From positions 496,001 through 560,000 of the forward strand of contig NZ_JACZEP010000001.1 in the NCBI RefSeq assembly GCF_014863355.1: a DNA stretch of 64,000 nucleotides, given 5' to 3'. The translations under genes were made by a program, and so were the position numbers. Position 1 is the stretch's first letter; every line of letters begins with the position of its first letter. The notes beneath the pieces were generated by a model. The model was given only the letters and a program-made list of their open reading frames with translations, ran no database searches and had not been told where the DNA came from. Of the stretch, positions 1 through 64,000 are shown piece by piece. The DNA is from Aminobacter carboxidus. Its GTDB lineage: Bacteria; Pseudomonadota; Alphaproteobacteria; Rhizobiales; Rhizobiaceae.

Positions 1-93
1 GTTCATTGAGATCACCAGGCGACGCTTTTTCCCGCCGATATGTAGAATGACTTGTTGATTGTGCCGCGCCTTTTCTTTATCCAGCGGCGCAAC

Positions 94-184
94 GGAGAGG
101 TGGCCGAGTGGTCGAAGGCGCTCCCCTGCTAAGGGAGTAGAGGTCAAAAGCTTCTCGTGGGTTCGAATCCCATCCTCTCCGCCA
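94..184 (+). tRNA. tRNA-Ser (anticodon GCT)
   Basis: Decodes AGC/AGU serine codons. The acceptor arms at 94-100 and 174-180 pair perfectly (GGAGAGG with CCTCTCC), followed by discriminator G181 and an encoded CCA at 182-184. The anticodon stem is CTCCC/GGGAG (121-125, 133-137) around loop CTGCTAA, so the anticodon GCT lies at 128-130. A long variable arm (from 138) and the T-loop TTCGAAT are typical of a class II serine tRNA. It stands alone, about 150 bp upstream of the porin gene. Confidence 0.97.
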
Positions 185-333
185 GCCCAATTCCATCTCC
201 TTCCAAAAACCGCTGAACCTCCAGAGATTTCAATCGCTTGCGGCATCGCCGTCGGGCTGCACGAACCGTTTAATCGCGGCTTTGCGTTCTCATTTCTCGA
301 TCTTCAGTCGCGATTCTGACTGGAGGTCAGAAA

Positions 334-1311
334 ATGAACATTAAGAGCCTTCTTCTCGGCTCCGCTGCGGCTCTGCTCGCAGTCTCCGGCGCTCGTGCGG
401 CCGACGCTGTCGTCGTCGCTGAGCCGGAACCCATGGAATACGTCCGCATCTGCGACGTTTACGGCGCGGGCTTCTACTACATCCCCGGCACCGAGACCTG
501 CCTCAAGATCGGCGGCCTCGTTCGTTACCAGATCGACTGGACCGACAACGACGACGGCTGGAAGAAGACCACGACGGCTCGTCTGAAGCTCGATGCCCGT
601 TCGGAGACCGAGTACGGTACGTTCAAGCGTTATATCGAGACCTCGATTTCGAACGCAGGCAGCATGACCCTGCGTTATGCCTACTTCGAACTCGGTGGCC
701 TGATGATCGGCCGCAACGACACCCTCTTCGACGGTGCGCTGTCGGGCGAGTTCGACAAGGGCGGCGGCGACTTCATCAACCAGATCCGTTACACCTTCGA
801 CGCCGGCAACGGCATCGCAGTGTCGGTGTCGCTCGAAGAAGCTGACACCAACTACGACTACACCCCGAACGTCGCCGGCAAGGTGTCGATCGCTCAGGGC
901 TGGGGTAGCGTGGACCTGTTTGCTGCCTACGACGCGACCGCTGAAGAATACGCAGTGAAGGGTGTTGCCAAGTTCAAGGCAACCGACGCCCTCACTCTCG
1001 AGGCCCTGGCAAGCTACAACTCGGGCCTCAGCTTCTACGGCATCGGCTACGAGTGGTCGGTCGGCGGCTACGCCAAGTACCAGGTCAGCGAGAAGCTGGC
1101 GATCGGTGCCGGTGGTCAGTACTTCGGTGACCGCTTCGAAGACGCCGCTCCGGCTGTCGTCCTCGGCAACAACGACTGGGCCATCGGCGCAGTTGTCGAC
1201 TACACGGTCGTCGAGAACCTGACCGCCAAGCTGGCAGTCAACTACAACGACGGCGAAAGCTACGCCGACGGCGCTTTCTCGGGCTTCCTGCGTCTCGACG
1301 CTTCGTTCTAA
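334..1311 (+). CDS. Outer-membrane porin, Rhizobiales Porin_2 family
   Basis: A 325-residue general-diffusion porin of the Brucella Omp2/rhizobial Porin_2 type. Residues 1-22 are a signal peptide ending in ARA-AD. The mature N-terminus has the two conserved cysteines of this family, in the motifs VRICDVYG and ETCLKIGG, and then alternating beta strands end in an aromatic C-terminal residue (LRLDASF), the outer-membrane assembly signal. Aromatic and Gly/Asp-rich strand/turn composition fits a 16-stranded barrel. GGAGGT at 322-327 lies 6 bases before the ATG and decides the start. Codon use is highly biased (GGC, CTC, AAG), as expected for an abundant protein. It is monocistronic, with a strong terminator directly behind. 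Confidence 0.95.
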   Translation: MNIKSLLLGSAAALLAVSGARAADAVVVAEPEPMEYVRICDVYGAGFYYIPGTETCLKIGGLVRYQIDWTDNDDGWKKTTTARLKLDARSETEYGTFKRYIETSISNAGSMTLRYAYFELGGLMIGRNDTLFDGALSGEFDKGGGDFINQIRYTFDAGNGIAVSVSLEEADTNYDYTPNVAGKVSIAQGWGSVDLFAAYDATAEEYAVKGVAKFKATDALTLEALASYNSGLSFYGIGYEWSVGGYAKYQVSEKLAIGAGGQYFGDRFEDAAPAVVLGNNDWAIGAVVDYTVVENLTAKLAVNYNDGESYADGAFSGFLRLDASF

Positions 1312-1336
1312 TCAGCTCACAAGCTGATTTAAGGAA

Positions 1337-1364
1337 AACCCGGCGGGCAACCGCCGGGTTTTTT
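1337..1364 (+). terminator. Rho-independent terminator of the porin gene
   Basis: A perfect 10-bp stem, AACCCGGCGG (1337-1346) with CCGCCGGGTT (1351-1360), closes a GCAA tetraloop and is followed by a T run to 1364. It begins 25 bases after the porin stop codon. Confidence 0.95.
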
Positions 1365-1513
1365 GTGCTGTCGTCTTGTATGTCAGACAACGCGGCGCAT
1401 CGCGGCTCTCAAGGCGAGCCGTTAGCAATTTGCCCAATGTGCCTTGCAATCCGTCTGCTGTCGGCAGTCTAGCTGCGAGGCCAGCCCGATCGCTGATCAG
1501 GCCGGCAAGCCGG

Positions 1514-2464
1514 TCAGGCTTTTGCGGAAAAGGCCGTCGCAGTGTCTGCTTCTCGCAGAAAGGCTGCGATCGTCGCCGGCAGGTTTCCCGTCTCCAGAAG
1601 CGGCGCGTGGCCTTGGCCTTCGACGGTGATCGCTTCGAAGCGAGGATGACGCCGGCGCATCTCTTCGAGCGTTTCCGCTGACAGCAGCCGCGAGTTGGCG
1701 CCGCGGATCGTCAGCACCGGCACGGATGCAAGCGCTTCGAACTGCGGCCAGAGATCAGGCAATGGCCGGGTGAGATCCATCGCCAGCACGGTGTTGAGCA
1801 GGGCCGGGTCGTAATCGGCGACCGGCGTGCCCGCCTCGTCGCGATAGATGGCGTGGACGAAGCGGTGCCAGTCGGCATCCGACAACGCCGGAAACGCCTC
1901 GCCATGGACGTCTTTTTGAATCCGGACAGCCTCCGTGAAGTCAGCCGGGCGAGGGGCATTCCCCAGATATGAGCTGATATGGGCAAGGCCTGCCGTCTCG
2001 ATCACCGGGCCGATGTCGTTGAGCACCACCGCCTTGATCAGGGCAGGGCGCATCATCGTGAGCACATGGATGATCAGGCCGCCGCGCGACGTACCGATGA
2101 AGGCCGCTTGGCCGACGCCGAGTGCGTTGAGGCCGGCGATGACGTCGGCTGCTTCGACCCCGACATTATAGTTCTGCCAATTCGAGTCGTAGGCCGACCG
2201 TCCCCTTCCGCGATAGTCGAAGCATATGATTCGGCGCGGCTTTTCGGGAGCGTTGGCGAGGTGGAGCGCCAGATTGTGGAAATCCCTGGCGTTGCGGGTC
2301 AGGCCGGGCAGACAGACGACCGGGCAGTTGCCGGGGTGAGCGGCTGGGCCATAGTCTGCCTCGGTGCCATAGATTCGCGCATGCAGCTTCAGGCCGTCAT
2401 GAGACGCATAAAAGAAGTCCGAATAGCCGTCTTCGCTGGCCACCAATTGCATCCCCCATGGCAT
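1514..2464 (-). CDS. Alpha/beta-fold hydrolase
   Basis: A serine hydrolase of the alpha/beta-hydrolase fold, about 316 residues; the substrate is not predictable. The nucleophile elbow is the motif GTSRGG (family G-x-S-x-G). The oxyanion-side motif HPGNCPVVCLPGL precedes it, and the catalytic His lies near the end in GQGHAPLLE. A cap region with LPDLWPQFEAL lies between them. The start is uncertain: GTG at 2479, ATG at 2464 and ATG at 2452 are all in frame with no convincing ribosome site; 2464 is chosen as the first ATG. It converges on the porin gene and shares only a short intergenic stretch with it. It follows the lytic transglycosylase gene on the same strand after about 80 bp, so co-transcription is possible. 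Confidence 0.85.
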   Translation of the reverse strand: MPWGMQLVASEDGYSDFFYASHDGLKLHARIYGTEADYGPAAHPGNCPVVCLPGLTRNARDFHNLALHLANAPEKPRRIICFDYRGRGRSAYDSNWQNYNVGVEAADVIAGLNALGVGQAAFIGTSRGGLIIHVLTMMRPALIKAVVLNDIGPVIETAGLAHISSYLGNAPRPADFTEAVRIQKDVHGEAFPALSDADWHRFVHAIYRDEAGTPVADYDPALLNTVLAMDLTRPLPDLWPQFEALASVPVLTIRGANSRLLSAETLEEMRRRHPRFEAITVEGQGHAPLLETGNLPATIAAFLREADTATAFSAKA

Positions 2465-2543
2465 ACGTGCCTGCTGCACCGGCCCGAACTAGCTACCGGG
2501 GCGGTCGGGGGAGGTCAATTGCGGGCGCGGGGCAGGGCAGATG

Positions 2544-4586
2544 TCAGCGGCCGTTCACCAGGTCGCCATTGATGTCGTAGCTGCCCGACAGCCGCATCTT
2601 GTAGACCTGATAGTTCTCCATCACGCGCTGGACGTAGCTGCGCGTCTCCGCGTAGGGGATGCGCTCGATCCAGTCGACGACGGTGTCGACGTCCTTGCCA
2701 CGCGGGTCGCCGTAGCGCGCGATCCACTGGTCGGCGCGGCGCGGGCCGGCATTATAGCCGGCGAAGGTCAGCACATAGGAGCCGTTGAAGCGGCCGAGCT
2801 GCTCGCCAAGGAAGCTCGCCCCCAAGGTGGCGTTGTAGCCGGCGTCAGAGGTCAGGCGTTCCTGCGAAAAGGCCATGCCGGCCTTTTTCGCGAGATCCTT
2901 AGCCGTCCCCGGCATCAGCTGCAGCAGTCCACGCGCGCCGGCGCTTGAGACGGCCGAGACCTTGAACTCGCTTTCCTGACGCGCGATGGCGTAGGCCAGC
3001 GCTTTGCCCGAGCCTGAAATATTGGCCGAGCCGGGAATGACCCCGATCGGATGCGACAAGGCGCCGACGTCGAGGCCACGCTGGGCGGCGATCTTGCCGA
3101 CGCGCAGGGCCAGATAGTGGTTGTCCTGCTTCTCGGCCATGACCGCGAGCAGCGCCAGTTCGCCCGGGCTGTTCAGCTGCGAGGCGAGATCGCGATAGAG
3201 CATCTCGGCGTATGCCGGGTAGCCGGCGCCCTCGAGCCGGGTGATCGCGCTGACGGCTTCGCGGCCGGCAAATGTCTGGCGGTCGGCAGCGGTCGGCGCG
3301 GGATAGGCGACGTTGAGCGCCTTGCGGCCGATTCGTTCGGCGGCAAGCTGGCCGTAGAAGCTGGTGCCATAGGTGGCGGCGCGGGCGAAATAGTCCTTGG
3401 CATTGCCGGGCCCACCTGCCTCGGCCGAGCGGCCGAGCCAGTAATAAGCCCGCGACAGCGAGATCGGGCTGCCGGCGATCTTGGCGATGCGCTCGAAATG
3501 GCCCGCAGCCAGCTTGGCGTCGTTGAGACCGCGCAGCGCATACCAGCCGGCGTGGAATTCGGCATCGGCGGCATTCGTTGCGTTTTCGGCCGAGTGTGCT
3601 GCGGCGATCCGGTAGGCAGTCCTGGCGTCGCCCTTGTCGAGCAGTTCGCGCGAAAGCACGCGGCGTTCGACCCACCAGCTGTCGGGGTCGATCAGGCTGG
3701 CGCGGTCCTTCGGCGCCTTGAGCATGACGGCTGCGGCTTCGGTGAACTTCTCCTGCTTGCGCAGAAGACGCGCCTTGGCAAAGACATAGCCGGCCGACCG
3801 CTGGCTTGTGGGAACCGCGTCGAGCAGTGCTGCCGCCTTCTTGTCGCCCTTGATGACGGCTGCCCAGGCGTCAGCCAGCGGCTTTGCTCCGGCAAGGTCG
3901 GCGACGCGGGCAGCGGAATTCACCCGGTCGGCATAAAGCATCCGCTCCATGCGAATGCGATGGTCGGCGACGGGGATCAGGCCGCCAAAATCCTTGAGGA
4001 CGGCGAGCTCGTATTTGGCGTCTAGCTTTTCATTGCGCCAGTAGGGCAGCAACGTGGCCAGTGCCACCTTGGCATTGCCGAGCTGCATCTGGGCGCGGGC
4101 GAGCAACAGCGCGCCTTCGATCGTCTGCGGCTCGCTGCCGGCAAAGGCCTGCACGACGACGTTGGGACCTGGCGCTTCGCGCGCCATGGCACGTTCGCTG
4201 TTGCGGCGAAGCGTGGCGAGCCCGGGCCAGCCGGGCAGGGCCCGTGCTGCGGCCGCGATATCGGCGCTCGGCACCTGGTCGCCGCCATTGAGGGCGATCG
4301 CCCACATCAGGATGTGGCGGTCGAGCGCGGTTGCGGGCAAGGCGTCGCGCACGGCACGCGCCTGCGCCAGATCGCCGCTCGACAGGGCGTCGAGCCCGCT
4401 CTTGAGCTGGTCGATGGCGCCGAAGGCGGCGCGGGCCGCATCTGCCTTGCCGATCGAGGCAAACGGGATGGCCGACGTTGCCTGCGGGTCGAGCGCAGAG
4501 CTCCCGGCGGGGAGGGGTGCCAGGGCAATGAAGGCGCTCAACAGCGCAATATGATGCGGCCTGGCAGCCGGAATGATCTTGGTCAT
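2544..4586 (-). CDS. Soluble lytic murein transglycosylase (Slt family)
   Basis: A periplasmic enzyme that cleaves the MurNAc-GlcNAc bond of peptidoglycan, releasing 1,6-anhydromuropeptides. It is 680 residues with an N-terminal signal peptide (about 1-30). A long alpha-helical superhelix of TPR-like pairs (about 40-480) matches the doughnut domain of Slt70. The C-terminal SLT domain (about 515-650) carries the catalytic Glu in AIARQESEF, followed by SSAGARGLLQLMPGT and TFAGYNAGPRR, the standard GLMQ and AYNAG signatures. AAGGA directly precedes the ATG at 4586. It is divergent from dapA across a 231-bp region. Length and domain order are normal for rhizobial homologues. Confidence 0.94.
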   Translation of the reverse strand: MTKIIPAARPHHIALLSAFIALAPLPAGSSALDPQATSAIPFASIGKADAARAAFGAIDQLKSGLDALSSGDLAQARAVRDALPATALDRHILMWAIALNGGDQVPSADIAAAARALPGWPGLATLRRNSERAMAREAPGPNVVVQAFAGSEPQTIEGALLLARAQMQLGNAKVALATLLPYWRNEKLDAKYELAVLKDFGGLIPVADHRIRMERMLYADRVNSAARVADLAGAKPLADAWAAVIKGDKKAAALLDAVPTSQRSAGYVFAKARLLRKQEKFTEAAAVMLKAPKDRASLIDPDSWWVERRVLSRELLDKGDARTAYRIAAAHSAENATNAADAEFHAGWYALRGLNDAKLAAGHFERIAKIAGSPISLSRAYYWLGRSAEAGGPGNAKDYFARAATYGTSFYGQLAAERIGRKALNVAYPAPTAADRQTFAGREAVSAITRLEGAGYPAYAEMLYRDLASQLNSPGELALLAVMAEKQDNHYLALRVGKIAAQRGLDVGALSHPIGVIPGSANISGSGKALAYAIARQESEFKVSAVSSAGARGLLQLMPGTAKDLAKKAGMAFSQERLTSDAGYNATLGASFLGEQLGRFNGSYVLTFAGYNAGPRRADQWIARYGDPRGKDVDTVVDWIERIPYAETRSYVQRVMENYQVYKMRLSGSYDINGDLVNGR

Positions 4587-4817
4587 TCCTTATCCTTGCA
4601 GCTTACGATCAGGAGCGGGGCTTTCGAGCCTAGGTTCATGTGGTGAAGAGCGGGTTAATGAAAGGTTAGCGCGGTCGTTCGATTCGGCCCGATATAGGGT
4701 GCGGCCACACTTGCCGCAAATTGGTGTCGAGACTATGGTGCGCGGCCCTGCTTTCGGCTAGAAAGCCGGCGACATCAAAATGACCGCGAAACCGTAGGGT
4801 TCCTGGAGTTGGACGAC

Positions 4818-5699
4818 ATGCTGAGAGGCTCACTTACCGCGCTCGTGACACCATTCGAAAAGAATGGCCGTCTCGACGAGAAAGCCTTTCGCGAACTCGT
4901 CGAATGGCAGATCGCCGAAGGCACCACGGGTCTCGTTCCGGTCGGCACGACAGGCGAGTCGCCGACGCTGACCCATGACGAGCACCGCCATGTCGTGAAG
5001 ATGTGCGTCGAGGTTGCCCGCGGCCGCGTGCCCGTCATAGCCGGCGCCGGCTCGAACAACACCGAAGAGGCCGTCGGCCTGGTCAAGTATGCCGAGAGCG
5101 TCGGCGCGGACGCCGTCCTCGTCGTCACGCCCTATTACAACAAGCCGACGCAGCGCGGCCTTTATGCGCATTTCGCCGCCGTTGCCCAGGCAACGACGCT
5201 GCCTGTCATCATCTACAACATCCCGCCGCGTTCGATCATCGACATGATGCCGGAGACGATGGGCCGCCTGGCCCACGACTTCAAGAACATCGCCGGCGTC
5301 AAGGACGCGACCGGCAAGGTCGAGCGTGTCTCCGAACAGCGCATCACCTGCGGCACGGACTTCATCCAGCTCTCGGGCGAGGACGCTTCGGCCCTCGGCT
5401 TCAACGCGCATGGCGGCGTCGGCGCCATCTCGGTCACCTCGAATGTCGCGCCGCGTCTGTGCGCCGAGTTCCAGATCGCCAGCCTGGCCGGCGACAAGGA
5501 CAAGGCGCTCGAACTGCAGGACCGCCTGATGCCGCTGCACAAGGCGATCTTCATCGAGCCGGGCGCTTCGGGCGCGAAATACGCGCTGTCGCGCCTTGGC
5601 CGTATCGAAAACGTGCTGCGCTCGCCGCTGGTGACGATCGAGCAGTCGACCGCCGAGAAGATCGATGCGGCGATGAAGTTTGCCGGCCTCATCAACTGA
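4818..5699 (+). CDS. dapA: 4-hydroxy-tetrahydrodipicolinate synthase
   Basis: Condenses pyruvate with aspartate semialdehyde, the first committed step of the lysine/diaminopimelate pathway in the cytoplasm. It is a 293-residue TIM barrel, the usual length. Catalytic residues are visible: Schiff-base Lys162 in GVKDATGK, Tyr133 in IIYNIPPRS, and Thr44-Thr45 in VGTTGES. The ATG at 4818 is preceded by GGAG (4805-4808). An in-frame TTG at 4809 would add only three residues and lies too close to that site. smpB follows 234 bp downstream, the usual rhizobial order. Confidence 0.97.
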
Positions 5700-5933
5700 G
5701 TGCCCAAGGGTTGCGGAATTGCCACTTCGCAGCCATGTAAGCGCTCTAGGAATTGTGCCTCCTTCGAGGCTCGCCCTTCGGCTTCGCACTTCGCGATGAA
5801 GGAAATCAGCAACCGCAGCTGAAATCATGTTGCGCCATTCGCGCATGATTTTGGATGTGTGCTGCTTCCCCATCCCGAGGCTCGAAACCCGAACGGCAAG
5901 CCGTGAAGGCCGCACCAAACACGTAGCGACGTC
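5700..5933 (+). other. dapA-smpB intergenic region with imperfect hairpin
   Basis: A non-coding stretch of 234 bp. It contains a CCTTC (5761-5765) and GAAGG (5798-5802) pair enclosing Cys/Arg-codon-like GC-rich sequence, resembling the small palindromic repeats scattered through Mesorhizobium-type genomes. No T run follows, so it is not a convincing terminator. No open frame with a ribosome site was seen. Confidence 0.4.
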
Positions 5934-6413
5934 ATGAGCCAGGGCAAGAAATCCGACCCCAACAACAAGGTCGCCGCGGAAAACCGCAAGGCGCGCTTCA
6001 ACTATGAGGTTCTCGACACGCTCGAGGCCGGCCTGGTGCTGAGCGGCACCGAGGTCAAGGCGCTGCGCCTGGGGCAAGCCAACATCCAGGACTCCTATGC
6101 CTCGTTCGAGGGCGGGGAGCTGTGGCTGATCAATTCCTACGTGCCGGAATATCTGCAGGCCAACCGCTTCAACCACGAGACACGCCGCCGCCGCAAGCTG
6201 CTGGTCAACAAGCGCGAAATGGCCAAGCTCGCCCAGAGCATCGAGCGTGAAGGCATGACGCTGATTCCGCTCAAGATCTATTTCAACGACCGCGGCATGG
6301 CCAAGATGCTGCTCGCCGTCAGCCGCGGCAAGAAGCTGCACGACAAGCGCGAAACCGAAAAGCAGCGCGACTGGAATCGCGAAAAGGGCCGGTTGCTCAA
6401 GGAACGCGGCTAG
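5934..6413 (+). CDS. smpB: SsrA-binding protein SmpB
   Basis: The tmRNA-binding partner in trans-translation, which rescues stalled ribosomes. The 159-residue protein has the oligonucleotide-binding barrel with characteristic stretches [24 protein letters not shown], and [15 protein letters not shown]. It ends in the basic tail [20 protein letters not shown], which is disordered in solution and reads the A-site. The start ATG at 5934 gives the standard N-terminus. It lies between dapA and a repeat-rich spacer and is probably transcribed from its own promoter. Confidence 0.97.
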
Positions 6414-6555
6414 GGAGCGCTTATCCTTTTTCTCCAAGTTGGAGAAGATTGACAGCAGGGCGGATGAGCGCTCGTCATCCTGGGCGAGCGCAGCGAGACC
6501 AGGCACCTATTGATGGGCGATGGTGTCCTGCGACGCCGACCTTCTGTGTCCCGAT

Positions 6556-6609
6556 CCTTCGCACCCCCCTCTGGCCTGCCGGCCATCTCCCCCGCAAGGA
6601 GGGAGATTA
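6556..6609 (+). repeat. 54-bp palindromic repeat, copy 1 (forward)
   Basis: It matches the reverse complement of 6696-6749 with a single mismatch over 54 bp, and a diverged third copy lies at 13216-13263. The core contains the self-complementary stretch TGGCC-TGCC-GGCCA. With copy 2 it can form a long hairpin with an 86-base loop downstream of smpB. The whole 6414-6975 stretch holds no gene that I can support. Confidence 0.9.
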
Positions 6610-6695
6610 CGCCTGCGTCGGCGCCTCGCCCAATCATCGACGTAGCAAGGCTAATCCTTGCGGCATCACAGGATGAGCGCCGGCGGCGACGAGAT

Positions 6696-6749
6696 TAATC
6701 TCCCTCCTTGTGGGGGAGATGGCCGGCAGGCCAGAGGGGGGTGCGAAGG
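6696..6749 (-). repeat. 54-bp palindromic repeat, copy 2 (inverted)
   Basis: The inverted partner of 6556-6609, differing at one position (a T in place of C in the run before GGGGGAGAT). Such tail-to-tail pairs are typical of mobile REP/MITE-like palindromes. Confidence 0.9.
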
Positions 6750-6836
6750 AGCGCGACCGGGCCAATCCTGGGGTGCGAAGGTCGGTGCAAACGTGAGTTA
6801 ACCAACGCCTCGAATCGGCCTTCAGCGGCTGTCGAA

Positions 6837-6854
6837 ATACGCCATTTGCCGTAT
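6837..6854 (+). promoter_or_regulatory. Palindrome in the leader of unit A
   Basis: ATACGCCA-TT-TGCCGTAT, 8-bp arms with one mismatch, lies 122 bases before the mini-gene start. The same palindrome is perfect in unit B (7463-7480). Conservation of the dyad in both diverged leaders suggests a regulator-binding site or an RNA hairpin. Confidence 0.5.
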
Positions 6855-6975
6855 GCCAAAATCGGCGTCTTTCGGTCATTTCTCGGCGCAGACCACGATT
6901 TGGCGCCGCGTGGTTCGGCACCGGAGGCGGCGCCAGAGCGTCTTGGGCCGGACATCCGGTGAAAGGAACACATCG

Positions 6976-7194
6976 ATGAAGACGATCTTGATAGCAACGG
7001 CGGTGTCGCTGATGTTGGCGCCGGCGGCATTTGCCGCGGTGCCAGTTGCGGCAAACGCGGCCTCAAACGCCGTTGCCACCAGCCAGGCTACAAAAGACGG
7101 AGCCGTTCTGCTGGCCGCCGGACCCAATCGTACCGGAACCATCTCCATTCCGCGCGGCAAAGGCTTCATGGCGGGCAAGGGCTTTGCCGGTTGA
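6976..7194 (+). CDS. Small exported protein, paralogue A
   Basis: Unrecognised 72-residue protein. Residues 1-20 are a clear signal peptide (MKTILIATAVSLMLAPAAFA), cleaved after AFA. The mature part is Ala/Ser-rich (residues 21-45) and then basic and glycine-rich, ending GKGFMAGKGFAG. GAAAGGA at 6961-6967 is a good ribosome site 9 bases before the ATG; the longer upstream frame has no such support. The paralogue at 7613-7834 shares the signal peptide, the T-x-GGA-LL-type centre (TKDGAVLLA against TKGGAILLV) and the surrounding regulatory DNA. Function unknown; a small periplasmic or envelope protein is the safest reading. Confidence 0.75.
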   Translation: MKTILIATAVSLMLAPAAFAAVPVAANAASNAVATSQATKDGAVLLAAGPNRTGTISIPRGKGFMAGKGFAG

Positions 7195-7340
7195 GGCTGT
7201 CACTGAGGGGATCATCCAATCCGAGTGGTTGGCCGGCTCGGGCATTTGCCAAGCCGTGCCGTCCTCAAGATGGATGATGGCCTGACCAGAACCTTGCGGC
7301 TGGCGCCGCAGCCAGCCGTTCCATTTGCCAAGTGCCCCTT

Positions 7341-7376
7341 GCCCGGTTGTCGCCCCACAGCGCAACCGGGCTTTTT
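7341..7376 (+). terminator. Terminator of unit A
   Basis: The stem GCCCGGTTG (7341-7349) with CAACCGGGC (7363-7371) is followed by five T residues. The element is repeated almost base for base at 7993-8029. Confidence 0.9.
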
Positions 7377-7462
7377 CACTGGCGGCAAGCCGGGGCAAGG
7401 CAAGTTTTCCGTAAACCATCGGCTAACCAAGTCGCCGCAATCCAGGCCTGGCCGGCGTCGAA

Positions 7463-7480
7463 ATACGGCATCTGCCGTAT
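7463..7480 (+). promoter_or_regulatory. Perfect palindrome in the leader of unit B
   Basis: ATACGGCA-TC-TGCCGTAT, perfect 8-bp arms, 133 bases before the mini-gene start. It corresponds to 6837-6854 in unit A. Confidence 0.55.
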
Positions 7481-7612
7481 GCCAAAGTCCCGAGTTTGCT
7501 TCCATTTCTCCGTGCAGACCGCGTTTTTGGCGCAGGCGTGGTCCGGCACCAAGCGGGGGCGGTGCCATTTGCGTCACGCGACGGCCGGATGGCCAATGAA
7601 GGAGGTGAACCA

Positions 7613-7834
7613 ATGAAGACGATCATGATAGCAGCAATGGCAGGGCTGATGCTGTCGCCGGCGGCATTCGCCGCAGCACCGATGGCGGCAAAGACAGTGT
7701 CCAAGCCTGCGCTGAGCAGCCAGACGACAAAGGGCGGGGCGATCCTGCTGGTCAAGGGTAACGACAAGCCAACCAAGGGTGGTGCCTCAAGTAGCAAAGG
7801 CCCGGGAAAGAGTTCGTTTTTCGATCGCCGCTGA
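7613..7834 (+). CDS. Small exported protein, paralogue B
   Basis: Unrecognised 73-residue protein with a signal peptide (MKTIMIAAMAGLMLSPAAFA). The mature chain is rich in Lys, Ser and Gly and ends KGPGKSSFFDRR, so it is strongly basic. A near-perfect Shine-Dalgarno, AAGGAGGTGA at 7599-7608, precedes the ATG, implying strong translation. It is the tandem paralogue of 6976-7194: the first half is about two-thirds identical and the C-terminus is unrelated. No domain is recognised. Confidence 0.8.
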   Translation: MKTIMIAAMAGLMLSPAAFAAAPMAAKTVSKPALSSQTTKGGAILLVKGNDKPTKGGASSSKGPGKSSFFDRR

Positions 7835-7992
7835 GATTTGGGCGGGTTCTAATCCTGATTGAGCATGATCCTTGCCGAAGGCCGCTTTCGATCGGCCGCA
7901 GGCGAAATTGCCGTTCGGGATGCCGCTCCCGTGACCTCACGGCTGACGCTTCGCCGCGAGAAGCCAGCCGCTCCATTTGCCAAGTGCCCCTT

Positions 7993-8029
7993 GCCCGGTT
8001 GTCGCCCCACAGCGCAACCGGGCCTTTTT
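7993..8029 (+). terminator. Terminator of unit B
   Basis: The stem GCCCGGTTG (7993-8001) with CAACCGGGC (8015-8023) is followed by C and five T. It ends 40 bp before the convergent uracil-DNA glycosylase gene. Confidence 0.88.
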
Positions 8030-8068
8030 ATGGGAAACGTAACGGCGAAGAGCCGGGCTGCGCGGAAA

Positions 8069-8734
8069 CTATTTCTGCAGGAATTCGGCTACGTCACGGA
8101 ATACGTTGACGAACATCTCTTCCGTCAGCACGCCCGTATTGGTGTTGTAGCGCGAACAGTGATAGCTCGAAAACACCGCGAGATCGCCGACGTCGCAACG
8201 GGCACCGTGCTTGAACGGCACCGCCGCGACGCGCGCGCCGAGCGCCCGCACCGTCGACTGGTGGCCGATCGAGCCGAGCGTCAGGATCGCCTTCAGGTTG
8301 GGAAAGCGCGCGATGGTCGGCACCAGGAAGGTGCGGCAGGTGTTGATCTCTGCACCCACCGGCTTGTTGTCTGGCGGCACGCAGCGCACCGCATTGGTGA
8401 TCGCCGTGCCGATCAGTTCGAGGCTGTCGTCGGGCCGCGCCTCGAACTCGCCGCGGGCCATGCCGAAGCGCTTCAGCGTCGAATAGAGCAGCTCGCCGGC
8501 ATAGTCGCCGGTGAACGGGCGACCGGTGCGGTTGGCCCCGCGCACACCCGGTGCCAATCCGACGATCAGGAAACGCACCGCCTCTTCGCCTTCGGGAGGA
8601 AGGAAGGAGCGGACGGGCGCGTTGTACCAGCCCGGCTCGCGGGCGCGCCAGCTCGCGATAAAATCGTGCAGGCGCGGGCAAAGCGGACAATCCCGGTCGG
8701 GATCGACCGTCAGGGCTGGCTGGAGACTGGGCAT
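8069..8734 (-). CDS. Uracil-DNA glycosylase, family 5 (UDGb type)
   Basis: Removes uracil and possibly other deaminated bases from DNA, starting base-excision repair. In the 221-residue protein motif 1 is GLAPGVRGANRTGRPFTGD, the family-5 form in which the active-site Asp of other UDGs is absent. The second motif, SSYHCSRYNTNTG, matches the family S-x-HPS-x-N-x-x-TG. Cys16 and Cys19 (CPLC), with later cysteines in NAVRC and NTCRTF, form the expected iron-sulfur ligand set. The ATG at 8734 shares its A with the TGA of the upstream NYN gene, so the two are translationally coupled. A TTG one codon earlier is disregarded. Confidence 0.9.
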   Translation of the reverse strand: MPSLQPALTVDPDRDCPLCPRLHDFIASWRAREPGWYNAPVRSFLPPEGEEAVRFLIVGLAPGVRGANRTGRPFTGDYAGELLYSTLKRFGMARGEFEARPDDSLELIGTAITNAVRCVPPDNKPVGAEINTCRTFLVPTIARFPNLKAILTLGSIGHQSTVRALGARVAAVPFKHGARCDVGDLAVFSSYHCSRYNTNTGVLTEEMFVNVFRDVAEFLQK

Positions 8735-9315
8735 CAAATGTCTTGGGCTGGAGGTTCGACCGGGTCGACCTTGCGCGCCGGACGTTCGGAAGGCTCGCGG
8801 CCGATCTCGGCCTTCAGCGTCATCAGGTCGATGAAATGGTCGGCCTGACGGCGCAGGTCGTCCGAGATCATTGGTGGCTGCGAGGCCATGGTCGAGATCA
8901 CCGAAACCTTGCGGCCGCGGCGCTGCAGCGCTTCCACCAGCGTGCGGAAATCGCCGTCGCCGGAGAAGATGACGTAATGGTCGACGACATCGGCGAGCTC
9001 GAGCGCATCGACTGTCAGCTCGATGTCCATGTTGCCCTTGATCTTGCGCCGTCCGGTGGCGTCGGTGAACTCTTTGGCCGGCTTGGTGACGACCTTGAAG
9101 CCGTTATAATCGAGCCAGTCGATCAGCGGGCGGATCGAGGAGTATTCCTGGTCTTCGACCAATGCGGTGTAATAATAGGCGCGCAGCAGGTAGCCACGCT
9201 TCTGGAAGCTGGAAAGCAGTTTTCGGTAGTCGATGTCGAAGCCGAGGGAGCGCGAAGTGGCGTAGAGATTAGCTCCGTCGATAAAAAGTGCGATTTTCTC
9301 GCGAGGATCAAACAT
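8734..9315 (-). CDS. NYN-domain protein (LabA/DUF88 family), putative RNase
   Basis: A 193-residue PIN-like nuclease fold of the LabA/DUF88 type. The conserved acidic metal-binding residues are seen in FIDGANLY (Asp13), KGNMDIELTVDA and IFSGDGDFRTLVEAL, the three standard NYN motifs. The C-terminal 40 residues are Pro/Glu/Arg-rich and probably flexible. AAGGA lies about 10 bases before the ATG at 9315. Its stop codon overlaps the start of the uracil-DNA glycosylase. The same gene order upstream of rpoZ occurs in other rhizobia. Nuclease activity is a family inference; the target RNA is unknown. Confidence 0.9.
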   Translation of the reverse strand: MFDPREKIALFIDGANLYATSRSLGFDIDYRKLLSSFQKRGYLLRAYYYTALVEDQEYSSIRPLIDWLDYNGFKVVTKPAKEFTDATGRRKIKGNMDIELTVDALELADVVDHYVIFSGDGDFRTLVEALQRRGRKVSVISTMASQPPMISDDLRRQADHFIDLMTLKAEIGREPSERPARKVDPVEPPAQDI

Positions 9316-9591
9316 AGGAAAATTTCCTTGTTGAAATAGGCTGACGCCAAATACGCTGAACCGAGCGCCCGTTCCCCCAAATCAATGACTTACCCCATTG
9401 CGGCAAATATCGCTCGCGTTGAGTCATTCCAAGGGGGGGCAGGGGCTGAGCAGTAAAATAATCGTTTGTGGACGGCTGTCCGGATTCCGACGCTTCGGTG
9501 GCAAAGCAGGCTTGATGCTTGAATTGCGTGGCCGTTCAGGTTATGGCACGCGTCAGCTTTCCGTCAAATCCATGCATGAAAGGGGCATTTC

Positions 9592-9987
9592 ATGGCCCGC
9601 GTAACCGTTGAAGACTGCATTGACAAGGTCGACAACCGCTTTGAGCTGGTGTTGCTCGCCGGCCACCGCGCCCGCCAGATCTCGCAGGGCGCGCAGATCA
9701 CGCTGCCGCGCGACAACGACAAGAACCCTGTCGTGGCGCTGCGCGAAATCGCCGACGAGATGCTGTCGCCCGACGATCTCAAGGAAGACCTGATCCATTC
9801 GCTGCAGAAGCATGTCGAAGTCGACGAGCCGGAGCCGGAAGCTCCCGAGCCGGCGGACCAGACCACTGCTTCCGCCGTCGACGCCGACGAAGCCGAAGAA
9901 AACATCAACTTCGACCGCATGTCGGAAGAAGACCTGCTCGCCGGCATCGAGAGCCTGGTGGCGCCCGAAAAGAGCGACGACTACTGA
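9592..9987 (+). CDS. rpoZ: RNA polymerase omega subunit
   Basis: Small structural subunit that clamps beta-prime during RNA polymerase assembly and forms part of a ppGpp site. The 131-residue protein starts with the canonical [20 protein letters not shown] and contains [13 protein letters not shown] and [13 protein letters not shown]. Residues 70-131 are an acidic tail ([18 protein letters not shown]), as in other alphaproteobacteria. AAAGGGG precedes the ATG. It lies directly upstream of rsh, linking the ppGpp synthase with its target. The stop codon overlaps the left arm of a large inverted repeat (9986-10128). Confidence 0.97.
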
Positions 9988-10128
9988 GACCTGCTGAGAA
10001 TTCTACCCTGCCGGCCACCTGACGCGGCTTTCTCCGCTTCCGGTGCTCACGGACCGAAAGTCCGCTCCGCTCCGGTTCTCGCAAGCCACGCCATCTGACT
10101 CGGCAGGGCGAATTCTCAAAAAGGTCTC
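9986..10128. repeat. 143-bp interrupted palindrome between rpoZ and rsh
   Basis: Arms pair in order: GAGACCT (9986-9992) with AGGTCTC (10122-10128), GAGAATTC (9996-10003) with GAATTCTC (10110-10117), and CCCTGCC (10006-10012) with GGCAGGG (10102-10108). The apex is CGGAC-CGAAA-GTCCG (10050-10064). Short mismatches separate the paired blocks, so the transcript could fold into one long rod. There is no T run, so it is more likely an interspersed palindromic element or an RNase III/processing target than a terminator. Confidence 0.85.
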
Positions 10129-10256
10129 GCGTCGCGCTAAAACGCGCGCCAAACCGGCCAATCGGCACTTCCGCGCCGCCACATCAGTGTTTATCTATGA
10201 CATGCGTCGCAAGCCCTTGCGGCGCATGATTCATTTCGAGTTCCGGGAAGCCGCCC

Positions 10257-12491
10257 ATGATGCGTCAGTATGAGCTTGTCGAGCGCGTCCAGCGCTACAA
10301 GCCTGACGTCAACGAGGCACTGCTCAACAAGGCCTATGTCTATGCCATGCAAAAGCATGGCCATCAGAAGCGCGCCTCGGGCGATCCCTATTTTTCGCAT
10401 CCACTCGAAGTGGCGGCGATCCTCACCGACATGCATCTCGATGAGGCGACAATCGCGGTCGCGCTTCTGCATGACACCATCGAGGACACCAGTGCCACGC
10501 GCGCCGAGATCGACGAGCTGTTTGGTCCCGACATCGGCCGGCTGGTCGAGGGCCTGACCAAGCTCAAGAAGCTCGACCTCGTCTCCAAGAAGGCCGAGCA
10601 GGCGGAGAACCTGCGCAAGCTGTTGCTTGCGATCTCCGAGGACGTGCGCGTTTTGCTGGTCAAACTCGCCGACCGGCTGCACAACATGCGCACGCTGCAC
10701 CATGTGCCCGACAGCAAGCGCCAGCGCATCGCCGAAGAGACGATGGACATCTATGCGCCGTTGGCCGGTCGCATGGGCATGCAGGGCATGCGCGAGGAGC
10801 TCGAGGAACTCGCCTTCCGCTACATCAATCCCGAGGCGTACCGCACCGTCACCGAGCGGTTGGCGGAGATGTCGGAGCGCAGCATGGGCGTGCTTGCCGA
10901 CATCGAAAAGGCGCTGTCGGCGCAGTTCGAGAAGTACGACATCAAGGCGACGGTGAAGAGCAGGCAGAAGAAGCCGTGGTCGGTGTTCCGCAAGATGGAG
11001 ACCAAGGCGCTGTCGTTCGAGCAGCTGTCCGACATCTTCGGCTTCCGCGTCGTCGTCGACGGCGTCGAGGACTGCTACCGCGCGCTGGGGGCCATCCATA
11101 CGACCTGGTCGATGGTGCCGGGGCGGTTCAAGGACTACATCTCGACGCCGAAGCAGAACGACTACCGTTCGATCCACACCACAATAGTTGGTCCGTCGCG
11201 CCAGCGCATCGAGCTGCAGATCCGCACCCGCGAGATGAACAAGATCGCCGAATATGGCGTCGCCGCGCATTCGATCTACAAGGACAATGCCGGCAAGACC
11301 AATGGCGGTGGCCACACCATCTCCAAGGAAACCAACGCCTATGGCTGGCTGAGGCGGACGATCGAGCAACTCGCCGAGGGCGATAATCCCGAGGATTTCC
11401 TCGAAAACACCAAGCTCGAGCTGTTCCAGGACCAGGTCTTCTGCTTCACGCCCAAGGGCATGCTGATCGCGCTGCCGCGTGGCGCGACGCCAATCGACTT
11501 CGCTTATGCCGTGCACACCGACGTCGGCGACACCTGCGTTGGCGCCAAGGTCAACGGCCGGGTGATGCCGCTGATGACCGAGCTCAAGAACGGCGACGAG
11601 GTCGAGATCATCCGCTCCAAGGCACAGGTGCCGCCGGCGGCGTGGGAATCGATCGTCGTCACCGGCAAGGCGCGCTCGGCGATCCGCCGTGCCACCAAAA
11701 ATGCCATCCGCAAGCAGTATTCGGGCCTCGGCGCCCGCATCCTCGAACGCGCCTTCGAGCGCGCCGGCAAGAAATTCTCCAAGGACAGCCTGAAGTCGGT
11801 GCTGCACCGGCTGGCGCGCAAGGACATCGAGGACGTGCTGGCGTCCGTCGGCCGTGGCGAGCTGTCGTCCAACGACGTCGTCCGTGCCGTCTTCCCCGAC
11901 TACAAGGAAGAGCGCGTCACGCCCGCCGCCGCCAAGCCGCGCGAAGAGGGCTGGTCGAAGATCCGCAACGCGGCCGGCATGCTGTTCCAGATCCCCGGGC
12001 GCTCGTCGACCCCGCCGCGAAAGGAGCAAAGGGCGCAAGGCAGCGCCGTGCCGATCCGCGGCGTCAGCGGCGACCTGCCGGTGCGCTTCGCGCCCGAAGG
12101 CGCGGTCCCGGGCGACCGTATCGTCGGCATCATGCAGCCGGGCTCGGGCATCACCATCTATCCGATCCAGTCGCCGTCGCTGATGGCCTTCGACGACCAG
12201 CCGGAGCGCTGGATCGACGTGCGCTGGGACCTCGACGAAGGCTCGAAGGAGCGCTTTCCAGCGCGGCTTTCGGTTACCGCGATCAACGCGCCGGGCTCGC
12301 TCGCCGACATTGCCCAGGTGGTGGCGGCCAACGACGCCAACATCCACACGCTGTCGATGATCCGCACAGCGCCCGACTTCACCGAAATGTTGCTCGATCT
12401 CGAAGTCTGGGATCTGAAGCACCTGAACCGGCTGATCTCCCAGCTCAAGGACAACTCCAGTGTCAGTGATGCCCGCCGCGTCAATGGCTAG
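10257..12491 (+). CDS. rsh: Bifunctional (p)ppGpp synthetase/hydrolase
   Basis: Makes and degrades the stringent-response alarmone; alphaproteobacteria usually have this single long RelA/SpoT homologue. In the 744-residue protein the HD hydrolase domain (about 25-180) keeps PYFSHPLEVA and LLHDTIEDT. The synthetase domain (about 235-350) has FGFRVVVDGVEDCYRALG and YRSIHTTI. A TGS domain (about 405-465) contains PRGATPIDFAYAVHTD. A C-terminal ACT domain (about 665-740) contains NAPGSLADIAQVVAANDAN. Both catalytic motifs look intact. It sits downstream of rpoZ and ends at a terminator (12489-12535). Confidence 0.96.
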   Translation: MMRQYELVERVQRYKPDVNEALLNKAYVYAMQKHGHQKRASGDPYFSHPLEVAAILTDMHLDEATIAVALLHDTIEDTSATRAEIDELFGPDIGRLVEGLTKLKKLDLVSKKAEQAENLRKLLLAISEDVRVLLVKLADRLHNMRTLHHVPDSKRQRIAEETMDIYAPLAGRMGMQGMREELEELAFRYINPEAYRTVTERLAEMSERSMGVLADIEKALSAQFEKYDIKATVKSRQKKPWSVFRKMETKALSFEQLSDIFGFRVVVDGVEDCYRALGAIHTTWSMVPGRFKDYISTPKQNDYRSIHTTIVGPSRQRIELQIRTREMNKIAEYGVAAHSIYKDNAGKTNGGGHTISKETNAYGWLRRTIEQLAEGDNPEDFLENTKLELFQDQVFCFTPKGMLIALPRGATPIDFAYAVHTDVGDTCVGAKVNGRVMPLMTELKNGDEVEIIRSKAQVPPAAWESIVVTGKARSAIRRATKNAIRKQYSGLGARILERAFERAGKKFSKDSLKSVLHRLARKDIEDVLASVGRGELSSNDVVRAVFPDYKEERVTPAAAKPREEGWSKIRNAAGMLFQIPGRSSTPPRKEQRAQGSAVPIRGVSGDLPVRFAPEGAVPGDRIVGIMQPGSGITIYPIQSPSLMAFDDQPERWIDVRWDLDEGSKERFPARLSVTAINAPGSLADIAQVVAANDANIHTLSMIRTAPDFTEMLLDLEVWDLKHLNRLISQLKDNSSVSDARRVNG

Positions 12492-12535
12492 AGCCTATTA
12501 CATTCCGATGAATCGGAATGGGGCTCTATCTTTTT
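12489..12535 (+). terminator. Terminator of rsh
   Basis: The outer stem TAGAGCC (12489-12495) with GGCTCTA (12522-12528) and inner stem ATTCCGAT (12502-12509) with ATCGGAAT (12512-12519) are followed by TTTTT at 12531-12535. The outer stem overlaps the rsh stop codon. Confidence 0.8.
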
Positions 12536-12539
12536 GTTG

Positions 12540-12588
12540 TAGCATGATCTTTTCCGAAAACCGGTCACCACTTTTCGGGATCATGCTA
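12540..12588. repeat. AGCATGATC-type interspersed palindrome
   Basis: TAGCATGATC (12540-12549) pairs with GATCATGCTA (12579-12588), and CCGAAAA (12554-12560) with TTTTCGG (12572-12578). This palindrome is recognisable as a repeat found many times in rhizobial chromosomes. It ends about 35 bp before pyrE. Confidence 0.8.
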
Positions 12589-12622
12589 TAGCGCGCTGGA
12601 CTGACGACGAGGAAAGACGACG

Positions 12623-13201
12623 ATGCAGACAAAAGACGTTCTCGACATTTTCCGCTCGGCGGGCGCCGTGCTCGAAGGCCATTTCATCCTGACGTCGGGC
12701 CTGCGCAGCCCGGTGTTCCTGCAGAAGGCACGCGTCTTCATGCATGCCGACAAGACCGAAGCATTGTGCAAGGCGCTGGCCGACAAGATCCGTGCCGAAG
12801 TTGCGGGCGACATCGACTATGTCGTCGGACCGGCGATCGGCGGGCTGATCCCTGCCTATGAGACGTCAAGGCATCTCAAGGTGCCGGCGATCTGGGTCGA
12901 GCGCGAGCAGGGCACGTTCCGGCTGCGCCGCTTCGAGATCGAAAAGGGCGCACGCGTCGTCATCGTCGAGGACATCGTGACCACCGGCCTATCGATCCGC
13001 GAGACCATCGCGTGCCTGAGCGAGCTTGGCGCCGAGGTCGTGGCGGCTGCCTGCATCATCGACCGTTCGGCCGGCAAGAGCGACGTTGGCGTGCCGCTGG
13101 TGGCGCTCGCCGAATACGAGGTTCCGGCCTATCCGGCCGACCAACTGCCGCCGGAGCTGGCGGCGATCCCGGCGATCAAGCCCGGCAGCCGGAACATCTA
13201 G
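12623..13201 (+). CDS. pyrE: Orotate phosphoribosyltransferase
   Basis: Transfers phosphoribose from PRPP to orotate to give OMP, the fifth step of pyrimidine synthesis. In the 192-residue protein the PRPP-binding motif [13 protein letters not shown] is at about residues 112-124, [17 protein letters not shown] forms the PPi loop, and [15 protein letters not shown] lies near the N-terminus. GAGGAAAGACGACG precedes the ATG. It lies between rsh and acpS, the usual rhizobial order. Confidence 0.96.
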
Positions 13202-13215
13202 GAATGGTGCACCCG

Positions 13216-13263
13216 GCCACCCCTCTCTGGCCTGCCGGCCATCTCCCTCGCAAGGGGGAAGAT
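13216..13263 (+). repeat. Palindromic repeat, copy 3
   Basis: A diverged copy of the 6556-6609 element, keeping CTCTGGCCTGCCGGCCATCT exactly and differing in the flanks. It lies in the pyrE-acpS spacer, downstream of the pyrE stop. Confidence 0.85.
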
Positions 13264-13298
13264 CGGCAGCTTGGGCGTGGCAGCGTGGAGGGGAAAGT

Positions 13299-13715
13299 AT
13301 GATCCTCGGCATCGGTAGCGACCTGGTCGACATCAGGCGGATCGAAAAATCGATCGTCCGCCACGGTGAGCGCTTCATCCAGCGCATCTTCACCGAGGTC
13401 GAGCAGGAACGTGCCGAAGGCCGGCGCGGGCGCATTGCCTCTTATGCCAAGCGTTTCGCCGCCAAGGAGGCCTGTTCCAAGGCGCTTGGCTGCGGCATAT
13501 CAGAAGGCGTGTTCTGGCGCGACATGGGCGTGATCAACCTGCCGGGCGGCAGGCCAACGATGGAACTGTCCGGCGGAGCGGCAAAAAGGCTGGCGACGAT
13601 GCTGCCTGAAGGGCATCGCGCCGTGGTTCACCTGACGATCACCGACGATTTTCCGCTCGCGCAAGCCTTTGTGATCATCGAGGCGCTGCCGGTCGAACAA
13701 CCGCCACTATCTTAG
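13299..13715 (+). CDS. acpS: Holo-[acyl-carrier-protein] synthase
   Basis: Transfers 4'-phosphopantetheine from CoA to the serine of acyl carrier protein, activating it for fatty-acid synthesis. The 138-residue protein has the Mg-binding motif [13 protein letters not shown] at residues 3-15 and [14 protein letters not shown] at about 50-63. GGAG at 13287-13290 supports the ATG at 13299; the longer open frame upstream runs through pyrE and the repeat and is not coding. It is the first gene of the lepB-rnc-era cluster. Confidence 0.95.
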
Positions 13716-13792
13716 GGTTTTGGCGGCGGCTGAGACATTGCCCCGGCGACGGCGAGCCCTTATACCCATCGCGACCTACAATCGAGGACGAC

Positions 13793-14539
13793 ATGAGCGT
13801 GGCTGAAAAACAGAAGAAGTCTGGCGGGCTCGGCGAGACCGTGAGCGTCATCGTCCAGGCACTGCTGCTGGCGCTGGTGATCCGGACGCTGCTGTTCCAG
13901 CCGTTCTCGATCCCGTCGGGCTCGATGCGCCCGACGCTGCTCGAGGGCGACTATCTGTTCGTCACCAAATGGGCCTATGGCTATTCGCGCTATTCGCTGC
14001 CTTTGTCGCCAAACCTGTTTTCGGGCCGCGTCTTCGGCTCGGATCCGGAGCGCGGCGACGTCGTCGTCTTCAAGTTCCCGCCTAATCCGTCGCTCGACTA
14101 CATCAAGCGCGTCGTCGGCCTGCCCGGTGACCGCATCCAGATGAAGGACGGCCAGCTCTATATCAACGGCACCGCCGTGGCGCGCGAGAAGGTCGGCCAG
14201 ATCGACAATCCTGACGTCACCGAGGTCAATCGTCCGGTCGACGTCTATCGCGAGACGCTGCCGAATGGCGTCTCCTACGACACGCTCGATCTGACGCCGG
14301 ATTCGATCGGCGACAACACGCGTGAATTCATCGTGCCCGAAGGCCACTTCTTCATGATGGGCGACAACCGCGACAACTCGACCGACAGCCGCTTCAATGT
14401 CGGCTTCGTGCCGGGCGAAAACCTCGTCGGCCGCGCCAACATCATCTTCTTCTCGATCGCCAGCGGTGCAAGCCCGCTGGAAATCTGGAAGTGGCCGACC
14501 GAGATGCGCGCCTCGCGCCTGTTCAACTTCGTCCGATAG
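13793..14539 (+). CDS. lepB: Signal peptidase I
   Basis: A membrane-anchored serine protease that removes Sec and Tat signal peptides on the periplasmic side. The 248-residue protein has one N-terminal transmembrane helix (about 17-37). The Ser/Lys catalytic dyad is Ser44 in PSGSMRPTL and Lys105 in YIKRVVGLPGDR. The C-terminal box GDNRDNSTDSRF is intact. It is followed two bases later by rnc, so the two are cotranscribed. Confidence 0.96.
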   Translation: MSVAEKQKKSGGLGETVSVIVQALLLALVIRTLLFQPFSIPSGSMRPTLLEGDYLFVTKWAYGYSRYSLPLSPNLFSGRVFGSDPERGDVVVFKFPPNPSLDYIKRVVGLPGDRIQMKDGQLYINGTAVAREKVGQIDNPDVTEVNRPVDVYRETLPNGVSYDTLDLTPDSIGDNTREFIVPEGHFFMMGDNRDNSTDSRFNVGFVPGENLVGRANIIFFSIASGASPLEIWKWPTEMRASRLFNFVR

Positions 14540-14541
14540 GC

Positions 14542-15264
14542 ATGGCAGGCAAACGGCTCACCGCCACGGAACTCGCCGACGCGCTGCAACTCCGCACCGG
14601 CCATATCTTCCGCGATCACCAGCGCCTGCAACGGGCGCTGACGCATGGCAGCGCACGCAGCGCCAATGCCGGCGTCGACTATGAGCGTTTCGAGTTCCTG
14701 GGCGACCGGGTGCTGGGCCTCGCTGTCGCCGACATGCTGCTGTCCGACTTTCCCAATGCGCCCGAAGGCGAGCTTTCGGTGCGCCTCAACGCACTGGTCA
14801 ATGCCGAGGCACTGGCCCAGATCGCCGACGAGATCGGCCTCGCCGAACTGATCCGCGCCGGCTCGGAAGTGCGCAATCTCGCCGAGCGCAAGCGCGTCAA
14901 CCTGCGGGCAGATGCGCTGGAATCGCTGATCGCAGTCATCTATCTCGACGGTGGACTGGATGCCGCGAAGCGCTTTATTCATAAGTACTGGAAGCCACGC
15001 GCCGAGGCCGCCGGCGCTGCCCGCCGCGACCCCAAGACCGAATTGCAGGAATGGGCGCACCAGGCGTCGACAGCAGTGCCTGCCTACCAGATCGAAAGCC
15101 GCACCGGCCCGGATCACGACCCCGTCTTTTCGGTGAGCGTGCGGGTCGGCAAATTTCTGCCCGCTACCGGTACCGGTCGCTCCAAGCGCGAGGCCGAGCA
15201 GAACGCAGCCTCCGCCCTTTTGGTGCGTGAGGGCGTATGGAAGAACGAGGAGACCGCATCGTGA
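14542..15264 (+). CDS. rnc: Ribonuclease III
   Basis: A double-strand-specific endoribonuclease for rRNA, mRNA and sRNA processing. In the 240-residue protein the RNase III signature ERFEFLGDRVLG is at residues 48-59, followed by the second acidic cluster. The double-stranded RNA-binding domain (about 160-232) ends SKREAEQNAASALL. The ATG at 14542 is two bases after the lepB stop; an upstream in-frame ATG inside lepB is ignored. The stop overlaps the era GTG start. Confidence 0.95.
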   Translation: MAGKRLTATELADALQLRTGHIFRDHQRLQRALTHGSARSANAGVDYERFEFLGDRVLGLAVADMLLSDFPNAPEGELSVRLNALVNAEALAQIADEIGLAELIRAGSEVRNLAERKRVNLRADALESLIAVIYLDGGLDAAKRFIHKYWKPRAEAAGAARRDPKTELQEWAHQASTAVPAYQIESRTGPDHDPVFSVSVRVGKFLPATGTGRSKREAEQNAASALLVREGVWKNEETAS

Positions 15265-16190
15265 CTGATGCCCCTGAGACCACCACGCCTGCAATGCGTG
15301 CCACCCGTTCGGGCTTCGTTGCGCTGATCGGCGCGCCGAATGCCGGCAAGTCGACGCTGGTCAACCAGCTTGTCGGCGCCAAGGTGTCGATCGTCACCCA
15401 CAAGGTGCAGACGACGCGCGCCATCGTCCGCGGCATCGCCACCCACGACAACGCCCAGATCGTGTTCATCGACACGCCCGGCATCTTCAAGCCCAAGCGC
15501 CGGCTCGACACCGCGATGGTGACGACAGCCTGGGGCGGGGCCAAGGACGCCGACCTGATCCTGGTGCTGATCGATGCCGAGCGCGGCATCAAGGGTGATG
15601 CCGCAGCCATCCTCGAACGGCTAAAGGACGTGCGCCAGCCCAAGGTGCTGATCCTCAACAAGGTCGACCGGGTCGATCCCGAAAAGCTGCTGAAGCTGAC
15701 GGCGACGGCGAATGAGAGCGTCAATTTCGAGCGCACCTTCATGGTTTCGGCGCTGACCGGTTCGGGCTGCAAGGACCTGCTTGACTTCCTGGCCAAGCGC
15801 CTGCCCGAAGGCCCGTGGTATTACCCCGAAGATCAGATCTCCGACCTGCCGATGCGCCAACTCGCCGCCGAGATCACCCGCGAAAAGCTCTATCTGCGTC
15901 TGCACCAAGAACTGCCTTACTCGTCGCATATTGAGACCGAGAAGTGGGAAGAGCTGCCCGACGGTTCGGTGCGTATCCAGCAGGTCATCTTCGTCGAGCG
16001 CGACAGCCAGAAGAAGATCGTGCTCGGCCACAAGGGCGAAACCATCCGCGCCATCGGCCAGGCGTCGCGCATGGAGATCGGCGGCATCCTGGAACAGAAG
16101 GTGCACCTGTTCCTGTTCGTCAAGGTGCGCGAGAACTGGGGCGACGATCCCGAGCGCTACCGCGAAATGGGGCTGGATTTCCCGCATTAG
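15261..16190 (+). CDS. era: GTPase Era
   Basis: An essential GTPase that binds the 3' end of 16S rRNA and acts in 30S maturation. The 309-residue protein has P-loop GAPNAGKST, switch I/II motifs with DTPGI, NKVD for guanine specificity, and a C-terminal KH domain with VLGHKGETIRAIGQASR. The GTG at 15261 overlaps the rnc stop as GTGA and follows GAGGAGA (15247-15253); an alternative ATG at 15237 would extend 24 bases into rnc. In most rhizobia recO follows era directly, but here recO lies 23.6 kb away. Confidence 0.95.
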   Translation: MTDAPETTTPAMRATRSGFVALIGAPNAGKSTLVNQLVGAKVSIVTHKVQTTRAIVRGIATHDNAQIVFIDTPGIFKPKRRLDTAMVTTAWGGAKDADLILVLIDAERGIKGDAAAILERLKDVRQPKVLILNKVDRVDPEKLLKLTATANESVNFERTFMVSALTGSGCKDLLDFLAKRLPEGPWYYPEDQISDLPMRQLAAEITREKLYLRLHQELPYSSHIETEKWEELPDGSVRIQQVIFVERDSQKKIVLGHKGETIRAIGQASRMEIGGILEQKVHLFLFVKVRENWGDDPERYREMGLDFPH

Positions 16191-16243
16191 GCGGGGGCAG
16201 GGCTGAGCGCATAGCGGTCAGCCCGGCTTTTTCAGATCCCTCT

Positions 16244-17179
16244 TCACGCCCGGTCGCTGCGCGCGTAGCGGCCCGGCGATTGGCCGACATGGCGGCTGAA
16301 GGCCGTGCTGAAGGTGCTGGCCGAGCCGTAGCCGACCCGCCGCGCGACCTCGTCGAGCGCGATCTCCTTGGTGCCGAGCAGGTTTTTCGCCAGCGCCATG
16401 CGCCAGGCGAGCAAATATTCCATAGGCCGCAGCCCGACGGTGCGCGTGAAGCGGTCAAAGAAGGCCGAGCGCGACAGACCGGCCACGCCGGCGAGTTCGA
16501 CCACCGTCCACGGCCGCTGCGGATCACTGTGCATCTGCCGTATCGCCCCTGACACCCTTGCATCGGCCAGCCCGCGCAGGAAGCCCGGCGGCGAGCCTTT
16601 TGCCCGGCTTGCCCTGAGCGCTTCGATCAGCAGGATTTCGACGAGGCGGCCGAGCACGAGATCGCGGCCGGCATTGTGCTGGCTCGCTTCTTCGCCGACG
16701 AGACGCACCAGCGTCGACAGCCGCTCGACGCCGCGCACGTGGACCATCGCCGGCAGCAGCGACACCAGCAGGGCCGCATCGGGCGAGCCGAAGACGAAAT
16801 AGCCGCCGAGCAGGCGGACATCGGCCGGGCCGTCCTGTCGGCCGTGGCGAACCTCCTCCGTCGGCACCGGCGTTGTTTTGGGATCGATATGCCTCGGCGT
16901 CACCGGCTCGAAGCCGGACATGGTGAAGGCAGGGGTCGCCGGCAACAGCACGAAGTCGCCCTGTTCGAGTGTAACAGGCACTTCGCCGTCGACGGCGAGG
17001 CGGCAACTGCCTTCGATGACGGCGCAGAAGCCGGGCTGGCCGAACTCGGAATAGCGGACGCCCCAACGTCCGGCGCCGCTGATCCCCTTGGAGAACACGG
17101 TGCGCGGCTGGAGCAGTTCGATGACCTGGGCGAGGGGGTCGGGCATTTCAGGACTATTGCCAATGAATAGCGTACTCAT
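16244..17179 (-). CDS. AraC-family regulator with cupin-type sensor domain
   Basis: A 311-residue transcriptional regulator. Residues 1-185 form the AraC-associated cupin domain (GVRYSEFGQPGFCAVIEG, LEQGDFVLLPATPAF). Residues 205-305 contain the two AraC helix-turn-helix units, ending in DEVARRVGYGSASTFSTAF and GQSPGRYAR. It is divergent from a short-chain dehydrogenase with 67 bp between the start codons, so that gene is its likely target. AraC/cupin_6 regulators of this kind often sense small aldehydes or oxidants, but the ligand here is unknown. Confidence 0.9.
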   Translation of the reverse strand: MSTLFIGNSPEMPDPLAQVIELLQPRTVFSKGISGAGRWGVRYSEFGQPGFCAVIEGSCRLAVDGEVPVTLEQGDFVLLPATPAFTMSGFEPVTPRHIDPKTTPVPTEEVRHGRQDGPADVRLLGGYFVFGSPDAALLVSLLPAMVHVRGVERLSTLVRLVGEEASQHNAGRDLVLGRLVEILLIEALRASRAKGSPPGFLRGLADARVSGAIRQMHSDPQRPWTVVELAGVAGLSRSAFFDRFTRTVGLRPMEYLLAWRMALAKNLLGTKEIALDEVARRVGYGSASTFSTAFSRHVGQSPGRYARSDRA

Positions 17180-17246
17180 GATTGATGATAGTCCTGATTT
17201 TGGACGGTATTTTCATGGCGTCAACATCAATCAGGAAAGAAAGTTC
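17179..17246. promoter_or_regulatory. Divergent AraC/SDR control region
   Basis: TGATTGATG (17179-17187) is repeated in inverted orientation as CATCAATCA (17225-17233), with GTCC...GGAC between. The ribosome site AGGAAAG for the dehydrogenase lies at 17232-17238. These are candidate AraC half-sites; no footprint can be inferred. Confidence 0.45.
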
Positions 17247-17990
17247 ATGAAAACCGTACTGATCACCGGCTGCTCGTCAGGCTATGGCCTCGAAACCGCC
17301 CGCCACTTTCATTCCCAGGGCTGGAACGTCGTCGCCACCATGCGCAATCCGCGCCAGGACATCCTGCCGCGCTCGGAGCGGATGCACGTTCTGCCTCTCG
17401 ACGTGACCAATGACGAGAGCATTGCCGCAGCGCTCGACGCCAGCGGCCCGATCGACGTGCTCGTCAACAATGCCGGCATCGGCCTTGTCGGCGCCTTCGA
17501 GGCGATGCCGATGGCGCATGTGCGCAAGCTGTTTGAGACCAACACCTTCGGAGTGATGGCGATGACCCAGGCGATGATCCCGCAGTTCCGGGCGCGCAGG
17601 GCAGGCGTGGTGGTCAATGTCACCTCCAGCGTAACACTTGCCCCGATGCCGCTCGCTGCCGCCTACACCGCAAGCAAGACGGCGATCGAGGGCTTTACCG
17701 GGTCGCTGGCTCATGAACTCGGCGCGTTCGACGTGCGGGTGAAACTGGTTGAACCAGGTTATGCGCCCAGCACGCGCTTTGCCCACAACACCGAACTGCG
17801 CGTCGAGGATCTCATCCCCGAGGCATATGCCGCCTTCGCTGGCCCGATCTTTGCCGGCTTTGCGACGCCGGCACTGGTGACGAAAGAGATCGACGTCGCC
17901 GAAGCCGTGTGGCTGGCCGCGAACGATGCATCGGCACAGCTGCGCTTTCCGGCTGGGCCGGACGCGTTGGCCCTGGCGCGGGCGAGTTAG
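17247..17990 (+). CDS. Short-chain dehydrogenase/reductase (SDR)
   Basis: A 247-residue classical SDR. The dinucleotide-binding motif TGCSSGYG is at residues 7-14, NNAGIG at about 75-80, and the catalytic set is Ser in NVTSSVTLAP with YTASK (Tyr-x-x-x-Lys). The ATG at 17247 with AGGAAAG in front defines the start; the open frame reaching back to 17088 overlaps the divergent regulator and is discarded. It is probably activated or repressed by the AraC protein. The substrate is unknown. Confidence 0.9.
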   Translation: MKTVLITGCSSGYGLETARHFHSQGWNVVATMRNPRQDILPRSERMHVLPLDVTNDESIAAALDASGPIDVLVNNAGIGLVGAFEAMPMAHVRKLFETNTFGVMAMTQAMIPQFRARRAGVVVNVTSSVTLAPMPLAAAYTASKTAIEGFTGSLAHELGAFDVRVKLVEPGYAPSTRFAHNTELRVEDLIPEAYAAFAGPIFAGFATPALVTKEIDVAEAVWLAANDASAQLRFPAGPDALALARAS

Positions 17991-18055
17991 AGCAATTCCA
18001 GGAAAAGCGTGAAGCGGTTTTCCATCAGGAACTGCGCAAAAACAGCAAGATAAAA
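17988..18055. repeat. AGAGCAATTCC-type rhizobial interspersed repeat
   Basis: Begins at the SDR stop codon. GCAATTCC pairs loosely with GGAACTGC, and GGAAAAGCG with CGGTTTTCC around TGAAG. The sequence is recognisable as an abundant dispersed palindrome of Mesorhizobium/Rhizobium genomes. It may serve as a transcript 3' end here. Confidence 0.7.
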
Positions 18056-18272
18056 AGCAGAAACGCTTGTCTTACGACTTTCGCTGCCGAATGGGCGAAG
18101 AAGGACCGCCGGGAGAGGGTGCCAGCCCTCTCGTCGGCGGCGAGGGTCGGATCGGTGAAACGCTGACCGTTTGACGGGTCGAGCTAGAGTTGGATCGCCC
18201 TCGTCTTTCCCTTGAGGCCTGAACGGATACCCGCAGCCAGGCTGCGGACGACAAGCACAGCACAAGCGAAGG

Positions 18273-18534
18273 ATGATCAACGATACCATCTGGGTCGACA
18301 TCTCGAAAGACCATCTCGACGCCCACCGCATGAGCGACGGCGCAAGCCGCCGTTTCGCCAACGACACAAGGCCGGCCACGCGGCATTCACCGCCTGGGTG
18401 GGAGCGACCGGCGTGTCGTCTATGAGCCAACCGGCGCCTACCACCGGGCCTTCGAGCGCAGGAAGGCCATCACAGCCATCATGCGAAAGCTGATCGTGCT
18501 CGCAAACGCGCTCATCAGAGATGGTCGTAAATGA
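18273..18534 (+). mobile_element. Remnant of an IS110-family transposase
   Basis: Translated pieces match the two ends of an IS110/IS1111 transposase. The N-terminus reads DTIWVDISKDHLDAHR (DEDD-nuclease start), then in a second frame AGHAAFTAWVG, then in a third frame RVVYEPTGAYHRAFER. This is joined directly to the C-terminal end AITAIMRKLIVLANALIRDG. At least two frameshifts and an internal deletion of roughly 200 codons have removed most of the gene. The preceding 90 bp (from about 18184) resemble the left flank of such elements. Inactive; it marks past insertion between the SDR and GNAT genes. Confidence 0.85.
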
Positions 18535-18566
18535 GCGCCATCCCTTCCTTGACCAACACGGATACT

Positions 18567-19079
18567 CTAGGCCCGGGTGAGGTCGTAACGTAGCACGTGG
18601 TTGGGGTAGGACTGGTCGTCGATCTGGAACCGGGTTTCGCCAGCCTTGGCAAACCCCTTCCTCAGGTAGAACTCCGTGGCGCGCTGATTTTCGGCATTGA
18701 CTGCAAGCCAAACGTCGGGTCGGCCGGTGTCGGCGCACACGTCGAGCCCCGCCGCAAGAAGCCTGCCGCCGACGCCCGAGCCCTGGTGGCGGGGCTGGAC
18801 GTAGAGCTTGGCGATTTCCAGGTCGGAACAATCAGGCACAGGTGCGGGGGCTCCCGATGCGATATGGATGAATCCGTCCAGGCCGGCGGAATTTTGCGAG
18901 ACCAGGACGGTCTGGTCTGTCCGCGCAAGGACCTCTTCGAAACGGGCGGCAGTGAAGTGCTCCAGCGCATAGCCGGCGAAGAATGCGTTGACGCCGTTGC
19001 GGACGTAGGTGTTCAGCCAGACTTCCAGCCCGATCGCGGCGAGGCTGGAAGCATCCATCAAGTCGGCCGGCCTGATCAT
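18567..19079 (-). CDS. GNAT-family N-acetyltransferase
   Basis: An acetyl-CoA-dependent acetyltransferase of about 170 residues. Motif A is LYVQPRHQGSGVGGRLLAAG, the Q/R-x-x-G-x-G/A pyrophosphate loop, followed by WLAVNAENQRATEFYLRKGF in motif B. The start is uncertain: ATG at 19079 has GGA at normal spacing, while ATG 19094 and TTG 19109 are longer alternatives. The substrate is unknown. The upstream 19080-19332 stretch on the other strand holds the EcfG-type promoter at 19222. Confidence 0.87.
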   Translation of the reverse strand: MIRPADLMDASSLAAIGLEVWLNTYVRNGVNAFFAGYALEHFTAARFEEVLARTDQTVLVSQNSAGLDGFIHIASGAPAPVPDCSDLEIAKLYVQPRHQGSGVGGRLLAAGLDVCADTGRPDVWLAVNAENQRATEFYLRKGFAKAGETRFQIDDQSYPNHVLRYDLTRA

Positions 19080-19221
19080 GTCTCGATCCAACATATCCTC
19101 TAAAAGCAAGCAGCGAATAAAGGATGGTCTTATGTTTGGGAAGGCGTGATCCAGCAGCCGCGGTGTTGCCGGTTGGAAGCTGACCCCGCGTGAAATAGAG
19201 CTCCAAAGTCGCTGCTTCGTT

Positions 19222-19246
19222 GGAACAGGAAAGGATGTGGAGCGTT
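19222..19246 (+). promoter_or_regulatory. EcfG (general stress sigma) promoter
   Basis: GGAAC (19222-19226), exactly 16 bases, then CGTT (19243-19246). This is the consensus bound by the EcfG-type sigma factor of the PhyR-NepR-EcfG general stress response in alphaproteobacteria. Transcription would begin near 19253, about 80 bases before the 27-codon gene at 19333. It is the only exact GGAAC-N16/17-CGTT match I found in the window. Confidence 0.7.
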
Positions 19247-19332
19247 GTTTAGAGTTGGAGTGCGATGAACAGGCAATCCACCGCTCCGTGAAAAGAGTGG
19301 CGGGAGCTCAAGAGCACTCGCAGGAGACAGAC

Positions 19333-19416
19333 ATGGATACCACCACTCTTCTCATCATACTTATCGTACTTGTTCTGCTGGGCGGCGGCTGGTTCGGACG
19401 CGGCCGCTGGTATTAA
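19333..19416 (+). CDS. 27-residue single-helix membrane peptide
   Basis: ATG at 19333 is preceded by AGGAGA (19322-19327). The peptide begins MDTTTLLIILIVLVLLGGG and ends in WFGRGRWY. Residues 5-17 are purely aliphatic, enough for one membrane helix, followed by a Gly hinge and an aromatic/arginine tail. Small peptides with the same Leu-run, GGG and GRGRW layout are familiar from rhizobial and Methylobacterium genomes, without assigned function. An exact EcfG promoter lies 87-111 bp upstream, suggesting stress induction. It is too short for automatic gene callers. Confidence 0.75.
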   Translation: MDTTTLLIILIVLVLLGGGWFGRGRWY

Positions 19417-19570
19417 TCAAGCTTTCAAGAGCGAGCGTTGAGCCAAATATTGCCGCTTTTCGTTAGGCAAGACGTCTGGACGTAAGTCGTGCCGCCCGTC
19501 TAACAACTCGCACGGCTCAAACCGTTTCTGGTTAGCTGCGGCCTGCCGGCCAATCGAATGAAGCTGAGGC

Positions 19571-20511
19571 ATACCAGTAATCAAATCCGAAGGCCAAAAA
19601 GTCGCCGAAGCTGAGGTCGAAAGCTTTCGGAGGGATCTTGGGCCGTTTGTCGTTGCGCTGAAACAACACGCATGGCGATGGTTTTCACCGATGCGAAAGA
19701 GCCCGGCAATCCGATCATTTTCGCCAATGACGCCTTTCTTGGTCTGACCGGATGTTCCCGCGACGAATTGCTTGGTCAAAGCTTAAACTTCCTGATGGCG
19801 CGCGGCACCGATCTCGATTCTTTGGCGCGCATCGAAGCCGCTTTTGCGGGCGCCGTCACTGGCGGATCGGAAATCTGCTACCGGCGCAAGAACCGCAGCG
19901 AATTCTGGTCGGCAATTCTCATCAGCCCGGTCAGGGATGAGCACGGCGATGTGGTGCAGCACTTTGCCTCCCTGGCAGGCCTTGCGAAATACCTCCGATC
20001 CCGAAGTGATCAGGGAATCCATTGAGTCGCGCCTGGTCTCGCTCTCCCGGTCGCATGACCTACTGACCCGTGAAAACTGGGAAGGTGCGGGGCTGCTCGA
20101 TCTGATCAAGGCGGCCTTGGAGCCGTTCGGAATTACAAATGGCAGGTCGGAACACTTTGTCATCACCGGCAACAACATCCGCGTCTCGCCCAAAGTTACC
20201 CTGGCCCTCGGCATCGCCTTCCATGAACTCGCGACCAATGCAGTGAAATACGGCGCGTTTTCCAACAGTTTCGGGCCCGTGCTGATTTCATGGACGTTCG
20301 AGCTGTCGCCTGGGGCGATCGGCTAGCCCTGCGCTGGCAAGAGAAGGACGGTCCGCCGGTCATGCCGCCGTCGCGGAAAGGGTTTGGCTCGCGGGTCCTG
20401 GAGCGCGACCTGGCACATGAACTCGATGGCGCGGTCGATCTCGACTACACGGTGGAAGGCCCTGTTTGCACGATAAGCTTTCCTGTCACCTACGGTGTCC
20501 GGGATGAATAG
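19571..20511 (+). pseudogene. Degenerate PAS/LOV-type HWE sensor histidine kinase
   Basis: Three reading frames join into one ancestral kinase. Frame 1 (about 19571-19665) gives VESFRRDLGPFVVAL. Frame 2 (19672 to about 19985) gives the PAS domain with KEPGNPIIFANDAFLGLTG and YRRKNRSEFWSAILISPVRD. Frame 3 (about 19985-20326) gives WQALRNTSDPEVIRES and the N-box HELATNAVKYGAFS. The last frame (to 20511) has the WxE motif RWQEKDGPP and GFGSRV. The H-box (normally ELNHRVKN-like, between PAS and WQALRN) is missing, so the phospho-acceptor His is lost as well as the frame. The LOV cysteine motif NCRFLQ is replaced by LNFLMAR. No start codon is visible. Confidence 0.85.
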
Positions 20512-20869
20512 GCTGCTTTCCGATCGTCGTATCCTTGTCGTTGAGGATGAAATGCTCGTGCTCATCATGATCGAAGACATGCTGGCCGACATCGGATGCG
20601 AGTCGGTGACCGCTGCCGCCACGGTCAAGCAAGCTATCGCCCTCATTGAAGCACATGACTTCGATGCAGCCATGCTGGACATGAACCTGAACGGCGATAA
20701 GACCTATTTCGTGGCCGACGCGCTCGCTGCGCGCGGCGTGCCCTTCGTTTTCTCGACGGGCTACAGCGGCCACCACGTGAGGGATGGCTACCGCGACCGC
20801 CCCCTGCTGAAGAAGCCGTTCATTGACAAGCAACTGGCCGAAATGCTTGCCAGCCTGCTCCCTGGCTGA
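20504..20869 (+). CDS. Single-domain response regulator
   Basis: A CheY-like receiver of 121 residues with no output domain. The acidic pocket is VVEDE near residue 13, the phospho-acceptor Asp is in AAMLDMNLNG, and the conserved Lys is in LLKKPF. The ATG at 20504 overlaps the 3' end of the broken kinase (stop at 20511); an in-frame GTG at 20495 is possible. Such receivers commonly follow HWE kinases in rhizobia. The partner kinase is dead here, so any activity must depend on another kinase. Confidence 0.88.
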   Translation: MNRLLSDRRILVVEDEMLVLIMIEDMLADIGCESVTAAATVKQAIALIEAHDFDAAMLDMNLNGDKTYFVADALAARGVPFVFSTGYSGHHVRDGYRDRPLLKKPFIDKQLAEMLASLLPG

Positions 20870-20972
20870 TTGGCAAAGTCGAGAAATGCCCGGGCCAATG
20901 TTGCGTCTCAAGAGGGCGCGCGGTTGTGCGCTGGACGGCCAGCATGTGCGGCCGCTGGCCATCAACCGCGGA

Positions 20973-21422
20973 CTACCGCTGTGGTACTGATTTTGCCCGT
21001 CTTGCCGCAGCTTGCGGAGCGCGGTTCGTTGTCCTGTTCGTTGCCGACTTCAACAGTTTGCGGAAGCTCGGGCATTCCAGATGCGAAGGCGCGGGGCAGT
21101 CGGCGACGTGGCGGATGACGTCGCGCAGCATCCTGAGCTCGATGATCTGCCGTTCCAGCTCCTTGGCCCTGGCATGCAACTGGGCGCGCGGGATGTCGGG
21201 CCGGTCGTCGCGGCCGAACATGCCTGATATCTCCGGCAGGGAGAAGCCGGCCGCCTTGCCCATGCTGATCAGCGACAGTTTCAGCAGCACGTCGTGATCG
21301 TATTGCCGCCGCAGGCCATGTCGCGCAAGCGAGCGGATCAGGCCGATCTCCTCGTAGTAGCGCAGCGTCGACGGTGGCACGCCGGTGCGCTCTACGACCT
21401 CGCCGATATCCAGAAAAAGCAT
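20973..21422 (-). CDS. MerR-family transcriptional regulator
   Basis: A 149-residue regulator. The winged helix-turn-helix is at the N-terminus (DIGEVVERTGVPPSTLRYYE), followed by a dimerisation coiled coil (ARAKELERQIIELRMLRDVI). A cysteine pair occurs in DCPAPSHLECPSF, often seen in MerR proteins that control multidrug-type MFS carriers. The start ATG at 21422 gives the canonical MLFLDIGEV; the longer frame adds 19 residues without support. It is divergent from the MFS gene at 21491, whose promoter contains the operator. Effector unknown. Confidence 0.9.
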   Translation of the reverse strand: MLFLDIGEVVERTGVPPSTLRYYEEIGLIRSLARHGLRRQYDHDVLLKLSLISMGKAAGFSLPEISGMFGRDDRPDIPRAQLHARAKELERQIIELRMLRDVIRHVADCPAPSHLECPSFRKLLKSATNRTTNRAPQAAARRAKSVPQR

Positions 21423-21424
21423 GC

Positions 21425-21455
21425 TTGACCTCAAGTTGGCTTGAAGTCGTACGCT
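21425..21455 (+). promoter_or_regulatory. MerR-type promoter with 19-bp spacer and operator dyad
   Basis: The -35 box TTGACC (21425-21430) and -10 box TACGCT (21450-21455) are 19 bp apart, the stretched spacing that MerR activators correct by twisting DNA. Between them lies the dyad GACCTCAAG-TTGG-CTTGAAGTC (21427-21448) with one mismatch. It would drive the MFS gene at 21491. Confidence 0.75.
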
Positions 21456-21490
21456 CTGCCGAAACGTCGATTTCAGCAAGAGGAAAAGTC

Positions 21491-22705
21491 ATGCACAGCA
21501 TTCAGAATGCAATGGAAAGGCCGGTCTGGATGGACGGGCGGGCGGTCGCGCTGCTGCTCGCCGCGTCGCTCACCACCATGGCCAACGCGACGATCAGCCC
21601 GGCACTCCCCGGACTCGAGCGGCTGTTCGCCGCCGACCCGAACGCGGCGATGTTGACCCGTCTGCTGGTGCCGGCGCCGTCGCTCAGTGTCGCATTGTTC
21701 GCGCCCTTTGCCGGGATCGCGGCAGACCGATTCGGACGCCGCCTGCTGCTGCTTGTCGGCGTGATCCTGTTTGCGGTCTCTGGGTGCGCCGGACTATTCC
21801 TTCCTGACCTGCCCACCATCTTCGCCAGCCGCCTCGTCCTCGGTGTCGCAGTCGCGCTCATCATGACGGCGCAGACCGCCTTGGTCGGAGACTATTTCAC
21901 CGGCGAGAAGCGCAGCGCGATGACGGGGCTGCAGATTTCGGCGCGGAATTTCGGCGGGCTGGTCTTCATCTCGCTCGCCGGATGGGCGGCGGCGATGTCG
22001 CCGCGCTGGCCATTCGCCATCTACGGGCTCGCCATGGTCTTCCTGCCCTTGATGTGGATGGTCGTCGTCGATCCGCCCCGACGCTTGCAGGCAGTGGGCG
22101 CAAGGGCGGTGGACGAGGCCGAAGCGCATCCGTCCTGGGTGCTGCTGCTGTCGTTGCTGGTACTGCTCCAGGCGGTCACCAACATGATCTTCTTCGTCAT
22201 GCCGACGCAGATGTCGTTCTTCCTCGAAGCCAAGGGCTATGATGGCGCCGTCATGACCGGCGCCATTCTCGGCACCTTGATGCTGGCCGGAGGCAGCTTC
22301 GCGCTGCTCTATCCGAAGGTGCAACGCGCCACGGGTTATGCCGGCATCTTCCTGCTCGGCTATGCCGGGATGGCGCTCGGCTTCCTGCTGCTTGTCTTCG
22401 CCGGGACGACGCCCATCCTGTTTGCGGCGGCAGCGGCCATCGGCGCGGGTTATGCGCTTGTTTCGCCGAGCTTCGTTGCGCTCACGCTCAACCTTGCGCC
22501 GTTGCGGCGCCGGGGCGTAAGCGGCGGCATCCTGACGGCGTCGATCTTCATCGGCCAATTCGTTTCGCCGCTTCTCGTCACGCCGCTGATTGCCGGCCAT
22601 GGCTATGAAGCGCTGTTCAGCGGCATCGCCCTGCTGCTTGCGGCGATGGCCATTGCAGCCGGCGCCGTGGGCGGCGCAGCAATAGCCCGATCCGGCAGGC
22701 GCTGA
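21491..22705 (+). CDS. MFS transporter (drug-efflux type)
   Basis: A 404-residue inner-membrane carrier with about 12 predicted helices. The loop 2-3 motif is GIAADRFGRR, the MFS signature A, and the helix 5 region has GDYFTGEKRSAMTGLQ. AGGAAA at 21481-21486 supports the ATG at 21491. It is controlled by a classic MerR promoter and divergent regulator, which suggests induced export of a toxic compound. The specificity cannot be read from the sequence. The longer frame from 21374 runs into the MerR gene and is discarded. Confidence 0.9.
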   Translation: MHSIQNAMERPVWMDGRAVALLLAASLTTMANATISPALPGLERLFAADPNAAMLTRLLVPAPSLSVALFAPFAGIAADRFGRRLLLLVGVILFAVSGCAGLFLPDLPTIFASRLVLGVAVALIMTAQTALVGDYFTGEKRSAMTGLQISARNFGGLVFISLAGWAAAMSPRWPFAIYGLAMVFLPLMWMVVVDPPRRLQAVGARAVDEAEAHPSWVLLLSLLVLLQAVTNMIFFVMPTQMSFFLEAKGYDGAVMTGAILGTLMLAGGSFALLYPKVQRATGYAGIFLLGYAGMALGFLLLVFAGTTPILFAAAAAIGAGYALVSPSFVALTLNLAPLRRRGVSGGILTASIFIGQFVSPLLVTPLIAGHGYEALFSGIALLLAAMAIAAGAVGGAAIARSGRR

Positions 22706-22764
22706 AGGCTGTCCGCGAACCTGCCCGCAAAAGCGGCGAGCGGCGGTGCCGCCGCCGCCGCGAC

Positions 22765-23382
22765 TCAGCGCGGGGGTCTGGCGACCATGGCGAGGATGGT
22801 TTCGAACAGCTCGTGCTTTGCCTGCTCGGGCGTGAGGTCGCCGTTCGCGGCGGCGAAGGACAGCGCTTCTGCCGCCCCGAGCATCGCCCAAAGCCCCGAC
22901 GACGCGACGGTGCCGGCCGGCGCGAATGGGGCAAGCAGGGACCGGCACTTCTCCATGAAGATGGCTTCGTAGTCGCGCTTGACCTTGGCCAGTTCGGGCG
23001 AGCCGGCAAGCGCTGAGATCACGCCCGGGATCTCGCGGCCCTGTTCGAGCACGCAGTCGACATAAGACGATGCGATGACCATGGCCCTGCTCGGCAGGGT
23101 CGGTTCGCTCGCCTGGAAGGCAGCGTCCATCAGCGCGGTCTGGTGCGTGTCGAACTCCTGGTAAAGCGCCGCGAGCAAGGCGGGCCGGGTGGCGAAGTGA
23201 TCGTAGACGACCGGCTTTGCCACTTTCGCCTGCTCGGCAAGCCGGGGCAGCGTCAGCGCTTCGGTGCCTTCCTCGCGGATGATTTGCCAGGCGACATCGA
23301 CGAGCTGCCGGCGCCGGTCCTCGCGCAACAGGCGGCGGCGCGGCGGCACGGGTTGTTCCAGCATTTCAGTGCTTGACGTCAT
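22765..23382 (-). CDS. TetR-family transcriptional regulator
   Basis: A 205-residue repressor. The N-terminal helix-turn-helix (about 25-70) contains LTLPRLAEQAKVAKPVVYDHF, and the rest is the helical ligand-binding domain. It is divergent from a quinone-reductase-like gene with 87 bp between starts. That gap holds a palindrome and repeated AAAAGTATATA blocks, so the pair is probably a ligand-inducible detoxification switch. Ligand unknown. Confidence 0.9.
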   Translation of the reverse strand: MTSSTEMLEQPVPPRRRLLREDRRRQLVDVAWQIIREEGTEALTLPRLAEQAKVAKPVVYDHFATRPALLAALYQEFDTHQTALMDAAFQASEPTLPSRAMVIASSYVDCVLEQGREIPGVISALAGSPELAKVKRDYEAIFMEKCRSLLAPFAPAGTVASSGLWAMLGAAEALSFAAANGDLTPEQAKHELFETILAMVARPPR

Positions 23383-23383
23383 A

Positions 23384-23428
23384 ATATACCAAAAGTATAT
23401 ACTGTTAGTAGGTTACAAAAAGTATATA
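23384..23428. promoter_or_regulatory. Candidate TetR operators
   Basis: ATATAC-CAAAA-GTATAT (23384-23400) is a perfect palindrome two bases from the TetR start codon. A second AAAAGTATATA block ends at 23428, closer to the reductase gene. The AT-rich repeats stand out from GC-rich surroundings. Binding to this site would control both genes. Confidence 0.65.
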
Positions 23429-23469
23429 AGCTGTGACCGCTGTCCGCAACCACAAAACAGGAATTTCCA

Positions 23470-24081
23470 ATGCACGCGCTTATCGTCGTCGCCCATCCCG
23501 ATCCGAAGTCGCTCAGCCACGGCGTTGCCACGCGCCTTGCCGAAGGCGTTGCAAAGGCAGGCCATACATTCGAGATTGCCGACATCGCGGCGGAAGGTTT
23601 TGATCCGCGCTACACCGCCGCCGATCTTGCCGTGCATCGCAGGGAGGTGGCGCCGGCAGCCGACATTGCCGCCGAGCAGGCGCGGATCGATGGTGCCGAC
23701 ACGCTCGTGTTGGTCTATCCCGTCTACTGGTGGTCGATGCCGGCCCTGCTCAAGGGGTGGATAGACCGCGTCTTCGCCAATGGATGGGCCTATGACGAAG
23801 GTGCCGGCATCAAGCCGGTCAAACGGTTGCGCCATCTCAAGGTGCATCTCGTGGCCATTGGCGGCGCCACCACGCGCACCTATGCGCGGCATGGCTATTT
23901 TGGGGCGATGAAGACGCAGATCGACCACGGCATCTTCGACTATGTCGGCGCGCCCGTGGCGACCTCGGAGCTTATGCTCGACACGGAAACGCAGGGGCCG
24001 GCCCAGCATCTCGAAGCAGCGCAGTCCATCGGCCGCAATCTGTTCGAAGCAGCCAGGCTCAGCCAGATCGAGGCGGCGTGA
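23470..24081 (+). CDS. NAD(P)H:quinone oxidoreductase, NQO1/MdaB-like flavodoxin fold
   Basis: A 203-residue flavoprotein expected to reduce quinones by two electrons. The flavodoxin-fold start MHALIVVAHPDPKSLSHG is typical of the NQO1/KefF family, and VLVYPVYWWSMPALLKGW forms the active-site segment, followed by the FMN-pocket region IGGATTRTY. AGGAA precedes the ATG. It is divergent from TetR and has a shared palindromic operator, as for quinone- or electrophile-responsive systems. Confidence 0.9.
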   Translation: MHALIVVAHPDPKSLSHGVATRLAEGVAKAGHTFEIADIAAEGFDPRYTAADLAVHRREVAPAADIAAEQARIDGADTLVLVYPVYWWSMPALLKGWIDRVFANGWAYDEGAGIKPVKRLRHLKVHLVAIGGATTRTYARHGYFGAMKTQIDHGIFDYVGAPVATSELMLDTETQGPAQHLEAAQSIGRNLFEAARLSQIEAA

Positions 24082-24087
24082 GCGCAG

Positions 24088-24747
24088 CTACAGAACCTGG
24101 AGGCCAAGATTGCGCAACAGGTCGGTTGCCTGGCTTTTCGAGATCACCGCGCCCTTCAGGATCGAGGCCTCATTGAGCTTCAGCGGGCCCAGGTCGCAGC
24201 CGCGCAGGTCGGCACCTTCAAAGCGGCAGGAACGCAAGCTGGCGCCGCGCAGGCTGCAGCCGTCGAAGATCGCCTCACGGAAGTCGCAGCCCCTGAGTTC
24301 GGCATCGCTGAAATCGAGATTGCTGAGTGATTTGCGTCGGAACGAGACGGCAGGCAGGAAGGCGCTGACCAGCCGGCATTCCTGGAAGTCGGCGCCGATC
24401 AGCGTGCAATCGGCAAAGTTTGCCCCGGTCAGCTTGCTTTGGCTGAATTTCGCGGCGTTGAGCCGCGACCGGGTCCAGTCGGTGTTGGAAAGGTCGCAAT
24501 TGTGAAACCTGATATCGACGCCATCGATCGACCCAATCTTGGCGCCCGCCATGCGGCAACTGACCCAGCTTGTGTCGGTCAGGGTCGAGGCCGATAGGTC
24601 GGCACCCGTCAGGTTGCAGTCGGCGAACGCGCAGGCGCTGAGGTCGAGGCGCGCCAGATCACTGCCGGCCAGTTGCAGGCCTTTGAATGAGCGCTGTCCG
24701 TGGGCGAACTGGTCGGCGAGGTAGGTGGTGTGCTGGTCGGCTGGCAT
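24088..24747 (-). CDS. Pentapeptide-repeat protein
   Basis: A 219-residue protein built from A(D/N)LXX repeats, for example LAGSDLARLDLSACAFADCN, LTGADLSASTL, LTGANFADCTLIGADF and LRGCDLGPL. These fold into a right-handed quadrilateral beta helix. No other domain is attached, although the first 15 residues and the last 25 fall outside the repeats. The ATG at 24747 is chosen because the N-terminal extension to 24825 is low-complexity and overlaps the LysE gene. It lies 46 bp after the LysE-family gene and is probably cotranscribed. Some such proteins shield DNA gyrase, but nothing here shows that. Confidence 0.87.
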   Translation of the reverse strand: MPADQHTTYLADQFAHGQRSFKGLQLAGSDLARLDLSACAFADCNLTGADLSASTLTDTSWVSCRMAGAKIGSIDGVDIRFHNCDLSNTDWTRSRLNAAKFSQSKLTGANFADCTLIGADFQECRLVSAFLPAVSFRRKSLSNLDFSDAELRGCDFREAIFDGCSLRGASLRSCRFEGADLRGCDLGPLKLNEASILKGAVISKSQATDLLRNLGLQVL

Positions 24748-24793
24748 GGGTTTCGAAGGCGTTGTCGTGAGATTGGCTGGGTGTCGGAGCCGG

Positions 24794-25426
24794 TCAGCTT
24801 CTTTGCAGGGCGACGTGGACGCCAAGGCCGACGAGAACCGCCCCGCCGGCGCGCTGCATCAGCCGCTGGGCGCGGCGCGAACGCCTGAGCCTGCCGATCA
24901 TCGCACCCGCCAGCATGACGCCGACAACGTCGGCTGTGGTGAACATCGCGTTGACCACCGTGCCCAGGATGACGAACTGCAGCCAGACCGGAAAGGCAGC
25001 CGAAGCATCGATGAACTGGGGCAGGAAGGCCATGAAGAAGATCGCCGTCTTGGGATTGAGCACCTCGACGGCGATGCTTTCGACAAAGGCGCGCCGGGCG
25101 GATTTCGGCTCGATGGCGGGCAGGTCGCCGTCGCCTTGCGTCTTGGCGCGGAACAGCGAGATGCCAAGCCAGACGAGATAGCCGGCCCCGGCAAGCTTGA
25201 CGATCGTGTAGGCCAGCGGCACGGCATGGAACAGCACCGACAGGCCGGCGGCGGCGGCAATGACATGGACATAGCCGCCAAGATGGATGCCGAGTGCCGC
25301 CATCAGTCCCGACCAGCGCCCGCGCGCCAGCGTCTGGGCGGCGGCGTAGAGCATGGCCGGGCCCGGCATGAAGGCGAAGATCGCGGTGGTGGCGACAAAG
25401 GCGATCAACAGTTCGGCTGATGGCAT
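24794..25426 (-). CDS. LysE/RhtB-family amino-acid exporter
   Basis: A 210-residue inner-membrane exporter with five or six hydrophobic helices. The conserved N-terminal stretch AIFAFMPGPAMLYAAAQ contains the PGP motif of the family, and LNPKTAIFFMAFLPQF is the second signature. GGGAG lies upstream of the ATG at 25426; the longer open frame toward 25627 is discarded. It probably exports an amino acid or homoserine-lactone-like compound. The pentapeptide gene follows on the same strand. Confidence 0.9.
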   Translation of the reverse strand: MPSAELLIAFVATTAIFAFMPGPAMLYAAAQTLARGRWSGLMAALGIHLGGYVHVIAAAAGLSVLFHAVPLAYTIVKLAGAGYLVWLGISLFRAKTQGDGDLPAIEPKSARRAFVESIAVEVLNPKTAIFFMAFLPQFIDASAAFPVWLQFVILGTVVNAMFTTADVVGVMLAGAMIGRLRRSRRAQRLMQRAGGAVLVGLGVHVALQRS

Positions 25427-25669
25427 GGCAGGCTCCCGTCGCGCCCGATATTGCGCGACCAATGCCGGCAAATTCGCACAGGGCGTGGCCGTTCGGTAGG
25501 CGAAACCCGTCGGCCAGCCCGGCCTATATTTGGTCCAGCGATCGCGAAGCGCTGTTATGCCGCACATTTGCCGGTTTTTGCTGGCTACGGCTTGCTTCAC
25601 GAAGTCGTGAGAATCGCGAGGCTGCACTTTCCGCGCTCACACTCGTCCAGACGAGACCGAGTATTCCGC

Positions 25670-26398
25670 ATGTCATATTTTTCGCAGACGATCGTAGATT
25701 TTTGGCGGGCGCAGTTTCTCAACGGCGACATTCTCCACAGCGACGACAATTTTACTGTCGCCGCCGACCCTGATCTCGACGAGGACTGCCGTGTCATGGT
25801 GCTGGAGACTATAGATGGACGGGCCATGGCGGTGCTGACGCCAGAGCTTGCGGTCAGGGCCGGGCTGCGCAAACGGCAGGGCCTGTCCATCGCTGCATTC
25901 CGCCATGCCCTCGATGAGGCGGGCGTGACACTGCATGGTGCCGACCGCGTCTATCATTTTACCGAGGCCGAAAAGAAGCGACTGGCGCTGGATGAGCCGG
26001 ACGCCGGGCCCAGGCGGCTGAGCAGCGAGGACGAGGCGCTGTTCTCAGGCTTCCGGGCGCAGGCGTCGGAGCAGGACCTCGATGGTGCCTCGGTCGAACT
26101 CGACCACTGGCTGGTGTTCGGTTCCTTCGAGCAGGATCGCCTTGTCTGCGCCGGCAGCATGTATCCCTGGATGGACGGTCGCGTCGCCGATCTCGGCGTG
26201 CTGACGCTGGAGCCGTTCCGGGGCAAGGGCCACGCCCGCAAGGTGGTGCGTTCGATCAGCCGGCACGCCTGGGATCTGGGATATGAGCCGCAATACCGAT
26301 GCCAGCTCGACAATGCGGCGTCGATCCTGCTTGCCGGCAAGGCGGGCCTCGAACTGTTCGGCACCTGGGAGGTGGTTTCGCCCGATTCAGCCGTCTGA
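25670..26398 (+). CDS. GNAT-like acetyltransferase
   Basis: A 242-residue protein whose C-terminal half has the GNAT acetyl-CoA signature VLTLEPFRGKGHARKVVRS (about 180-200), then YRCQLDNAASILLAGKAGLE. The N-terminal 110 residues are poorly defined and contain LSIAAFRHALDEAG. The ATG at 25670 begins MSYFSQTIVDFW; the open frame back to 25451 is not supported. A 243-bp gap separates it from the divergent LysE gene. The substrate is unknown. Confidence 0.8.
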   Translation: MSYFSQTIVDFWRAQFLNGDILHSDDNFTVAADPDLDEDCRVMVLETIDGRAMAVLTPELAVRAGLRKRQGLSIAAFRHALDEAGVTLHGADRVYHFTEAEKKRLALDEPDAGPRRLSSEDEALFSGFRAQASEQDLDGASVELDHWLVFGSFEQDRLVCAGSMYPWMDGRVADLGVLTLEPFRGKGHARKVVRSISRHAWDLGYEPQYRCQLDNAASILLAGKAGLELFGTWEVVSPDSAV

Positions 26399-26492
26399 TC
26401 CCGGCGCCGATCCTCATACTGGCCGGCTAGCGCAAGCGGACCAGCCCGGCCTCCGTCGGCTCTGGTAAAATGGCTCGCAGCCGGCGGAGGGG

Positions 26493-27521
26493 TCAGCCAT
26501 GCCAGCCTTCGGCGGCAAGCAACTGGCGGATGACCGACACCAGCGTGTCGCGCGCTTCGCGCCTGATGGCGAAGCCGGCGACAGCGATGCCTTGGGCAGG
26601 CGCGTAATAGGCCGCGGTGCCCCAGAAGCCGAGATGCGAATAGACCTCCGCGCCGCCGACGGTTTCGACTGCCATGCCGAGGCGATAGCCATGGGCGCCT
26701 TCATGCCTGCCTTGCGACAGCATTTCGCGCAACGTGTCGGGGCTGTCGAAGACATGGCCTTCGAACAGCGCTGCAAAGAAGGTGGCGAGGTCGCGCACGG
26801 ACATCACCAGCCCGCCGCCGCCATAGAGGTCCATCGAGGCGCTGATCCCCGTGGCATCGACATCGCCGAAGAACTGGCGCGCCCGCGGCTGGCTGTGCGG
26901 CGGCTGCGGCTCCGATATCTCCCACCACGACGAGGTCAGGCCGAGCCGGTCGAACTTCATCTCGCGCCGGACGGCTGCCGCAAGCGTCGTGCCCGAAATG
27001 CGCTCGACGATGTCGCCAAGCAGGATGTAGCCGGTGTCGGAATAGCTGAAGCGCGTGCCCGGTTCGCTGAGCGGCGCCGAGAATTTGGCGCCCAGGCGAA
27101 CCTGCTCTTCGCGCGTCCACAAACGCTGCGGCTCGCGTGAGACGGTGGCAAAGAATTCGGGGTCGTCGGTGTGGTCGACCAGCCCGCCGCTGTGGTTCAG
27201 CAGGTGGCGAACGGTGATCCTTTCGGTGCGGTAGCCGGCGGCAGCGAGCAACGCGTTGAACAGCGGGTCGATCTGCTGTGCGATCGGGCCGTCCAGATCG
27301 ATGAGCCCGCGTTCCCAGAAGCGAAGGATGGTTGCGGCAACGAAGGTCTTGGTGTTGCTGGCGACCCTGAGCGGCGTGTCGACCGACATCGGCCGGCCGG
27401 CTTGTTCGTCGGCCATGCCTGATGCAGTGGCCCAGGGCCGCTCCACGCCCATGCCGGTGGCGTAGAGTGCCAGCGGAATTTGCTGCTCTTGGACAAGTTC
27501 GACAAGCTCTTTTCGGTTCAT
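26493..27521 (-). CDS. Serine hydrolase of the beta-lactamase/class C family
   Basis: A 342-residue cytoplasmic-looking protein (no signal peptide) of the penicillin-binding-protein fold. The active-site motifs are SNTK (SxxK nucleophile and base), YSDTG (YxN-like) and HLGFWG near the C-terminus (H/K-x-G). Such proteins include esterases, D-aminopeptidases and unassigned hydrolases; true beta-lactamase activity is not implied. GAGGAATG precedes the ATG at 27521. Behind its start lies a stranded MarR 3' end. Confidence 0.87.
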   Translation of the reverse strand: MNRKELVELVQEQQIPLALYATGMGVERPWATASGMADEQAGRPMSVDTPLRVASNTKTFVAATILRFWERGLIDLDGPIAQQIDPLFNALLAAAGYRTERITVRHLLNHSGGLVDHTDDPEFFATVSREPQRLWTREEQVRLGAKFSAPLSEPGTRFSYSDTGYILLGDIVERISGTTLAAAVRREMKFDRLGLTSSWWEISEPQPPHSQPRARQFFGDVDATGISASMDLYGGGGLVMSVRDLATFFAALFEGHVFDSPDTLREMLSQGRHEGAHGYRLGMAVETVGGAEVYSHLGFWGTAAYYAPAQGIAVAGFAIRREARDTLVSVIRQLLAAEGWHG

Positions 27522-27566
27522 TCCATTCCTCACGCGGCAGTGCGCCCGCGGCACGATTCGTTGGCG

Positions 27567-27626
27567 TCACTCTGGTGCGGCGGTGCTGCCGAGGGATAGC
27601 GCCAGTTTGCGCAACAGTCTGGCCAG
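27567..27626 (-). pseudogene. Stranded 3' end of a MarR-family gene
   Basis: Minus-strand codons read LARLLRKLALSLGSTAAPE followed by TGA. This matches the C-terminus of the intact MarR protein 1.5 kb away, LAALLRKLALSLGSSPVME, at 13 of the first 14 residues. Nucleotides match too, including CTGCCGAGGGA and AGCGCCAG blocks. No upstream helix-turn-helix region remains. It is a duplication or recombination scar between the beta-lactamase-like gene and the 27782 gene. Confidence 0.6.
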
Positions 27627-27781
27627 CGGTGTCCGTGGCGTGGCCTGCCTCTCTACGGGTGCCACCGGCGTGGCACGCCGAGGGCTGACGGAGCCTCCGG
27701 AGCCACAAGCCGAGCTGTATTCTCTGATGTGAGTTTGCTAATGTTGTGCAGCCAAGTTGTTCGTGGGGCGCAGGGCGCACT

Positions 27782-28696
27782 GTGACCGATAATGAAGTGC
27801 TCGAAAGTCTCGCACAGATTCGCAGATACTGCGGGTCCCATGGTCTGAACTTCGTTCTGACCTGGGATACATCCATCCTGCTGTCGATAGGCGAAGTCAT
27901 CGGCTTCGTTGCTCACTTCAGTCGGCCCGGCGACCCGCCTGTGGTCCGCGGCGTCAGCCTCGGCGCGTTCGAACGATCGACACTGCCGGAGCGGGCGAGA
28001 AATTTGCAGACCGTGCTGCGCGACGTGACGGGGCGAGAGCCCGGACCTGAAGCGGTTTCCGAACTGCAAAGGCTGCTGGGCAGAGCGGCAATCAAGCTGC
28101 TGCCTGTCGATCAGGGGCTTCGGAACTATCAGCCCGGCTCGATCGTCGCCCTCGAGGTCCTTGTCGAGGCCGGCCATGTCGTGGACGTGCCGAAATCGTT
28201 TCAGGGCGTGTTGGAGCGATCGCCCGATGTCGCGCCCGATTTCGGCGGCGAGGTGGCAACGGACGGCGCCCCTCAGGCCGAGGCTGCGCCGGTTGCGGAG
28301 CCGGACCCCATTCCCGCGGCCGTCTTGATGGCTGAAGGCGACAGGAGACAGTCGCAGCCATGGCCGTTGCTTTCGCTGTCTGCCGCCGTCGTCCTTCTCA
28401 TTGCCATGATCGCTGCGCCCGGCTTGGGCATCAACCTTCCCCGGTTGTTTGGCCCCGACGCGGCCATACTGCATGGCGCTGTGGTGGTGGGGCTCTGCAT
28501 CATCGGAGCCGCGGTGCTGGCGGTGCGGCTGCAGGGCATGCTTGCCGACAGGCGTGACATCGAAAGCGCGGGGGTAAGCCTCGTGACCGCCAGGCTGGAG
28601 GCTGCACGCATTCATTCATCGCTCGGGCGTCGCGAGGCGGCATCGGCTGGGCAAGAGGAGGAGGCTGGAAACGGTTACGCCTCTCCAGGCGGCTGA
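27782..28696 (+). CDS. Unrecognised two-helix membrane protein
   Basis: About 304 residues, family not recognised. Residues 1-150 are soluble, with LNFVLTWDTSILLSIGEVIG and SELQRLLGRAAIKLLPVDQG. A Pro/Ala/Glu linker (about 160-195) follows, then two hydrophobic helices (SLSAAVVLLIAMIA and AAILHGAVVVGLCIIGAAVLA) and a charged tail of about 55 residues. The GTG at 27782 is used (VTDNEVLESLAQ); another GTG at 27746 is in frame and neither has a strong ribosome site. The next gene begins 9 bp later, so the two form an operon. Confidence 0.6.
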   Translation: MTDNEVLESLAQIRRYCGSHGLNFVLTWDTSILLSIGEVIGFVAHFSRPGDPPVVRGVSLGAFERSTLPERARNLQTVLRDVTGREPGPEAVSELQRLLGRAAIKLLPVDQGLRNYQPGSIVALEVLVEAGHVVDVPKSFQGVLERSPDVAPDFGGEVATDGAPQAEAAPVAEPDPIPAAVLMAEGDRRQSQPWPLLSLSAAVVLLIAMIAAPGLGINLPRLFGPDAAILHGAVVVGLCIIGAAVLAVRLQGMLADRRDIESAGVSLVTARLEAARIHSSLGRREAASAGQEEEAGNGYASPGG

Positions 28697-28705
28697 CCTG
28701 ATATC

Positions 28706-29101
28706 ATGTCCCGCCTTGCCGGACTTCCCCGGGCAGAGTTGTTGAGAGAACGGGCTGCCAGAAGGGCGGAAGTCGCTGCCATTTCCGCCGAGCTTGATCA
28801 GCTCGAAGCCGAGCTGAAGCTCCGCAAGGCTGAGCTGCAGTCGGCTGGCCTGTGGCTGGCCGCCGATGGCACCATCTTCGTGATCGGGATCATCGCCTCG
28901 CCCTTGACCGGCGGCCTGTCCCTGGCCATCGCCGCTTATGAGTTGCTGCGCCTGGGCATGGGCGGACTGGACGCCGCGCGCATCAGCGGCCCCGTCAGGG
29001 AGGTGCAGAGCCGCATCCTCGGCTGCACGCTGAAACTGGAGCAGGCGGGCAGGGAGATCGGTCAGATCGACCTGGAGCTGGCCCGAAGGCCGAAGTCCTG
29101 A
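28706..29101 (+). CDS. Unrecognised coiled-coil/membrane protein
   Basis: A 131-residue protein. Residues 8-45 form an alpha-helical coiled coil rich in Glu, Arg and Leu (RAARRAEVAAISAELDQLEA). A hydrophobic hairpin follows (GTIFVIGIIASPLTGGLSLA), then a second coiled coil (VQSRILGCTLKLEQAGREIG). It begins 9 bp after the 27782 gene and probably forms a complex with it. No family is recognised. Confidence 0.6.
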   Translation: MSRLAGLPRAELLRERAARRAEVAAISAELDQLEAELKLRKAELQSAGLWLAADGTIFVIGIIASPLTGGLSLAIAAYELLRLGMGGLDAARISGPVREVQSRILGCTLKLEQAGREIGQIDLELARRPKS

Positions 29102-29138
29102 GGGCAGGGCGAGCGGAGCCGGATCCTTGTCGGCCCCG

Positions 29139-29690
29139 TCACTCCATCACCGGCGAACTGCCGAGGGACAGCGCCAGCTTGCGCAGCAGTGCCGCCAGTT
29201 GCGCCTGCTCGTCCCAGGTCAGGCTTTCGAGCATCAGCGTCTCGACCGCCATGTCGGCCTCGAAAGCCTCGCGGGCGCGGGCGCGGCCTTCCTCTGTCAG
29301 TTCGACCGGAAGGCTGCGGCCGTCGCCGTCGGAGGCGACCTGCCTGACCAAGCCTGCCTTGACCAGCTTGACGATGCGGTTGGTGACGCCGCCCGACGAG
29401 ATCATCATCGACTTGTAGAGCTCGGTCGGGCGCAGCCGATAAGGCGGGCCCGAGCGCAGCAGCGTGAACAGCACGTCCGCCTCGCCGGTGTCGAGCCCGT
29501 AGGAGACGAAGATCGCTTCGATCTTGGGCCGCGCGGCGAGCGTGATCCAGCGGGCACGGCCGAGGATGGCCATGCCACGGGTGTCGAGATGGGGCAGTTC
29601 CTTGGCCCACTGCGCCCGGCGCGCGTCGATGCCGTCCTGCAGGCCGTCGCCGGCCGGTTCCCCATTATTTTCGTCGAGATGTCTTGACAC
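29139..29690 (-). CDS. MarR-family transcriptional regulator
   Basis: A 183-residue repressor with a winged helix-turn-helix (about 70-140): LYKSMMISSGGVTNRIVKLV is the recognition region and DGRSLPVELTEEGR the wing. The N-terminal 35 residues are an extension outside the family core. The start is GTG at 29690, supported by GGAAT 7 bases upstream; no in-frame ATG precedes the DNA-binding domain. It is divergent from a DMT exporter, with a shared operator of inverted TAAGAT sites. Confidence 0.88.
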   Translation of the reverse strand: MSRHLDENNGEPAGDGLQDGIDARRAQWAKELPHLDTRGMAILGRARWITLAARPKIEAIFVSYGLDTGEADVLFTLLRSGPPYRLRPTELYKSMMISSGGVTNRIVKLVKAGLVRQVASDGDGRSLPVELTEEGRARAREAFEADMAVETLMLESLTWDEQAQLAALLRKLALSLGSSPVME

Positions 29691-29725
29691 TAAGATAATT
29701 CCACTATTTATCTTAACAGTAAGAT
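29684..29725 (+). promoter_or_regulatory. DMT promoter and MarR operator
   Basis: The -35-like TTGACA is at 29684-29689. A perfect palindrome ATCTTA-ACAG-TAAGAT lies at 29710-29725, 15 bp before the DMT start, and another half-site TAAGAT is at 29691-29696. MarR binding would block both divergent genes. Confidence 0.6.
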
Positions 29726-29740
29726 ATATCGAGGTCAGCC

Positions 29741-30655
29741 ATGACGCAACAAGAAGTTCTCCGTCTGCCAGTGTCGTATGTGGCGCGCTCGCCGCTGGTG
29801 CTGCTTGCCTTGTGCGGGCTCGTCTTCGCCACGCGCATCATGATCTCGAAGGCGGCGCTGAATGAAGGCATGCAGCCATTCCAGCTGGCGCTGGTCGCCA
29901 ATGTCGGCGCAGGCATGGTGCTGTTGCCGCTGCTCGCCGCCTCCGGGCAGGGCATTCCCCGCGAGCGCAGCCATATCTTGCTCTATCTGGTGCTCGGCAT
30001 CGTCAGCTTCACCGTGCCGACGGTGCTCGGCTACTACATCGTCGATCGCGTCGGGCCGGCCTACACCTCGACGGTCTATTCGCTGTCGCCACTCTTGACG
30101 ATGAGCTTTGCTGCCGGGCTCGGCATCGAGCGCATGTATTTGAGGCGCTTCGCCGGCATCCTGATCGGGCTTGCGGGCATGGCGGCACTGGTGCAGCAGC
30201 AGATATCCGAGATCGATTTCTCGCAGACCGTCTGGGTGCTGCTCGGCATCATCGTCCCGGCCTGTGCTGCCGCCGGCAACATCATCCGCACGGCCTATTG
30301 GCCCAAGGGCTCGTCGGCGCTCGCCTTTTCCTGCGGCATCCTGCTGAGCTCGAGCCTGATGGTGGCGCTGGTGGCGCCGTTCTTCGAAGCGCCATCGAGC
30401 TGGGTCTTTTTCGACCGCGACGTGCTGTTCTGGATCGGCTGCATGGTTGCGACCTCAGCCTCGTCCTACCTGCTCAACTTCCGCCTGCAGGAGATCGGCG
30501 GGCCGGTGTTCTTCAGCCAGCTCGGCTATTGGGGTACGGGCTTCGGCGTGGTTCTGGCGGCACTGCTGTTCAACGACGTGCTGACCACCCTCTCGGTCGC
30601 CGGACTTGCGGCCATCATCGCCGGCGGCGTGCTGGCCAACCGCAAGCGCGCCTGA
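29741..30655 (+). CDS. DMT-superfamily transporter (EamA)
   Basis: A 304-residue inner-membrane protein with ten helices in two EamA repeats (about 20-145 and 165-300), for example LVLLALCGLVFATRIMISKA and VFFSQLGYWGTGFGVVLAAL. It is probably an exporter of a metabolite or drug. GAGG precedes the ATG. Divergent MarR repressor with a palindromic operator in the 50-bp gap. The DUF4287 gene follows 29 bp downstream. Confidence 0.9.
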   Translation: MTQQEVLRLPVSYVARSPLVLLALCGLVFATRIMISKAALNEGMQPFQLALVANVGAGMVLLPLLAASGQGIPRERSHILLYLVLGIVSFTVPTVLGYYIVDRVGPAYTSTVYSLSPLLTMSFAAGLGIERMYLRRFAGILIGLAGMAALVQQQISEIDFSQTVWVLLGIIVPACAAAGNIIRTAYWPKGSSALAFSCGILLSSSLMVALVAPFFEAPSSWVFFDRDVLFWIGCMVATSASSYLLNFRLQEIGGPVFFSQLGYWGTGFGVVLAALLFNDVLTTLSVAGLAAIIAGGVLANRKRA

Positions 30656-30684
30656 TCAATTCAATCTTCAACGAGGAAAACATC

Positions 30685-30915
30685 ATGTCCTTCCAGGCCT
30701 ATCTCGACACCATCAAGACCAAGACCGGCAAGGGACCGGAAGAATTGGCAGCACTCGCCGACGGCAAGGGATTTTCCGACGCCGGCAAGCTGAAAGCTGG
30801 CGTCAAGGCCGGGCAAATCGTCGAGTGGTTGCGCGACGAATTCGGTCTCGGCCATGGCCACTCGATGGCCGTCTATGCGCTGTTGAGCGGCAAGAGGAAG
30901 CCCGGCGACAAGTAG
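30685..30915 (+). CDS. DUF4287-domain protein
   Basis: A 76-residue protein matching DUF4287: MSFQAYLDTIKTKTGKGPEE, then KLKAGVKAGQIVEWLRDEF and GHGHSMAVYALLSG. The family has no known biochemical function and often occurs with stress or resistance genes. GAGGAAA precedes the ATG. It lies 29 bp after the DMT gene, so it is probably under MarR control. Confidence 0.9.
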   Translation: MSFQAYLDTIKTKTGKGPEELAALADGKGFSDAGKLKAGVKAGQIVEWLRDEFGLGHGHSMAVYALLSGKRKPGDK

Positions 30916-30993
30916 CTGTCGCCGTCTGCTGGACATTCGTCTGGCTGCGAGATCAGGCATCCGGGCGCAGGCGAAACCTGCGCCCGGCCCGCA

Positions 30994-32499
30994 CTATCCC
31001 TTTTTGTTCAGTTGCTCGACGCTTTCCTTCGTGTTGGCGATGATATGCTCGAGCTTTTCGTGCATGGCACGCCCGGCCTGTTCGGCCTTCGCCACCACGT
31101 CGGAGCCGTCGACCCGGACATGCTGGCCAGATTTCACGACCAGGACGCCGTCAACGATGACGGTGTCGACGTTGCGCGCGCCTCCCGAGAAGACCAGGGA
31201 GAAATACGGATCGATGACCGGCGCGATGTTGAGGTCGGTCTTGCGGACCAGAATGATGTCGGCCTTCTTGCCCGGCGTCAGCGAGCCGATCTCCCGATCG
31301 AGGCCGAGGGCCTTGGCGCCTCCGAGCGTAGCGATTTCAAGGATCCGTTTCGGCTCAATCGCCCGGTCGACGTCGGCACGCTGCTTGTGGGACCATTGCA
31401 GCGCCCGCATGACGGTGAAGAAGTCGGCGGTGGCCATGGCGCTCGACGCGTCGACGGACAGGCTGAGGCTCGCGCCCAACTGCTCGAGCTCGGCGAACTG
31501 AATGTAGCCGTTCCTGACCGTCGAGTAGGGGATCTCGATCGCTGGCGACATCGAGAACTGCACGTTCTTGGCGACGAGCGTGTTGCGCTCTTCTTCGGTC
31601 AGTCCCTGGGTATGGATGAAGAGGATATGGGGGCCGAGCAAGTCGTGCTTGTCCATGAAGGCGACCAGCCCGTGGGCGGTATTGCCGTAGTGGAGCGAAA
31701 TTGGCAATCCGAGCTCTTTTGCAAACCGTGCTTCTGCGACGAACTTGTCGTCGTCGCCGCCGCTTTTCAGGATGTCCGGGGCGGGCGTCTGGAGGTTGAC
31801 GCCGACCGTGATGAGGGGGTGTCCTGTGGCCCACTGCTTGCGCACCGCTTCGACGCCGGTGGTGTCTAGGCGTTCTCCGCGGCCCGGCGTTCCGTAGGAG
31901 AACCGTGTGCGGACTCCGAGATCGATCGAGGCGCGTATCTCGGCGTTGGCGTGCTCGACCGAGCGGGTGTTGTGGCAGAAGTTGTTGATGCAGGTGGTGC
32001 CGGAGAGAAGCGCTTCCAGAAGCCCGAACCTTGCCGAGGCGGACGCGTCGTCCGGCGTGCACAGTGGGGCTGCCCTATTGGTCGTCGGGAAGTAACCCCG
32101 GACCGGATCGTCGCCTCTTATCGAACCGCGCAGGAAGGCGTTCCAGAGATGGGAATGTGAGTCAACGAAGCCAGGCATGACGATCATGTCGGTGGCATCG
32201 ACCGCCTCGATCCCCGCGACACTTAGATTCTCGCCGACCGCAACGATCCGGCCGTCCTTGACGTGAACCTCGCCGCTGGCGAAATCGCCGACGTCCCCAT
32301 CCATGGACAGGATGTGACCGGCGCGAATGACGAACTCGTTGCCCAATGCCGGATTTCCGGCTGCAGCGCCCTGGGTCTGCGCACTGCTGCCGACGGGCGC
32401 GGCAGCGGCGGCACCCATGACCAGCGTTGCTTTCAGAAAGCCGCGACGGCCGATTTTCGATGCAGGTGCTCCGCTGTCCGTGGAACCGGAATGGCTCAT
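30994..32499 (-). CDS. Tat-exported amidohydrolase (metal-dependent deaminase/hydrolase-like)
   Basis: A 501-residue enzyme of the amidohydrolase superfamily (subgroup of cytosine deaminase, chlorohydrolases and similar). The twin-arginine signal GRRGFLKATLVMGAAAAA is at the N-terminus, so a cofactor- or metal-loaded enzyme is sent folded to the periplasm. The metal-ligand motif is VDSHSHLW. Further ligands are candidates in SLHYGN, FIHTQG and SVDASS. The C-terminal beta-sandwich has SLTPGKKADIILV. GGGAGGACC precedes the ATG at 32499. Cytosolic homologues are commoner, so export is notable. Confidence 0.87.
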   Translation of the reverse strand: MSHSGSTDSGAPASKIGRRGFLKATLVMGAAAAAPVGSSAQTQGAAAGNPALGNEFVIRAGHILSMDGDVGDFASGEVHVKDGRIVAVGENLSVAGIEAVDATDMIVMPGFVDSHSHLWNAFLRGSIRGDDPVRGYFPTTNRAAPLCTPDDASASARFGLLEALLSGTTCINNFCHNTRSVEHANAEIRASIDLGVRTRFSYGTPGRGERLDTTGVEAVRKQWATGHPLITVGVNLQTPAPDILKSGGDDDKFVAEARFAKELGLPISLHYGNTAHGLVAFMDKHDLLGPHILFIHTQGLTEEERNTLVAKNVQFSMSPAIEIPYSTVRNGYIQFAELEQLGASLSLSVDASSAMATADFFTVMRALQWSHKQRADVDRAIEPKRILEIATLGGAKALGLDREIGSLTPGKKADIILVRKTDLNIAPVIDPYFSLVFSGGARNVDTVIVDGVLVVKSGQHVRVDGSDVVAKAEQAGRAMHEKLEHIIANTKESVEQLNKKG

Positions 32500-32657
32500 A
32501 AAGGTCCTCCCAATCAGCACTCAGTTTATTTTGAGCTTAAATTTTTTAAGTCTAAAATAACCTAGCGTCAATGCTGGCGCCCCTGCGCTATGGAGAGGCT
32601 TGTGACGTGGCGGAACAGGCACGCGGCAGGCTGCGGCGGGCTGCCATGCCGGCCCTC

Positions 32658-33233
32658 TCATGTCGCCGTTGCCGGTTCGGCCAGCAACGCCGCCACGAAA
32701 CCGCGCAAGCTGGCGGCGACGAAATCTTCGACCCGGCCCTGCGGGTCGAAGCCCCACCACAAAAGCGAGCCTTGCCACTGCGAGGCCATCAACAGGCCGA
32801 TGCCTTGGGGCGCTGCGGCAACAGCTGTGAAGCGCTCGTCGAGGGCGGCCGACAACGCCGCCTTCCAGGCAGCACCGCGCGCCCTGAGTGCTGGATCGCG
32901 CAGATCCTCGCGCAGCACCAGAAGGCCTTCGGCATAGGTTTCGATGCCGCCATAATCCGACAGGCCGACAAGCAAGGCGATTGCACCCTCGGGCGTTTTC
33001 GGCGTCGAGGCGGCGAGCGCCGCTGTCTTGGCGTCGAGCCCGTCCCAGGCATGCAGAAGCGTTGCCTGCTTGAGCTTGGCCTTTGTCCTGAAGCGCTGCA
33101 CCAGTGTCGCCGGTGACAGGCCGCAGGCACGCCCCAGGCTTTCGAAGGTGAGGGCGTCGGGGCCATGCTCATGCAGCAGCCGCGAGGCGGCGACCAGGAC
33201 CTCTTCGTCGGACAGGGTTTTGCGGCGGGGCAT
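32658..33233 (-). CDS. TetR-family transcriptional regulator
   Basis: A 191-residue repressor. The helix-turn-helix (about 10-58) contains LTFESLGRACGLSPATLVQRF. The C-terminal domain is helical. It is divergent from an SDR gene with 90 bp between starts, and that AT-rich gap carries direct repeats TTTATTTATA. The ligand is unknown. Confidence 0.9.
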   Translation of the reverse strand: MPRRKTLSDEEVLVAASRLLHEHGPDALTFESLGRACGLSPATLVQRFRTKAKLKQATLLHAWDGLDAKTAALAASTPKTPEGAIALLVGLSDYGGIETYAEGLLVLREDLRDPALRARGAAWKAALSAALDERFTAVAAAPQGIGLLMASQWQGSLLWWGFDPQGRVEDFVAASLRGFVAALLAEPATAT

Positions 33234-33240
33234 CTTGACC

Positions 33241-33268
33241 TTTATTTATAAACGAATATTTATTTATA
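33241..33268. promoter_or_regulatory. Candidate TetR operator, direct repeats
   Basis: TTTATTTATA at 33241-33250 and again at 33259-33268, spaced 18 bp centre to centre, begin 8 bp from the TetR start. The surrounding sequence is strongly AT-rich compared with the genes. Confidence 0.5.
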
Positions 33269-33323
33269 TATCGCTTCGAAGCCGATGACCAGCCTGCGAA
33301 AGAAACACTCTCGGGAGAGATCG

Positions 33324-34232
33324 ATGACACTGCAAGGAAAAGTAGCGCTCGTCGCCGGCGGCAGCCGCGGCGCGGGCAGGGGCATTGCCCTGGAACTGGG
33401 CGCGGCCGGTGCCACCGTCTACGTCACCGGGCGGACGACGCGCGACCAGCAGTCCGAGTACCAGCGGCCGGAAACGATCGAGGAAACAGCGGAAGCCATC
33501 GACGCGCTCGGCGGCAAGGGCATTGCCGTGCGCGTCGACCACCTGGTTTCGGATGACGTGCGCGATCTCGTTGCCCGCATCCGCAAGGACGAAGGCCGGC
33601 TCGACGTGCTGGTCAACGACATCTGGGGCGGCGAGAAGCTGTTCGAGTGGAACAAGCCGGTGTGGGACCACAATCTCGACAATGGCCTGAGGATGCTGAG
33701 GCTTTCCATCGACACGCATCTGATCACCGCCCACCACGCGCTGCCGCTGATGATCGAAAAGCCCGGCGGTCTGCTGGTCGAGGTCACCGACGGCACCGCC
33801 GAATACAATGCGGTGAACTACCGCCTGTCGCCGTTCTACGACCTGTGCAAGTCGGCGGTGCTGCGCATGGCCTGGGCGCATGCCAAGGATCTCGCCCCGC
33901 ATGGCGCGACATCGGTGGCGATCACGCCGGGCTGGCTGCGCTCGGAGATGATGCTGGAGCATTTTGGCGTCACCGAAGCCAACTGGCGCGACGCGACCAA
34001 GACCATCCCGCATTTCGCCATTTCCGAGACGCCGCGCTTCATTGGCCGTGCCGTGGCCGCCATTGCGGCGGATCCCGATGTGGCGCGCTGGAACGGCCAG
34101 TCGCTATCTAGCGGCGCCCTGGCGCAGGTCTATGGTTTCACCGACCTCGATGGCTCGCGGCCGAATGCCTGGCCCTATGTGGTCGAGGTGCAGGATGCCG
34201 GCAAGCCGGCCGATACGACGGGCTATCGCTGA
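33324..34232 (+). CDS. Short-chain dehydrogenase/reductase
   Basis: A 302-residue SDR. The nucleotide-binding motif is GGSRGAGRG at residues 11-19, and DVLVNDIWGGEKL occupies the NNAG position with Ile-Trp-Gly instead of Ala-Gly. The catalytic Tyr-x-x-x-Lys is present as YDLCK, following LVEVTDGTAEYN. GGGAGAG supports ATG 33324; the in-frame upstream start at 33285 overlaps the AT-rich operator. It is probably regulated by the divergent TetR. Substrate unknown. Confidence 0.9.
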   Translation: MTLQGKVALVAGGSRGAGRGIALELGAAGATVYVTGRTTRDQQSEYQRPETIEETAEAIDALGGKGIAVRVDHLVSDDVRDLVARIRKDEGRLDVLVNDIWGGEKLFEWNKPVWDHNLDNGLRMLRLSIDTHLITAHHALPLMIEKPGGLLVEVTDGTAEYNAVNYRLSPFYDLCKSAVLRMAWAHAKDLAPHGATSVAITPGWLRSEMMLEHFGVTEANWRDATKTIPHFAISETPRFIGRAVAAIAADPDVARWNGQSLSSGALAQVYGFTDLDGSRPNAWPYVVEVQDAGKPADTTGYR

Positions 34233-34311
34233 ACGCCTGACATGCCCACCGAGGGTGCTCGCACGGGAGCAAGGCTGGCGTCGAAGACCTGTTCGAGGTG
34301 GCGACGCGAAC

Positions 34312-34343
34312 TTGACCATATACCCCCCTGGGGGATAGTATAT
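34312..34343 (+). promoter_or_regulatory. CsoR/InrS-type operator within the promoter
   Basis: A C6 tract with an adjoining G5 tract (34322-34334) lies between CATATA and TATATG ends, giving an inverted repeat CATATACCCCCC-TGGGGG-ATAGTATATG. This is the AT-GC-tract-AT design bound by CsoR/RcnR-family sensors. TTGACC (34312-34317) and ATAGTA (34335-34340) are 17 bp apart, so the operator occupies the spacer. The start codon lies inside or just behind it. Confidence 0.7.
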
Positions 34344-34347
34344 GGAA

Positions 34348-34629
34348 ATGACAGACCACGTTCACGTCCATGCCTCCCATCCCGATACGATCAAGCGGCT
34401 GAAGCGCGCCGAGGGCCATCTTCGCGGCATCATCGCCATGATCGAGGCGGGCAGGCCTTGCCTCGATGTCGCCCAACAGCTTCATGCGGTGGAAAAGGCC
34501 GTCGGCCAGGCCAAGCGCACGCTGATCCAGGATCATCTCGACCATTGCCTGGAGGATGCTGTCGGTGCCTTGCCGCGCGCGCAGCGGCAGTCGATCGACG
34601 AGTTCAAGGAAATCACCAAGTACCTTTGA
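34348..34629 (+). CDS. CsoR/RcnR/InrS-family metal-responsive repressor
   Basis: About 93 residues, all-alpha (DUF156). Counted from the ATG at 34342, the candidate ligand set is Cys40, His65 and Cys69 (GRPCLD, DHLDHC) plus a histidine-rich start (HVHVHASHP). Cys-His-Cys is shared by CsoR (Cu(I)) and InrS (Ni(II)); the extra N-terminal His recalls InrS. The start is uncertain, ATG 34342 or 34348, and the operator and -10 lie so close that the mRNA may be leaderless. It precedes the His-tailed MFS gene, the likely target. Confidence 0.87.
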   Translation: MTDHVHVHASHPDTIKRLKRAEGHLRGIIAMIEAGRPCLDVAQQLHAVEKAVGQAKRTLIQDHLDHCLEDAVGALPRAQRQSIDEFKEITKYL

Positions 34630-34711
34630 ACATGCCGCTGGCTGACGGCCATGCCGCGCCAGCGACCGCTCCGCCCCACAGTGCCTGACACCCGCCAGAG
34701 CCCGACAAGAA

Positions 34712-36031
34712 ATGCTTCACATCCTGTCCAATCGCACCTACCGCCATCTGTTTGCGGCGCAGCTGATCGCGCTGATCGGTACTGGCCTTGCCACGGTGGC
34801 ACTCGGGCTTTTGGCCTATGAACTGGCCGGGCCGGATGCCGGCGTCGTGCTCGGCACGGCACTGGCGATCAAGATGATCGCCTTTGTCGCCGTTGCGCCC
34901 GTCGCGGCTGCCTTCGCCGAGCGGCTGCCGCGACGCACGATGCTGGTCTGCCTCGATCTGGTGCGCGCGGCGGTGGTGCTGCTTCTGCCCTTCGTCACCG
35001 AGGTGTGGCAGGTCTATGTGCTGATCTTCCTGTTGCAATCGGCTTCGGCCGGCTTCACCCCGGCATTTCAGGCGACGATCCCCGACGTGCTGCCTGATGA
35101 GAAGGACTATACCCGCGCGCTGTCGCTGACCCGGCTCGCCTACGATCTCGAAAGCCTGGTCAGCCCGGTGCTAGCCGCTGCACTTTTGACGGTGATCAGC
35201 TTCCACAGCCTGTTTGCCGGCACCGTCATCGGCTTTCTGGCTTCGGCCGCCCTGGTGGTCTCGGTGACGTTGCCGAGCCCGAAGCTGTCGGCGCCGCGCG
35301 GCATCTATGAGCGGACGACACGGGGCCTCAGGATCTATCTTGCGACGCCACGGCTGCAAGGCCTGCTGGCGGTCAGCATGGCGGTCGCGGCTTCCGGCGC
35401 GATGGTGATCGTCAATACCGTCGTCATCGTGCAGGGCGAGTATGGCCTGACGCAGAAGGCGGCGGCGATGGCGCTGGCGGCCTATGGCGGCGGGTCGATG
35501 GTGGCGGCACTGATGCTGCCGAGGATTCTCGACCGGGTGCAGGACCGCTCGATCATGTTGGCGGGCATTTCCCTGCTGGCTGTCGGGCTTGTGTGCGGAG
35601 CGCTGGTGCAGGGCTTTAATACGCTGTTGCCGCTGTGGTTCATCCTCGGTCTCGGCTATTCGATCGCCCAGACGCCGGCGGGACGGCTGCTCAGGCGCTC
35701 GTCGCATGCCGAAGACAGGCCTGCACTTTTCGCCGCCCAGTTCGCGCTGTCCCACGCCTGCTGGCTGATCACCTATCCACTGGCCGGCTGGCTCGGCGTG
35801 ACTGTTGGCATTTCCCAGACCTTCGTCATCATGGCGGGGATCGCGGCCGCATCCTTGGCGGCGGCCTGCGCGATGTGGCCGGCGACCGATCCCGATGTGC
35901 TGGGCCATCACCATGACGATCTCGACGAGGACGATCCGCACTGGGCGGAGGGCGGGCATCGCCTTGGGCAGCGGCACGCGCATGGCTTCGTCATCGACAC
36001 GCTGCACCAGCAATGGCCGCGCCACGGCTGA
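34712..36031 (+). CDS. MFS exporter with His-rich tail (NreB/NrsD-like)
   Basis: A 439-residue inner-membrane MFS carrier with 12 helices and signature-A-like loop ERLPRRTMLVCLD. The cytoplasmic C-terminus is His/Asp-rich: GHHHDDLDEDDPHW, then GHRLGQRHAHGF. Nickel exporters NreB and NrsD have a comparable His-rich tail. Preceded by a CsoR/InrS-type sensor 83 bp upstream. It probably expels nickel or cobalt; copper remains possible. Confidence 0.85.
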   Translation: MLHILSNRTYRHLFAAQLIALIGTGLATVALGLLAYELAGPDAGVVLGTALAIKMIAFVAVAPVAAAFAERLPRRTMLVCLDLVRAAVVLLLPFVTEVWQVYVLIFLLQSASAGFTPAFQATIPDVLPDEKDYTRALSLTRLAYDLESLVSPVLAAALLTVISFHSLFAGTVIGFLASAALVVSVTLPSPKLSAPRGIYERTTRGLRIYLATPRLQGLLAVSMAVAASGAMVIVNTVVIVQGEYGLTQKAAAMALAAYGGGSMVAALMLPRILDRVQDRSIMLAGISLLAVGLVCGALVQGFNTLLPLWFILGLGYSIAQTPAGRLLRRSSHAEDRPALFAAQFALSHACWLITYPLAGWLGVTVGISQTFVIMAGIAAASLAAACAMWPATDPDVLGHHHDDLDEDDPHWAEGGHRLGQRHAHGFVIDTLHQQWPRHG

Positions 36032-36088
36032 CGCGCCAAGCGCTCGTGCCGCAGTGACTTTGCGGCGGCAATGTGGCATGGCGCCAGG

Positions 36089-36490
36089 ATGAAGAGCATG
36101 CGGCTCCTTTTGCGGGACAGGCTGTCGGCTGGCGCCATCGCCGGCATGATCGCCTTCATGCTGTTGTTCCAGGCGCTGCTTTCGGGTGCCGCATCCGGCG
36201 CCATGGCTGCCTCTGCCGCCGACCCGCTCGGCGTCATCTGCACCATGGACGGCATGGGACCGGCAGGCGGCGACAAGCAGCCCGCGCGCAGTCCCGCCGA
36301 CTGCCCCTGCGGCACGCTCTGCCAGCTGGCCGTGGCGACCACGCCCGGCCTGCCGGGGCAACAGCTTGCCTTCATTCTTGACCGTCCCGAGGCGCATGGC
36401 GTCGTCGTTGCTGAGCAGGCAGTGCCGGTTCGGCAAGGCCTGCGCGGCTTGATCGCCGAAGCACGGGCGCCACCTGCGATCTCCATCTGA
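36089..36490 (+). CDS. DUF2946-type exported protein
   Basis: A 133-residue protein. The N-terminus is charged (MKSMRLLLRDRL) and then a hydrophobic segment leads to a signal cleavage near SGAMA. A cysteine motif DCPCGTLCQLA follows in the mature part, similar to DUF2946 proteins found near copper and TonB-transport genes. The start ATG 36089 is preferred; an ATG at 36071 is in frame. It is located between the MFS exporter and the PepSY protein, possibly one metal-handling group. Confidence 0.65.
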   Translation: MKSMRLLLRDRLSAGAIAGMIAFMLLFQALLSGAASGAMAASAADPLGVICTMDGMGPAGGDKQPARSPADCPCGTLCQLAVATTPGLPGQQLAFILDRPEAHGVVVAEQAVPVRQGLRGLIAEARAPPAISI

Positions 36491-36548
36491 CGTCGAACCG
36501 ATCAGGGCCGTTCACGCGGCCTGACATTCCACGCCTTTGGAGACAAAA

Positions 36549-37907
36549 ATGTCTGAAATCACCCTCGGACGGGAGAGCAGCGCCGTAGCTGCGCGCTCCG
36601 CGTCCAACCTTTACCGCGCCGTCTGGCGCTGGCACTTCTATGCCGGCCTGATGGTTCTGCCCTTCATGATCACGCTCGCCGTGTCAGGCGCACTCTATCT
36701 TTTCAAGGACGAGATCGACACTGCCATCTATTCCGACCTCAAGCGCGTCGCCGTCGAATTGAGCAAGGTGTCGCCGGAAGTCATGGTGGATGCGGCCTTG
36801 GCCAACTATCCCGGCACGGCGGTGAAATATCTCGACCCGGCAACACCTGAGAGCTCAGCCGAAATCACTGTCACCACCGCCGATTTCGGCAAGCTGGCCG
36901 TCTATGTGAACCCCTATAGCGGGCAGGTGCTGGGCGCCTTGCCCGACCGTGGCACGATCATGTGGACCATCCGCTATCTGCACAGCCTGAAATATTTCGG
37001 CGACACGGCGCGGCTTTTGATCGAGCTTGCCGGCGGCTGGTCGATCCTGATGGTCGGCACCGGCATCTATCTGTGGTGGCCGCGCGGCAAGAAGGGTGGT
37101 GTCGTCAGCGTACGCGGCAAGCCGAAAAACCGCATGTTCTGGCGCGATCTGCATGCGGTGACCGGCCTGTTCGTCGGGTTCTTCATCGCCTTCCTGGCGA
37201 TCACCGGCATGCCCTGGTCGGGCGTCTGGGGCGAGCAGGTCAATGAATGGGCCAACGGTAGCAACTTTGGCTACCCCTCGGGCGTGCGCGTCGACGTACC
37301 GATGTCGGGCGAACATCTCGACCATGTCTCCAAGACGTCGTGGTCGCTGGAGCAGGCCAAGCTGCCGGAATCCTCAGGCGTTGCCGGCACGCCGATCGGG
37401 CTGGACAAGGCAGTCGAGACCTTCGACGAGCTAGGGCTGCATCGCGGCTATGCGGTCGCCATTCCGGGCAAGCCAGAAGGCGTCTACACCGGTTCGGTCT
37501 ATCCCGACGACGCGGCCGAGCAGCGGGTGATCCATCTCGACCAGTACAGCGGCAAGCCGCTGATCGACATGGGCTTTGCCGACTACGGTTTGGGCGGCAA
37601 GTGGATGGAATGGGGTATCTCGGTGCATATGGGCCAGGAATTCGGGCTGGCCAACCAGCTGGTGATGCTCGCGGCCTGCATCGGCATCGTGCTTCTGGCG
37701 GTCTCGGCCGGCGTGATGTGGTGGAAGCGCCGTCCCGCCGGTTCGCTCGGCGTGCCGCCATTGCCCGATGATACCAAGGTGTTTCGCGGGTTGATCGCGA
37801 TCCTCGCCATTGGCGGCATCGCCTTTCCGCTCGTCGGCATCTCGCTCGTGGTCATGCTCGCCCTCGACTGGCTGGCAACGCGCCTGTTCAGGCCACAGCT
37901 CGCCTGA
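36549..37907 (+). CDS. PepSY-associated transmembrane protein (PiuB-like)
   Basis: A 452-residue protein of the PepSY_TM family. Four membrane helices bracket two periplasmic PepSY domains: WRWHFYAGLMVLPFMITLAV (helix 1), RDLHAVTGLFVGFFIAFLAI (helix 2), HMGQEFGLANQLVMLAACIG (helix 3) and a last helix near residue 420. Conserved histidines on the helices (WHFY, DLHA, VHMG) match haem-like ligation in reductases of siderophore uptake. GGAG at 36539-36542 supports the ATG at 36549. The likely role is reductive release of iron or another metal. Confidence 0.88.
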   Translation: MSEITLGRESSAVAARSASNLYRAVWRWHFYAGLMVLPFMITLAVSGALYLFKDEIDTAIYSDLKRVAVELSKVSPEVMVDAALANYPGTAVKYLDPATPESSAEITVTTADFGKLAVYVNPYSGQVLGALPDRGTIMWTIRYLHSLKYFGDTARLLIELAGGWSILMVGTGIYLWWPRGKKGGVVSVRGKPKNRMFWRDLHAVTGLFVGFFIAFLAITGMPWSGVWGEQVNEWANGSNFGYPSGVRVDVPMSGEHLDHVSKTSWSLEQAKLPESSGVAGTPIGLDKAVETFDELGLHRGYAVAIPGKPEGVYTGSVYPDDAAEQRVIHLDQYSGKPLIDMGFADYGLGGKWMEWGISVHMGQEFGLANQLVMLAACIGIVLLAVSAGVMWWKRRPAGSLGVPPLPDDTKVFRGLIAILAIGGIAFPLVGISLVVMLALDWLATRLFRPQLA

Positions 37908-38056
37908 GCCGAAAAGGCCGTCGTGGCGACGCGGCGGCCAACTTCATTGCTGTGCGTGGCCATCGTCTTGGCGCTGTCGGCCAAGGCCGCTATCATCGGT
38001 GATAGGGCTGGCGCGGAAGTCCGCGTCGCTGCCTGGAACGGCGAGGGGGACAGGCC

Positions 38057-38377
38057 ATGTTCAAGATCGCGCTGACCGCATTTTTCACGCTTGCCATCGT
38101 TGCGCCGGTGATGGCGACCTCGGGACCCGGGTGCCTGGTCGTCGTCAATGTCGCTGGGAATGATGCGCTCAACATGCGGGCGCGGCCGTCGGCCAATGCC
38201 CGCATCGTCGACGTGCTGCCGCCGCAGACCCACGGCATCATCCATCTCGACGCCGCCTGCCGGCCGGCAAGCCAACCCTGGGCGAGCCGCTGGTGCCCGG
38301 TAACGCATTACAATGGCGACCGCACCACCAAGGGCTGGGTCAAGGCGCGTTTCGTCCGCGACAGCGACTGTCCGTAA
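38057..38377 (+). CDS. Exported SH3b-domain protein
   Basis: A 106-residue protein with a signal peptide (about 1-21, ending VMA). The rest is a bacterial SH3 domain: LNMRARPSANARIVDVLPP at its start and GWVKARFVRDSDCP at its end. It has four cysteines, suggesting periplasmic disulfides. GGGGA precedes the ATG. SH3b domains bind cell-wall or protein ligands; a precise role is not visible. Confidence 0.85.
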   Translation: MFKIALTAFFTLAIVAPVMATSGPGCLVVVNVAGNDALNMRARPSANARIVDVLPPQTHGIIHLDAACRPASQPWASRWCPVTHYNGDRTTKGWVKARFVRDSDCP

Positions 38378-38474
38378 CAGGGCATGGCGAGGGCTGGATA
38401 ACTGGACCAACCGGCTTTGCTTGACCCGTGGCCGGTCCTGGGGCACTGACGCCGTCCCGAAAAAGCGCTCAATT

Positions 38475-38518
38475 CAAGACTGGCCCAACCTCGAGACTGG
38501 CCCAACCTCAAGACTGGC
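38475..38518 (+). repeat. 2.6 tandem copies of a 17-bp repeat
   Basis: CAAGACTGGCCCAACCT (38475-38491), CGAGACTGGCCCAACCT (38492-38508), then CAAGACTGGC (38509-38518), 7 bp from the MFS start codon. It occupies the place where a ribosome site should be, and no clear Shine-Dalgarno is present. Confidence 0.85.
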
Positions 38519-38524
38519 AAGACA

Positions 38525-39706
38525 ATGACCACCGGCAAGCATGGCGGCCATGCAGGCATCGCTTTCGCACTCATCGTGACCAGCACGGTGCTCGGCATCG
38601 CCGGCACCGATCTCGTGCTGCCGGCAGTGCCGAGCCTGCCCGAGGTGTTGGGCGGCACCTATGCGCGGGCGCAGTTCGTGCTGGCGGCGTTCGTGACCGG
38701 AGCAGCCCTTGGCCTGCTCGCCTTCGGCTCGCTCGGTGCGCGCTTCGACCAGCGCCGCCTGCTGGTCGGCTCGCTGGTGGCCTATGGCCTTGTCTCGGCG
38801 CTGGCTGGCCTCAGCACCTCGCTCGAGATGCTGATCGCGTTGCGTTTTCTGCAGGGCGCGGCGGGCGCTGCGGCGGCGGTGTTTGCGCCGGGCATGATCC
38901 GCGCGCTCTATGGCGACGAACGCGCCATTGGCAAGCTCGGGCTGTTGGGCAGCATCGAGTCGCTGACACCGGCGCTGGCACCCGTCGCCGGTGTCTGGCT
39001 GCTCTCCGTCGCCGGCTGGAACGCCTCGTTCGAGGTCATCGCCGTACTGGCGCTGATGCTCGCCGCAGCGGTGGCAGCACTTGGGAGGCACCTGCCGCGC
39101 GTGGTCAGCGGACGCCGCAGCGGTGGTTATGCGCATCTGCTGCGCAATCCGGTGTTTCTGCGTTACGCGGTGAGCCACGCATTTACGCTCGGCGCGCTGC
39201 TGGTGATCGTGTTCGCAGCACCGACAGTGTTCGTCGCGGCACTTGGCGCAGGGCTCAAGGACTTCATCGTCATGCAACTCACCGGCATTGCGACCTTCAT
39301 CGTTGCCGCCAACCTCACCGGCCGGCTGACGGCGCGTTTCGGCGCCGAGCGCATGATCTGGTTCGGCACGGCACTTTCGGCGCTCGGAGGCCTTTCGATG
39401 CTGGGCTACGCGCTGGCCGGTGGGACGAACACATTGGTGGTGACGGCGCTGTTCGTGCCGTTCAACTTCGGCCTCGGCTTTCGTGGCCCGCCCGGCTTCC
39501 ACCGCGCGGTGGTCGCCTCGCATGGCGATGATGCACGCGGCGCTGCCCTCGTCGTCGTCGCCATCCTCGGCACGACCGCTGTCGGCACGGCCCTGGTTGC
39601 GCCCTTCATCACACTCGGCCTGTTGCCGCTGGCCGCGGTGGCGGCGGCTCTGGTGCTCGGCGCGTTGCTGCTGCTGGCGCTGATCCCGGCATTGCCGGAC
39701 CGCTGA
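38525..39706 (+). CDS. MFS transporter (DHA1-type)
   Basis: A 393-residue carrier with 12 predicted helices. The loop after helix 2 is GSLGARFDQRRLL, and MIRALYGDERAIGKLGLLGS fits the helix 4/5 region. N-terminal GIAGTDLVLPAVPSLPEVLG is typical of drug:H+ antiporter-1 proteins. The ATG at 38525 follows a 17-bp tandem repeat and no clear ribosome site. It precedes recO and is the last gene of the accessory block. The substrate is unknown. Confidence 0.88.
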   Translation: MTTGKHGGHAGIAFALIVTSTVLGIAGTDLVLPAVPSLPEVLGGTYARAQFVLAAFVTGAALGLLAFGSLGARFDQRRLLVGSLVAYGLVSALAGLSTSLEMLIALRFLQGAAGAAAAVFAPGMIRALYGDERAIGKLGLLGSIESLTPALAPVAGVWLLSVAGWNASFEVIAVLALMLAAAVAALGRHLPRVVSGRRSGGYAHLLRNPVFLRYAVSHAFTLGALLVIVFAAPTVFVAALGAGLKDFIVMQLTGIATFIVAANLTGRLTARFGAERMIWFGTALSALGGLSMLGYALAGGTNTLVVTALFVPFNFGLGFRGPPGFHRAVVASHGDDARGAALVVVAILGTTAVGTALVAPFITLGLLPLAAVAAALVLGALLLLALIPALPDR

Positions 39707-39783
39707 GCCGGCTGGGCAGGGACACCAGCTTGGCGGCAGCCATAGTTCTTGATTTCGCCGCCTAACCGGCTGATGGTCCGGCC

Positions 39784-40560
39784 ATGGAGTGGCGCGACGA
39801 AGGAATCATCCTTGGCACCCGAAAGCATGGCGAAACCTCCGCCGTGCTCGAGGTGATGACACGTGCCCATGGCCGCCATCTCGGCCTGGTACGTGGCGGC
39901 CGCTCGCGCAAGCAGCAGCCGCTGCTGCAGGCGGGCAACCGCGTCGACCTGATCTGGCGCGCGCGCCTCGACGAACATCTCGGCACCTTCCAGGCCGAGC
40001 CGATCGAGCTCAATGCCGCGAGGCTGATCGACAGCGCGATTGCCGTCTACGCGCTGCAGACGCTGGCAGCCCATCTCAGGCTTTTGCCCGAGCGCGACCC
40101 ACATGCCGCCCTTTACGAGACCTTGGCGATCCTGATCGAGCATTTAAGCCAGGCGGATGCCGTTGGCGAACTGGTGGTGCGGTTCGAGTTGCTGGTGCTG
40201 GAAGAACTCGGCTTCGGCCTCGATCTCACCGAATGCGCCGCCACCGGCGCGCATGAGGAGCTGACCTTTGTCTCGCCGAAATCGGGCCGTGCGGTGTCGC
40301 GCACAGCCGGCGAACCTTGGCGCGACAAGCTGCTGCCATTGCCCGTCTTTCTGCAGCGCGGGGCGCGGCAGGGTGCTGACCTGAAAGCCATCGAAGATGC
40401 CTTTCGCCTGTCGAGCTTCTTCTTCGCCCGCCACGTCTACGAACCGCGCGGCATCGAGGTGCCGGACGCGCGCAGCGGGCTGTTGATGGCGCTGCGGAAA
40501 TTCTACGCTGCCCAAGCGATTTCCCCCCGTGCGATTTCCCATGGAGACACTGCCGCATGA
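39784..40560 (+). CDS. recO: DNA repair protein RecO
   Basis: Loads RecA on single-stranded DNA gaps and anneals complementary strands in the RecFOR pathway. In the 258-residue protein the OB-fold start MEWRDEGIILGTRKHGETSA is canonical, with GLVRGGRSRK after it, then a helical domain. No zinc cysteines are evident, as in many alphaproteobacteria. It normally follows era in rhizobia; here it is separated from era by the accessory block. The stop overlaps the following ATG (ATGA). Confidence 0.95.
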   Translation: MEWRDEGIILGTRKHGETSAVLEVMTRAHGRHLGLVRGGRSRKQQPLLQAGNRVDLIWRARLDEHLGTFQAEPIELNAARLIDSAIAVYALQTLAAHLRLLPERDPHAALYETLAILIEHLSQADAVGELVVRFELLVLEELGFGLDLTECAATGAHEELTFVSPKSGRAVSRTAGEPWRDKLLPLPVFLQRGARQGADLKAIEDAFRLSSFFFARHVYEPRGIEVPDARSGLLMALRKFYAAQAISPRAISHGDTAA

Positions 40561-41075
40561 GCGAAGTCGAACTGTTCCCCGGCCTCGTGTCTCCGCTTGG
40601 CCTGGGCACCATTCCGCATGAGGACGTGCATCTCTATTCCGGCGCCCAATTGCTGCAGCGTGTCGTCGACGGGCTCTACCCGGCGCCGCCGATCGCAGCA
40701 GTGATGAATTTTGGCCTGACCGAAGTGGAAGCGGGACGCGCGGTGTTTCGTGGCTTGCCCGGCGAACCCCATCTCAATCCACTCGGCACCGTGCATGGCG
40801 GCTGGGCTGCGACCTTGCTCGATTCGGCACTGGGTTGCGCCGTGCACAGCACGCTGGACAAGGGCGAGGCCTACACAACCGTCGAGTTCAAGGTCAACCT
40901 GACTCGGCCGATCACGCCTAAAACAGGCGAAGTGGTCTGCGAAGGCAGGGTGATCCACAAGGGCCGCACGCTTGCCGTGTCGGAAGCGACGCTGAAGGAC
41001 AAGGACGGCAAGCTGCTCGCCTTCGGCACCGAAACATGTTCGATCTTTCCCGTCGCCAATCTGGCGGCGCGGTGA
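40557..41075 (+). CDS. PaaI-family thioesterase (hotdog fold)
   Basis: A 172-residue hotdog protein. The catalytic helix region is LGTVHGGWAATLLDSALG (HGG motif with the Asp), followed by TTVEFKVNLTRPI. It probably hydrolyses an acyl-CoA thioester. Its ATG overlaps the recO stop by four bases, so it is translationally coupled. The DUF2339 gene follows after 26 bp. Confidence 0.9.
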   Translation: MSEVELFPGLVSPLGLGTIPHEDVHLYSGAQLLQRVVDGLYPAPPIAAVMNFGLTEVEAGRAVFRGLPGEPHLNPLGTVHGGWAATLLDSALGCAVHSTLDKGEAYTTVEFKVNLTRPITPKTGEVVCEGRVIHKGRTLAVSEATLKDKDGKLLAFGTETCSIFPVANLAAR

Positions 41076-41101
41076 GCCGGCCAATCTGAGGGGGAACGGC
41101 C

Positions 41102-43840
41102 ATGCTTGAGAGCCTGTTGGGCGTCATCGCCATCGTCGCGCTGATCGTCATCGTTTCGAAGCAGCAGAGCCGGCTCGGCCTGCTCGAGCGCGAGTTGGGC
41201 GCGCTGCGCAGCCTGGTGCTGTCAGGCGCCGTGCCGGCGCCAACCGCCAAAGCGGCGGAGGTCAAGGCGGAGACGGTGAGCGAGGCAGCCTTGCCAGCGG
41301 CGCTGGCGGCAGAATTGGCCGACCAGACAACCGCAGCGGAATCTGTCGCAGAAACGTCAGCGACGCCTGAGGCCGCGCCAGTCGAAGAATTGCCCGTGGC
41401 GGCGAATGCCGAGGCGGATGCAGCCGCGTCGGGGCCGTGGAGCGCTACGCCAGCGGCAGCCGAGCCGGCACAGGCTGCGGCGCGCGCGACGCCCGACATC
41501 GAGACAGCGCTCGGCACACGCTGGGCGGTGTGGGTCGGTGGTCTGGCGCTGGCCTTCGGCGCGGTGTTCTTGATCCGCTATTCCATCGAATCCGGCTTCT
41601 TCGGCCCTGGCTTGCGGCTCAGCATGGCCGCCCTGCTCGGGCTGGTGCTGGTCGGCGGCGGTGAGTTCATCCGCCGCACCGGCTACCGTGTGCCGATCCA
41701 GAACGGCTCCACCGCCTACATCCCGGCGATCCTGACGGCGGCGGGCGCGTTCGCCCTGTTCGGCACCATCTATGCCGCGCACGGCATCTATGGCTTCATC
41801 GGCGCCGGCCCGGCCTTCGTGCTTTTGGGCATTGTCGGCGTCGCCACCATTGCCGCCGCATTGGCCCATGGCCAGGCGCTGGCCGGCCTGGGCCTGCTCG
41901 GCTCGATGGTGACACCGGTGCTGGTCGCATCGACCGCGCCCAATTATTGGGCGCTGTTCGGCTACCTCGCCATCGTGCTGGTGGCGACGGCGGGGGTTGC
42001 CCGCACCCGCAGGTGGTCGCTGCTGATGGGTGCTGCCTTCATCGGCACCGGCCTGTGGACGCTGCTCTACCTCGCTGACGCGCCGCTGGCGAGTTTTGCG
42101 GTGGTGCTGTTCATTTCCGCCGTTACGCTTGCGGCCTTGGCGCTGCTGTGGCTCGGCCGCGACGACGAGCCGGCCTCACTCGACTGGCCGTCGATGGTGC
42201 CGGCCTTCTTCGTCGCCATGACATCGGTGGTGCTGTTCATCCATCCGACCTATGCCGCATTGGGCGGCCCACTGCGCGGGACCATCCTTTTGGTCGGCAT
42301 GCTGGCGGTGGCGCTTTACCGTCCGGCGGCCGTGTCGCTGCTGTTTGCAGCGGGCCTTGCCGCTGTGCTGGTCTACCTGCGCAATGCACTGGGCGGCACC
42401 TTCGATCTCGATCTGCCGATCGGCGCGCTCACTGTCGAAGGGCTGCCGATCGAGGTTGCCGGCTCGACGCTGACCCGCATCGGCTGGTTGCTCGGACTGG
42501 TGTTTGCCGGAGCGGGCTTGTGGAGCGCGCAGCGACAGGTGACGACCGCACCCTGGCGTGCCGCCACCTGGGCCGGTTGGGGCGTGGCGGTGCCGCTGGT
42601 GGTGCTGTTTTCACTCTGGATCGCTTATGGCAACCCCGACCGCGATCTGTTGCGCGCGCTCATTGCAGTTGTTCTTGTCGCCGGCTTCGTCGCCGGTGGT
42701 GAATGGATCGCCCGCAACGAACAGCCACAGCTGACCGGCGGCCCTGCCGTATCCTTCGCCTTCGGCGGGGCAGGGGTGGCGCTGCTTTTGGCCCTGCATA
42801 TGGGCTTCGGCTCGGGCTTCACCACCGTGTTGCTTGGCTTGGCTGCGGCAGTTCCGGCTCTGGCGACGAGGCAGCGCAGCTATCCGGTGCTCGGCTGGCT
42901 GAGCGTCGCGGCAGCGGTTGCGGTGCTGATCCGGGTAGCGTTCGATCCGACCATCGTTGGCGCCGACGTGCTCGGCAAGACTCCGGTATTCAATTGGCTC
43001 CTGCCCGGCTATGGCATTCCGGCACTTGCCTTCGGCCTTGCCGCCTGGCAGCTGGCCCGCACCACAAATGGGCGGCCGCGTCTGGTCATGGAGGCCGTCG
43101 CAGCGCTGTTTTCACTGCTGACGCTGGCGATGCTGGTGCGCCACGCGATGAATGGCGGCGTCATCACCTCCGACGTGCCGACGCTGGCCGAACAGGCGAT
43201 CTACACGCTGATCGCACTCGGCGGCGGCGCCATGCTGGTGGCGCTCGACATGCGTTCGCCGAGCCCGGTGCTGCGCTACGGTTCGCTCGGCATCGGCGTG
43301 GTGTCGGTGCTGTCGATCGTCGGCCAGCACTTCCTGGTGCTCAACCCGCTGTTCACCAACGAAAGTACCGGCGGCATCGTGTTCTTCAACCTGCTGTTCC
43401 TCGCCTATCTGCTGCCGGCGGCGGCAGCGGCGGCGCTGGCGTATTACGCCCGGGGCAAGCGGCCGCAATGGTATTCGGCGATGCTGGCGCTGGTCGCTGC
43501 ACTGCTGGCCTTCGCCTATGCGACGCTGTCGGTCCGGCGGCTGTTCCAGGGCGAGCATATCGGCCTGTGGGCCGGGCTCGGGCAGGTCGAGACCTACAGC
43601 TATTCGGCACTTTGGCTGGCCATGGGCGTCGGCCTGCTGGTCGCCGGTGTGACGCTGAAATCGCAGGTGCTGCGCATCGCCTCGGCAGCATTGATCTCGG
43701 TCGCCGTGGCCAAGGTCTTCCTGTTCGACATGTCCGAACTGGAAGGCGTGTTGCGCGCGCTGTCCTTCATCGGCCTGGGTGGCGTGCTGATCGGCATCGG
43801 CCTGTTCTACCAGCGCCTGCTGACGCGGGCGGCGCGCTAG
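41102..43840 (+). CDS. DUF2339 polytopic membrane protein
   Basis: A 912-residue membrane protein of unknown function. Residues 1-20 form a signal-anchor helix (MLESLLGVIAIVALIVIV), then an Ala/Glu/Pro-rich segment (about 30-125). The rest has more than 20 hydrophobic helices, including GTRWAVWVGGLALAFGAVFL at the DUF2339 start. The family is widespread in proteobacteria, and a sensor or transport role has been proposed only from its shape. It follows the thioesterase with no gap for a promoter. Confidence 0.9.
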   Translation: MLESLLGVIAIVALIVIVSKQQSRLGLLERELGALRSLVLSGAVPAPTAKAAEVKAETVSEAALPAALAAELADQTTAAESVAETSATPEAAPVEELPVAANAEADAAASGPWSATPAAAEPAQAAARATPDIETALGTRWAVWVGGLALAFGAVFLIRYSIESGFFGPGLRLSMAALLGLVLVGGGEFIRRTGYRVPIQNGSTAYIPAILTAAGAFALFGTIYAAHGIYGFIGAGPAFVLLGIVGVATIAAALAHGQALAGLGLLGSMVTPVLVASTAPNYWALFGYLAIVLVATAGVARTRRWSLLMGAAFIGTGLWTLLYLADAPLASFAVVLFISAVTLAALALLWLGRDDEPASLDWPSMVPAFFVAMTSVVLFIHPTYAALGGPLRGTILLVGMLAVALYRPAAVSLLFAAGLAAVLVYLRNALGGTFDLDLPIGALTVEGLPIEVAGSTLTRIGWLLGLVFAGAGLWSAQRQVTTAPWRAATWAGWGVAVPLVVLFSLWIAYGNPDRDLLRALIAVVLVAGFVAGGEWIARNEQPQLTGGPAVSFAFGGAGVALLLALHMGFGSGFTTVLLGLAAAVPALATRQRSYPVLGWLSVAAAVAVLIRVAFDPTIVGADVLGKTPVFNWLLPGYGIPALAFGLAAWQLARTTNGRPRLVMEAVAALFSLLTLAMLVRHAMNGGVITSDVPTLAEQAIYTLIALGGGAMLVALDMRSPSPVLRYGSLGIGVVSVLSIVGQHFLVLNPLFTNESTGGIVFFNLLFLAYLLPAAAAAALAYYARGKRPQWYSAMLALVAALLAFAYATLSVRRLFQGEHIGLWAGLGQVETYSYSALWLAMGVGLLVAGVTLKSQVLRIASAALISVAVAKVFLFDMSELEGVLRALSFIGLGGVLIGIGLFYQRLLTRAAR

Positions 43841-43912
43841 CGCCGCAAGCCGCGGTTGCCAACCCGGCCGAGAAGGCATGGTGACAGCACAACAGGTGCT
43901 GCACTGCAGGTT

Positions 43913-45865
43913 TCAGCCGGCTGGCGCCTTCGGTTTTGCCGCCGGCTTGCCGCGGGGCGAAGGCTGGCGCCGGACCATACGTTTCGGCGCCTTGAGGGGA
44001 ACCGCAGGCGTGTCCGACAGCGCCCCTGCCGCTGCGGCCGTCATGTCGTATGCGACAAAGTCGGCGTTCAGCTCGGTGGCGAGTTTTCCGGCATCGCGGC
44101 CTGGTGACGCGTCGGCCCAGAGAACGATGCCGACGCGCAGGTTCTTTCCGGCTCGCTTGAGCCGGCGCACGACGTAGCGGCCATGGTTCACCGAGTCGGA
44201 GTTGAGGAAGCCGACGATCGCGGTCTGGAACGTGCCGAGCGGCAGGTTGCGGATGTTGGCAGGATCGACATCGGTATGGCTCGCTGTCGCCGCCGAGGCT
44301 CCCTGAACTGTCAGGACCTGGGCGAGCATGGCGGCGGCGGCGTCGTCGAGATCGCCGCGCCCGCCTATGCAAAGCACCGATTTTCCCGATCCGTCCGGCA
44401 GTTCGTCGCCCTCCGGGCTTTCGTCCGGCTCGCTATCTTCCGCAGCGACGTCTTCTTCTTCCTCCGCTTCTTCATTGGCGATCTCGTTCAGGTTGGCGAC
44501 CAGCGTCGCAGCACTTGCCGCAACACGCCGGCGCTGCTCGTCGGTCAGCGCGCCGCGCGCGCGGTCGCGTTCGCCGAGCAGCAATGCCGGAACGGCCACG
44601 CTGCCATAGAAGTCGACGAGGTATTCGGTCTCGAGCATCTCCTCGGCGTGGTCCGTTGCCTCCTCCGGGTCGCCGGCCAGCAGACGCTGGTAAAGGCGCT
44701 CCTTGGGATCGAGGACCGGCTCGTTGCCGAACAGGACCTCGAGGAATGCAAACTGCGGAACGTGCTTGCCAAGCACGACGAGGCAGACGGTGAGCGGCGT
44801 CGACAGCACCAGCCCGACCGGTCCCCACAGCCAGGTCCAGAAGATCGCGGCGACAATGATGGCCAGCGGCGAAAGGCCCGTCCGGGAGCCGTAGAGCCAT
44901 GGCTCGATGATGTTGTTGATGATGAGTTCCATGGCGATGAACAGTGCCGCCGCCCACAGGACGAGCGACCAGCCCGGCGCCACCGCCAGGGCAAGGAAAA
45001 GCGGCAGGATCATCGCGATCGCCGGGCCGATATAGGGCACGAAGCGCAGCACGATCGCCAGCAGGCCCCACAGCACCGCGTTCGGTATGCCCAGCAACCA
45101 GAGCCCGATGCCGATCGGCACGCCATAGGCAACGTTCACGACCAACTGCATCAGCAGATACTGCCCGACCCTGCGGCCGGCATCCTGAAGCGCTTCGGTG
45201 GTTCGATGCAGGTCGCCATAGCCGACCAGCCGAATGAAGCGGTCGCGCAGGTCCTCGCGCTCCAGCAGCATGAAGATGACGACCACGATGACCAGGCCGG
45301 CGGTGGCAAGCGGGCCGATCAGCGGCGCGATCAGGTTCTTCAGGGTTTCTATCGGACGCTGGGGCGTGAAGATCTCGACCAGCAGCGGGTCCGGCTGCGA
45401 TGGCTGCCTCGGCCCGACTGTTTCGCCTTCGGGCTTGTCGATCTCTTGTCCGACGCGCTCGATGACCCCGCTCAGCCTGTCGATGATGCCGTTGCCGCCG
45501 CCGGTCTCCTTGAGCGAGCGCACCTTCTCAAGGATGTTGGACTGATAGGTCGGCAGGTTCTGGGCAACTTCGCCGATCTGCGACGCTACGACGAAACTGA
45601 ATACCGCGACCATGCCAAAGGCGGCCATGACGCAGGCGATGACCGAAACTAGCCTGGGCACGCCGAGCCGACGAAGCCAGCTGACGATCGGCGCGAGCGC
45701 GAAGGTGAGCAGTATGGCGATTGCCAGCGGCAGCAGTACGTCGCGCGCGAAATAGAGGATGGCGACCATGGCCGCGGTGGCGGCAAAGGGCGGCAATGTG
45801 GTCTTCGCAGCCGGCTGCAATGAAATCTGGCCTGCCAAGCCCCGGTCTTTCCTGATCTCGACCAC
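43913..45865 (-). CDS. AI-2E/PerM-family permease with large cytoplasmic C-terminal domain
   Basis: About 650 residues. Residues 25-365 are the AI-2E transporter core with eight helices (VLLPLAIAILLTFALAPIV, IVLRFVPYIGPAIAMILPL). After the core comes an unusual 280-residue tail: a helical part, an acidic linker (EEEEDVAAEDSEPDESPEGD), and a Rossmann-like domain starting SVLCIGGRGDLDDAAAAMLA, whose pattern recalls B12-binding-like folds. Start: GTG at 45865 has AGGAGG 6 bases upstream; a GTG at 45886 is a longer alternative. The family includes true AI-2 and other exporters; substrate unknown. Confidence 0.87.
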   Translation of the reverse strand: MVEIRKDRGLAGQISLQPAAKTTLPPFAATAAMVAILYFARDVLLPLAIAILLTFALAPIVSWLRRLGVPRLVSVIACVMAAFGMVAVFSFVVASQIGEVAQNLPTYQSNILEKVRSLKETGGGNGIIDRLSGVIERVGQEIDKPEGETVGPRQPSQPDPLLVEIFTPQRPIETLKNLIAPLIGPLATAGLVIVVVIFMLLEREDLRDRFIRLVGYGDLHRTTEALQDAGRRVGQYLLMQLVVNVAYGVPIGIGLWLLGIPNAVLWGLLAIVLRFVPYIGPAIAMILPLFLALAVAPGWSLVLWAAALFIAMELIINNIIEPWLYGSRTGLSPLAIIVAAIFWTWLWGPVGLVLSTPLTVCLVVLGKHVPQFAFLEVLFGNEPVLDPKERLYQRLLAGDPEEATDHAEEMLETEYLVDFYGSVAVPALLLGERDRARGALTDEQRRRVAASAATLVANLNEIANEEAEEEEDVAAEDSEPDESPEGDELPDGSGKSVLCIGGRGDLDDAAAAMLAQVLTVQGASAATASHTDVDPANIRNLPLGTFQTAIVGFLNSDSVNHGRYVVRRLKRAGKNLRVGIVLWADASPGRDAGKLATELNADFVAYDMTAAAAGALSDTPAVPLKAPKRMVRRQPSPRGKPAAKPKAPAG

Positions 45866-46194
45866 CTGAAGCCTCCTGGCCTGCACTGCTGGCTGACGAT
45901 GTCAGCCTTGCCACCGTCACATGTTCCGCTTGCGGAGCGCAACAGGCCGGCAGATGCCGTCCAGAACCATGATCGTCGCAGAACGTCGGCCTTGGCAATG
46001 GCCTGTGGTCGCTTGGTTCAGGGTGCCATGCGTGGCCGTGGCGGTGGGCAGATCGCAAATAATGCCACCGCAGCCCAGTAAAGTTTGCAGGATCGCACCA
46101 AATGCGTGCCGGCGCGATCGCTCACGCCGGCGCCGAGGGCGGTCGGGCATACCGTCCTGAAGACAGGACGGCCGCTACCGTCGATGAAACACCC
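45866..46194. other. Spacer before the AI-2E gene, with one hairpin
   Basis: A 329-bp stretch with no supported gene. A perfect 8-bp hairpin CCGTCCTG-AAGA-CAGGACGG at 46152-46171 lies 24 bp beyond the sulfatase stop (46195) and may mark the operon end, though no T run follows. The ribosome site of the AI-2E gene (AGGAGG) is near 45872. Confidence 0.5.
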
Positions 46195-47685
46195 CTATCG
46201 TGTCGTTGCCGTCTTTGCCTGCGGCGCGGGATGGCGGGTTTCGAGCGTGGCGGCGTGGTGGGCGCGGCCCGTTGCCCTGAGGCGTTCGAGATAGGCGGTC
46301 AGCTCGCCCTTGCAGTGATAGGGCCCACCCTCGCGCATGACGGTCACCAGCGGATCGACGTCGGTCTCGCTTCTGGCGAGCGTTTCGGAGCGCCAGTCCT
46401 CCAAGAGCTTGCTCGCATGAGCGACGATATCGGGCCTGGCGTCGGCAAGGTCGTGCTGCTCGTGCGGATCGTAGGTGAGGTTGTAGAGTTCGACAGGCTC
46501 CAGGTCCTTGTAGCCGTCGTGATAGGTGCGCAGCATCAGCCAGTCGGCGTCCTCGCTGCGGAAACGCACGCCGCGCTGCACCGCCCAGGCGCCCTGCGAC
46601 AGGACGAGGAACTCGCGCCCGCCCTGCTCGCCGGCCGAAAGTGCCGGCGCGAAAGACTTGCCGTCCCAGACATCGGGCACCTTGCCGCCGAGCTTGTCGA
46701 TCAGCGTCGCTGCCCAGTCGAAATGATAGTGCAGCCCTTCGTTGACGCCGCGCATGTCGGCGGCACCCGGCCAGCGCATGACCAGCGGCACGTTGCAGGT
46801 GTATTCGTCTGCGGTCTGGTGATCGGCCCAGACGTTCAACTCGCCCATGTTCTCGCCGTGGTCGGCGCCGATCACGATGATGGTATCTTCGAACAGGCCG
46901 AGTTCCTTCAGTGTCTTAACGAGCATGCCGACATGATCGTCGGCATATTTGACGCCGGTGTCGTAGCCGTCGAACCAGGCCTTCGCCTTGTCGAGATCGT
47001 CGATCGGCACCGGCATGCGCGCATAGCCGGACGGGTCGGCGTCATAGCCGCGCGGCTCCATCGGGCTGTGCGGCCCAAAACCGTTCGTCTGTTCGGCCAG
47101 AACCTCGCGTGTCATCCACGACGGGATCGGGTCGTTGGCGAACGGGTCGCCGAAGCTTTCCGGCACGCGATAGGGCGTGTGGGGATCCCAGACGTTGACA
47201 TGCAGGAACCACTTCTTCGCCTTGCCGTTGCGGCGCAGCCAGTCGATCGCCACCGGCACGACCTCGTCGGCGTTCTCCATGCCGCCTTTGCCCGGGTTGA
47301 ACATCTCGTTGAAGCCGGCATACCAGTGCCAGCAGCCGTGACGCTCGCCGAAGGACGAAATGGTCGCGGTGTGGTAGCCGAGGTCGCGCAGCGCCTTCAT
47401 CCAGCCTTCCTCATAGAAGGTACCGGCCCAAGCGCGCTCGGCACCCTCCCTGAACGGCTCGCACGCCGTGCCGCCGTGACCGACGACGCCGGTGCGCAGC
47501 CCATGCCTGCCGCTCCACAGCGCCGTGCGCGAGGGGTGGCAGGGCACGTCGGAGACATAGACGTTCTCGAACCGAATCCCTTCGGCTGCCAGCGCATCGA
47601 TCACGGGCGAGGTGTTGCGGTGGTAGCCGTAGCAGCCGAGGTGGTCGCGGCGCAGGCTGTCGATGTCGATGTAGAGAACGTTCAT
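46195..47685 (-). CDS. Type I (formylglycine) sulfatase
   Basis: A 496-residue sulfatase. The catalytic Cys49 lies in PCHPSRTALWSGRHG, the C-x-P-S-R signature whose cysteine is oxidised to formylglycine. N-terminal DIDSLRRDHLGCYG and later GADHGENMGE supply calcium-binding acidic residues. No signal peptide is seen, so it acts in the cytoplasm after uptake. It is the last gene of the ROK-permease-ATPase-binding-protein-sulfatase operon, consistent with cleaving an imported sulfate ester. An anaerobic or aerobic formylglycine-generating enzyme must be encoded elsewhere. Confidence 0.93.
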   Translation of the reverse strand: MNVLYIDIDSLRRDHLGCYGYHRNTSPVIDALAAEGIRFENVYVSDVPCHPSRTALWSGRHGLRTGVVGHGGTACEPFREGAERAWAGTFYEEGWMKALRDLGYHTATISSFGERHGCWHWYAGFNEMFNPGKGGMENADEVVPVAIDWLRRNGKAKKWFLHVNVWDPHTPYRVPESFGDPFANDPIPSWMTREVLAEQTNGFGPHSPMEPRGYDADPSGYARMPVPIDDLDKAKAWFDGYDTGVKYADDHVGMLVKTLKELGLFEDTIIVIGADHGENMGELNVWADHQTADEYTCNVPLVMRWPGAADMRGVNEGLHYHFDWAATLIDKLGGKVPDVWDGKSFAPALSAGEQGGREFLVLSQGAWAVQRGVRFRSEDADWLMLRTYHDGYKDLEPVELYNLTYDPHEQHDLADARPDIVAHASKLLEDWRSETLARSETDVDPLVTVMREGGPYHCKGELTAYLERLRATGRAHHAATLETRHPAPQAKTATTR

Positions 47686-47754
47686 GGGATCACGCTTGGA
47701 TGGGAGTTGTCGGGAAAGGCCTCGCCGCCAAAGCGGCGAGGCAAGTTGGCTCGA

Positions 47755-48741
47755 TCAGCCGGCGTAGAGATCGCCGAGGTAGTAGTCTTTCGGATCGAGC
47801 GGGTCCTTCAGCTTGCCGAAAGCGACAAACTGCTGGTTGAGGCCCTTGAGCCAGCCGGCAACGCTGCCGTCCTTGGTGGCGGCGATCAGCTCGGCGCTGG
47901 TCAGGTACTTGCCGTTATTGCTCTCGGTGATCAGCGGCTCGGCCGGCACGCCCAGGAACTTGGCGGTGATTTCGACGGAACGTGGCACGTCGGCGGCGCG
48001 GAAGTCGTTGGCGTCCTTCAGCACGGCGATCATCTTCTTCACCGTGTCCGGATCCTGCGCGGCAACCTCGTTTCGTGTGACGAAAGCCGAAGGGAAAGAG
48101 TTGGCCGGGAAGAAGTCGGCGCTCTGGGCGACTTCGACCAGGTCGGGAACCGTCTTCTTGATGACGCCGACGAGCGGGTACCAGATGCCGGCACCGTCGA
48201 TCTGCTTGGAGGCGAAGGCCGACACCACTGTGCTGGGGTCCATCTTGACCACCTCGACGTCGGTGAGTTGCATACCGGCCTTGGCGAGGGCCAGGCGCAG
48301 CAGCATGTCGCCGGAAGTGCCCTCGGGAACGCCGATCTTCTTGCCCTTGAGGTCGGCCATAGAATTGAAGCCGGCCTGAGCGATGACACGGTCGGAGAGG
48401 CCGAGCGCGTTCATGGCGACGATCTTGGCCTTGCCCGAGGCCGGCAGCCACAGCGCACCGGGGCCGACATAGCCGAAATCGAGGCTGCCGGCACCAAGCG
48501 CCTGGACCTGGATCGGACCGTTGGTGAACACCTTGAGTTCGGCTTCGAGGCCATGCTTGGCCCACAGGTCCTGGTCGCTGGCAATAGCGGTCAGGCTGGT
48601 GCCGAAATAGTCGGCGATGTAGCCGACACGCACCGCCTTGGCCTCGGCGCGCGCGGCCGATCCGAATGAAAGCACCGTCGGTGCTGCCAGCGCGCTTGCC
48701 GACGCGGCGAGAAAGCCGCGTCTTGTCAGGTTGATCTTCAT
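47755..48741 (-). CDS. ABC transporter substrate-binding protein (NitT/TauT/SsuA-like)
   Basis: A 328-residue periplasmic binding protein. A Tat-type signal peptide is visible, NLTRRGFLAASASALAAP. The mature part is the NMT1/THI5-like fold used for sulfonates, taurine and similar ligands: VRVGYIADYFGTSLTAIASD, then LKGKKIGVPEGTSGDMLLR. AGGGAGGAAC precedes the ATG. It is followed by the sulfatase and preceded by its ATPase and permease. The ligand is probably an organic sulfate, not yet identifiable. Confidence 0.9.
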   Translation of the reverse strand: MKINLTRRGFLAASASALAAPTVLSFGSAARAEAKAVRVGYIADYFGTSLTAIASDQDLWAKHGLEAELKVFTNGPIQVQALGAGSLDFGYVGPGALWLPASGKAKIVAMNALGLSDRVIAQAGFNSMADLKGKKIGVPEGTSGDMLLRLALAKAGMQLTDVEVVKMDPSTVVSAFASKQIDGAGIWYPLVGVIKKTVPDLVEVAQSADFFPANSFPSAFVTRNEVAAQDPDTVKKMIAVLKDANDFRAADVPRSVEITAKFLGVPAEPLITESNNGKYLTSAELIAATKDGSVAGWLKGLNQQFVAFGKLKDPLDPKDYYLGDLYAG

Positions 48742-48762
48742 GTTGTTCCTCCCTGTGATTTG

Positions 48763-49542
48763 TCAGGCTTCTATCAGTGGCTTCTGGTGGTAGACCGAGT
48801 GCCAGACCTGGTTGCGGATCTCCGCAAATTCCTTGGACAGGCGCACCTCCTCGTTGCGCTCGGCCGGCAGGTCGACTGGGATGATCTTGTGCAGCCGCCC
48901 GGGACGGGCAGCCATGACGATGACGCGGTTGGCGAGATAGACTGCCTCGTCTACGTCGTGGGTGATAAAGAAGACGGTGCGGCGCTCGCGGCTCCAGGTG
49001 TCGAGCAACTGGTCCTGCATGTGCACCCTGGTTAGGGCGTCGAGCGCGCCGAAGGGTTCGTCCATCAAAAGCATTGTCGGGTCGACGGCATAGGCACGCG
49101 CAATGGCGCAGCGCTGCTTCATGCCGCCCGAAAGCGTCTTGGGCAGCGCGTCGGCGAAGTCGCTCAGCCCGACAAGGCCGATGAAGTGATCTGAGATGCG
49201 GCGTCGTTCGGCTGCCGGCAGACCCTTGATGCGCAGGCCGAACTCGACGTTCTGGCGCACGCTCAGCCACGGAAACAGTGCGTATTGCTGGAAGATGACG
49301 CCGCGCTCCGGCCCCGGACCACTGACCGGCTTGCCGTCGACCAGCACCTCTCCGTCCGACACACCCATCAGGCCCGCGGCGATGTTCATCGCCGTCGACT
49401 TGCCGCAGCCGGATGGGCCGACGACGGTGACGAACTCGCCGTCGGCGATCTCGAGGTTGAGCCGGTCGAGCGCCAGGAACGACTTCTCGCCTTCGCCGAA
49501 GCGGCGGCTGACATTGCGAAAGGAGAGCTTGGAATGGGTCAT
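48763..49542 (-). CDS. ABC transporter ATP-binding protein (SsuB/TauB-like)
   Basis: A 259-residue nucleotide-binding subunit. Walker A is GPSGCGKST, the signature is LSGGMKQR, Walker B is [15 protein letters not shown] and the H-loop is [12 protein letters not shown]. It energises uptake with the permease, whose stop codon it overlaps (ATGA at 49539-49542). The open frame reaching to 50394 runs through the permease and is ignored. Confidence 0.95.
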
Positions 49543-50345
49543 TGGGCGCGCTCCTGCCAACTGGTGAGGCGACGTTCGGCGGCCTGGAGCAGACGGTCCA
49601 TCACCAGCCCGAGAATGCCGATGGTGATCAGGCTGACGAAGATCGTCGGCAGGTCGTAGTAGAGCTGGGCTTGTTGCATGCGGAAACCGAGGCCCGATTG
49701 CGCCGCAATCAGTTCGGCCGCCACCACCGTCGCCCAGGCCGAACCGAGGCCGATGCGCACGCCGACGAGAATGAAGGGGATGGAGGCGGGGATGACGACA
49801 CGCGGGAAGATCACCCTGTCCCTGGCGCCAAGCACGCGGGCGGCATTGATCAGCGTGCGGTCGACGCTGATGACGCCCTGGTAGGTGGCAACGACGCAGG
49901 ACAGGAACGAGGCGAGGAAGATGACGAAGATCTTGGGCGCCTCGTCGATGCCCATGGTGACGATGGCGAGCGGGATCACCGCCAGCGGCGGGATCATGCG
50001 GAAGAACTGGACATAGGGTTCGATCAGCGCACGGGCGATCTTGTACCAGCCCATCAGAAAGCCGACGGGGATGGCGAGTGCCGCACCGAGCACGAAGCCG
50101 GTGAGCACGCGCTTGAGGCTGGAGAAGATGTCGAGCGCCAGCTGGCCGTTGACGGCAAGTTCGATGGCGCGCACGAAGACCTCGTGCGGGCCGGGCAGGA
50201 CGACGAGCTTGGCCGCCGTGATGGCCCACCAGAAGGCAAGGCCGGCGAGAAATGCCACGGCGTTGAGCGCGAGGCCGGGCAGGTGCAATCCGAGGCGCGA
50301 AAAACGCGTACCCGGAGCGCCGGCCGTCGAAGGCGCGGCGCTCAA
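49539..50345 (-). CDS. ABC transporter permease (SsuC/TauC-like)
   Basis: A 268-residue inner-membrane subunit with six helices ([40 protein letters not shown]). The cytoplasmic EAA loop is seen as [20 protein letters not shown]. The start is TTG at 50345, overlapping the ROK stop (TTGA), with GGGAG 8 bases upstream; no ATG fits. It pairs with the ATPase and binding protein downstream. Confidence 0.92.
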
Positions 50346-51469
50346 TGGAGTGCTCCCGAGTAGAAGAATTGGTCAAGCGCGACGGCCGCGCCACCGATGG
50401 CGCCGGACTGCGCGCCGAACGTCGCGCGCTTGAGGTTCAGTATGTCGCGCATGTGCGGCATGATGCGGGGCGGCAGATCACGTTCCAGCCGCTCGAACAG
50501 GGATTGCGGCGCCTCGCCGAGATGCCCGCCGAAGACGATCAGGTCCGGGCTCAGTATGTTGACCGCGCTGGCCAGGGCCGTGGTCAGGTGCCGCAGCACC
50601 ACGTCCCAGGCCTGGGAATTGCGTTCGACGTGGCCGAGCAGGCCGTCCGGCGCCACGCCCTCAAGGCCGGCCGCATCCATCAAGGCGCGTTCGCAGACGA
50701 AGGTTTCGAGGCAGCCGACATTGCCGCAGGCGCAGCGCTTGCCTTCTGGTGCTATCTGGATGTGGCCGAGCTCGACGGCGCCATGGCCGCCCGGCCTGAA
50801 CGGCGCACCGTCGACCATCAGCCCGGCGCCGAGGCCGGTACGCAGATATATGTAGAGCAGGGCCGGCACGTTCTTGCCGATGCCGTAGCGGCTTTCGGCG
50901 AGCGCCATGGCGCTGACATTGTGCTCGACGGTTGTCGGAAGCCTCAGCGCATCCTCGAGCTTGTCAGCGAGCGGCACGTTGCGCCAGCCGACATTGAGCG
51001 AGGCAAGGGCTGCGCGCCGCGCCGGATCGACGGGGCCGGGCACGCCGATGCCGACACCGAGCAGCTTGCTGGTCTCGATCTGCACCTCGGCAGCCAATTC
51101 GGTGACCTTGCGGGCAACCTGGCCGACGATTTCGTCGGGATCGGCCGCCCCCATGTCGAACGCGAATGCCGTGGTGGCCTTGGGCCGGGCGAGGAGGTCG
51201 GTGATGGCGATCTGGACATTGCCGGCACCGATATGGACCCCGGCAACACTGCGCGCCTCGGGCGCAAGCTTCACCGCCTGTGCCGGTCGTCCGACCACTC
51301 CGTTGGGACCGTTGATGTCGCCTTCGAGGATAGAGCCGTCGCGCAGCAGTGCGGCGGTGACATGGGTAAGTGTTGTCGCCGACAGCTTCGACCGGCGCGA
51401 CAGGTCTGCCCGTGATTGCGGCCCCTCGTCGCGCAAGATGCGCAGGATATGGCCATGGTGCACGCCCAT
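50342..51469 (-). CDS. ROK-family transcriptional regulator
   Basis: A 375-residue regulator. The N-terminal winged helix-turn-helix contains [20 protein letters not shown]. The ROK (sugar-kinase-like) domain follows, with zinc-binding cysteines in [10 protein letters not shown] and ROK motif [20 protein letters not shown] sugar or sugar derivative probably acts as inducer. GGGAGGAACCGG precedes the ATG. First gene of the sulfatase operon, with a palindromic operator 20 bp upstream, so it most likely represses its own operon. Confidence 0.92.
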
Positions 51470-51488
51470 CCGGTTCCTCCCTTATTAT

Positions 51489-51505
51489 TTTCTAAACTTT
51501 AGAAA
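51489..51505. promoter_or_regulatory. ROK operator palindrome
   Basis: TTTCTAAA-C-TTTAGAAA, a perfect palindrome with 8-bp arms, begins 20 bp before the ROK ATG. ROK repressors such as XylR and NagC bind AT-rich palindromes of this length. It stands in an AT-rich tract in otherwise GC-rich DNA. Confidence 0.7.
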
Positions 51506-51708
51506 TTAATTAAGACGAGTCAACCGGTTTCTGAGCGGGCGGGATTTCAGCTCTTCCTTGCCGCCGTCTTGAGGGACCGTACCGGGAGCGGTGGGGCAGG
51601 GCAGCTGTGGTCGATGCCGACAAGGGCCGGGAGTGGCGCGGGGGGCGAGATTGGCGGAGCCAGACAGCAGGCCAGCGCAAGGAAGGCTTAATGAAGGTTA
51701 CCGAAAGA

Positions 51709-51738
51709 TTACCGCTAAATATTTGATTTTATTATACT
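51709..51738 (+). promoter_or_regulatory. Promoter candidate of the outer-membrane barrel gene
   Basis: TTACCG (51709-51714) and TATACT (51733-51738) are 18 bp apart in a strongly AT-rich patch. This leaves a leader of about 165 bases before the ATG at 51913. The rest of the 51506-51912 stretch shows no supported gene. Confidence 0.45.
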
Positions 51739-51912
51739 CGATGCAATGTTGCCGCAATGCACAAGGGGCAAGTTACGCTCGCAACCAATGATATGGTGCA
51801 CGGGACTTGGCCGGCGGGTTTCTCCCCCCGTTCCCGCCACGTCGAGGCCCCGTCAATGGGCTGCGAGGCTTCTGCTTCGCAGCCCCACGCAAATGTCGGA
51901 GCAAGAACTAAC

Positions 51913-52548
51913 ATGTCCACGCGGAATCTGTTTTTCGTCGTATTCGCTGGCCTCGCGCCTTTCGCTATGCCTGCAATGGCCGCTGACATCGCCCAGAACT
52001 ATGAGGCGCCGCAGGATTTTTCCAATCAGGCCTATGACTGGTCTGGCACCTATGCCGGTATCCATCTCGGCTCGGCCTCCTCGGGCTTGCCAAACCCGTT
52101 TGCCGACAAGAGCGGCTGGCAGCTCGGCGGCCAGGTCGGCACCAACTTCCAGTCCGGCTCGATGGTATACGGCGCCGAGCTCGAAGGCAGCTACTCCAAG
52201 GGCTCCAAGTACAATCTCGGCGGCGGTGCGGAGCTGCAGCGCACCTGGAACGGTGCTGCCAAGGTTCGCGCCGGCGTCGCCCTCGACCGCACGCTGATCT
52301 ACGGCACCGCCGGCTACTCAATGGCCAAGTTCAAGGGCAAGGGCAACGTCATTTCCGATGACAAGTGGGAAGGCGGCTACCTGGTCGGCGGCGGTATCGA
52401 GCAGGCCTTCGATGGCGGCCTCAGAGGGCGCGTCGAGTACAACTACGTCAACTATGGCGACGTGAACGCGGTGGTAAAGGGCGGCGGCCGCCGCAGCGAA
52501 GACCTTGCCAGCCATAGCGTCAAGCTCGGCCTGAACTACGGCTTCTGA
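51913..52548 (+). CDS. Outer-membrane beta-barrel protein (Omp25/31-like)
   Basis: A 211-residue eight-stranded barrel. The signal peptide is residues 1-23 (ending AMA-AD). Typical opening YDWSGTYAGIHLGSASSG and strands GWQLGGQVGTNFQSG and VKLGLNYGF at the end, with terminal Phe for BAM recognition. The family is abundant in Rhizobiales and binds peptidoglycan or fills the outer membrane. The ATG at 51913 directly precedes the signal sequence; the longer frame is discarded. Confidence 0.9.
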   Translation: MSTRNLFFVVFAGLAPFAMPAMAADIAQNYEAPQDFSNQAYDWSGTYAGIHLGSASSGLPNPFADKSGWQLGGQVGTNFQSGSMVYGAELEGSYSKGSKYNLGGGAELQRTWNGAAKVRAGVALDRTLIYGTAGYSMAKFKGKGNVISDDKWEGGYLVGGGIEQAFDGGLRGRVEYNYVNYGDVNAVVKGGGRRSEDLASHSVKLGLNYGF

Positions 52549-52731
52549 CCAGCACTTTCCGGGCGCTCACGTCGCTCGGGAGGAGATTGCCCGTCAAGGC
52601 GCTGGCTGCGTCCCTGTCCTCCAGGAGGACGCGAGCCGCGCCGGCGACGGTGTGCCAGCACATCGAAGGCAGGTTCAGCTCCCAATCGACCTGTTTTCGA
52701 TGATCGGGCAATGGCCCGGAAAGGATGTCTC

Positions 52732-53160
52732 ATGTCTGTGTCACGGATCCTGGCCTGCGCGATTGCCGCCAGCCTGCTCATTAGCCTGCCGGCACAGGCC
52801 CGCGGCAGCAGCACCGGCAACGAGCCGGTGCTGCTGGTCGGCGGCGGCTATTGGGACGACGATGACGACATCGACTGCGACTGGCCGCGCGATCGCTACG
52901 AGCGCCGCCAGTGCGAGCGCTGGCGCGACAGACAGGATCGCCGCGACCGCCACAAGCGCGACAAGGACACCGAAGCCGCCATCGGCCTCGGCATCCTCGG
53001 CCTTGCCGTCGGCGCCATCGTTGCCGGATCGGTGGCCGAGCAGAATTCCCGGGATCGACAGCGCGACCAGTGGAGCGGCCCGTGCCACCGCCGCTACGGC
53101 TACGACCGCCGCAGCAACACCTTCATCGGCGAGGGTGGCCGCCGCTTCTACTGTCGCTAG
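52732..53160 (+). CDS. Small secreted protein with BA14K-like C-terminus
   Basis: A 142-residue protein with signal peptide (about 1-23, ending AQA) and a charged middle rich in Arg and Asp (RYERRQCERWRDRQDRRDRH). One hydrophobic glycine-rich helix follows (IGLGILGLAVGAIVAGSVA), then CHRRYGYDRRSNTFIGEGG and RRFYC, which recall the C-terminal repeat of BA14K lectin-like proteins of Brucella. AAAGGA supports the ATG at 52732. Probable envelope protein; moderate confidence in family. Confidence 0.7.
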   Translation: MSVSRILACAIAASLLISLPAQARGSSTGNEPVLLVGGGYWDDDDDIDCDWPRDRYERRQCERWRDRQDRRDRHKRDKDTEAAIGLGILGLAVGAIVAGSVAEQNSRDRQRDQWSGPCHRRYGYDRRSNTFIGEGGRRFYCR

Positions 53161-53305
53161 GGGTGAGCGCTTCGGCTCTCTATTCAGCGTTATTGCCGTG
53201 GATGCATGGCAGTCTGGGTTTTCGCTCTAGGCTGTTTGTTCTTATGGCTGCGCCCAAGTCGAAGAACTGCTATATCGACTGGGATGGTCGTTCCAACCCG
53301 GTGAT

Positions 53306-53743
53306 ATGCTAATGAAGCTATTGGTAGCGGTCGGCGCCTTCGCTACGATGACGGTGGCATCTGCTGCCGACGAGTGCCTTACGGCAAGGGGCTACAATAT
53401 TTGCGAGGCTGCTGTGAGAATCCAGCAGAAGTTCGCCAGTTCACTGCCGATGCAGGTCAGCGATAATGTCACTGTGCACAGCGCTTTAGTCTTCGGGCGC
53501 CGCTTAAGTTTTCATGCAGTTTGGGCTCAGTCGAACGCTGAATTGACCACGATGTTGGAGGCAGGTGGGATCACCAAGGCTCAACTGGTCGAGAAAGTCG
53601 GGTGGCAAACGAAGTCAATGATATGCGGTCAGTTTGCTACCAACGCATTCGTGCAACTGGGTGGCGAGGTCGAATACAACTATCGGACTTCTGACGCTGT
53701 CCCCGTAGCGACGGCATTGGTCGACGACTGCCCCCAGCCATAA
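53306..53743 (+). CDS. Secreted hypothetical protein (AT-richer)
   Basis: A 145-residue protein with a signal peptide (about 1-20, ending ASA-AD). The mature part has four cysteines (ADECLTARGYNICE, SMICGQ, VDDCPQP). No domain is recognised. Codons such as CTA, TTG, AGA and GGG are used more than in neighbours, and base composition is visibly AT-richer. ATG 53306 and ATG 53312 are both possible. It faces the convergent 53760 gene and is near a vapC relic. Confidence 0.65.
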   Translation: MLMKLLVAVGAFATMTVASAADECLTARGYNICEAAVRIQQKFASSLPMQVSDNVTVHSALVFGRRLSFHAVWAQSNAELTTMLEAGGITKAQLVEKVGWQTKSMICGQFATNAFVQLGGEVEYNYRTSDAVPVATALVDDCPQP

Positions 53744-53759
53744 GTCGAACCTAGATCAA

Positions 53760-54122
53760 TCACTTGGCAATGCCTTTTACACCTTCCGGGCCCAGCGCAT
53801 TGTTGTACTGGCCGCAGTCGATTTTCTGCTCGATGCGGAAGTCCAATATCTCGCGATACGTAGAGGAGCGCATTGTGTCGATGAATTTCTCGGTCAGAAC
53901 AGCCTTCTCACCGGATGATAAGTTCGGGTTTTCATAGAGAAATTCCTTAGCCTTTGGCCGGCAAACACCGATCACCGCTTCGACGATGGCATCCAGCGGA
54001 AAGCAATAAGCGCCATAGTACTGGGCATTTTGCCGCATGCACATCACATATGCCGAGCCATCTGCTCTGGCAGAAGTTGTCAGGGCGGTGAGGCTGGTTA
54101 GTGCAAGTATAAATCCGCGCAT
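53760..54122 (-). CDS. Secreted hypothetical protein
   Basis: A 120-residue protein whose signal peptide MRGFILALTSLTALTTSARA starts at ATG 54122. Four cysteines occur in the mature part (VMCMRQ, GAYCFPLDA, IGVCRPKAK, QKIDCGQYN), suggesting two disulfide bonds. No domain is recognised. The open frame to 54311 is mostly the antisense of a vapC relic and is discarded. Composition is AT-richer than surrounding genes, as for 53306. Confidence 0.65.
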   Translation of the reverse strand: MRGFILALTSLTALTTSARADGSAYVMCMRQNAQYYGAYCFPLDAIVEAVIGVCRPKAKEFLYENPNLSSGEKAVLTEKFIDTMRSSTYREILDFRIEQKIDCGQYNNALGPEGVKGIAK

Positions 54123-54221
54123 AGTACGCACTGAACTCGAAATCCAAAATCCTTTCAAGCCCTGAATTGGAGAGCCCGATGGCTCGTCCTGACACTGCTG
54201 CCATCCGTATTCTCGCGCGCT

Positions 54222-54444
54222 CGCGAACTGGTCGACGAGTTCATTGTCGAGATTGGCGCAGGACATGGCGATCTCAGGCGATGTCGGTTCGCTCGCCATC
54301 GCTACCGGCATGCGCTACGGCTAGGCGGTCGGCCATCCGGCCGACCTCAATTTCGGCGATTGTTTTGCCTATGCCTGCGCCCGGTCGCTGGGCGCGAAGC
54401 TGCTCTACAAGGGCAGCGACTTTTCCAGAACCGATCTGGCCTGA
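54222..54444 (+). pseudogene. vapC-type toxin remnant (PIN domain)
   Basis: Pieces of a VapC toxin: ELVDEFIVEIGA in one frame, then in another ISGDVGSLAIATGMRYG, a TAG stop in place of the usual Lys, and [17 protein letters not shown] plus [14 protein letters not shown] before TGA at 54442. The last part is the conserved C-terminal PIN motif. The 5' half and the antitoxin gene are absent. Inactive. Confidence 0.75.
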
Positions 54445-54497
54445 CCGATCCGGCCTGGCCAACTTGGTCTGGCAGGTTCGCCAGGCCAACAGGCGGA

Positions 54498-55739
54498 TCA
54501 CTCCGCCGGGGCCAGCACCGCCGGCCGGGCGACCGGGCGTTCCTTGATCGGCCAGTGGACGACCGCGGCGAACAGGCCAAGGATCACGCCGAGCCACCAG
54601 ACCGGGTTGTAGGACCCGAAATGGTCGTAGAGATAGCCGCCGAGCCAGACGCCGAGGAACGAACCGATCTGGTGCGAGAAGAACACAATGCCGCCAAGCA
54701 TGCCGAGGTGGCGGGTGCCGAACATGATGGCAACGAGGCCGTTGGTCGGCGGCACGGTCGACAGCCACAGCAGGCCCATGATGATGGCGAAGACGACGAC
54801 GGTGGTCGGTGTCTGCGGCACCAGCAGGAACACCGTCACCAGCACCGAGCGGGCAATGTAGATCCAGGCAAGGAAGTGCGGCTTCGAATATTTCTGGCCG
54901 ATGACGCCGGAGGCGAGCGAGCCGATGACGTTGAAAAAGCCGATCAGCGCCAGCGCGATGACGGCGTAGCGCGCATCGATGCCGATGTCCCTGATATAAG
55001 CAGGGAAATGGGCGGTGATGAAGGCGACCTGGAAGCCGCAGACGAAGAAGCCAGAAACCAGCAAGAGATAGCTCTTGTGGGCAAAGGCCTCGGACAGCGC
55101 CTGACTGAGCGTCTGCTCGATCTCGGCCTGCGAGACCTTGCCGGAGCGCGAATTACCGACAAGCGGGATTGCCAGCACCGGGATCACCAGCATGGCGATC
55201 GACATGTATACGAGCGTGTCGGACCAGCCATATGCGTCGATCAGCCCCTGACTGATCGGTGCGAAGACGAACATGCCGGCGGAACCGGCGGCGGTGCCGA
55301 TGCCGAACACGATCGAGCGGTTCTGCGGGTTGGTGTTGCGGGCAAAGGCCGCGAGCACGATGCTGAACGAGCCGGCGGCAACGCCGAGGCCGACGAGCAC
55401 GCCGCCACTGAGATGCAGCATGCCGGCACTGTCGGCATGGGCCATCAGATAGAGGCCGACCGAATAGAGCACGGCGCCTAGTGTCAGCACGCGCCAACTG
55501 CCGAAGCGGTCGGCGATGGCGCCGAAGATCGGTTGGCCGAGGCCCCAGCACAGGTTCTGGATCGCCATGGCGAGACCGAAGGTGGTGCGGTCCCAGCCCT
55601 TTTCGGCGAGCATCGGCAGCTGGAAGAAGCCCATCGCCGAGCGCGGGCCGAAGGTCAGCGCCGCAATCAGGCAGCCACAAATAATGATGAGCCAAGGTAT
55701 TTTCGACCCCGACCTAGTGTTCACCGCCGCTGCCGTCAT
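54498..55739 (-). CDS. MFS transporter
   Basis: A 413-residue carrier with 12 predicted helices. The signature A loop is AIADRFGSWRVL, and the core NGLVAIMFGTRHLGMLGGIV resembles oxalate:formate/monocarboxylate-type members. GGGAG precedes the ATG at 55739; the longer frame toward 55964 overlaps the sigma-factor promoter and is discarded. It is divergent from the ECF sigma gene. The vapC relic and a GGCC-rich inverted repeat (54455-54494) lie beyond its stop. Confidence 0.88.
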   Translation of the reverse strand: MTAAAVNTRSGSKIPWLIIICGCLIAALTFGPRSAMGFFQLPMLAEKGWDRTTFGLAMAIQNLCWGLGQPIFGAIADRFGSWRVLTLGAVLYSVGLYLMAHADSAGMLHLSGGVLVGLGVAAGSFSIVLAAFARNTNPQNRSIVFGIGTAAGSAGMFVFAPISQGLIDAYGWSDTLVYMSIAMLVIPVLAIPLVGNSRSGKVSQAEIEQTLSQALSEAFAHKSYLLLVSGFFVCGFQVAFITAHFPAYIRDIGIDARYAVIALALIGFFNVIGSLASGVIGQKYSKPHFLAWIYIARSVLVTVFLLVPQTPTTVVVFAIIMGLLWLSTVPPTNGLVAIMFGTRHLGMLGGIVFFSHQIGSFLGVWLGGYLYDHFGSYNPVWWLGVILGLFAAVVHWPIKERPVARPAVLAPAE

Positions 55740-55962
55740 CGTCAGATCTCCCGTGAGTGGAATGTTTTTACCCGATCCGCAGCGATGTTCAAAATCAATT
55801 GAACTAGGGAAAAGGTTCAAGATTTCTGATGTGTCGGGAATAGAACGATGCCGCCAGTCGTTAGTTGTGCGCTTGGGTGACTGGGGTTCAGTCAGCTGCT
55901 TGCGTCGCGCCGATTCGGCGCGTTCAATCGACGTCAAAGAGGACGACTTGCGATCCGCGGTC

Positions 55963-56481
55963 ATGGACGAAAAGAAGGCAGCGATACTTCAGGAAATCCC
56001 CCGGCTGCGCCGCTATGCGCGCGCGCTTTTGCGCGACCGCGATTCCGCCGACGATCTCGTCCAGGACAGTCTCGAGCGCGCGCTGGTGCGCATGGACAAT
56101 TGGCGAACCGGAGAAAGCCCCAGGAGGTGGCTGTTTACGATCATGCACCATCTATTCATCGACCAGATGCGCAAGGTGAGCCGGCGCGGCGAGGCGTCGA
56201 TCCTGTCGCTCGACGCGACCGAGGCGCTGGCGACCCCTGCGACGCAGACCGAAAGTGTCGCTTCGCGCGAGATCGTCGATGCGTTGCAGCAGATCAGCCC
56301 CGACCGCCGCGCCGCTCTGGTGATGGTTGCCATCGAAGGATTTTCATATGCCGAGGCCGCAACGATGCTCGGTGTGCCGGCCGGCACGCTGATGTCACGC
56401 ATCGCGCGCGGCCGCGAGGAACTGCGCGGGCTGCTTGACGACCAGGCACGCCGGCGGGCGATAAGGATCGTCGAGAAATGA
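55963..56481 (+). CDS. ECF-type RNA polymerase sigma factor
   Basis: A 172-residue sigma factor of the extracytoplasmic-function group. Region 2 is RRYARALLRDRDSADDLVQD (about 17-36) and WLFTIMHHLFIDQMRK. Region 4 is ISPDRRAALVMVAIEGFSYA and LGVPAGTLMSRIARGREELR (about 110-155). The ATG at 55963 gives MDEKKAAIL; TTG 55948 with AGAGGA is an alternative. The stop overlaps the anti-sigma gene by four bases, so the pair is coupled. Confidence 0.92.
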   Translation: MDEKKAAILQEIPRLRRYARALLRDRDSADDLVQDSLERALVRMDNWRTGESPRRWLFTIMHHLFIDQMRKVSRRGEASILSLDATEALATPATQTESVASREIVDALQQISPDRRAALVMVAIEGFSYAEAATMLGVPAGTLMSRIARGREELRGLLDDQARRRAIRIVEK

Positions 56482-57272
56482 CCGCGCGCAGCTTTACCGA
56501 CCGTGACATCCACCTGGCCCTCGACGGCGAGCTGCCGGAGGACGAGCGCGCCGCCTACCAGATGTGGCTCGAAGCCAATCCCGACATGAAGGCCAAAAGC
56601 CTGCGTTTTGCGGCCGATAACGCCGCCTTGCGTAACCTGTTTGCTGGTGTGCTCGAAGAGCCGGTGCCGTCGCGGCTGGTAACAGCGGTCAATGGCGATG
56701 GCCCCAGGCGCAAGCAGGCGACGCCGTGGTGGCGAATGGCGGCTGCAGCGGCATTGCTGATCGCAGGCGGGGTCGGCGGATATCTTGCCGGGATGAGCGG
56801 CATCGGCATGGGAGCCGATTCCGACGACCGCATGGCCCAACTGGCGATCGCGGCGCACCAGACATTCGCCGCCGACAAGAACCGGCCGGTCGAAGTCGAC
56901 GGCAGCGACCAGGCCTATCTGACCGGCTGGCTGTCCAAGCGAACCGGCTTGACGCTTGTGGCGCCGGACCTGACCAAGAACGGTTTTACGCTGCTGGGCG
57001 GGCGCCTAGTGCCGGCGAATGGCAGCACGGCGGCGCTGATGCTCTATGCGGACGCCGAGGGCAACCGCATCTCGGTCTATGTCGTCGCCGAAGGCACTGA
57101 ACGCTCCAAGGGTACTTTCACCCTGGCGAGCGGTGGCCCCGAGGCGGTCTACTGGCAGGACGAAGGCTATGGCTGCGCCATCGTCGGCACGTTGCCGCCC
57201 GAGCAGATGGGCGTGGTCGCCAAGGACGCCTACAAGCAGCTGATCGCGGGAGCCGGGCTGGCGCGGTCGTAG
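56478..57272 (+). CDS. Anti-sigma factor, zinc-free type
   Basis: A 264-residue single-pass membrane protein. The N-terminal cytoplasmic domain (1-75) has the anti-sigma helix pattern RDIHLALDGELPEDERAAYQ, with no HxxxCxxC zinc motif. One membrane helix lies at about 88-108 (MAAAAALLIAGGVGGYLAGM). The periplasmic part ends in LPPEQMGVVAKDAYKQL. It is coupled to the upstream sigma gene and should hold it inactive until a signal arrives. Confidence 0.87.
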   Translation: MTARSFTDRDIHLALDGELPEDERAAYQMWLEANPDMKAKSLRFAADNAALRNLFAGVLEEPVPSRLVTAVNGDGPRRKQATPWWRMAAAAALLIAGGVGGYLAGMSGIGMGADSDDRMAQLAIAAHQTFAADKNRPVEVDGSDQAYLTGWLSKRTGLTLVAPDLTKNGFTLLGGRLVPANGSTAALMLYADAEGNRISVYVVAEGTERSKGTFTLASGGPEAVYWQDEGYGCAIVGTLPPEQMGVVAKDAYKQLIAGAGLARS

Positions 57273-57418
57273 GCAGTGGCTCTTTCGCGGGGGCGCTGCT
57301 TGTACTGCTTGCACCTCTGTACCTTGGGTAGCTGGGCAGCCCGCTGCTTAGCCCTGTTTGGCTCCCAAGTTGCGGAGCTCCGCCGTTTTCCTGATGGCAT
57401 GTGGCCATTGGGCGGCCA

Positions 57419-57478
57419 CGGCATGGATTCCCGACACTCTCCGCTCGTTTCACTCGCTCACGAGATCGGGAATGACGG
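57419..57478 (+). repeat. 60-bp inverted repeat, left copy
   Basis: It matches the reverse complement of 57574-57633 with one mismatch, and similarity continues about 35 bp further out at lower identity. The core includes CGCTCGTTTCACTCGCTCAC. The 686-bp gene-free stretch 57273-57958 is mostly this palindrome pair. Confidence 0.88.
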
Positions 57479-57573
57479 ATCGTGTGGGTGTCTCGCCAAT
57501 CTCCGACCACTGTGACTGACGGATACCTTGCCCCGGGAGCTATGTTGAAGGTTGGCCGAGACGGCACCTCCAG

Positions 57574-57633
57574 CCCGTCATTCCCGACCTCGTGAGCGAG
57601 TGAAACGAGCGGAGAGTGTCGGGAATCCATGCC
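57574..57633 (-). repeat. 60-bp inverted repeat, right copy
   Basis: Partner of 57419-57478, 95 bp away. The pair could form a cruciform or transcript hairpin behind the anti-sigma gene. No terminator T run is seen. Confidence 0.88.
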
Positions 57634-57958
57634 GCGACAGCAGAGTGGCCACAAGCCATAAGGAACCGGGGTACGTAGCCGGGCCGTGTCCAAAAGCTTC
57701 CCGGTGCTTGCAGCCAGCCAAGACTCGGCAGCAAGCACCGGCTACCCAGATCCGGAAACACGAGCGCAACAGGACCTGAAGGCTCGACGTTTTTCGGCGC
57801 CCTTTCCTATGAGATTCATATGCCCGAGCAGTGCCCGGCCATGTCACAATAAGGCCCGAATCGAGGCGTGACTGCGCAGTGCAAACGCGGGCGCGCCAGC
57901 GCTTCGCAGGGACATTCCTTCAGGGCTCCTCTCGCCCAGACGAGGTTCTCAGGACCAG

Positions 57959-59065
57959 ATGGCTGCCGACATTCGTACGGCCCGCGCTGAAGATGTCGAT
58001 GCGCTTGTCGCCATCGAGAACGCCGTCTTTGAAGGCGACCGGATTTCGCGCCGCTCCTTCCGCCAACTGATCGATCACGAAACCGCGCAGGCGCTTGTCG
58101 CTGACAGCAACGGCCGCCTTGCCGGCTATGCGATGGTGCTGTTTCGCAAGGGCAGCGGCGTGGCGCGGCTTTATTCCTTCGCCATTGCACCCGATTTTGG
58201 CGGCAAGGGCATCGGCCGCAGCCTGCTCGATGCCGCCGAGCACGTCGCCTACGAGCATGGCCGCATGATGCTGCGGCTCGAGGTACGCCAGGACAATGGA
58301 CGCGCTATCCGGCTCTACGAGCAAAACGGCTATCGCAGGATCGGCCACGAGGCCGACTATTACGAAGACGGTATGGCAGCGCTGCGCTACGAAAAGACGC
58401 TGCGCGGCGACGTGCCGGTGGCAACCAAGGTGCCGTTCTACGCCCAGACCTGCGATTTCACCTGCGGGCCGTGCTGCCTGATGATGGCGATGGCCAATTT
58501 CGACCGCAAGTTCGTGCCGGACCCGGTGATGGAGGTCAGGCTTTGGCGCGAGGCGACGACGATCTTCATGATGTCGGGGCCGGGCGGCTGCGAGCCGTTC
58601 GGGCTGGCGGTGGCTGGCCATGAGGCGGGGCTTGGCGCGGAGATCTTCGTATCCGCCGAGGGCGCGCTGTTTCTGCAGTCCGTCCGCACCGCCGAAAAAC
58701 GCCGAGTGATGGAGCTGGCGCAGGCCGATTTCCGCGCCCGCGCCGAAAAATACGCGATCCCCGTGACCTACCGCCCGTTCGCGCTCGACGACATCAGGGG
58801 CAAGCTGGCCGAGGGCAAGCTGGTGCTGGTGCTGATCTCGGGCTTTCTGATGTTCGGCAAGAAGGTGCCGCACTGGGTTCTGGCCATCGGCGACGATGGC
58901 GGCCACATCTTGATCCATGACCCGTGGATCGAGGACGAGCAGCGCGAGACGGCGTCGGACGCCGCCAACATACCCGTTCCCTACGACATCTTCATGCGCA
59001 TGGCGCAGTTCGGCCGCGACGGCCTGCGCGCCGCAATCACTCTCGGAAAGCCTTCGAAACGATGA
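57959..59065 (+). CDS. GNAT acetyltransferase fused to a C39-like papain-fold peptidase
   Basis: A 368-residue two-domain protein. Residues 1-150 form a GNAT domain with the acetyl-CoA loop DFGGKGIGRSLL (79-90) and NGRAIRLYEQNGY. Residues 155-360 form a C39-like peptidase: Gln163 oxyanion, Cys169 in CDFTCGPCC, His305 in VPHWVLAIG and Asp321 in ILIHDPW. The stop overlaps the ATG of the RimK-like ligase (ATGA), so the two proteins act together. This pairing was described by comparative genomics as a peptide-modification or peptide-synthesis system, and its product is unknown. Confidence 0.92.
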   Translation: MAADIRTARAEDVDALVAIENAVFEGDRISRRSFRQLIDHETAQALVADSNGRLAGYAMVLFRKGSGVARLYSFAIAPDFGGKGIGRSLLDAAEHVAYEHGRMMLRLEVRQDNGRAIRLYEQNGYRRIGHEADYYEDGMAALRYEKTLRGDVPVATKVPFYAQTCDFTCGPCCLMMAMANFDRKFVPDPVMEVRLWREATTIFMMSGPGGCEPFGLAVAGHEAGLGAEIFVSAEGALFLQSVRTAEKRRVMELAQADFRARAEKYAIPVTYRPFALDDIRGKLAEGKLVLVLISGFLMFGKKVPHWVLAIGDDGGHILIHDPWIEDEQRETASDAANIPVPYDIFMRMAQFGRDGLRAAITLGKPSKR

Positions 59066-60522
59066 CCTGGGTCATTCTCACCGGCCGGCAAAGCGACCTC
59101 GACCAGACCGCGACGCCGCACAAGATCATCACCAACCGCGACTATCTCGCCCATCCGGCGCTGTTTCGCGGCCAGCGGCCGAAGATCATCAACCTGTCGA
59201 ACCGCTATGCCTACCAGAGCCGGGGCTATTATGCTTCGCTCCTGGCCGGTTCGCGCGGCCACAAGGTGATCCCGACCGTCGAGACGATGATCGACCTGTC
59301 CGAACGCAAGCTCTACGAAAATGCGCTGCCTGAACTCGAGTTGGCGCTCAACAAGTGCCGCAAGGACTTGGGCGGGGCATTCCCGGCCAAGGTGACGATT
59401 TTCTTCGGCGTCGGCCCGACCAAGGCCTGGGACCGTTTCACCCGGCTTTTGTTCGACTGGTTCCGCGCGCCGGCGCTGGAGGTCGCGATCAAGGACGGCG
59501 AATGGGCGTCGATCCACAAGATCGGCTTTGCAGCACTTGGGCGTCTGGACGCCACCGACAAGAAGCGTTTCGTTGCGGCACTCGAAGCCTATACCAGCCG
59601 CGAATGGCGCGACACCAAGGCGCGTACGCCTTCGCGCTATACCTTCGCCACGCTTATCGACCCCAACGAGCAACTGCCGCCGTCGGAGATCTCGTCGCTG
59701 CGCTATTGGGCCCGCATCGCCGAGAAGATGGGCGTCGAGGTCGAGCCGATCACCAAGCGGGACCTGGCCAAGCTTGCCAATTACGACGCGCTGCTGATCC
59801 GCGAGACGACGTCGATCTCCAACCACACCTACCGCTTCGCCCGCCGCGCCCAGCAGGAGGGCATGCCGGTTATCGACGACCCGCTGTCGATGATCCGCTG
59901 CACCAACAAGGTCTATCTCAACGAACTGATGGCCTACAACAACGTGCCGGTGCCGCCGACCGTCATGATCGCCGGCCTGTCGGACCTGCAGGTGGCGGCC
60001 GATACGCTTGGTTTTCCGCTGGTGCTGAAGATCCCCGACAGTTCGTTCTCGCGCGGCGTCAAGAAGGCATCGAACTTCGACGAGCTGAAGGCGCTCGCGG
60101 CCGCCTGGCTCGAGGATTCGGATCTGCTGATCGCCCAGAAGTTCATGCCGACGCAGTATGACTGGCGCGTCGGCGTGCTCGGTGGCCAGCCGCTGTTTGC
60201 CATCCACTATCTGATGGCCAAGAAGCACTGGCAGATCGTCAATCACGACCGCGCCGGCAAGCCCGACGAGGGCGGCATCAAGACGTTCACGCTGAAGCAT
60301 GCCCCAGCCCATGTTATCGACACCGCCGTGCGCGCCGCGCGCTGCATCGGCGACGGGCTCTATGGCGTCGACCTCAAGGAAACCAAGGATGGCGTCTTCG
60401 TCATCGAGGTCAACGACAACCCGAACCTCGACCATGGCGTCGAGGATTCCGGCGAGAAGGACGAGGTCTGGATGCGGCTGACCCAGTGGTTCCTCGACCG
60501 GCTGGAGCGCAACGGCAAATAG
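59062..60522 (+). CDS. RimK-like ATP-grasp ligase with RLAN N-terminal domain
   Basis: A 486-residue ligase. The N-terminal RLAN domain spans about 1-190 (WVILTGRQSDLDQTATPHK, FGVGPTKAWDRFTRLLFDW). The ATP-grasp core (about 280-480) has NKVYLNELMAYNNVPVPPT, FPLVLKIPDSSFSRGV and the Mg-binding end VIEVNDNPNLDHG. Such enzymes join an amino acid or peptide to a carboxylate through an acyl phosphate. It is coupled to the GNAT-C39 gene. Start ATG 59062 is fixed by the ATGA overlap. Confidence 0.92.
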   Translation: MTWVILTGRQSDLDQTATPHKIITNRDYLAHPALFRGQRPKIINLSNRYAYQSRGYYASLLAGSRGHKVIPTVETMIDLSERKLYENALPELELALNKCRKDLGGAFPAKVTIFFGVGPTKAWDRFTRLLFDWFRAPALEVAIKDGEWASIHKIGFAALGRLDATDKKRFVAALEAYTSREWRDTKARTPSRYTFATLIDPNEQLPPSEISSLRYWARIAEKMGVEVEPITKRDLAKLANYDALLIRETTSISNHTYRFARRAQQEGMPVIDDPLSMIRCTNKVYLNELMAYNNVPVPPTVMIAGLSDLQVAADTLGFPLVLKIPDSSFSRGVKKASNFDELKALAAAWLEDSDLLIAQKFMPTQYDWRVGVLGGQPLFAIHYLMAKKHWQIVNHDRAGKPDEGGIKTFTLKHAPAHVIDTAVRAARCIGDGLYGVDLKETKDGVFVIEVNDNPNLDHGVEDSGEKDEVWMRLTQWFLDRLERNGK

Positions 60523-60543
60523 CCTCGAAAATCATTATACCTA

Positions 60544-60592
60544 ATGGTTGACTATTCCGATTTGCGGCTATACGTTCAACCTTATGGTTGAA
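60544..60592. promoter_or_regulatory. ArsR operator over the start codon
   Basis: TTCAACC-TTAT-GGTTGAA (60575-60592) is a perfect 7-bp-arm palindrome that spans the ArsR ATG at 60584. The block ATGGTTGA is repeated at 60544-60551. Typical of an autorepressed ArsR gene. Confidence 0.6.
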
Positions 60593-60973
60593 GATTCAGA
60601 ACATCTCGACGCGGTCTTTCACGCGCTTTCCGATCCGACCCGAAGGGCGATGCTCACCGGTCTGGCCAAGGGGCCGCGCAATGTCGGCGACCTGTCGGCC
60701 CCGTTCGACATGTCGCTGGCTGCCGCTTCCAAGCACATCAGGGTGCTGGAGAAAGCCGGGCTCGTACGCCGCAGCGTGCAGGGGCGCACCCATGTCTGCA
60801 GCCTCGACGCGATGCCGATGCATGCCGGGGTCGAGTGGATGCGTCACTATGAGAAATTCTGGAGCCAGCAGCTCGACACTCTCGAAGCCCTGCTCGTGGC
60901 CGAGGACCAGGCCGCGGCGAACAAGCCTTCCAAAACCGGTACTGAAGCGAAGAAGAAAGGGAGCAAGCCATGA
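60584..60973 (+). CDS. ArsR-family transcriptional regulator
   Basis: A 129-residue winged-helix repressor: LDAVFHALSDPTRRAMLTGL at the start, MSLAAASKHIRVLEKAGLV as recognition helix, and a Lys-rich tail. No metal-binding cysteines are visible. The ATG at 60584 is chosen (MVEDSEHLD); the frame extends back to 60548 without support. Its stop overlaps the SRPBCC gene, the typical partner in this subgroup. Confidence 0.9.
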   Translation: MVEDSEHLDAVFHALSDPTRRAMLTGLAKGPRNVGDLSAPFDMSLAAASKHIRVLEKAGLVRRSVQGRTHVCSLDAMPMHAGVEWMRHYEKFWSQQLDTLEALLVAEDQAAANKPSKTGTEAKKKGSKP

Positions 60974-61545
60974 CTATCCATACTTCTTACGGCGTCGTCA
61001 CCGAGCCGGGAACGGTGCGCATCGAGCGGCTGCTGCCTGGCCCGGCCGAACGGATCTGGAGCTATCTCACCGACTCCGACAAGCGCAGCCAGTGGCTCGC
61101 CGGCGGAGCGATGGAACTGAGAGCAGGTGGACAGGTCGAGAACGTCTTCCGCAATTCGGAACTGACCCGCAACGACGATCCGCCGCCGGCGCATCTGGCG
61201 GCTCTCGCCGAGCATCGCGTGCCTGGTGAGATCATCGCCTGCGAGCCGCCTTATCTGCTCGCCTACAGTTGGGGCGGTGCGGCGGAGACGGGCGAAAGCT
61301 CCGAAGTGCGCTTCGAACTTGAGCCGCGCAACGACAAGGTGTTGCTGACGGTCACCCATCGCCAGCTCACCGACCCTGGCGCGATGCTGAATGTCGCCGC
61401 GGGCTGGCACACCCATCTCGGCATCCTCGCCGCCAGGCTCGAGGGGCGCGAGCCCGACGGCTTCTGGCGCACCCACACCCGGTTGGTCGGCGAATATGCC
61501 GAGCGTATTGGCAGGCCGCAGACCGCTGCAAAGGCTGGAGAGTGA
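60970..61545 (+). CDS. SRPBCC/AHSA1-domain protein
   Basis: A 191-residue protein of the START-like AHSA1 group: VRIERLLPGPAERIWSYLTD, then LLTVTHRQLTDPGAMLN and AAGWHTHLGILAARLEG. It is a hydrophobic-cavity protein for lipophilic small molecules. It overlaps the ArsR stop by four bases, and the SDR starts at 61547, so the three form an operon. Confidence 0.9.
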   Translation: MTIHTSYGVVTEPGTVRIERLLPGPAERIWSYLTDSDKRSQWLAGGAMELRAGGQVENVFRNSELTRNDDPPPAHLAALAEHRVPGEIIACEPPYLLAYSWGGAAETGESSEVRFELEPRNDKVLLTVTHRQLTDPGAMLNVAAGWHTHLGILAARLEGREPDGFWRTHTRLVGEYAERIGRPQTAAKAGE

Positions 61546-61546
61546 C

Positions 61547-62338
61547 ATGCTGCTCCACAACCGCATTGCGGTGGTCCATGGTGGTGGTGGCGCGATAGGT
61601 GGCGCTGCGGCAAAGGCATTCGCCCGCGATGGCGCCCGCGTCTTCCTCGCCGGGCGCTCGCGCCCCAGGATGGAAGCTGTCGCGGCCGACATTCGCGCCG
61701 ATGGCGGATTCGCGGAGATCGCTATTGTCGATGCGCTCGATGAGGAAGCCGTCGAACGCCACGCCGGTTCAGTGGCGACGAAAACAGGTGGCATCGACAT
61801 CGCGCTGAACGCCGTCGGTGTCGCCCATGTGCAGGGAACGCCGCTGGCGGAACTTTCGCTTGCCGATTTCGAAACGCCTGTCGCCGCCTACACCAGGACC
61901 AACTTCCTGACCGCCAAAGCTGCAGCGCGCCACATGCGTGGCAAGGGCGTGATCCTGACCCTGTCGACGCCAGGCGCGCGCATGTCCGGTGTGGGCTTTC
62001 TCGGCAATGGCGTTGCAAGTGCGGCGGTGGAGGCGTTGTCGCGCATCCTTGCTGGCGAACTCGGGCGGAGCGGCATCAGGGTGATCTGCCTGCGCCCCGA
62101 CGCCATCCCCGAATCGCTTGCGGTGTCGCATGCGCGCGCCGCCTTCCAAGGCTTTGCCAGCCGGGCCGGCATGTCGGTCGACGAAATGCTCGCTGCCCGC
62201 GCCGCCAACGGACCGCTGCTCGGGCGCTTCCCGACGCTGGCCGAGATCGGCGATTTCGCAGCCTTTGCCGCCTCGGATCGGGCAGGGGCCATGACGGGTG
62301 CTATCGCCAACCTGAGCTGCGGCACGCTGGTCGACTGA
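61547..62338 (+). CDS. Short-chain dehydrogenase/reductase
   Basis: A 263-residue SDR-like protein. The dinucleotide motif is GGGGAIGG at residues 12-19 and NAVGVA replaces NNAG. Around the active site are LTLSTPGARMSG and later SAAVEALSRILAGEL; the usual YxxxK is not seen, so catalysis may differ or be lost. GGAGAG precedes the ATG at 61547. Cotranscribed with the ArsR and SRPBCC genes. Confidence 0.85.
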   Translation: MLLHNRIAVVHGGGGAIGGAAAKAFARDGARVFLAGRSRPRMEAVAADIRADGGFAEIAIVDALDEEAVERHAGSVATKTGGIDIALNAVGVAHVQGTPLAELSLADFETPVAAYTRTNFLTAKAAARHMRGKGVILTLSTPGARMSGVGFLGNGVASAAVEALSRILAGELGRSGIRVICLRPDAIPESLAVSHARAAFQGFASRAGMSVDEMLAARAANGPLLGRFPTLAEIGDFAAFAASDRAGAMTGAIANLSCGTLVD

Positions 62339-62403
62339 CCCACAGCCTTGCCAATTTCCGCCGCCCCTGATCTTCTCCCATAAGAGCGGGGGACGCGGAC
62401 AAC

Positions 62404-62676
62404 ATGCTTTTCTTTGTCATCGAGGATTTTCGCGGCCGCGACCCGAAGGCGATCTATCGCCGTTTCCGCGACAAGGGACGGTTGGCGCCCGAGGGCTTCA
62501 TCGTCCATCACAGCTGGATTGCCGGCGACATGAGCCGCTGCTTCATGCTGGTGGAGGCCGATGACGTGACGCTGCTTCAGCGCTGGGTCGTCGAATGGGC
62601 CGATCTCGTCGGTTTCGAGATCGTGCCCGTTGCCTCGAGCAAGGACACGGTGGCGGGGCTGACCGCCCATCTCTGA
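62404..62676 (+). CDS. DUF3303-domain protein
   Basis: A 90-residue protein matching DUF3303: MLFFVIEDFRGRDPKAIYRR, FIVHHSWIAGDMSRCFMLVE and WADLVGFEIVPV. It is a dimeric alpha-beta barrel-like fold without known function. It is 66 bp behind the SDR gene and may belong to the same operon. Confidence 0.87.
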   Translation: MLFFVIEDFRGRDPKAIYRRFRDKGRLAPEGFIVHHSWIAGDMSRCFMLVEADDVTLLQRWVVEWADLVGFEIVPVASSKDTVAGLTAHL

Positions 62677-62795
62677 GCGGCGATGTCCTGCTGAATGGGC
62701 GCGACCACCGTGCGTGGCAGCAGCGGCACCGTTGCCCGCTTGACGCAAAGCCCTGGCGACGTGAATGCTGACGCCAAACAGCAACGGGGACGGGC

Positions 62796-63977
62796 ATGAT
62801 CGGAGCGGCGGTTCATAACTACCAGCGCAAGCGGGGAATAGGCGAGGCGGCGCGGGTCGATTTCGTCGAGCTGTTCTTCGACCTGGTTTTCGTCTTTGCG
62901 ATCACCCAGCTGTCGCATCTGTTGCTGCGCGACCTTACGCTGAAGGGTGCGGCCGAAAGCATGCTTCTGCTCGCTGCCGTCTGGTGGGTGTGGAACTACA
63001 CCGCCTGGGTAACCAATTGGCTCGACCCGACCAAGGCGCCGGTGCGGGCGATGCTCTTCATGCTGATGCTGGCCGGGCTGATGCTGTCGACATCGATACC
63101 TGAAGCATTCGAAGGGCGTGGCCTGCAGTTTGCCGTGGCCTACGTCTTCATGCAGTTGGGCCGCACGCTGTTCATGTTGTGGGCGCTCAAGCGTCACAAT
63201 CCCGACAATCATGCCAACTTCGTGCGCATCGGATTCTGGCTAGCCCTTTCCGGCGTCTTCTGGATTGCCGGCGGGATGGCAGGTGTCGAAAGCCGGTTCC
63301 TTCTCTGGGGTATCGCGCTTGCCATCGAGCTGATTTCGCCGGCACTCGGCTTCTGGACACCGTGGCATGGCGCTTCCACGACCGCCGACTGGGATGTCGA
63401 TGGCGGCCATATGGCCGAGCGCAGCGCGCTGTTCATCATCATCGCGCTGGGCGAATCGATCCTTGTTTCGGGCGCGACCTTCGCCGAACTCGAATGGAAC
63501 TGGGTCAACTTCGCGGCTTTCCTCACCACCTTCTTCGCCTCGGTGGCGATGTGGCTGATCTATTTCAACGTCGGCCAGGAGGCGGCGCACCATCGTATCT
63601 CGTCGGCCGCCGACAAGGGGCGGATCGCCCGCGTCGCCTATACCTACATTCCCGTGGTGCTGGTCGCCGGCATCATCGTGGTGGCCGTCTCGGACGAGTT
63701 GGTCCTTGCCCATCCGCTCGGCCACGCCGAAGCAGCCGTGATCTGGACCTCGATCGGCGGCACCGCGCTCTATCTGGTCGGCAACCTGTTGTTCAAGTTC
63801 TATGTCGTCGGCCGCGCGCCGCTCTCGCACATCATCGGCCTTGGGCTGCTTGCCGCCATGTTGCCCTTCGCCAGCCACATGTCACCGCTGCTGATCGGGG
63901 CGGCGACGACCGTGGTGATGGTGCTGGTGACGATCCTCGAACTGCGCGGCCAGCCGAGCGGGCATCAGGCGCATTAG
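62796..63977 (+). CDS. LtrA-family membrane protein (low temperature requirement A)
   Basis: A 393-residue membrane protein. Typical LtrA start: VDFVELFFDLVFVFAITQLS, then WWVWNYTAWVTNWLDPTKAP and ERSALFIIIALGESILVSG. About 11 helices. Function unknown; a Listeria homologue is needed for growth in cold. It is the last gene in the window, complete, with only 23 bases behind it. Confidence 0.93.
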   Translation: MIGAAVHNYQRKRGIGEAARVDFVELFFDLVFVFAITQLSHLLLRDLTLKGAAESMLLLAAVWWVWNYTAWVTNWLDPTKAPVRAMLFMLMLAGLMLSTSIPEAFEGRGLQFAVAYVFMQLGRTLFMLWALKRHNPDNHANFVRIGFWLALSGVFWIAGGMAGVESRFLLWGIALAIELISPALGFWTPWHGASTTADWDVDGGHMAERSALFIIIALGESILVSGATFAELEWNWVNFAAFLTTFFASVAMWLIYFNVGQEAAHHRISSAADKGRIARVAYTYIPVVLVAGIIVVAVSDELVLAHPLGHAEAAVIWTSIGGTALYLVGNLLFKFYVVGRAPLSHIIGLGLLAAMLPFASHMSPLLIGAATTVVMVLVTILELRGQPSGHQAH

Positions 63978-64000
63978 CGGCTGGACGAAGAACCGGAGCG

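Follow-up and report, generated by a model that had tools for sequence, protein, structure and literature searches.

A GNAT acetyltransferase and an RLAN ligase encoded side by side are the constant core of a bacterial gene system, and the DUF3335 peptidase domain that accompanies them in Aminobacter carboxidus is accessory to that core. We propose, giving the idea roughly even chances, that the GNAT and the ligase would together make a short N-acetylated peptide, which the DUF3335 domain would take apart. RLAN ligases and DUF3335 peptidases are widespread; if the proposal is correct, many bacteria would make an unrecognised N-acetyl-peptide, which might serve as osmolyte, storage compound or signal, and a role would be found for two Pfam families of unknown function. 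It would also sharpen the general suggestion of peptide synthesis or tagging into a definite prediction, namely that GNAT and ligase suffice for synthesis and that the peptidase serves turnover only.

The domain pairing itself is already known from comparative genomics, and Iyer and co-workers reportedly treated RLAN / GNAT-DUF3335 pairs, with the same domain families, in 2009. In the open-licence literature we found no established product for RLAN ligases or DUF3335. That literature, as far as its partly available texts extend, likewise yielded no report of GNAT and ligase as a constant core, of a peptidase repeatedly missing from beside it, or of the links to importer and NAGGN (N-acetyl-dipeptide) genes; these observations may be new, and the 2009 study may cover some of them. 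The initial annotation had stated that comparative genomics proposed such pairs as a system for peptide synthesis or protein tagging. The available excerpt of a 2023 paper describes DUF3335 as often fused to GNAT domains and cites the 2009 study (PMC10318531).

Domain composition of the locus

The window, meaning the whole stretch of 64,000 nucleotides that was analysed, carries the two genes on its forward strand. The first (positions 57,959–59,065) encodes a GNAT–DUF3335 fusion protein of 368 amino acids, for which AlphaFold2 returned a model with a mean pLDDT of 88.6 and a pTM of 0.79. The second (59,062–60,522) encodes an RLAN / RimK-type ATP-grasp ligase of 486 amino acids, modelled with a mean pLDDT of 87.2 and a pTM of only 0.59, so that its domain arrangement is unsure. 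The two reading frames share the ATGA overlap that had been noted at the outset, at 59,062–59,065. The window genome is 6.29 Mb in size and belongs to a host akin to root-nodule bacteria. Among the matches listed in a genome scan, the closest named ligases are those of Mesorhizobium, most of them 82–86% identical.

The N-terminal GNAT domain of the fusion protein (residues 1–150; 57,959–58,408) scored 63.5 bits against PF00583, with a cut-off of 20.7. Glu108 is kept in all 134 aligned GNAT rows of the system, comprising 88 fused and 46 stand-alone proteins, and Tyr120 in 81 of the 88 fused and 46 of the 46 stand-alone rows; we take these two residues to match the catalytic pair of RimI. The enzyme probably adds acetyl groups.

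The DUF3335 domain follows at residues 158–362 (58,430–59,044) and matches PF11814 with 258.6 bits against a cut-off of 25. All 98 aligned rows, that of the window among them, have Gln163, Cys169 and His305, and position 321 is Asp in 86 of them and Glu in 12. Gln163, which presumably corresponds to the papain-type oxyanion position, is additional to the residues named in the initial annotation. The label of C39 peptidase originally given to the domain is a loose one: the family is DUF3335, and PF03412 (Peptidase_C39) scored 13.8 bits against a cut-off of 22. Solved relatives of DUF3335 appeared as weak profile matches only, the best being 6mpz at E 0.003, and a structure search with the GNAT–DUF3335 model returned a list filled by GNAT folds. 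From its residues, the domain is a predicted papain-like peptidase with an intact catalytic set.

In the ligase, an RLAN domain (residues 26–171; 59,137–59,574; PF14401, 126.5 bits against a cut-off of 25) lies N-terminal to a RimK-like ATP-grasp domain (residues 282–458; 59,905–60,435; PF08443, 39 bits against a cut-off of 21), which upholds the original description of a RimK-like RLAN ligase. Lys283 and Lys323 are kept in 137 of 137 ligase rows, and Asp437, Glu449 and Asn451 in 136 of 137, the remaining row being unreadable at Glu449 and Asn451; all five are, we assume, ATP-grasp residues by role. Both catalytic sets that had been called intact, Cys169/His305/Asp321 and VIEVNDNPNLDHG, are indeed present. 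The ligase probably joins amino acids.

Coupling across genomes and the accessory peptidase

A sample of 349 genomes drawn from the phylum was searched for RLAN, found in 62, and DUF3335, found in 52. Both families occur in 51 genomes and neither in 286; DUF3335 alone occurs in one (G008), and no DUF3335 was found in 11 of the 62 RLAN genomes (Fisher p 4e-49, with relatedness uncorrected). Within 6 kb of a DUF3335 lie 49 of the 65 RLAN matches. Relative to RLAN, DUF3335 is upstream on the same strand in 28 of these cases, divergent in 16, downstream on the same strand in 4 and convergent in 1; since the linkage survives rearrangement into four gene orders, it exceeds what a merely inherited operon would give.

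We then considered two sets of neighbourhoods. The first comprised 56 of the 65 RLAN loci, searched with GNAT-half and DUF3335-half profiles; the nine matches left out, namely the second copy of G146 and those of eight other genomes, each have a DUF3335 within 6 kb. In 55 of the 56 loci a GNAT of the system's type lies beside the ligase, scoring 129–223 bits, and in 17 of the 55 the nearest such GNAT has no peptidase; other GNAT matches in these loci scored 32–36 bits, and one of them is the NAGGN synthetase of G006. The second set held 80 named loci, mostly from Alphaproteobacteria, taken from a genome scan that retained the matches most like the window. Here 50 loci carry a GNAT–DUF3335 fusion and 28 a GNAT alone; a further locus, L183, has a divergent GNAT at 79.6 bits, just below the search threshold. 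The profile search found no GNAT of the system's type in the stretches of L068 and L205, and on a Pseudomonas aeruginosa plasmid the annotated genes adjoining the ligase leave no space for one. Two loci are shared by both sets, which reduces 136 loci to 134 distinct ones (the residue counts above still include both copies).

A GNAT of the system's type adjoins the ligase in 132 of the 134 distinct loci, with a gap of at most 284 bases; L209 is the exception, with a DUF2817 gene in between. The peptidase is carried by 86 of these 132 GNATs and absent from 46. Two loci have the parts arranged differently: in L112 the GNAT is fused in frame to the N-terminus of the ligase, giving a protein of 659 amino acids with GNAT, RLAN and RimK domains, and a convergent GNAT–DUF3335 gene is also present; in L117 a lone GNAT adjoins the ligase, and a GNAT–DUF3335 gene stands apart. 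The coupling of the pair is thus strongly conserved, both as proximity of RLAN to DUF3335 and, more broadly, as adjacency of GNAT and ligase, contrary to the uncoupling in most relatives that the initial annotation had named as its refutation. The initial annotation had further suggested a make-modify-trim cycle; making and acylating survive as the core, but trimming as an equal partner does not, given the 46 GNATs without a peptidase and the 11 RLAN genomes in which no DUF3335 was found.

To follow the peptidase through the system, we mapped its presence onto a ligase tree, estimated with a short search and SH-aLRT support. Of 136 rows, 96 entered the tree after thinning at 88% identity among those sharing a label and after removal of two GNAT-less rows and L183. 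By a quick method, the label changes 16 times on this tree, 12 of them forced by the best-supported branches, and as the tree is unrooted these changes may be losses or gains alike. Quick GNAT trees placed the peptidase-less GNATs nearly all together, with 2, 3 and 4 label changes. A scheme of two ancient GNAT types, with and without peptidase, which would imply gene swapping beside the ligase, was considered and dropped after a constrained GNAT tree of 42 rows. In that tree 17 GNATs from Mesorhizobium and near relatives, picked by ligase similarity, were held together, and the likelihood rose by 9.8 units (p-AU 0.69), so that loss of the peptidase in place does at least as well as two types. 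These trees can fairly be read as showing that the peptidase was lost in place several times. L148 and L149 have ligases that are 94% identical, GNATs that are 58% identical and different partners; similar ligases with different partners need either unusually fast change or replacement of the GNAT.

Peptidase genes away from the ligase and other neighbours

The window genome has a second DUF3335 gene (G000:C1:987657-988268), which lies on the same strand behind genes that read as parts of an ABC importer of the oligopeptide type and behind an AstE/AspA-family gene. The best NCBIfam match of the latter is DoeB, an N-acetyl-diaminobutyrate deacetylase, at 251.9 bits and below the cut-off of 402.7. 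The same importer/AstE/DUF3335 operon occurs in G197, with an AstE copy that is 91% identical and transporter parts confirmed by Pfam. In G274 a DUF3335 paralog lies 1.1 kb upstream, on the same strand, of a gene of the amidohydrolase/deacetylase family (440.6 bits, cut-off 371), and on plasmid pSINME02 of Sinorhizobium meliloti a GNAT-less DUF3335 closes an oligopeptide-type importer operon. A second DUF3335 copy in G197 stands next to a gene for a binding protein of the polyamine type (118.8 bits, cut-off 582), and no AstE or DUF2817 relative was found near the DUF3335 of G008. In the four paralogous DUF3335 genes of the window genome, G197 (both copies) and G274, the GNAT half is without the catalytic Glu (0 of 4). 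The importer-linked genes are paralogs and may act on other substrates. Taken together with the case of G006 described below, the importer operons and deacetylase relatives suggest that DUF3335 acts on small acetylated peptides.

In G006 the GNAT–DUF3335 gene is separate from the RLAN ligase, 2.1 Mb away, and the ligase adjoins a GNAT alone. The intact GNAT–DUF3335 gene and a DUF2817 gene lie instead downstream of a NAGGN operon and on its strand. Scores in that operon are 834 bits for the amidotransferase (cut-off 570), whose start is cut off by the fetched stretch, 944 for the synthetase (569) and 614 for the M42 peptidase (398). The M42 gene and GNAT–DUF3335 are separated by 1.7 kb, which holds an ORF of 249 amino acids; random placement within 10 kb on either side of the operon would have a chance of about 0.4%. 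This proximity is a single case. Seven genomes have both systems, and in the other six they are far apart or on different contigs; in the order of G006 only 2 of 48 genomes have DUF3335, too few for the link to be seen again there. Across the 349 genomes RLAN and the NAGGN synthetase are not associated (7 genomes versus 5.7 expected, p 0.48). The window genome has no Ngg (TIGR03103) over the cut-off, the best match scoring 30.2 versus 569 bits.

Twelve loci have DUF2817, a family of unknown function, adjoining the pair or close to it: each of the ten f32 loci fetched, a single f33 locus and L209. DUF2817 and AstE both show HGxE by eye, and a profile comparison of the two gave a probability of 0.7%. 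In a comparison that took in loci whose core region spans up to 9 kb, no small ORF (20–100 amino acids) beside the core had matches (E 0.001) in more than three other taxonomic groups, certain of which are nested labels of a single lineage; the lack of a widely shared small ORF there is consistent with the original remark that no precursor peptide gene was visible. A scan for promoters of the sigma-70 type found none.

Candidate functions and known systems

A GNAT beside or fused to an ATP-grasp ligase, together with an optional hydrolase, is the layout expected of a pathway for N-acetylated peptides. In our proposal the GNAT domain would acetylate an alpha-amino group, and the RLAN/RimK-type ligase would activate a carboxyl group at the expense of ATP, most probably the one on the acetylated amino acid or peptide, before coupling the next amino acid to it. 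DUF3335 would hydrolyse the product, or a related compound, once it is no longer needed, and a separate deacylase may complete the breakdown in some genomes. What the substrates and product are, in which order the steps follow and which way the peptidase reaction runs are all as we infer them; a free amino acid as substrate, which the initial annotation had mentioned, is compatible with the data. Support for this reading comes from the invariance of Glu108, the near-complete conservation of the ATP-grasp residues (136 or 137 of 137 rows), the core in 132 of 134 loci and the fusion in L112, as well as from two precedents, NAGGN and the mammalian NAAG pathway, in the second of which the ligase is itself RimK-like. 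Several observations count against it: the NAGGN link is confined to one genome and co-occurrence is at chance level, no GNAT of the system's type was found in the stretches of L068 and L205, the Pseudomonas aeruginosa plasmid has no space for one, and 46 of the 132 GNAT-linked loci do without the peptidase. The importer-linked genes being paralogs, the polyamine-type neighbour in G197 and the lack of relatives near the G008 gene also weigh on that side.

A wider form of the proposal, to which we give somewhat less than an even chance, is that the pair would be a third way of making N-acetylated peptides, independent of those of NAGGN and NAAG, with DUF3335 as the dedicated hydrolase of that class of compound. 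A soluble N-acetyl-peptide would then be made in about one-sixth of the genomes sampled from the phylum, to judge from RLAN in 62 of 349. In most of the lineages seen DUF3335 would be fused to the maker of the compound, and where it belongs to an importer operon it would serve to feed on that compound.

The structural comparisons bear on the nature of the substrate. The best structural neighbours of the GNAT are Ard1, RimI and NatA/C (Z 20–22.8, with RimI at Z 22.6), enzymes that acetylate the alpha-amino groups of proteins; the domain does not pass the model for RimI, the S18-alanine N-acetyltransferase (TIGR01575, 82.4 versus 86.4 bits). A protein substrate fits these neighbours equally well, which speaks against a small peptide, and it is chiefly for this likeness that protein or peptide tagging remains the main rival, though a less likely reading. 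Here the ligase would extend the C-terminus of a protein, perhaps one bound by RLAN, the GNAT would acetylate the N-terminus or the tag, and DUF3335 would remove the tag. RimK and RimB offer a parallel, in that RimK of Pseudomonas adds glutamates to RpsF and the protease RimB cleaves them, according to the available portion of PMC12239564. Tagging sits less well with those DUF3335 paralogs that accompany oligopeptide-type importers and deacetylase relatives, whose substrates would be small, and no conserved candidate substrate gene was seen in the neighbourhood, although one could be encoded elsewhere.

The ligase model (AlphaFold2) matched LysX/ArgX best in Foldseek, followed by Ddl and RimK, and the best NCBIfam score of the protein is likewise with LysX, at 88.6 bits far under the cut-off of 275.6. 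These matches would suit a ligase acting on some other carboxylated metabolite, for instance an amino-acid derivative or the side chain of a cofactor, with the GNAT protecting an amino group and the peptidase deprotecting it, by analogy with LysX and ArgX in lysine and arginine synthesis. We regard this as improbable: with neighbour genes called by a simple choice of ORFs, no further gene family recurs directly beside the pair across many family groups. Plain RimK activity, that is, alpha-glutamate ligation to ribosomal protein S6 (RpsF), would agree with the RimK-like ATP-grasp domain but is very hard to credit, as the ligase scores far under the curated RimK models (NF007764, 30.6 versus 331 bits; TIGR00768, 87.5 versus 143.4), GHWQIYKH stands in the RLAN-ligase family where RimK has GDFRSNLH, no match in the window genome passes TIGR00768, and the genome's S6 ends in GGAE, with a single Glu. 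The His, Trp and Gln of GHWQIYKH are kept in 136 of 137 ligase rows, and LysX shares the HW; this replacement suggests an acceptor site unlike that of RimK.

Synthesis of an N-acetylated peptide by the GNAT and ligase can be set beside three known systems. The RimABK ribosome-modification system and the rlo operon of Pseudomonas resemble the pair in that an ATP-grasp ligase has a protease partner; in contrast to the pair, their proteases are aspartic (retropepsin-like), and the excerpted text mentions no GNAT (PMC12239564). The window ligase, moreover, fails the RimK cut-offs. In the NAGGN system Ngg both acetylates glutamine and makes the NAGGN peptide bond, and the operon includes an aminopeptidase, as stated in the portion of PMC8070244 available to us. 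Like the pair, this system (AsnO-Ngg-M42 peptidase; TIGR03104, TIGR03103, TIGR03106) brings together an acetyltransferase, an ATP-grasp enzyme and a peptidase. It differs in that Ngg is one protein, with a ligase half nearer to cyanophycin synthetase (215 bits) than to RimK (69), in having an amidotransferase, which is not among the identified neighbours of the pair, and in using an M42 peptidase where that of the pair is papain-like.

The third system, the mammalian NAAG pathway, is eukaryotic and uses another peptidase, and the substrates on the bacterial side are inferred. We know of no RLAN domain in its enzymes, and we take aspartoacylase to belong to the AstE/AspA family, which fits the Pfam name PF24827. 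RIMKLA, an ATP-grasp ligase of the RimK-like type, couples glutamate to N-acetylaspartate (excerpt of PMC3872778); NAT8L makes the N-acetylaspartate, GCPII cleaves the dipeptide and aspartoacylase degrades the N-acetylaspartate (excerpt of PMC10995945). As these excerpts describe it, the pathway of NAT8L, RIMKLA/B, GCPII and aspartoacylase resembles the pair in combining an acetyltransferase, a RimK-like ligase, a peptidase and a deacylase.

A sigma-factor gene, a probable anti-sigma gene and an inverted repeat upstream of the pair

Upstream of the pair, in which the gene for an N-acetyltransferase (GNAT) fused to the papain-like peptidase domain DUF3335 precedes the RLAN ligase gene, the window carries an ECF-type sigma factor gene and a second gene overlapping it (55516-57272, forward strand). 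The overlapping gene, for which there was no Pfam match, probably encodes an anti-sigma factor. In other genomes belonging to the window's family group, relatives of the sigma-factor gene and of its partner likewise lie upstream of the pair, at four loci for each gene, the window's own copies being assigned to these relatives by eye; among the loci seen, neither gene had relatives upstream of the pair in any other family group. Downstream of the window's sigma-factor gene and its partner, before the pair begins, lies a 91-nt inverted repeat; its arms, at 57388-57478 and 57575-57665, are 90% complementary and 96 nt apart.

Variation in the partner of the ligase

The ligases of loci L148 and L149 share 94% identity, whereas their GNATs are only 58% identical, one being fused to the peptidase and the other not; the partner gene has changed fast or been replaced. 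On the Pseudomonas aeruginosa plasmid pZYPA1927 (L217), the RLAN ligase gene has an SDR gene on one side and an aminotransferase gene on the other, at distances of 183 and 10 bases, and therefore there is no space for a GNAT directly adjoining the ligase.

Neighbouring genes

A signalling-gene cluster occurs within the 16-kb neighbourhood at 10 loci from seven family groups (L069, L077, L080 and seven others) and directly adjoins the pair at three of them; the one member that was scanned contains PAS, GGDEF and EAL domains. This recurrence may reflect the mere abundance of such genes. Another gene cluster, whose scanned member carries DUF155, lies near the pair at 11 loci from three family groups (f32, f33 and f34), as exemplified by the gene at 10141-10926 of L118. 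At L122 (G006:C1:238000-254000; 12-10809), an operon for the N-acetyl-dipeptide NAGGN is followed, beyond a 249-aa ORF, by GNAT-DUF3335, DUF2817 and one further gene that share its strand.
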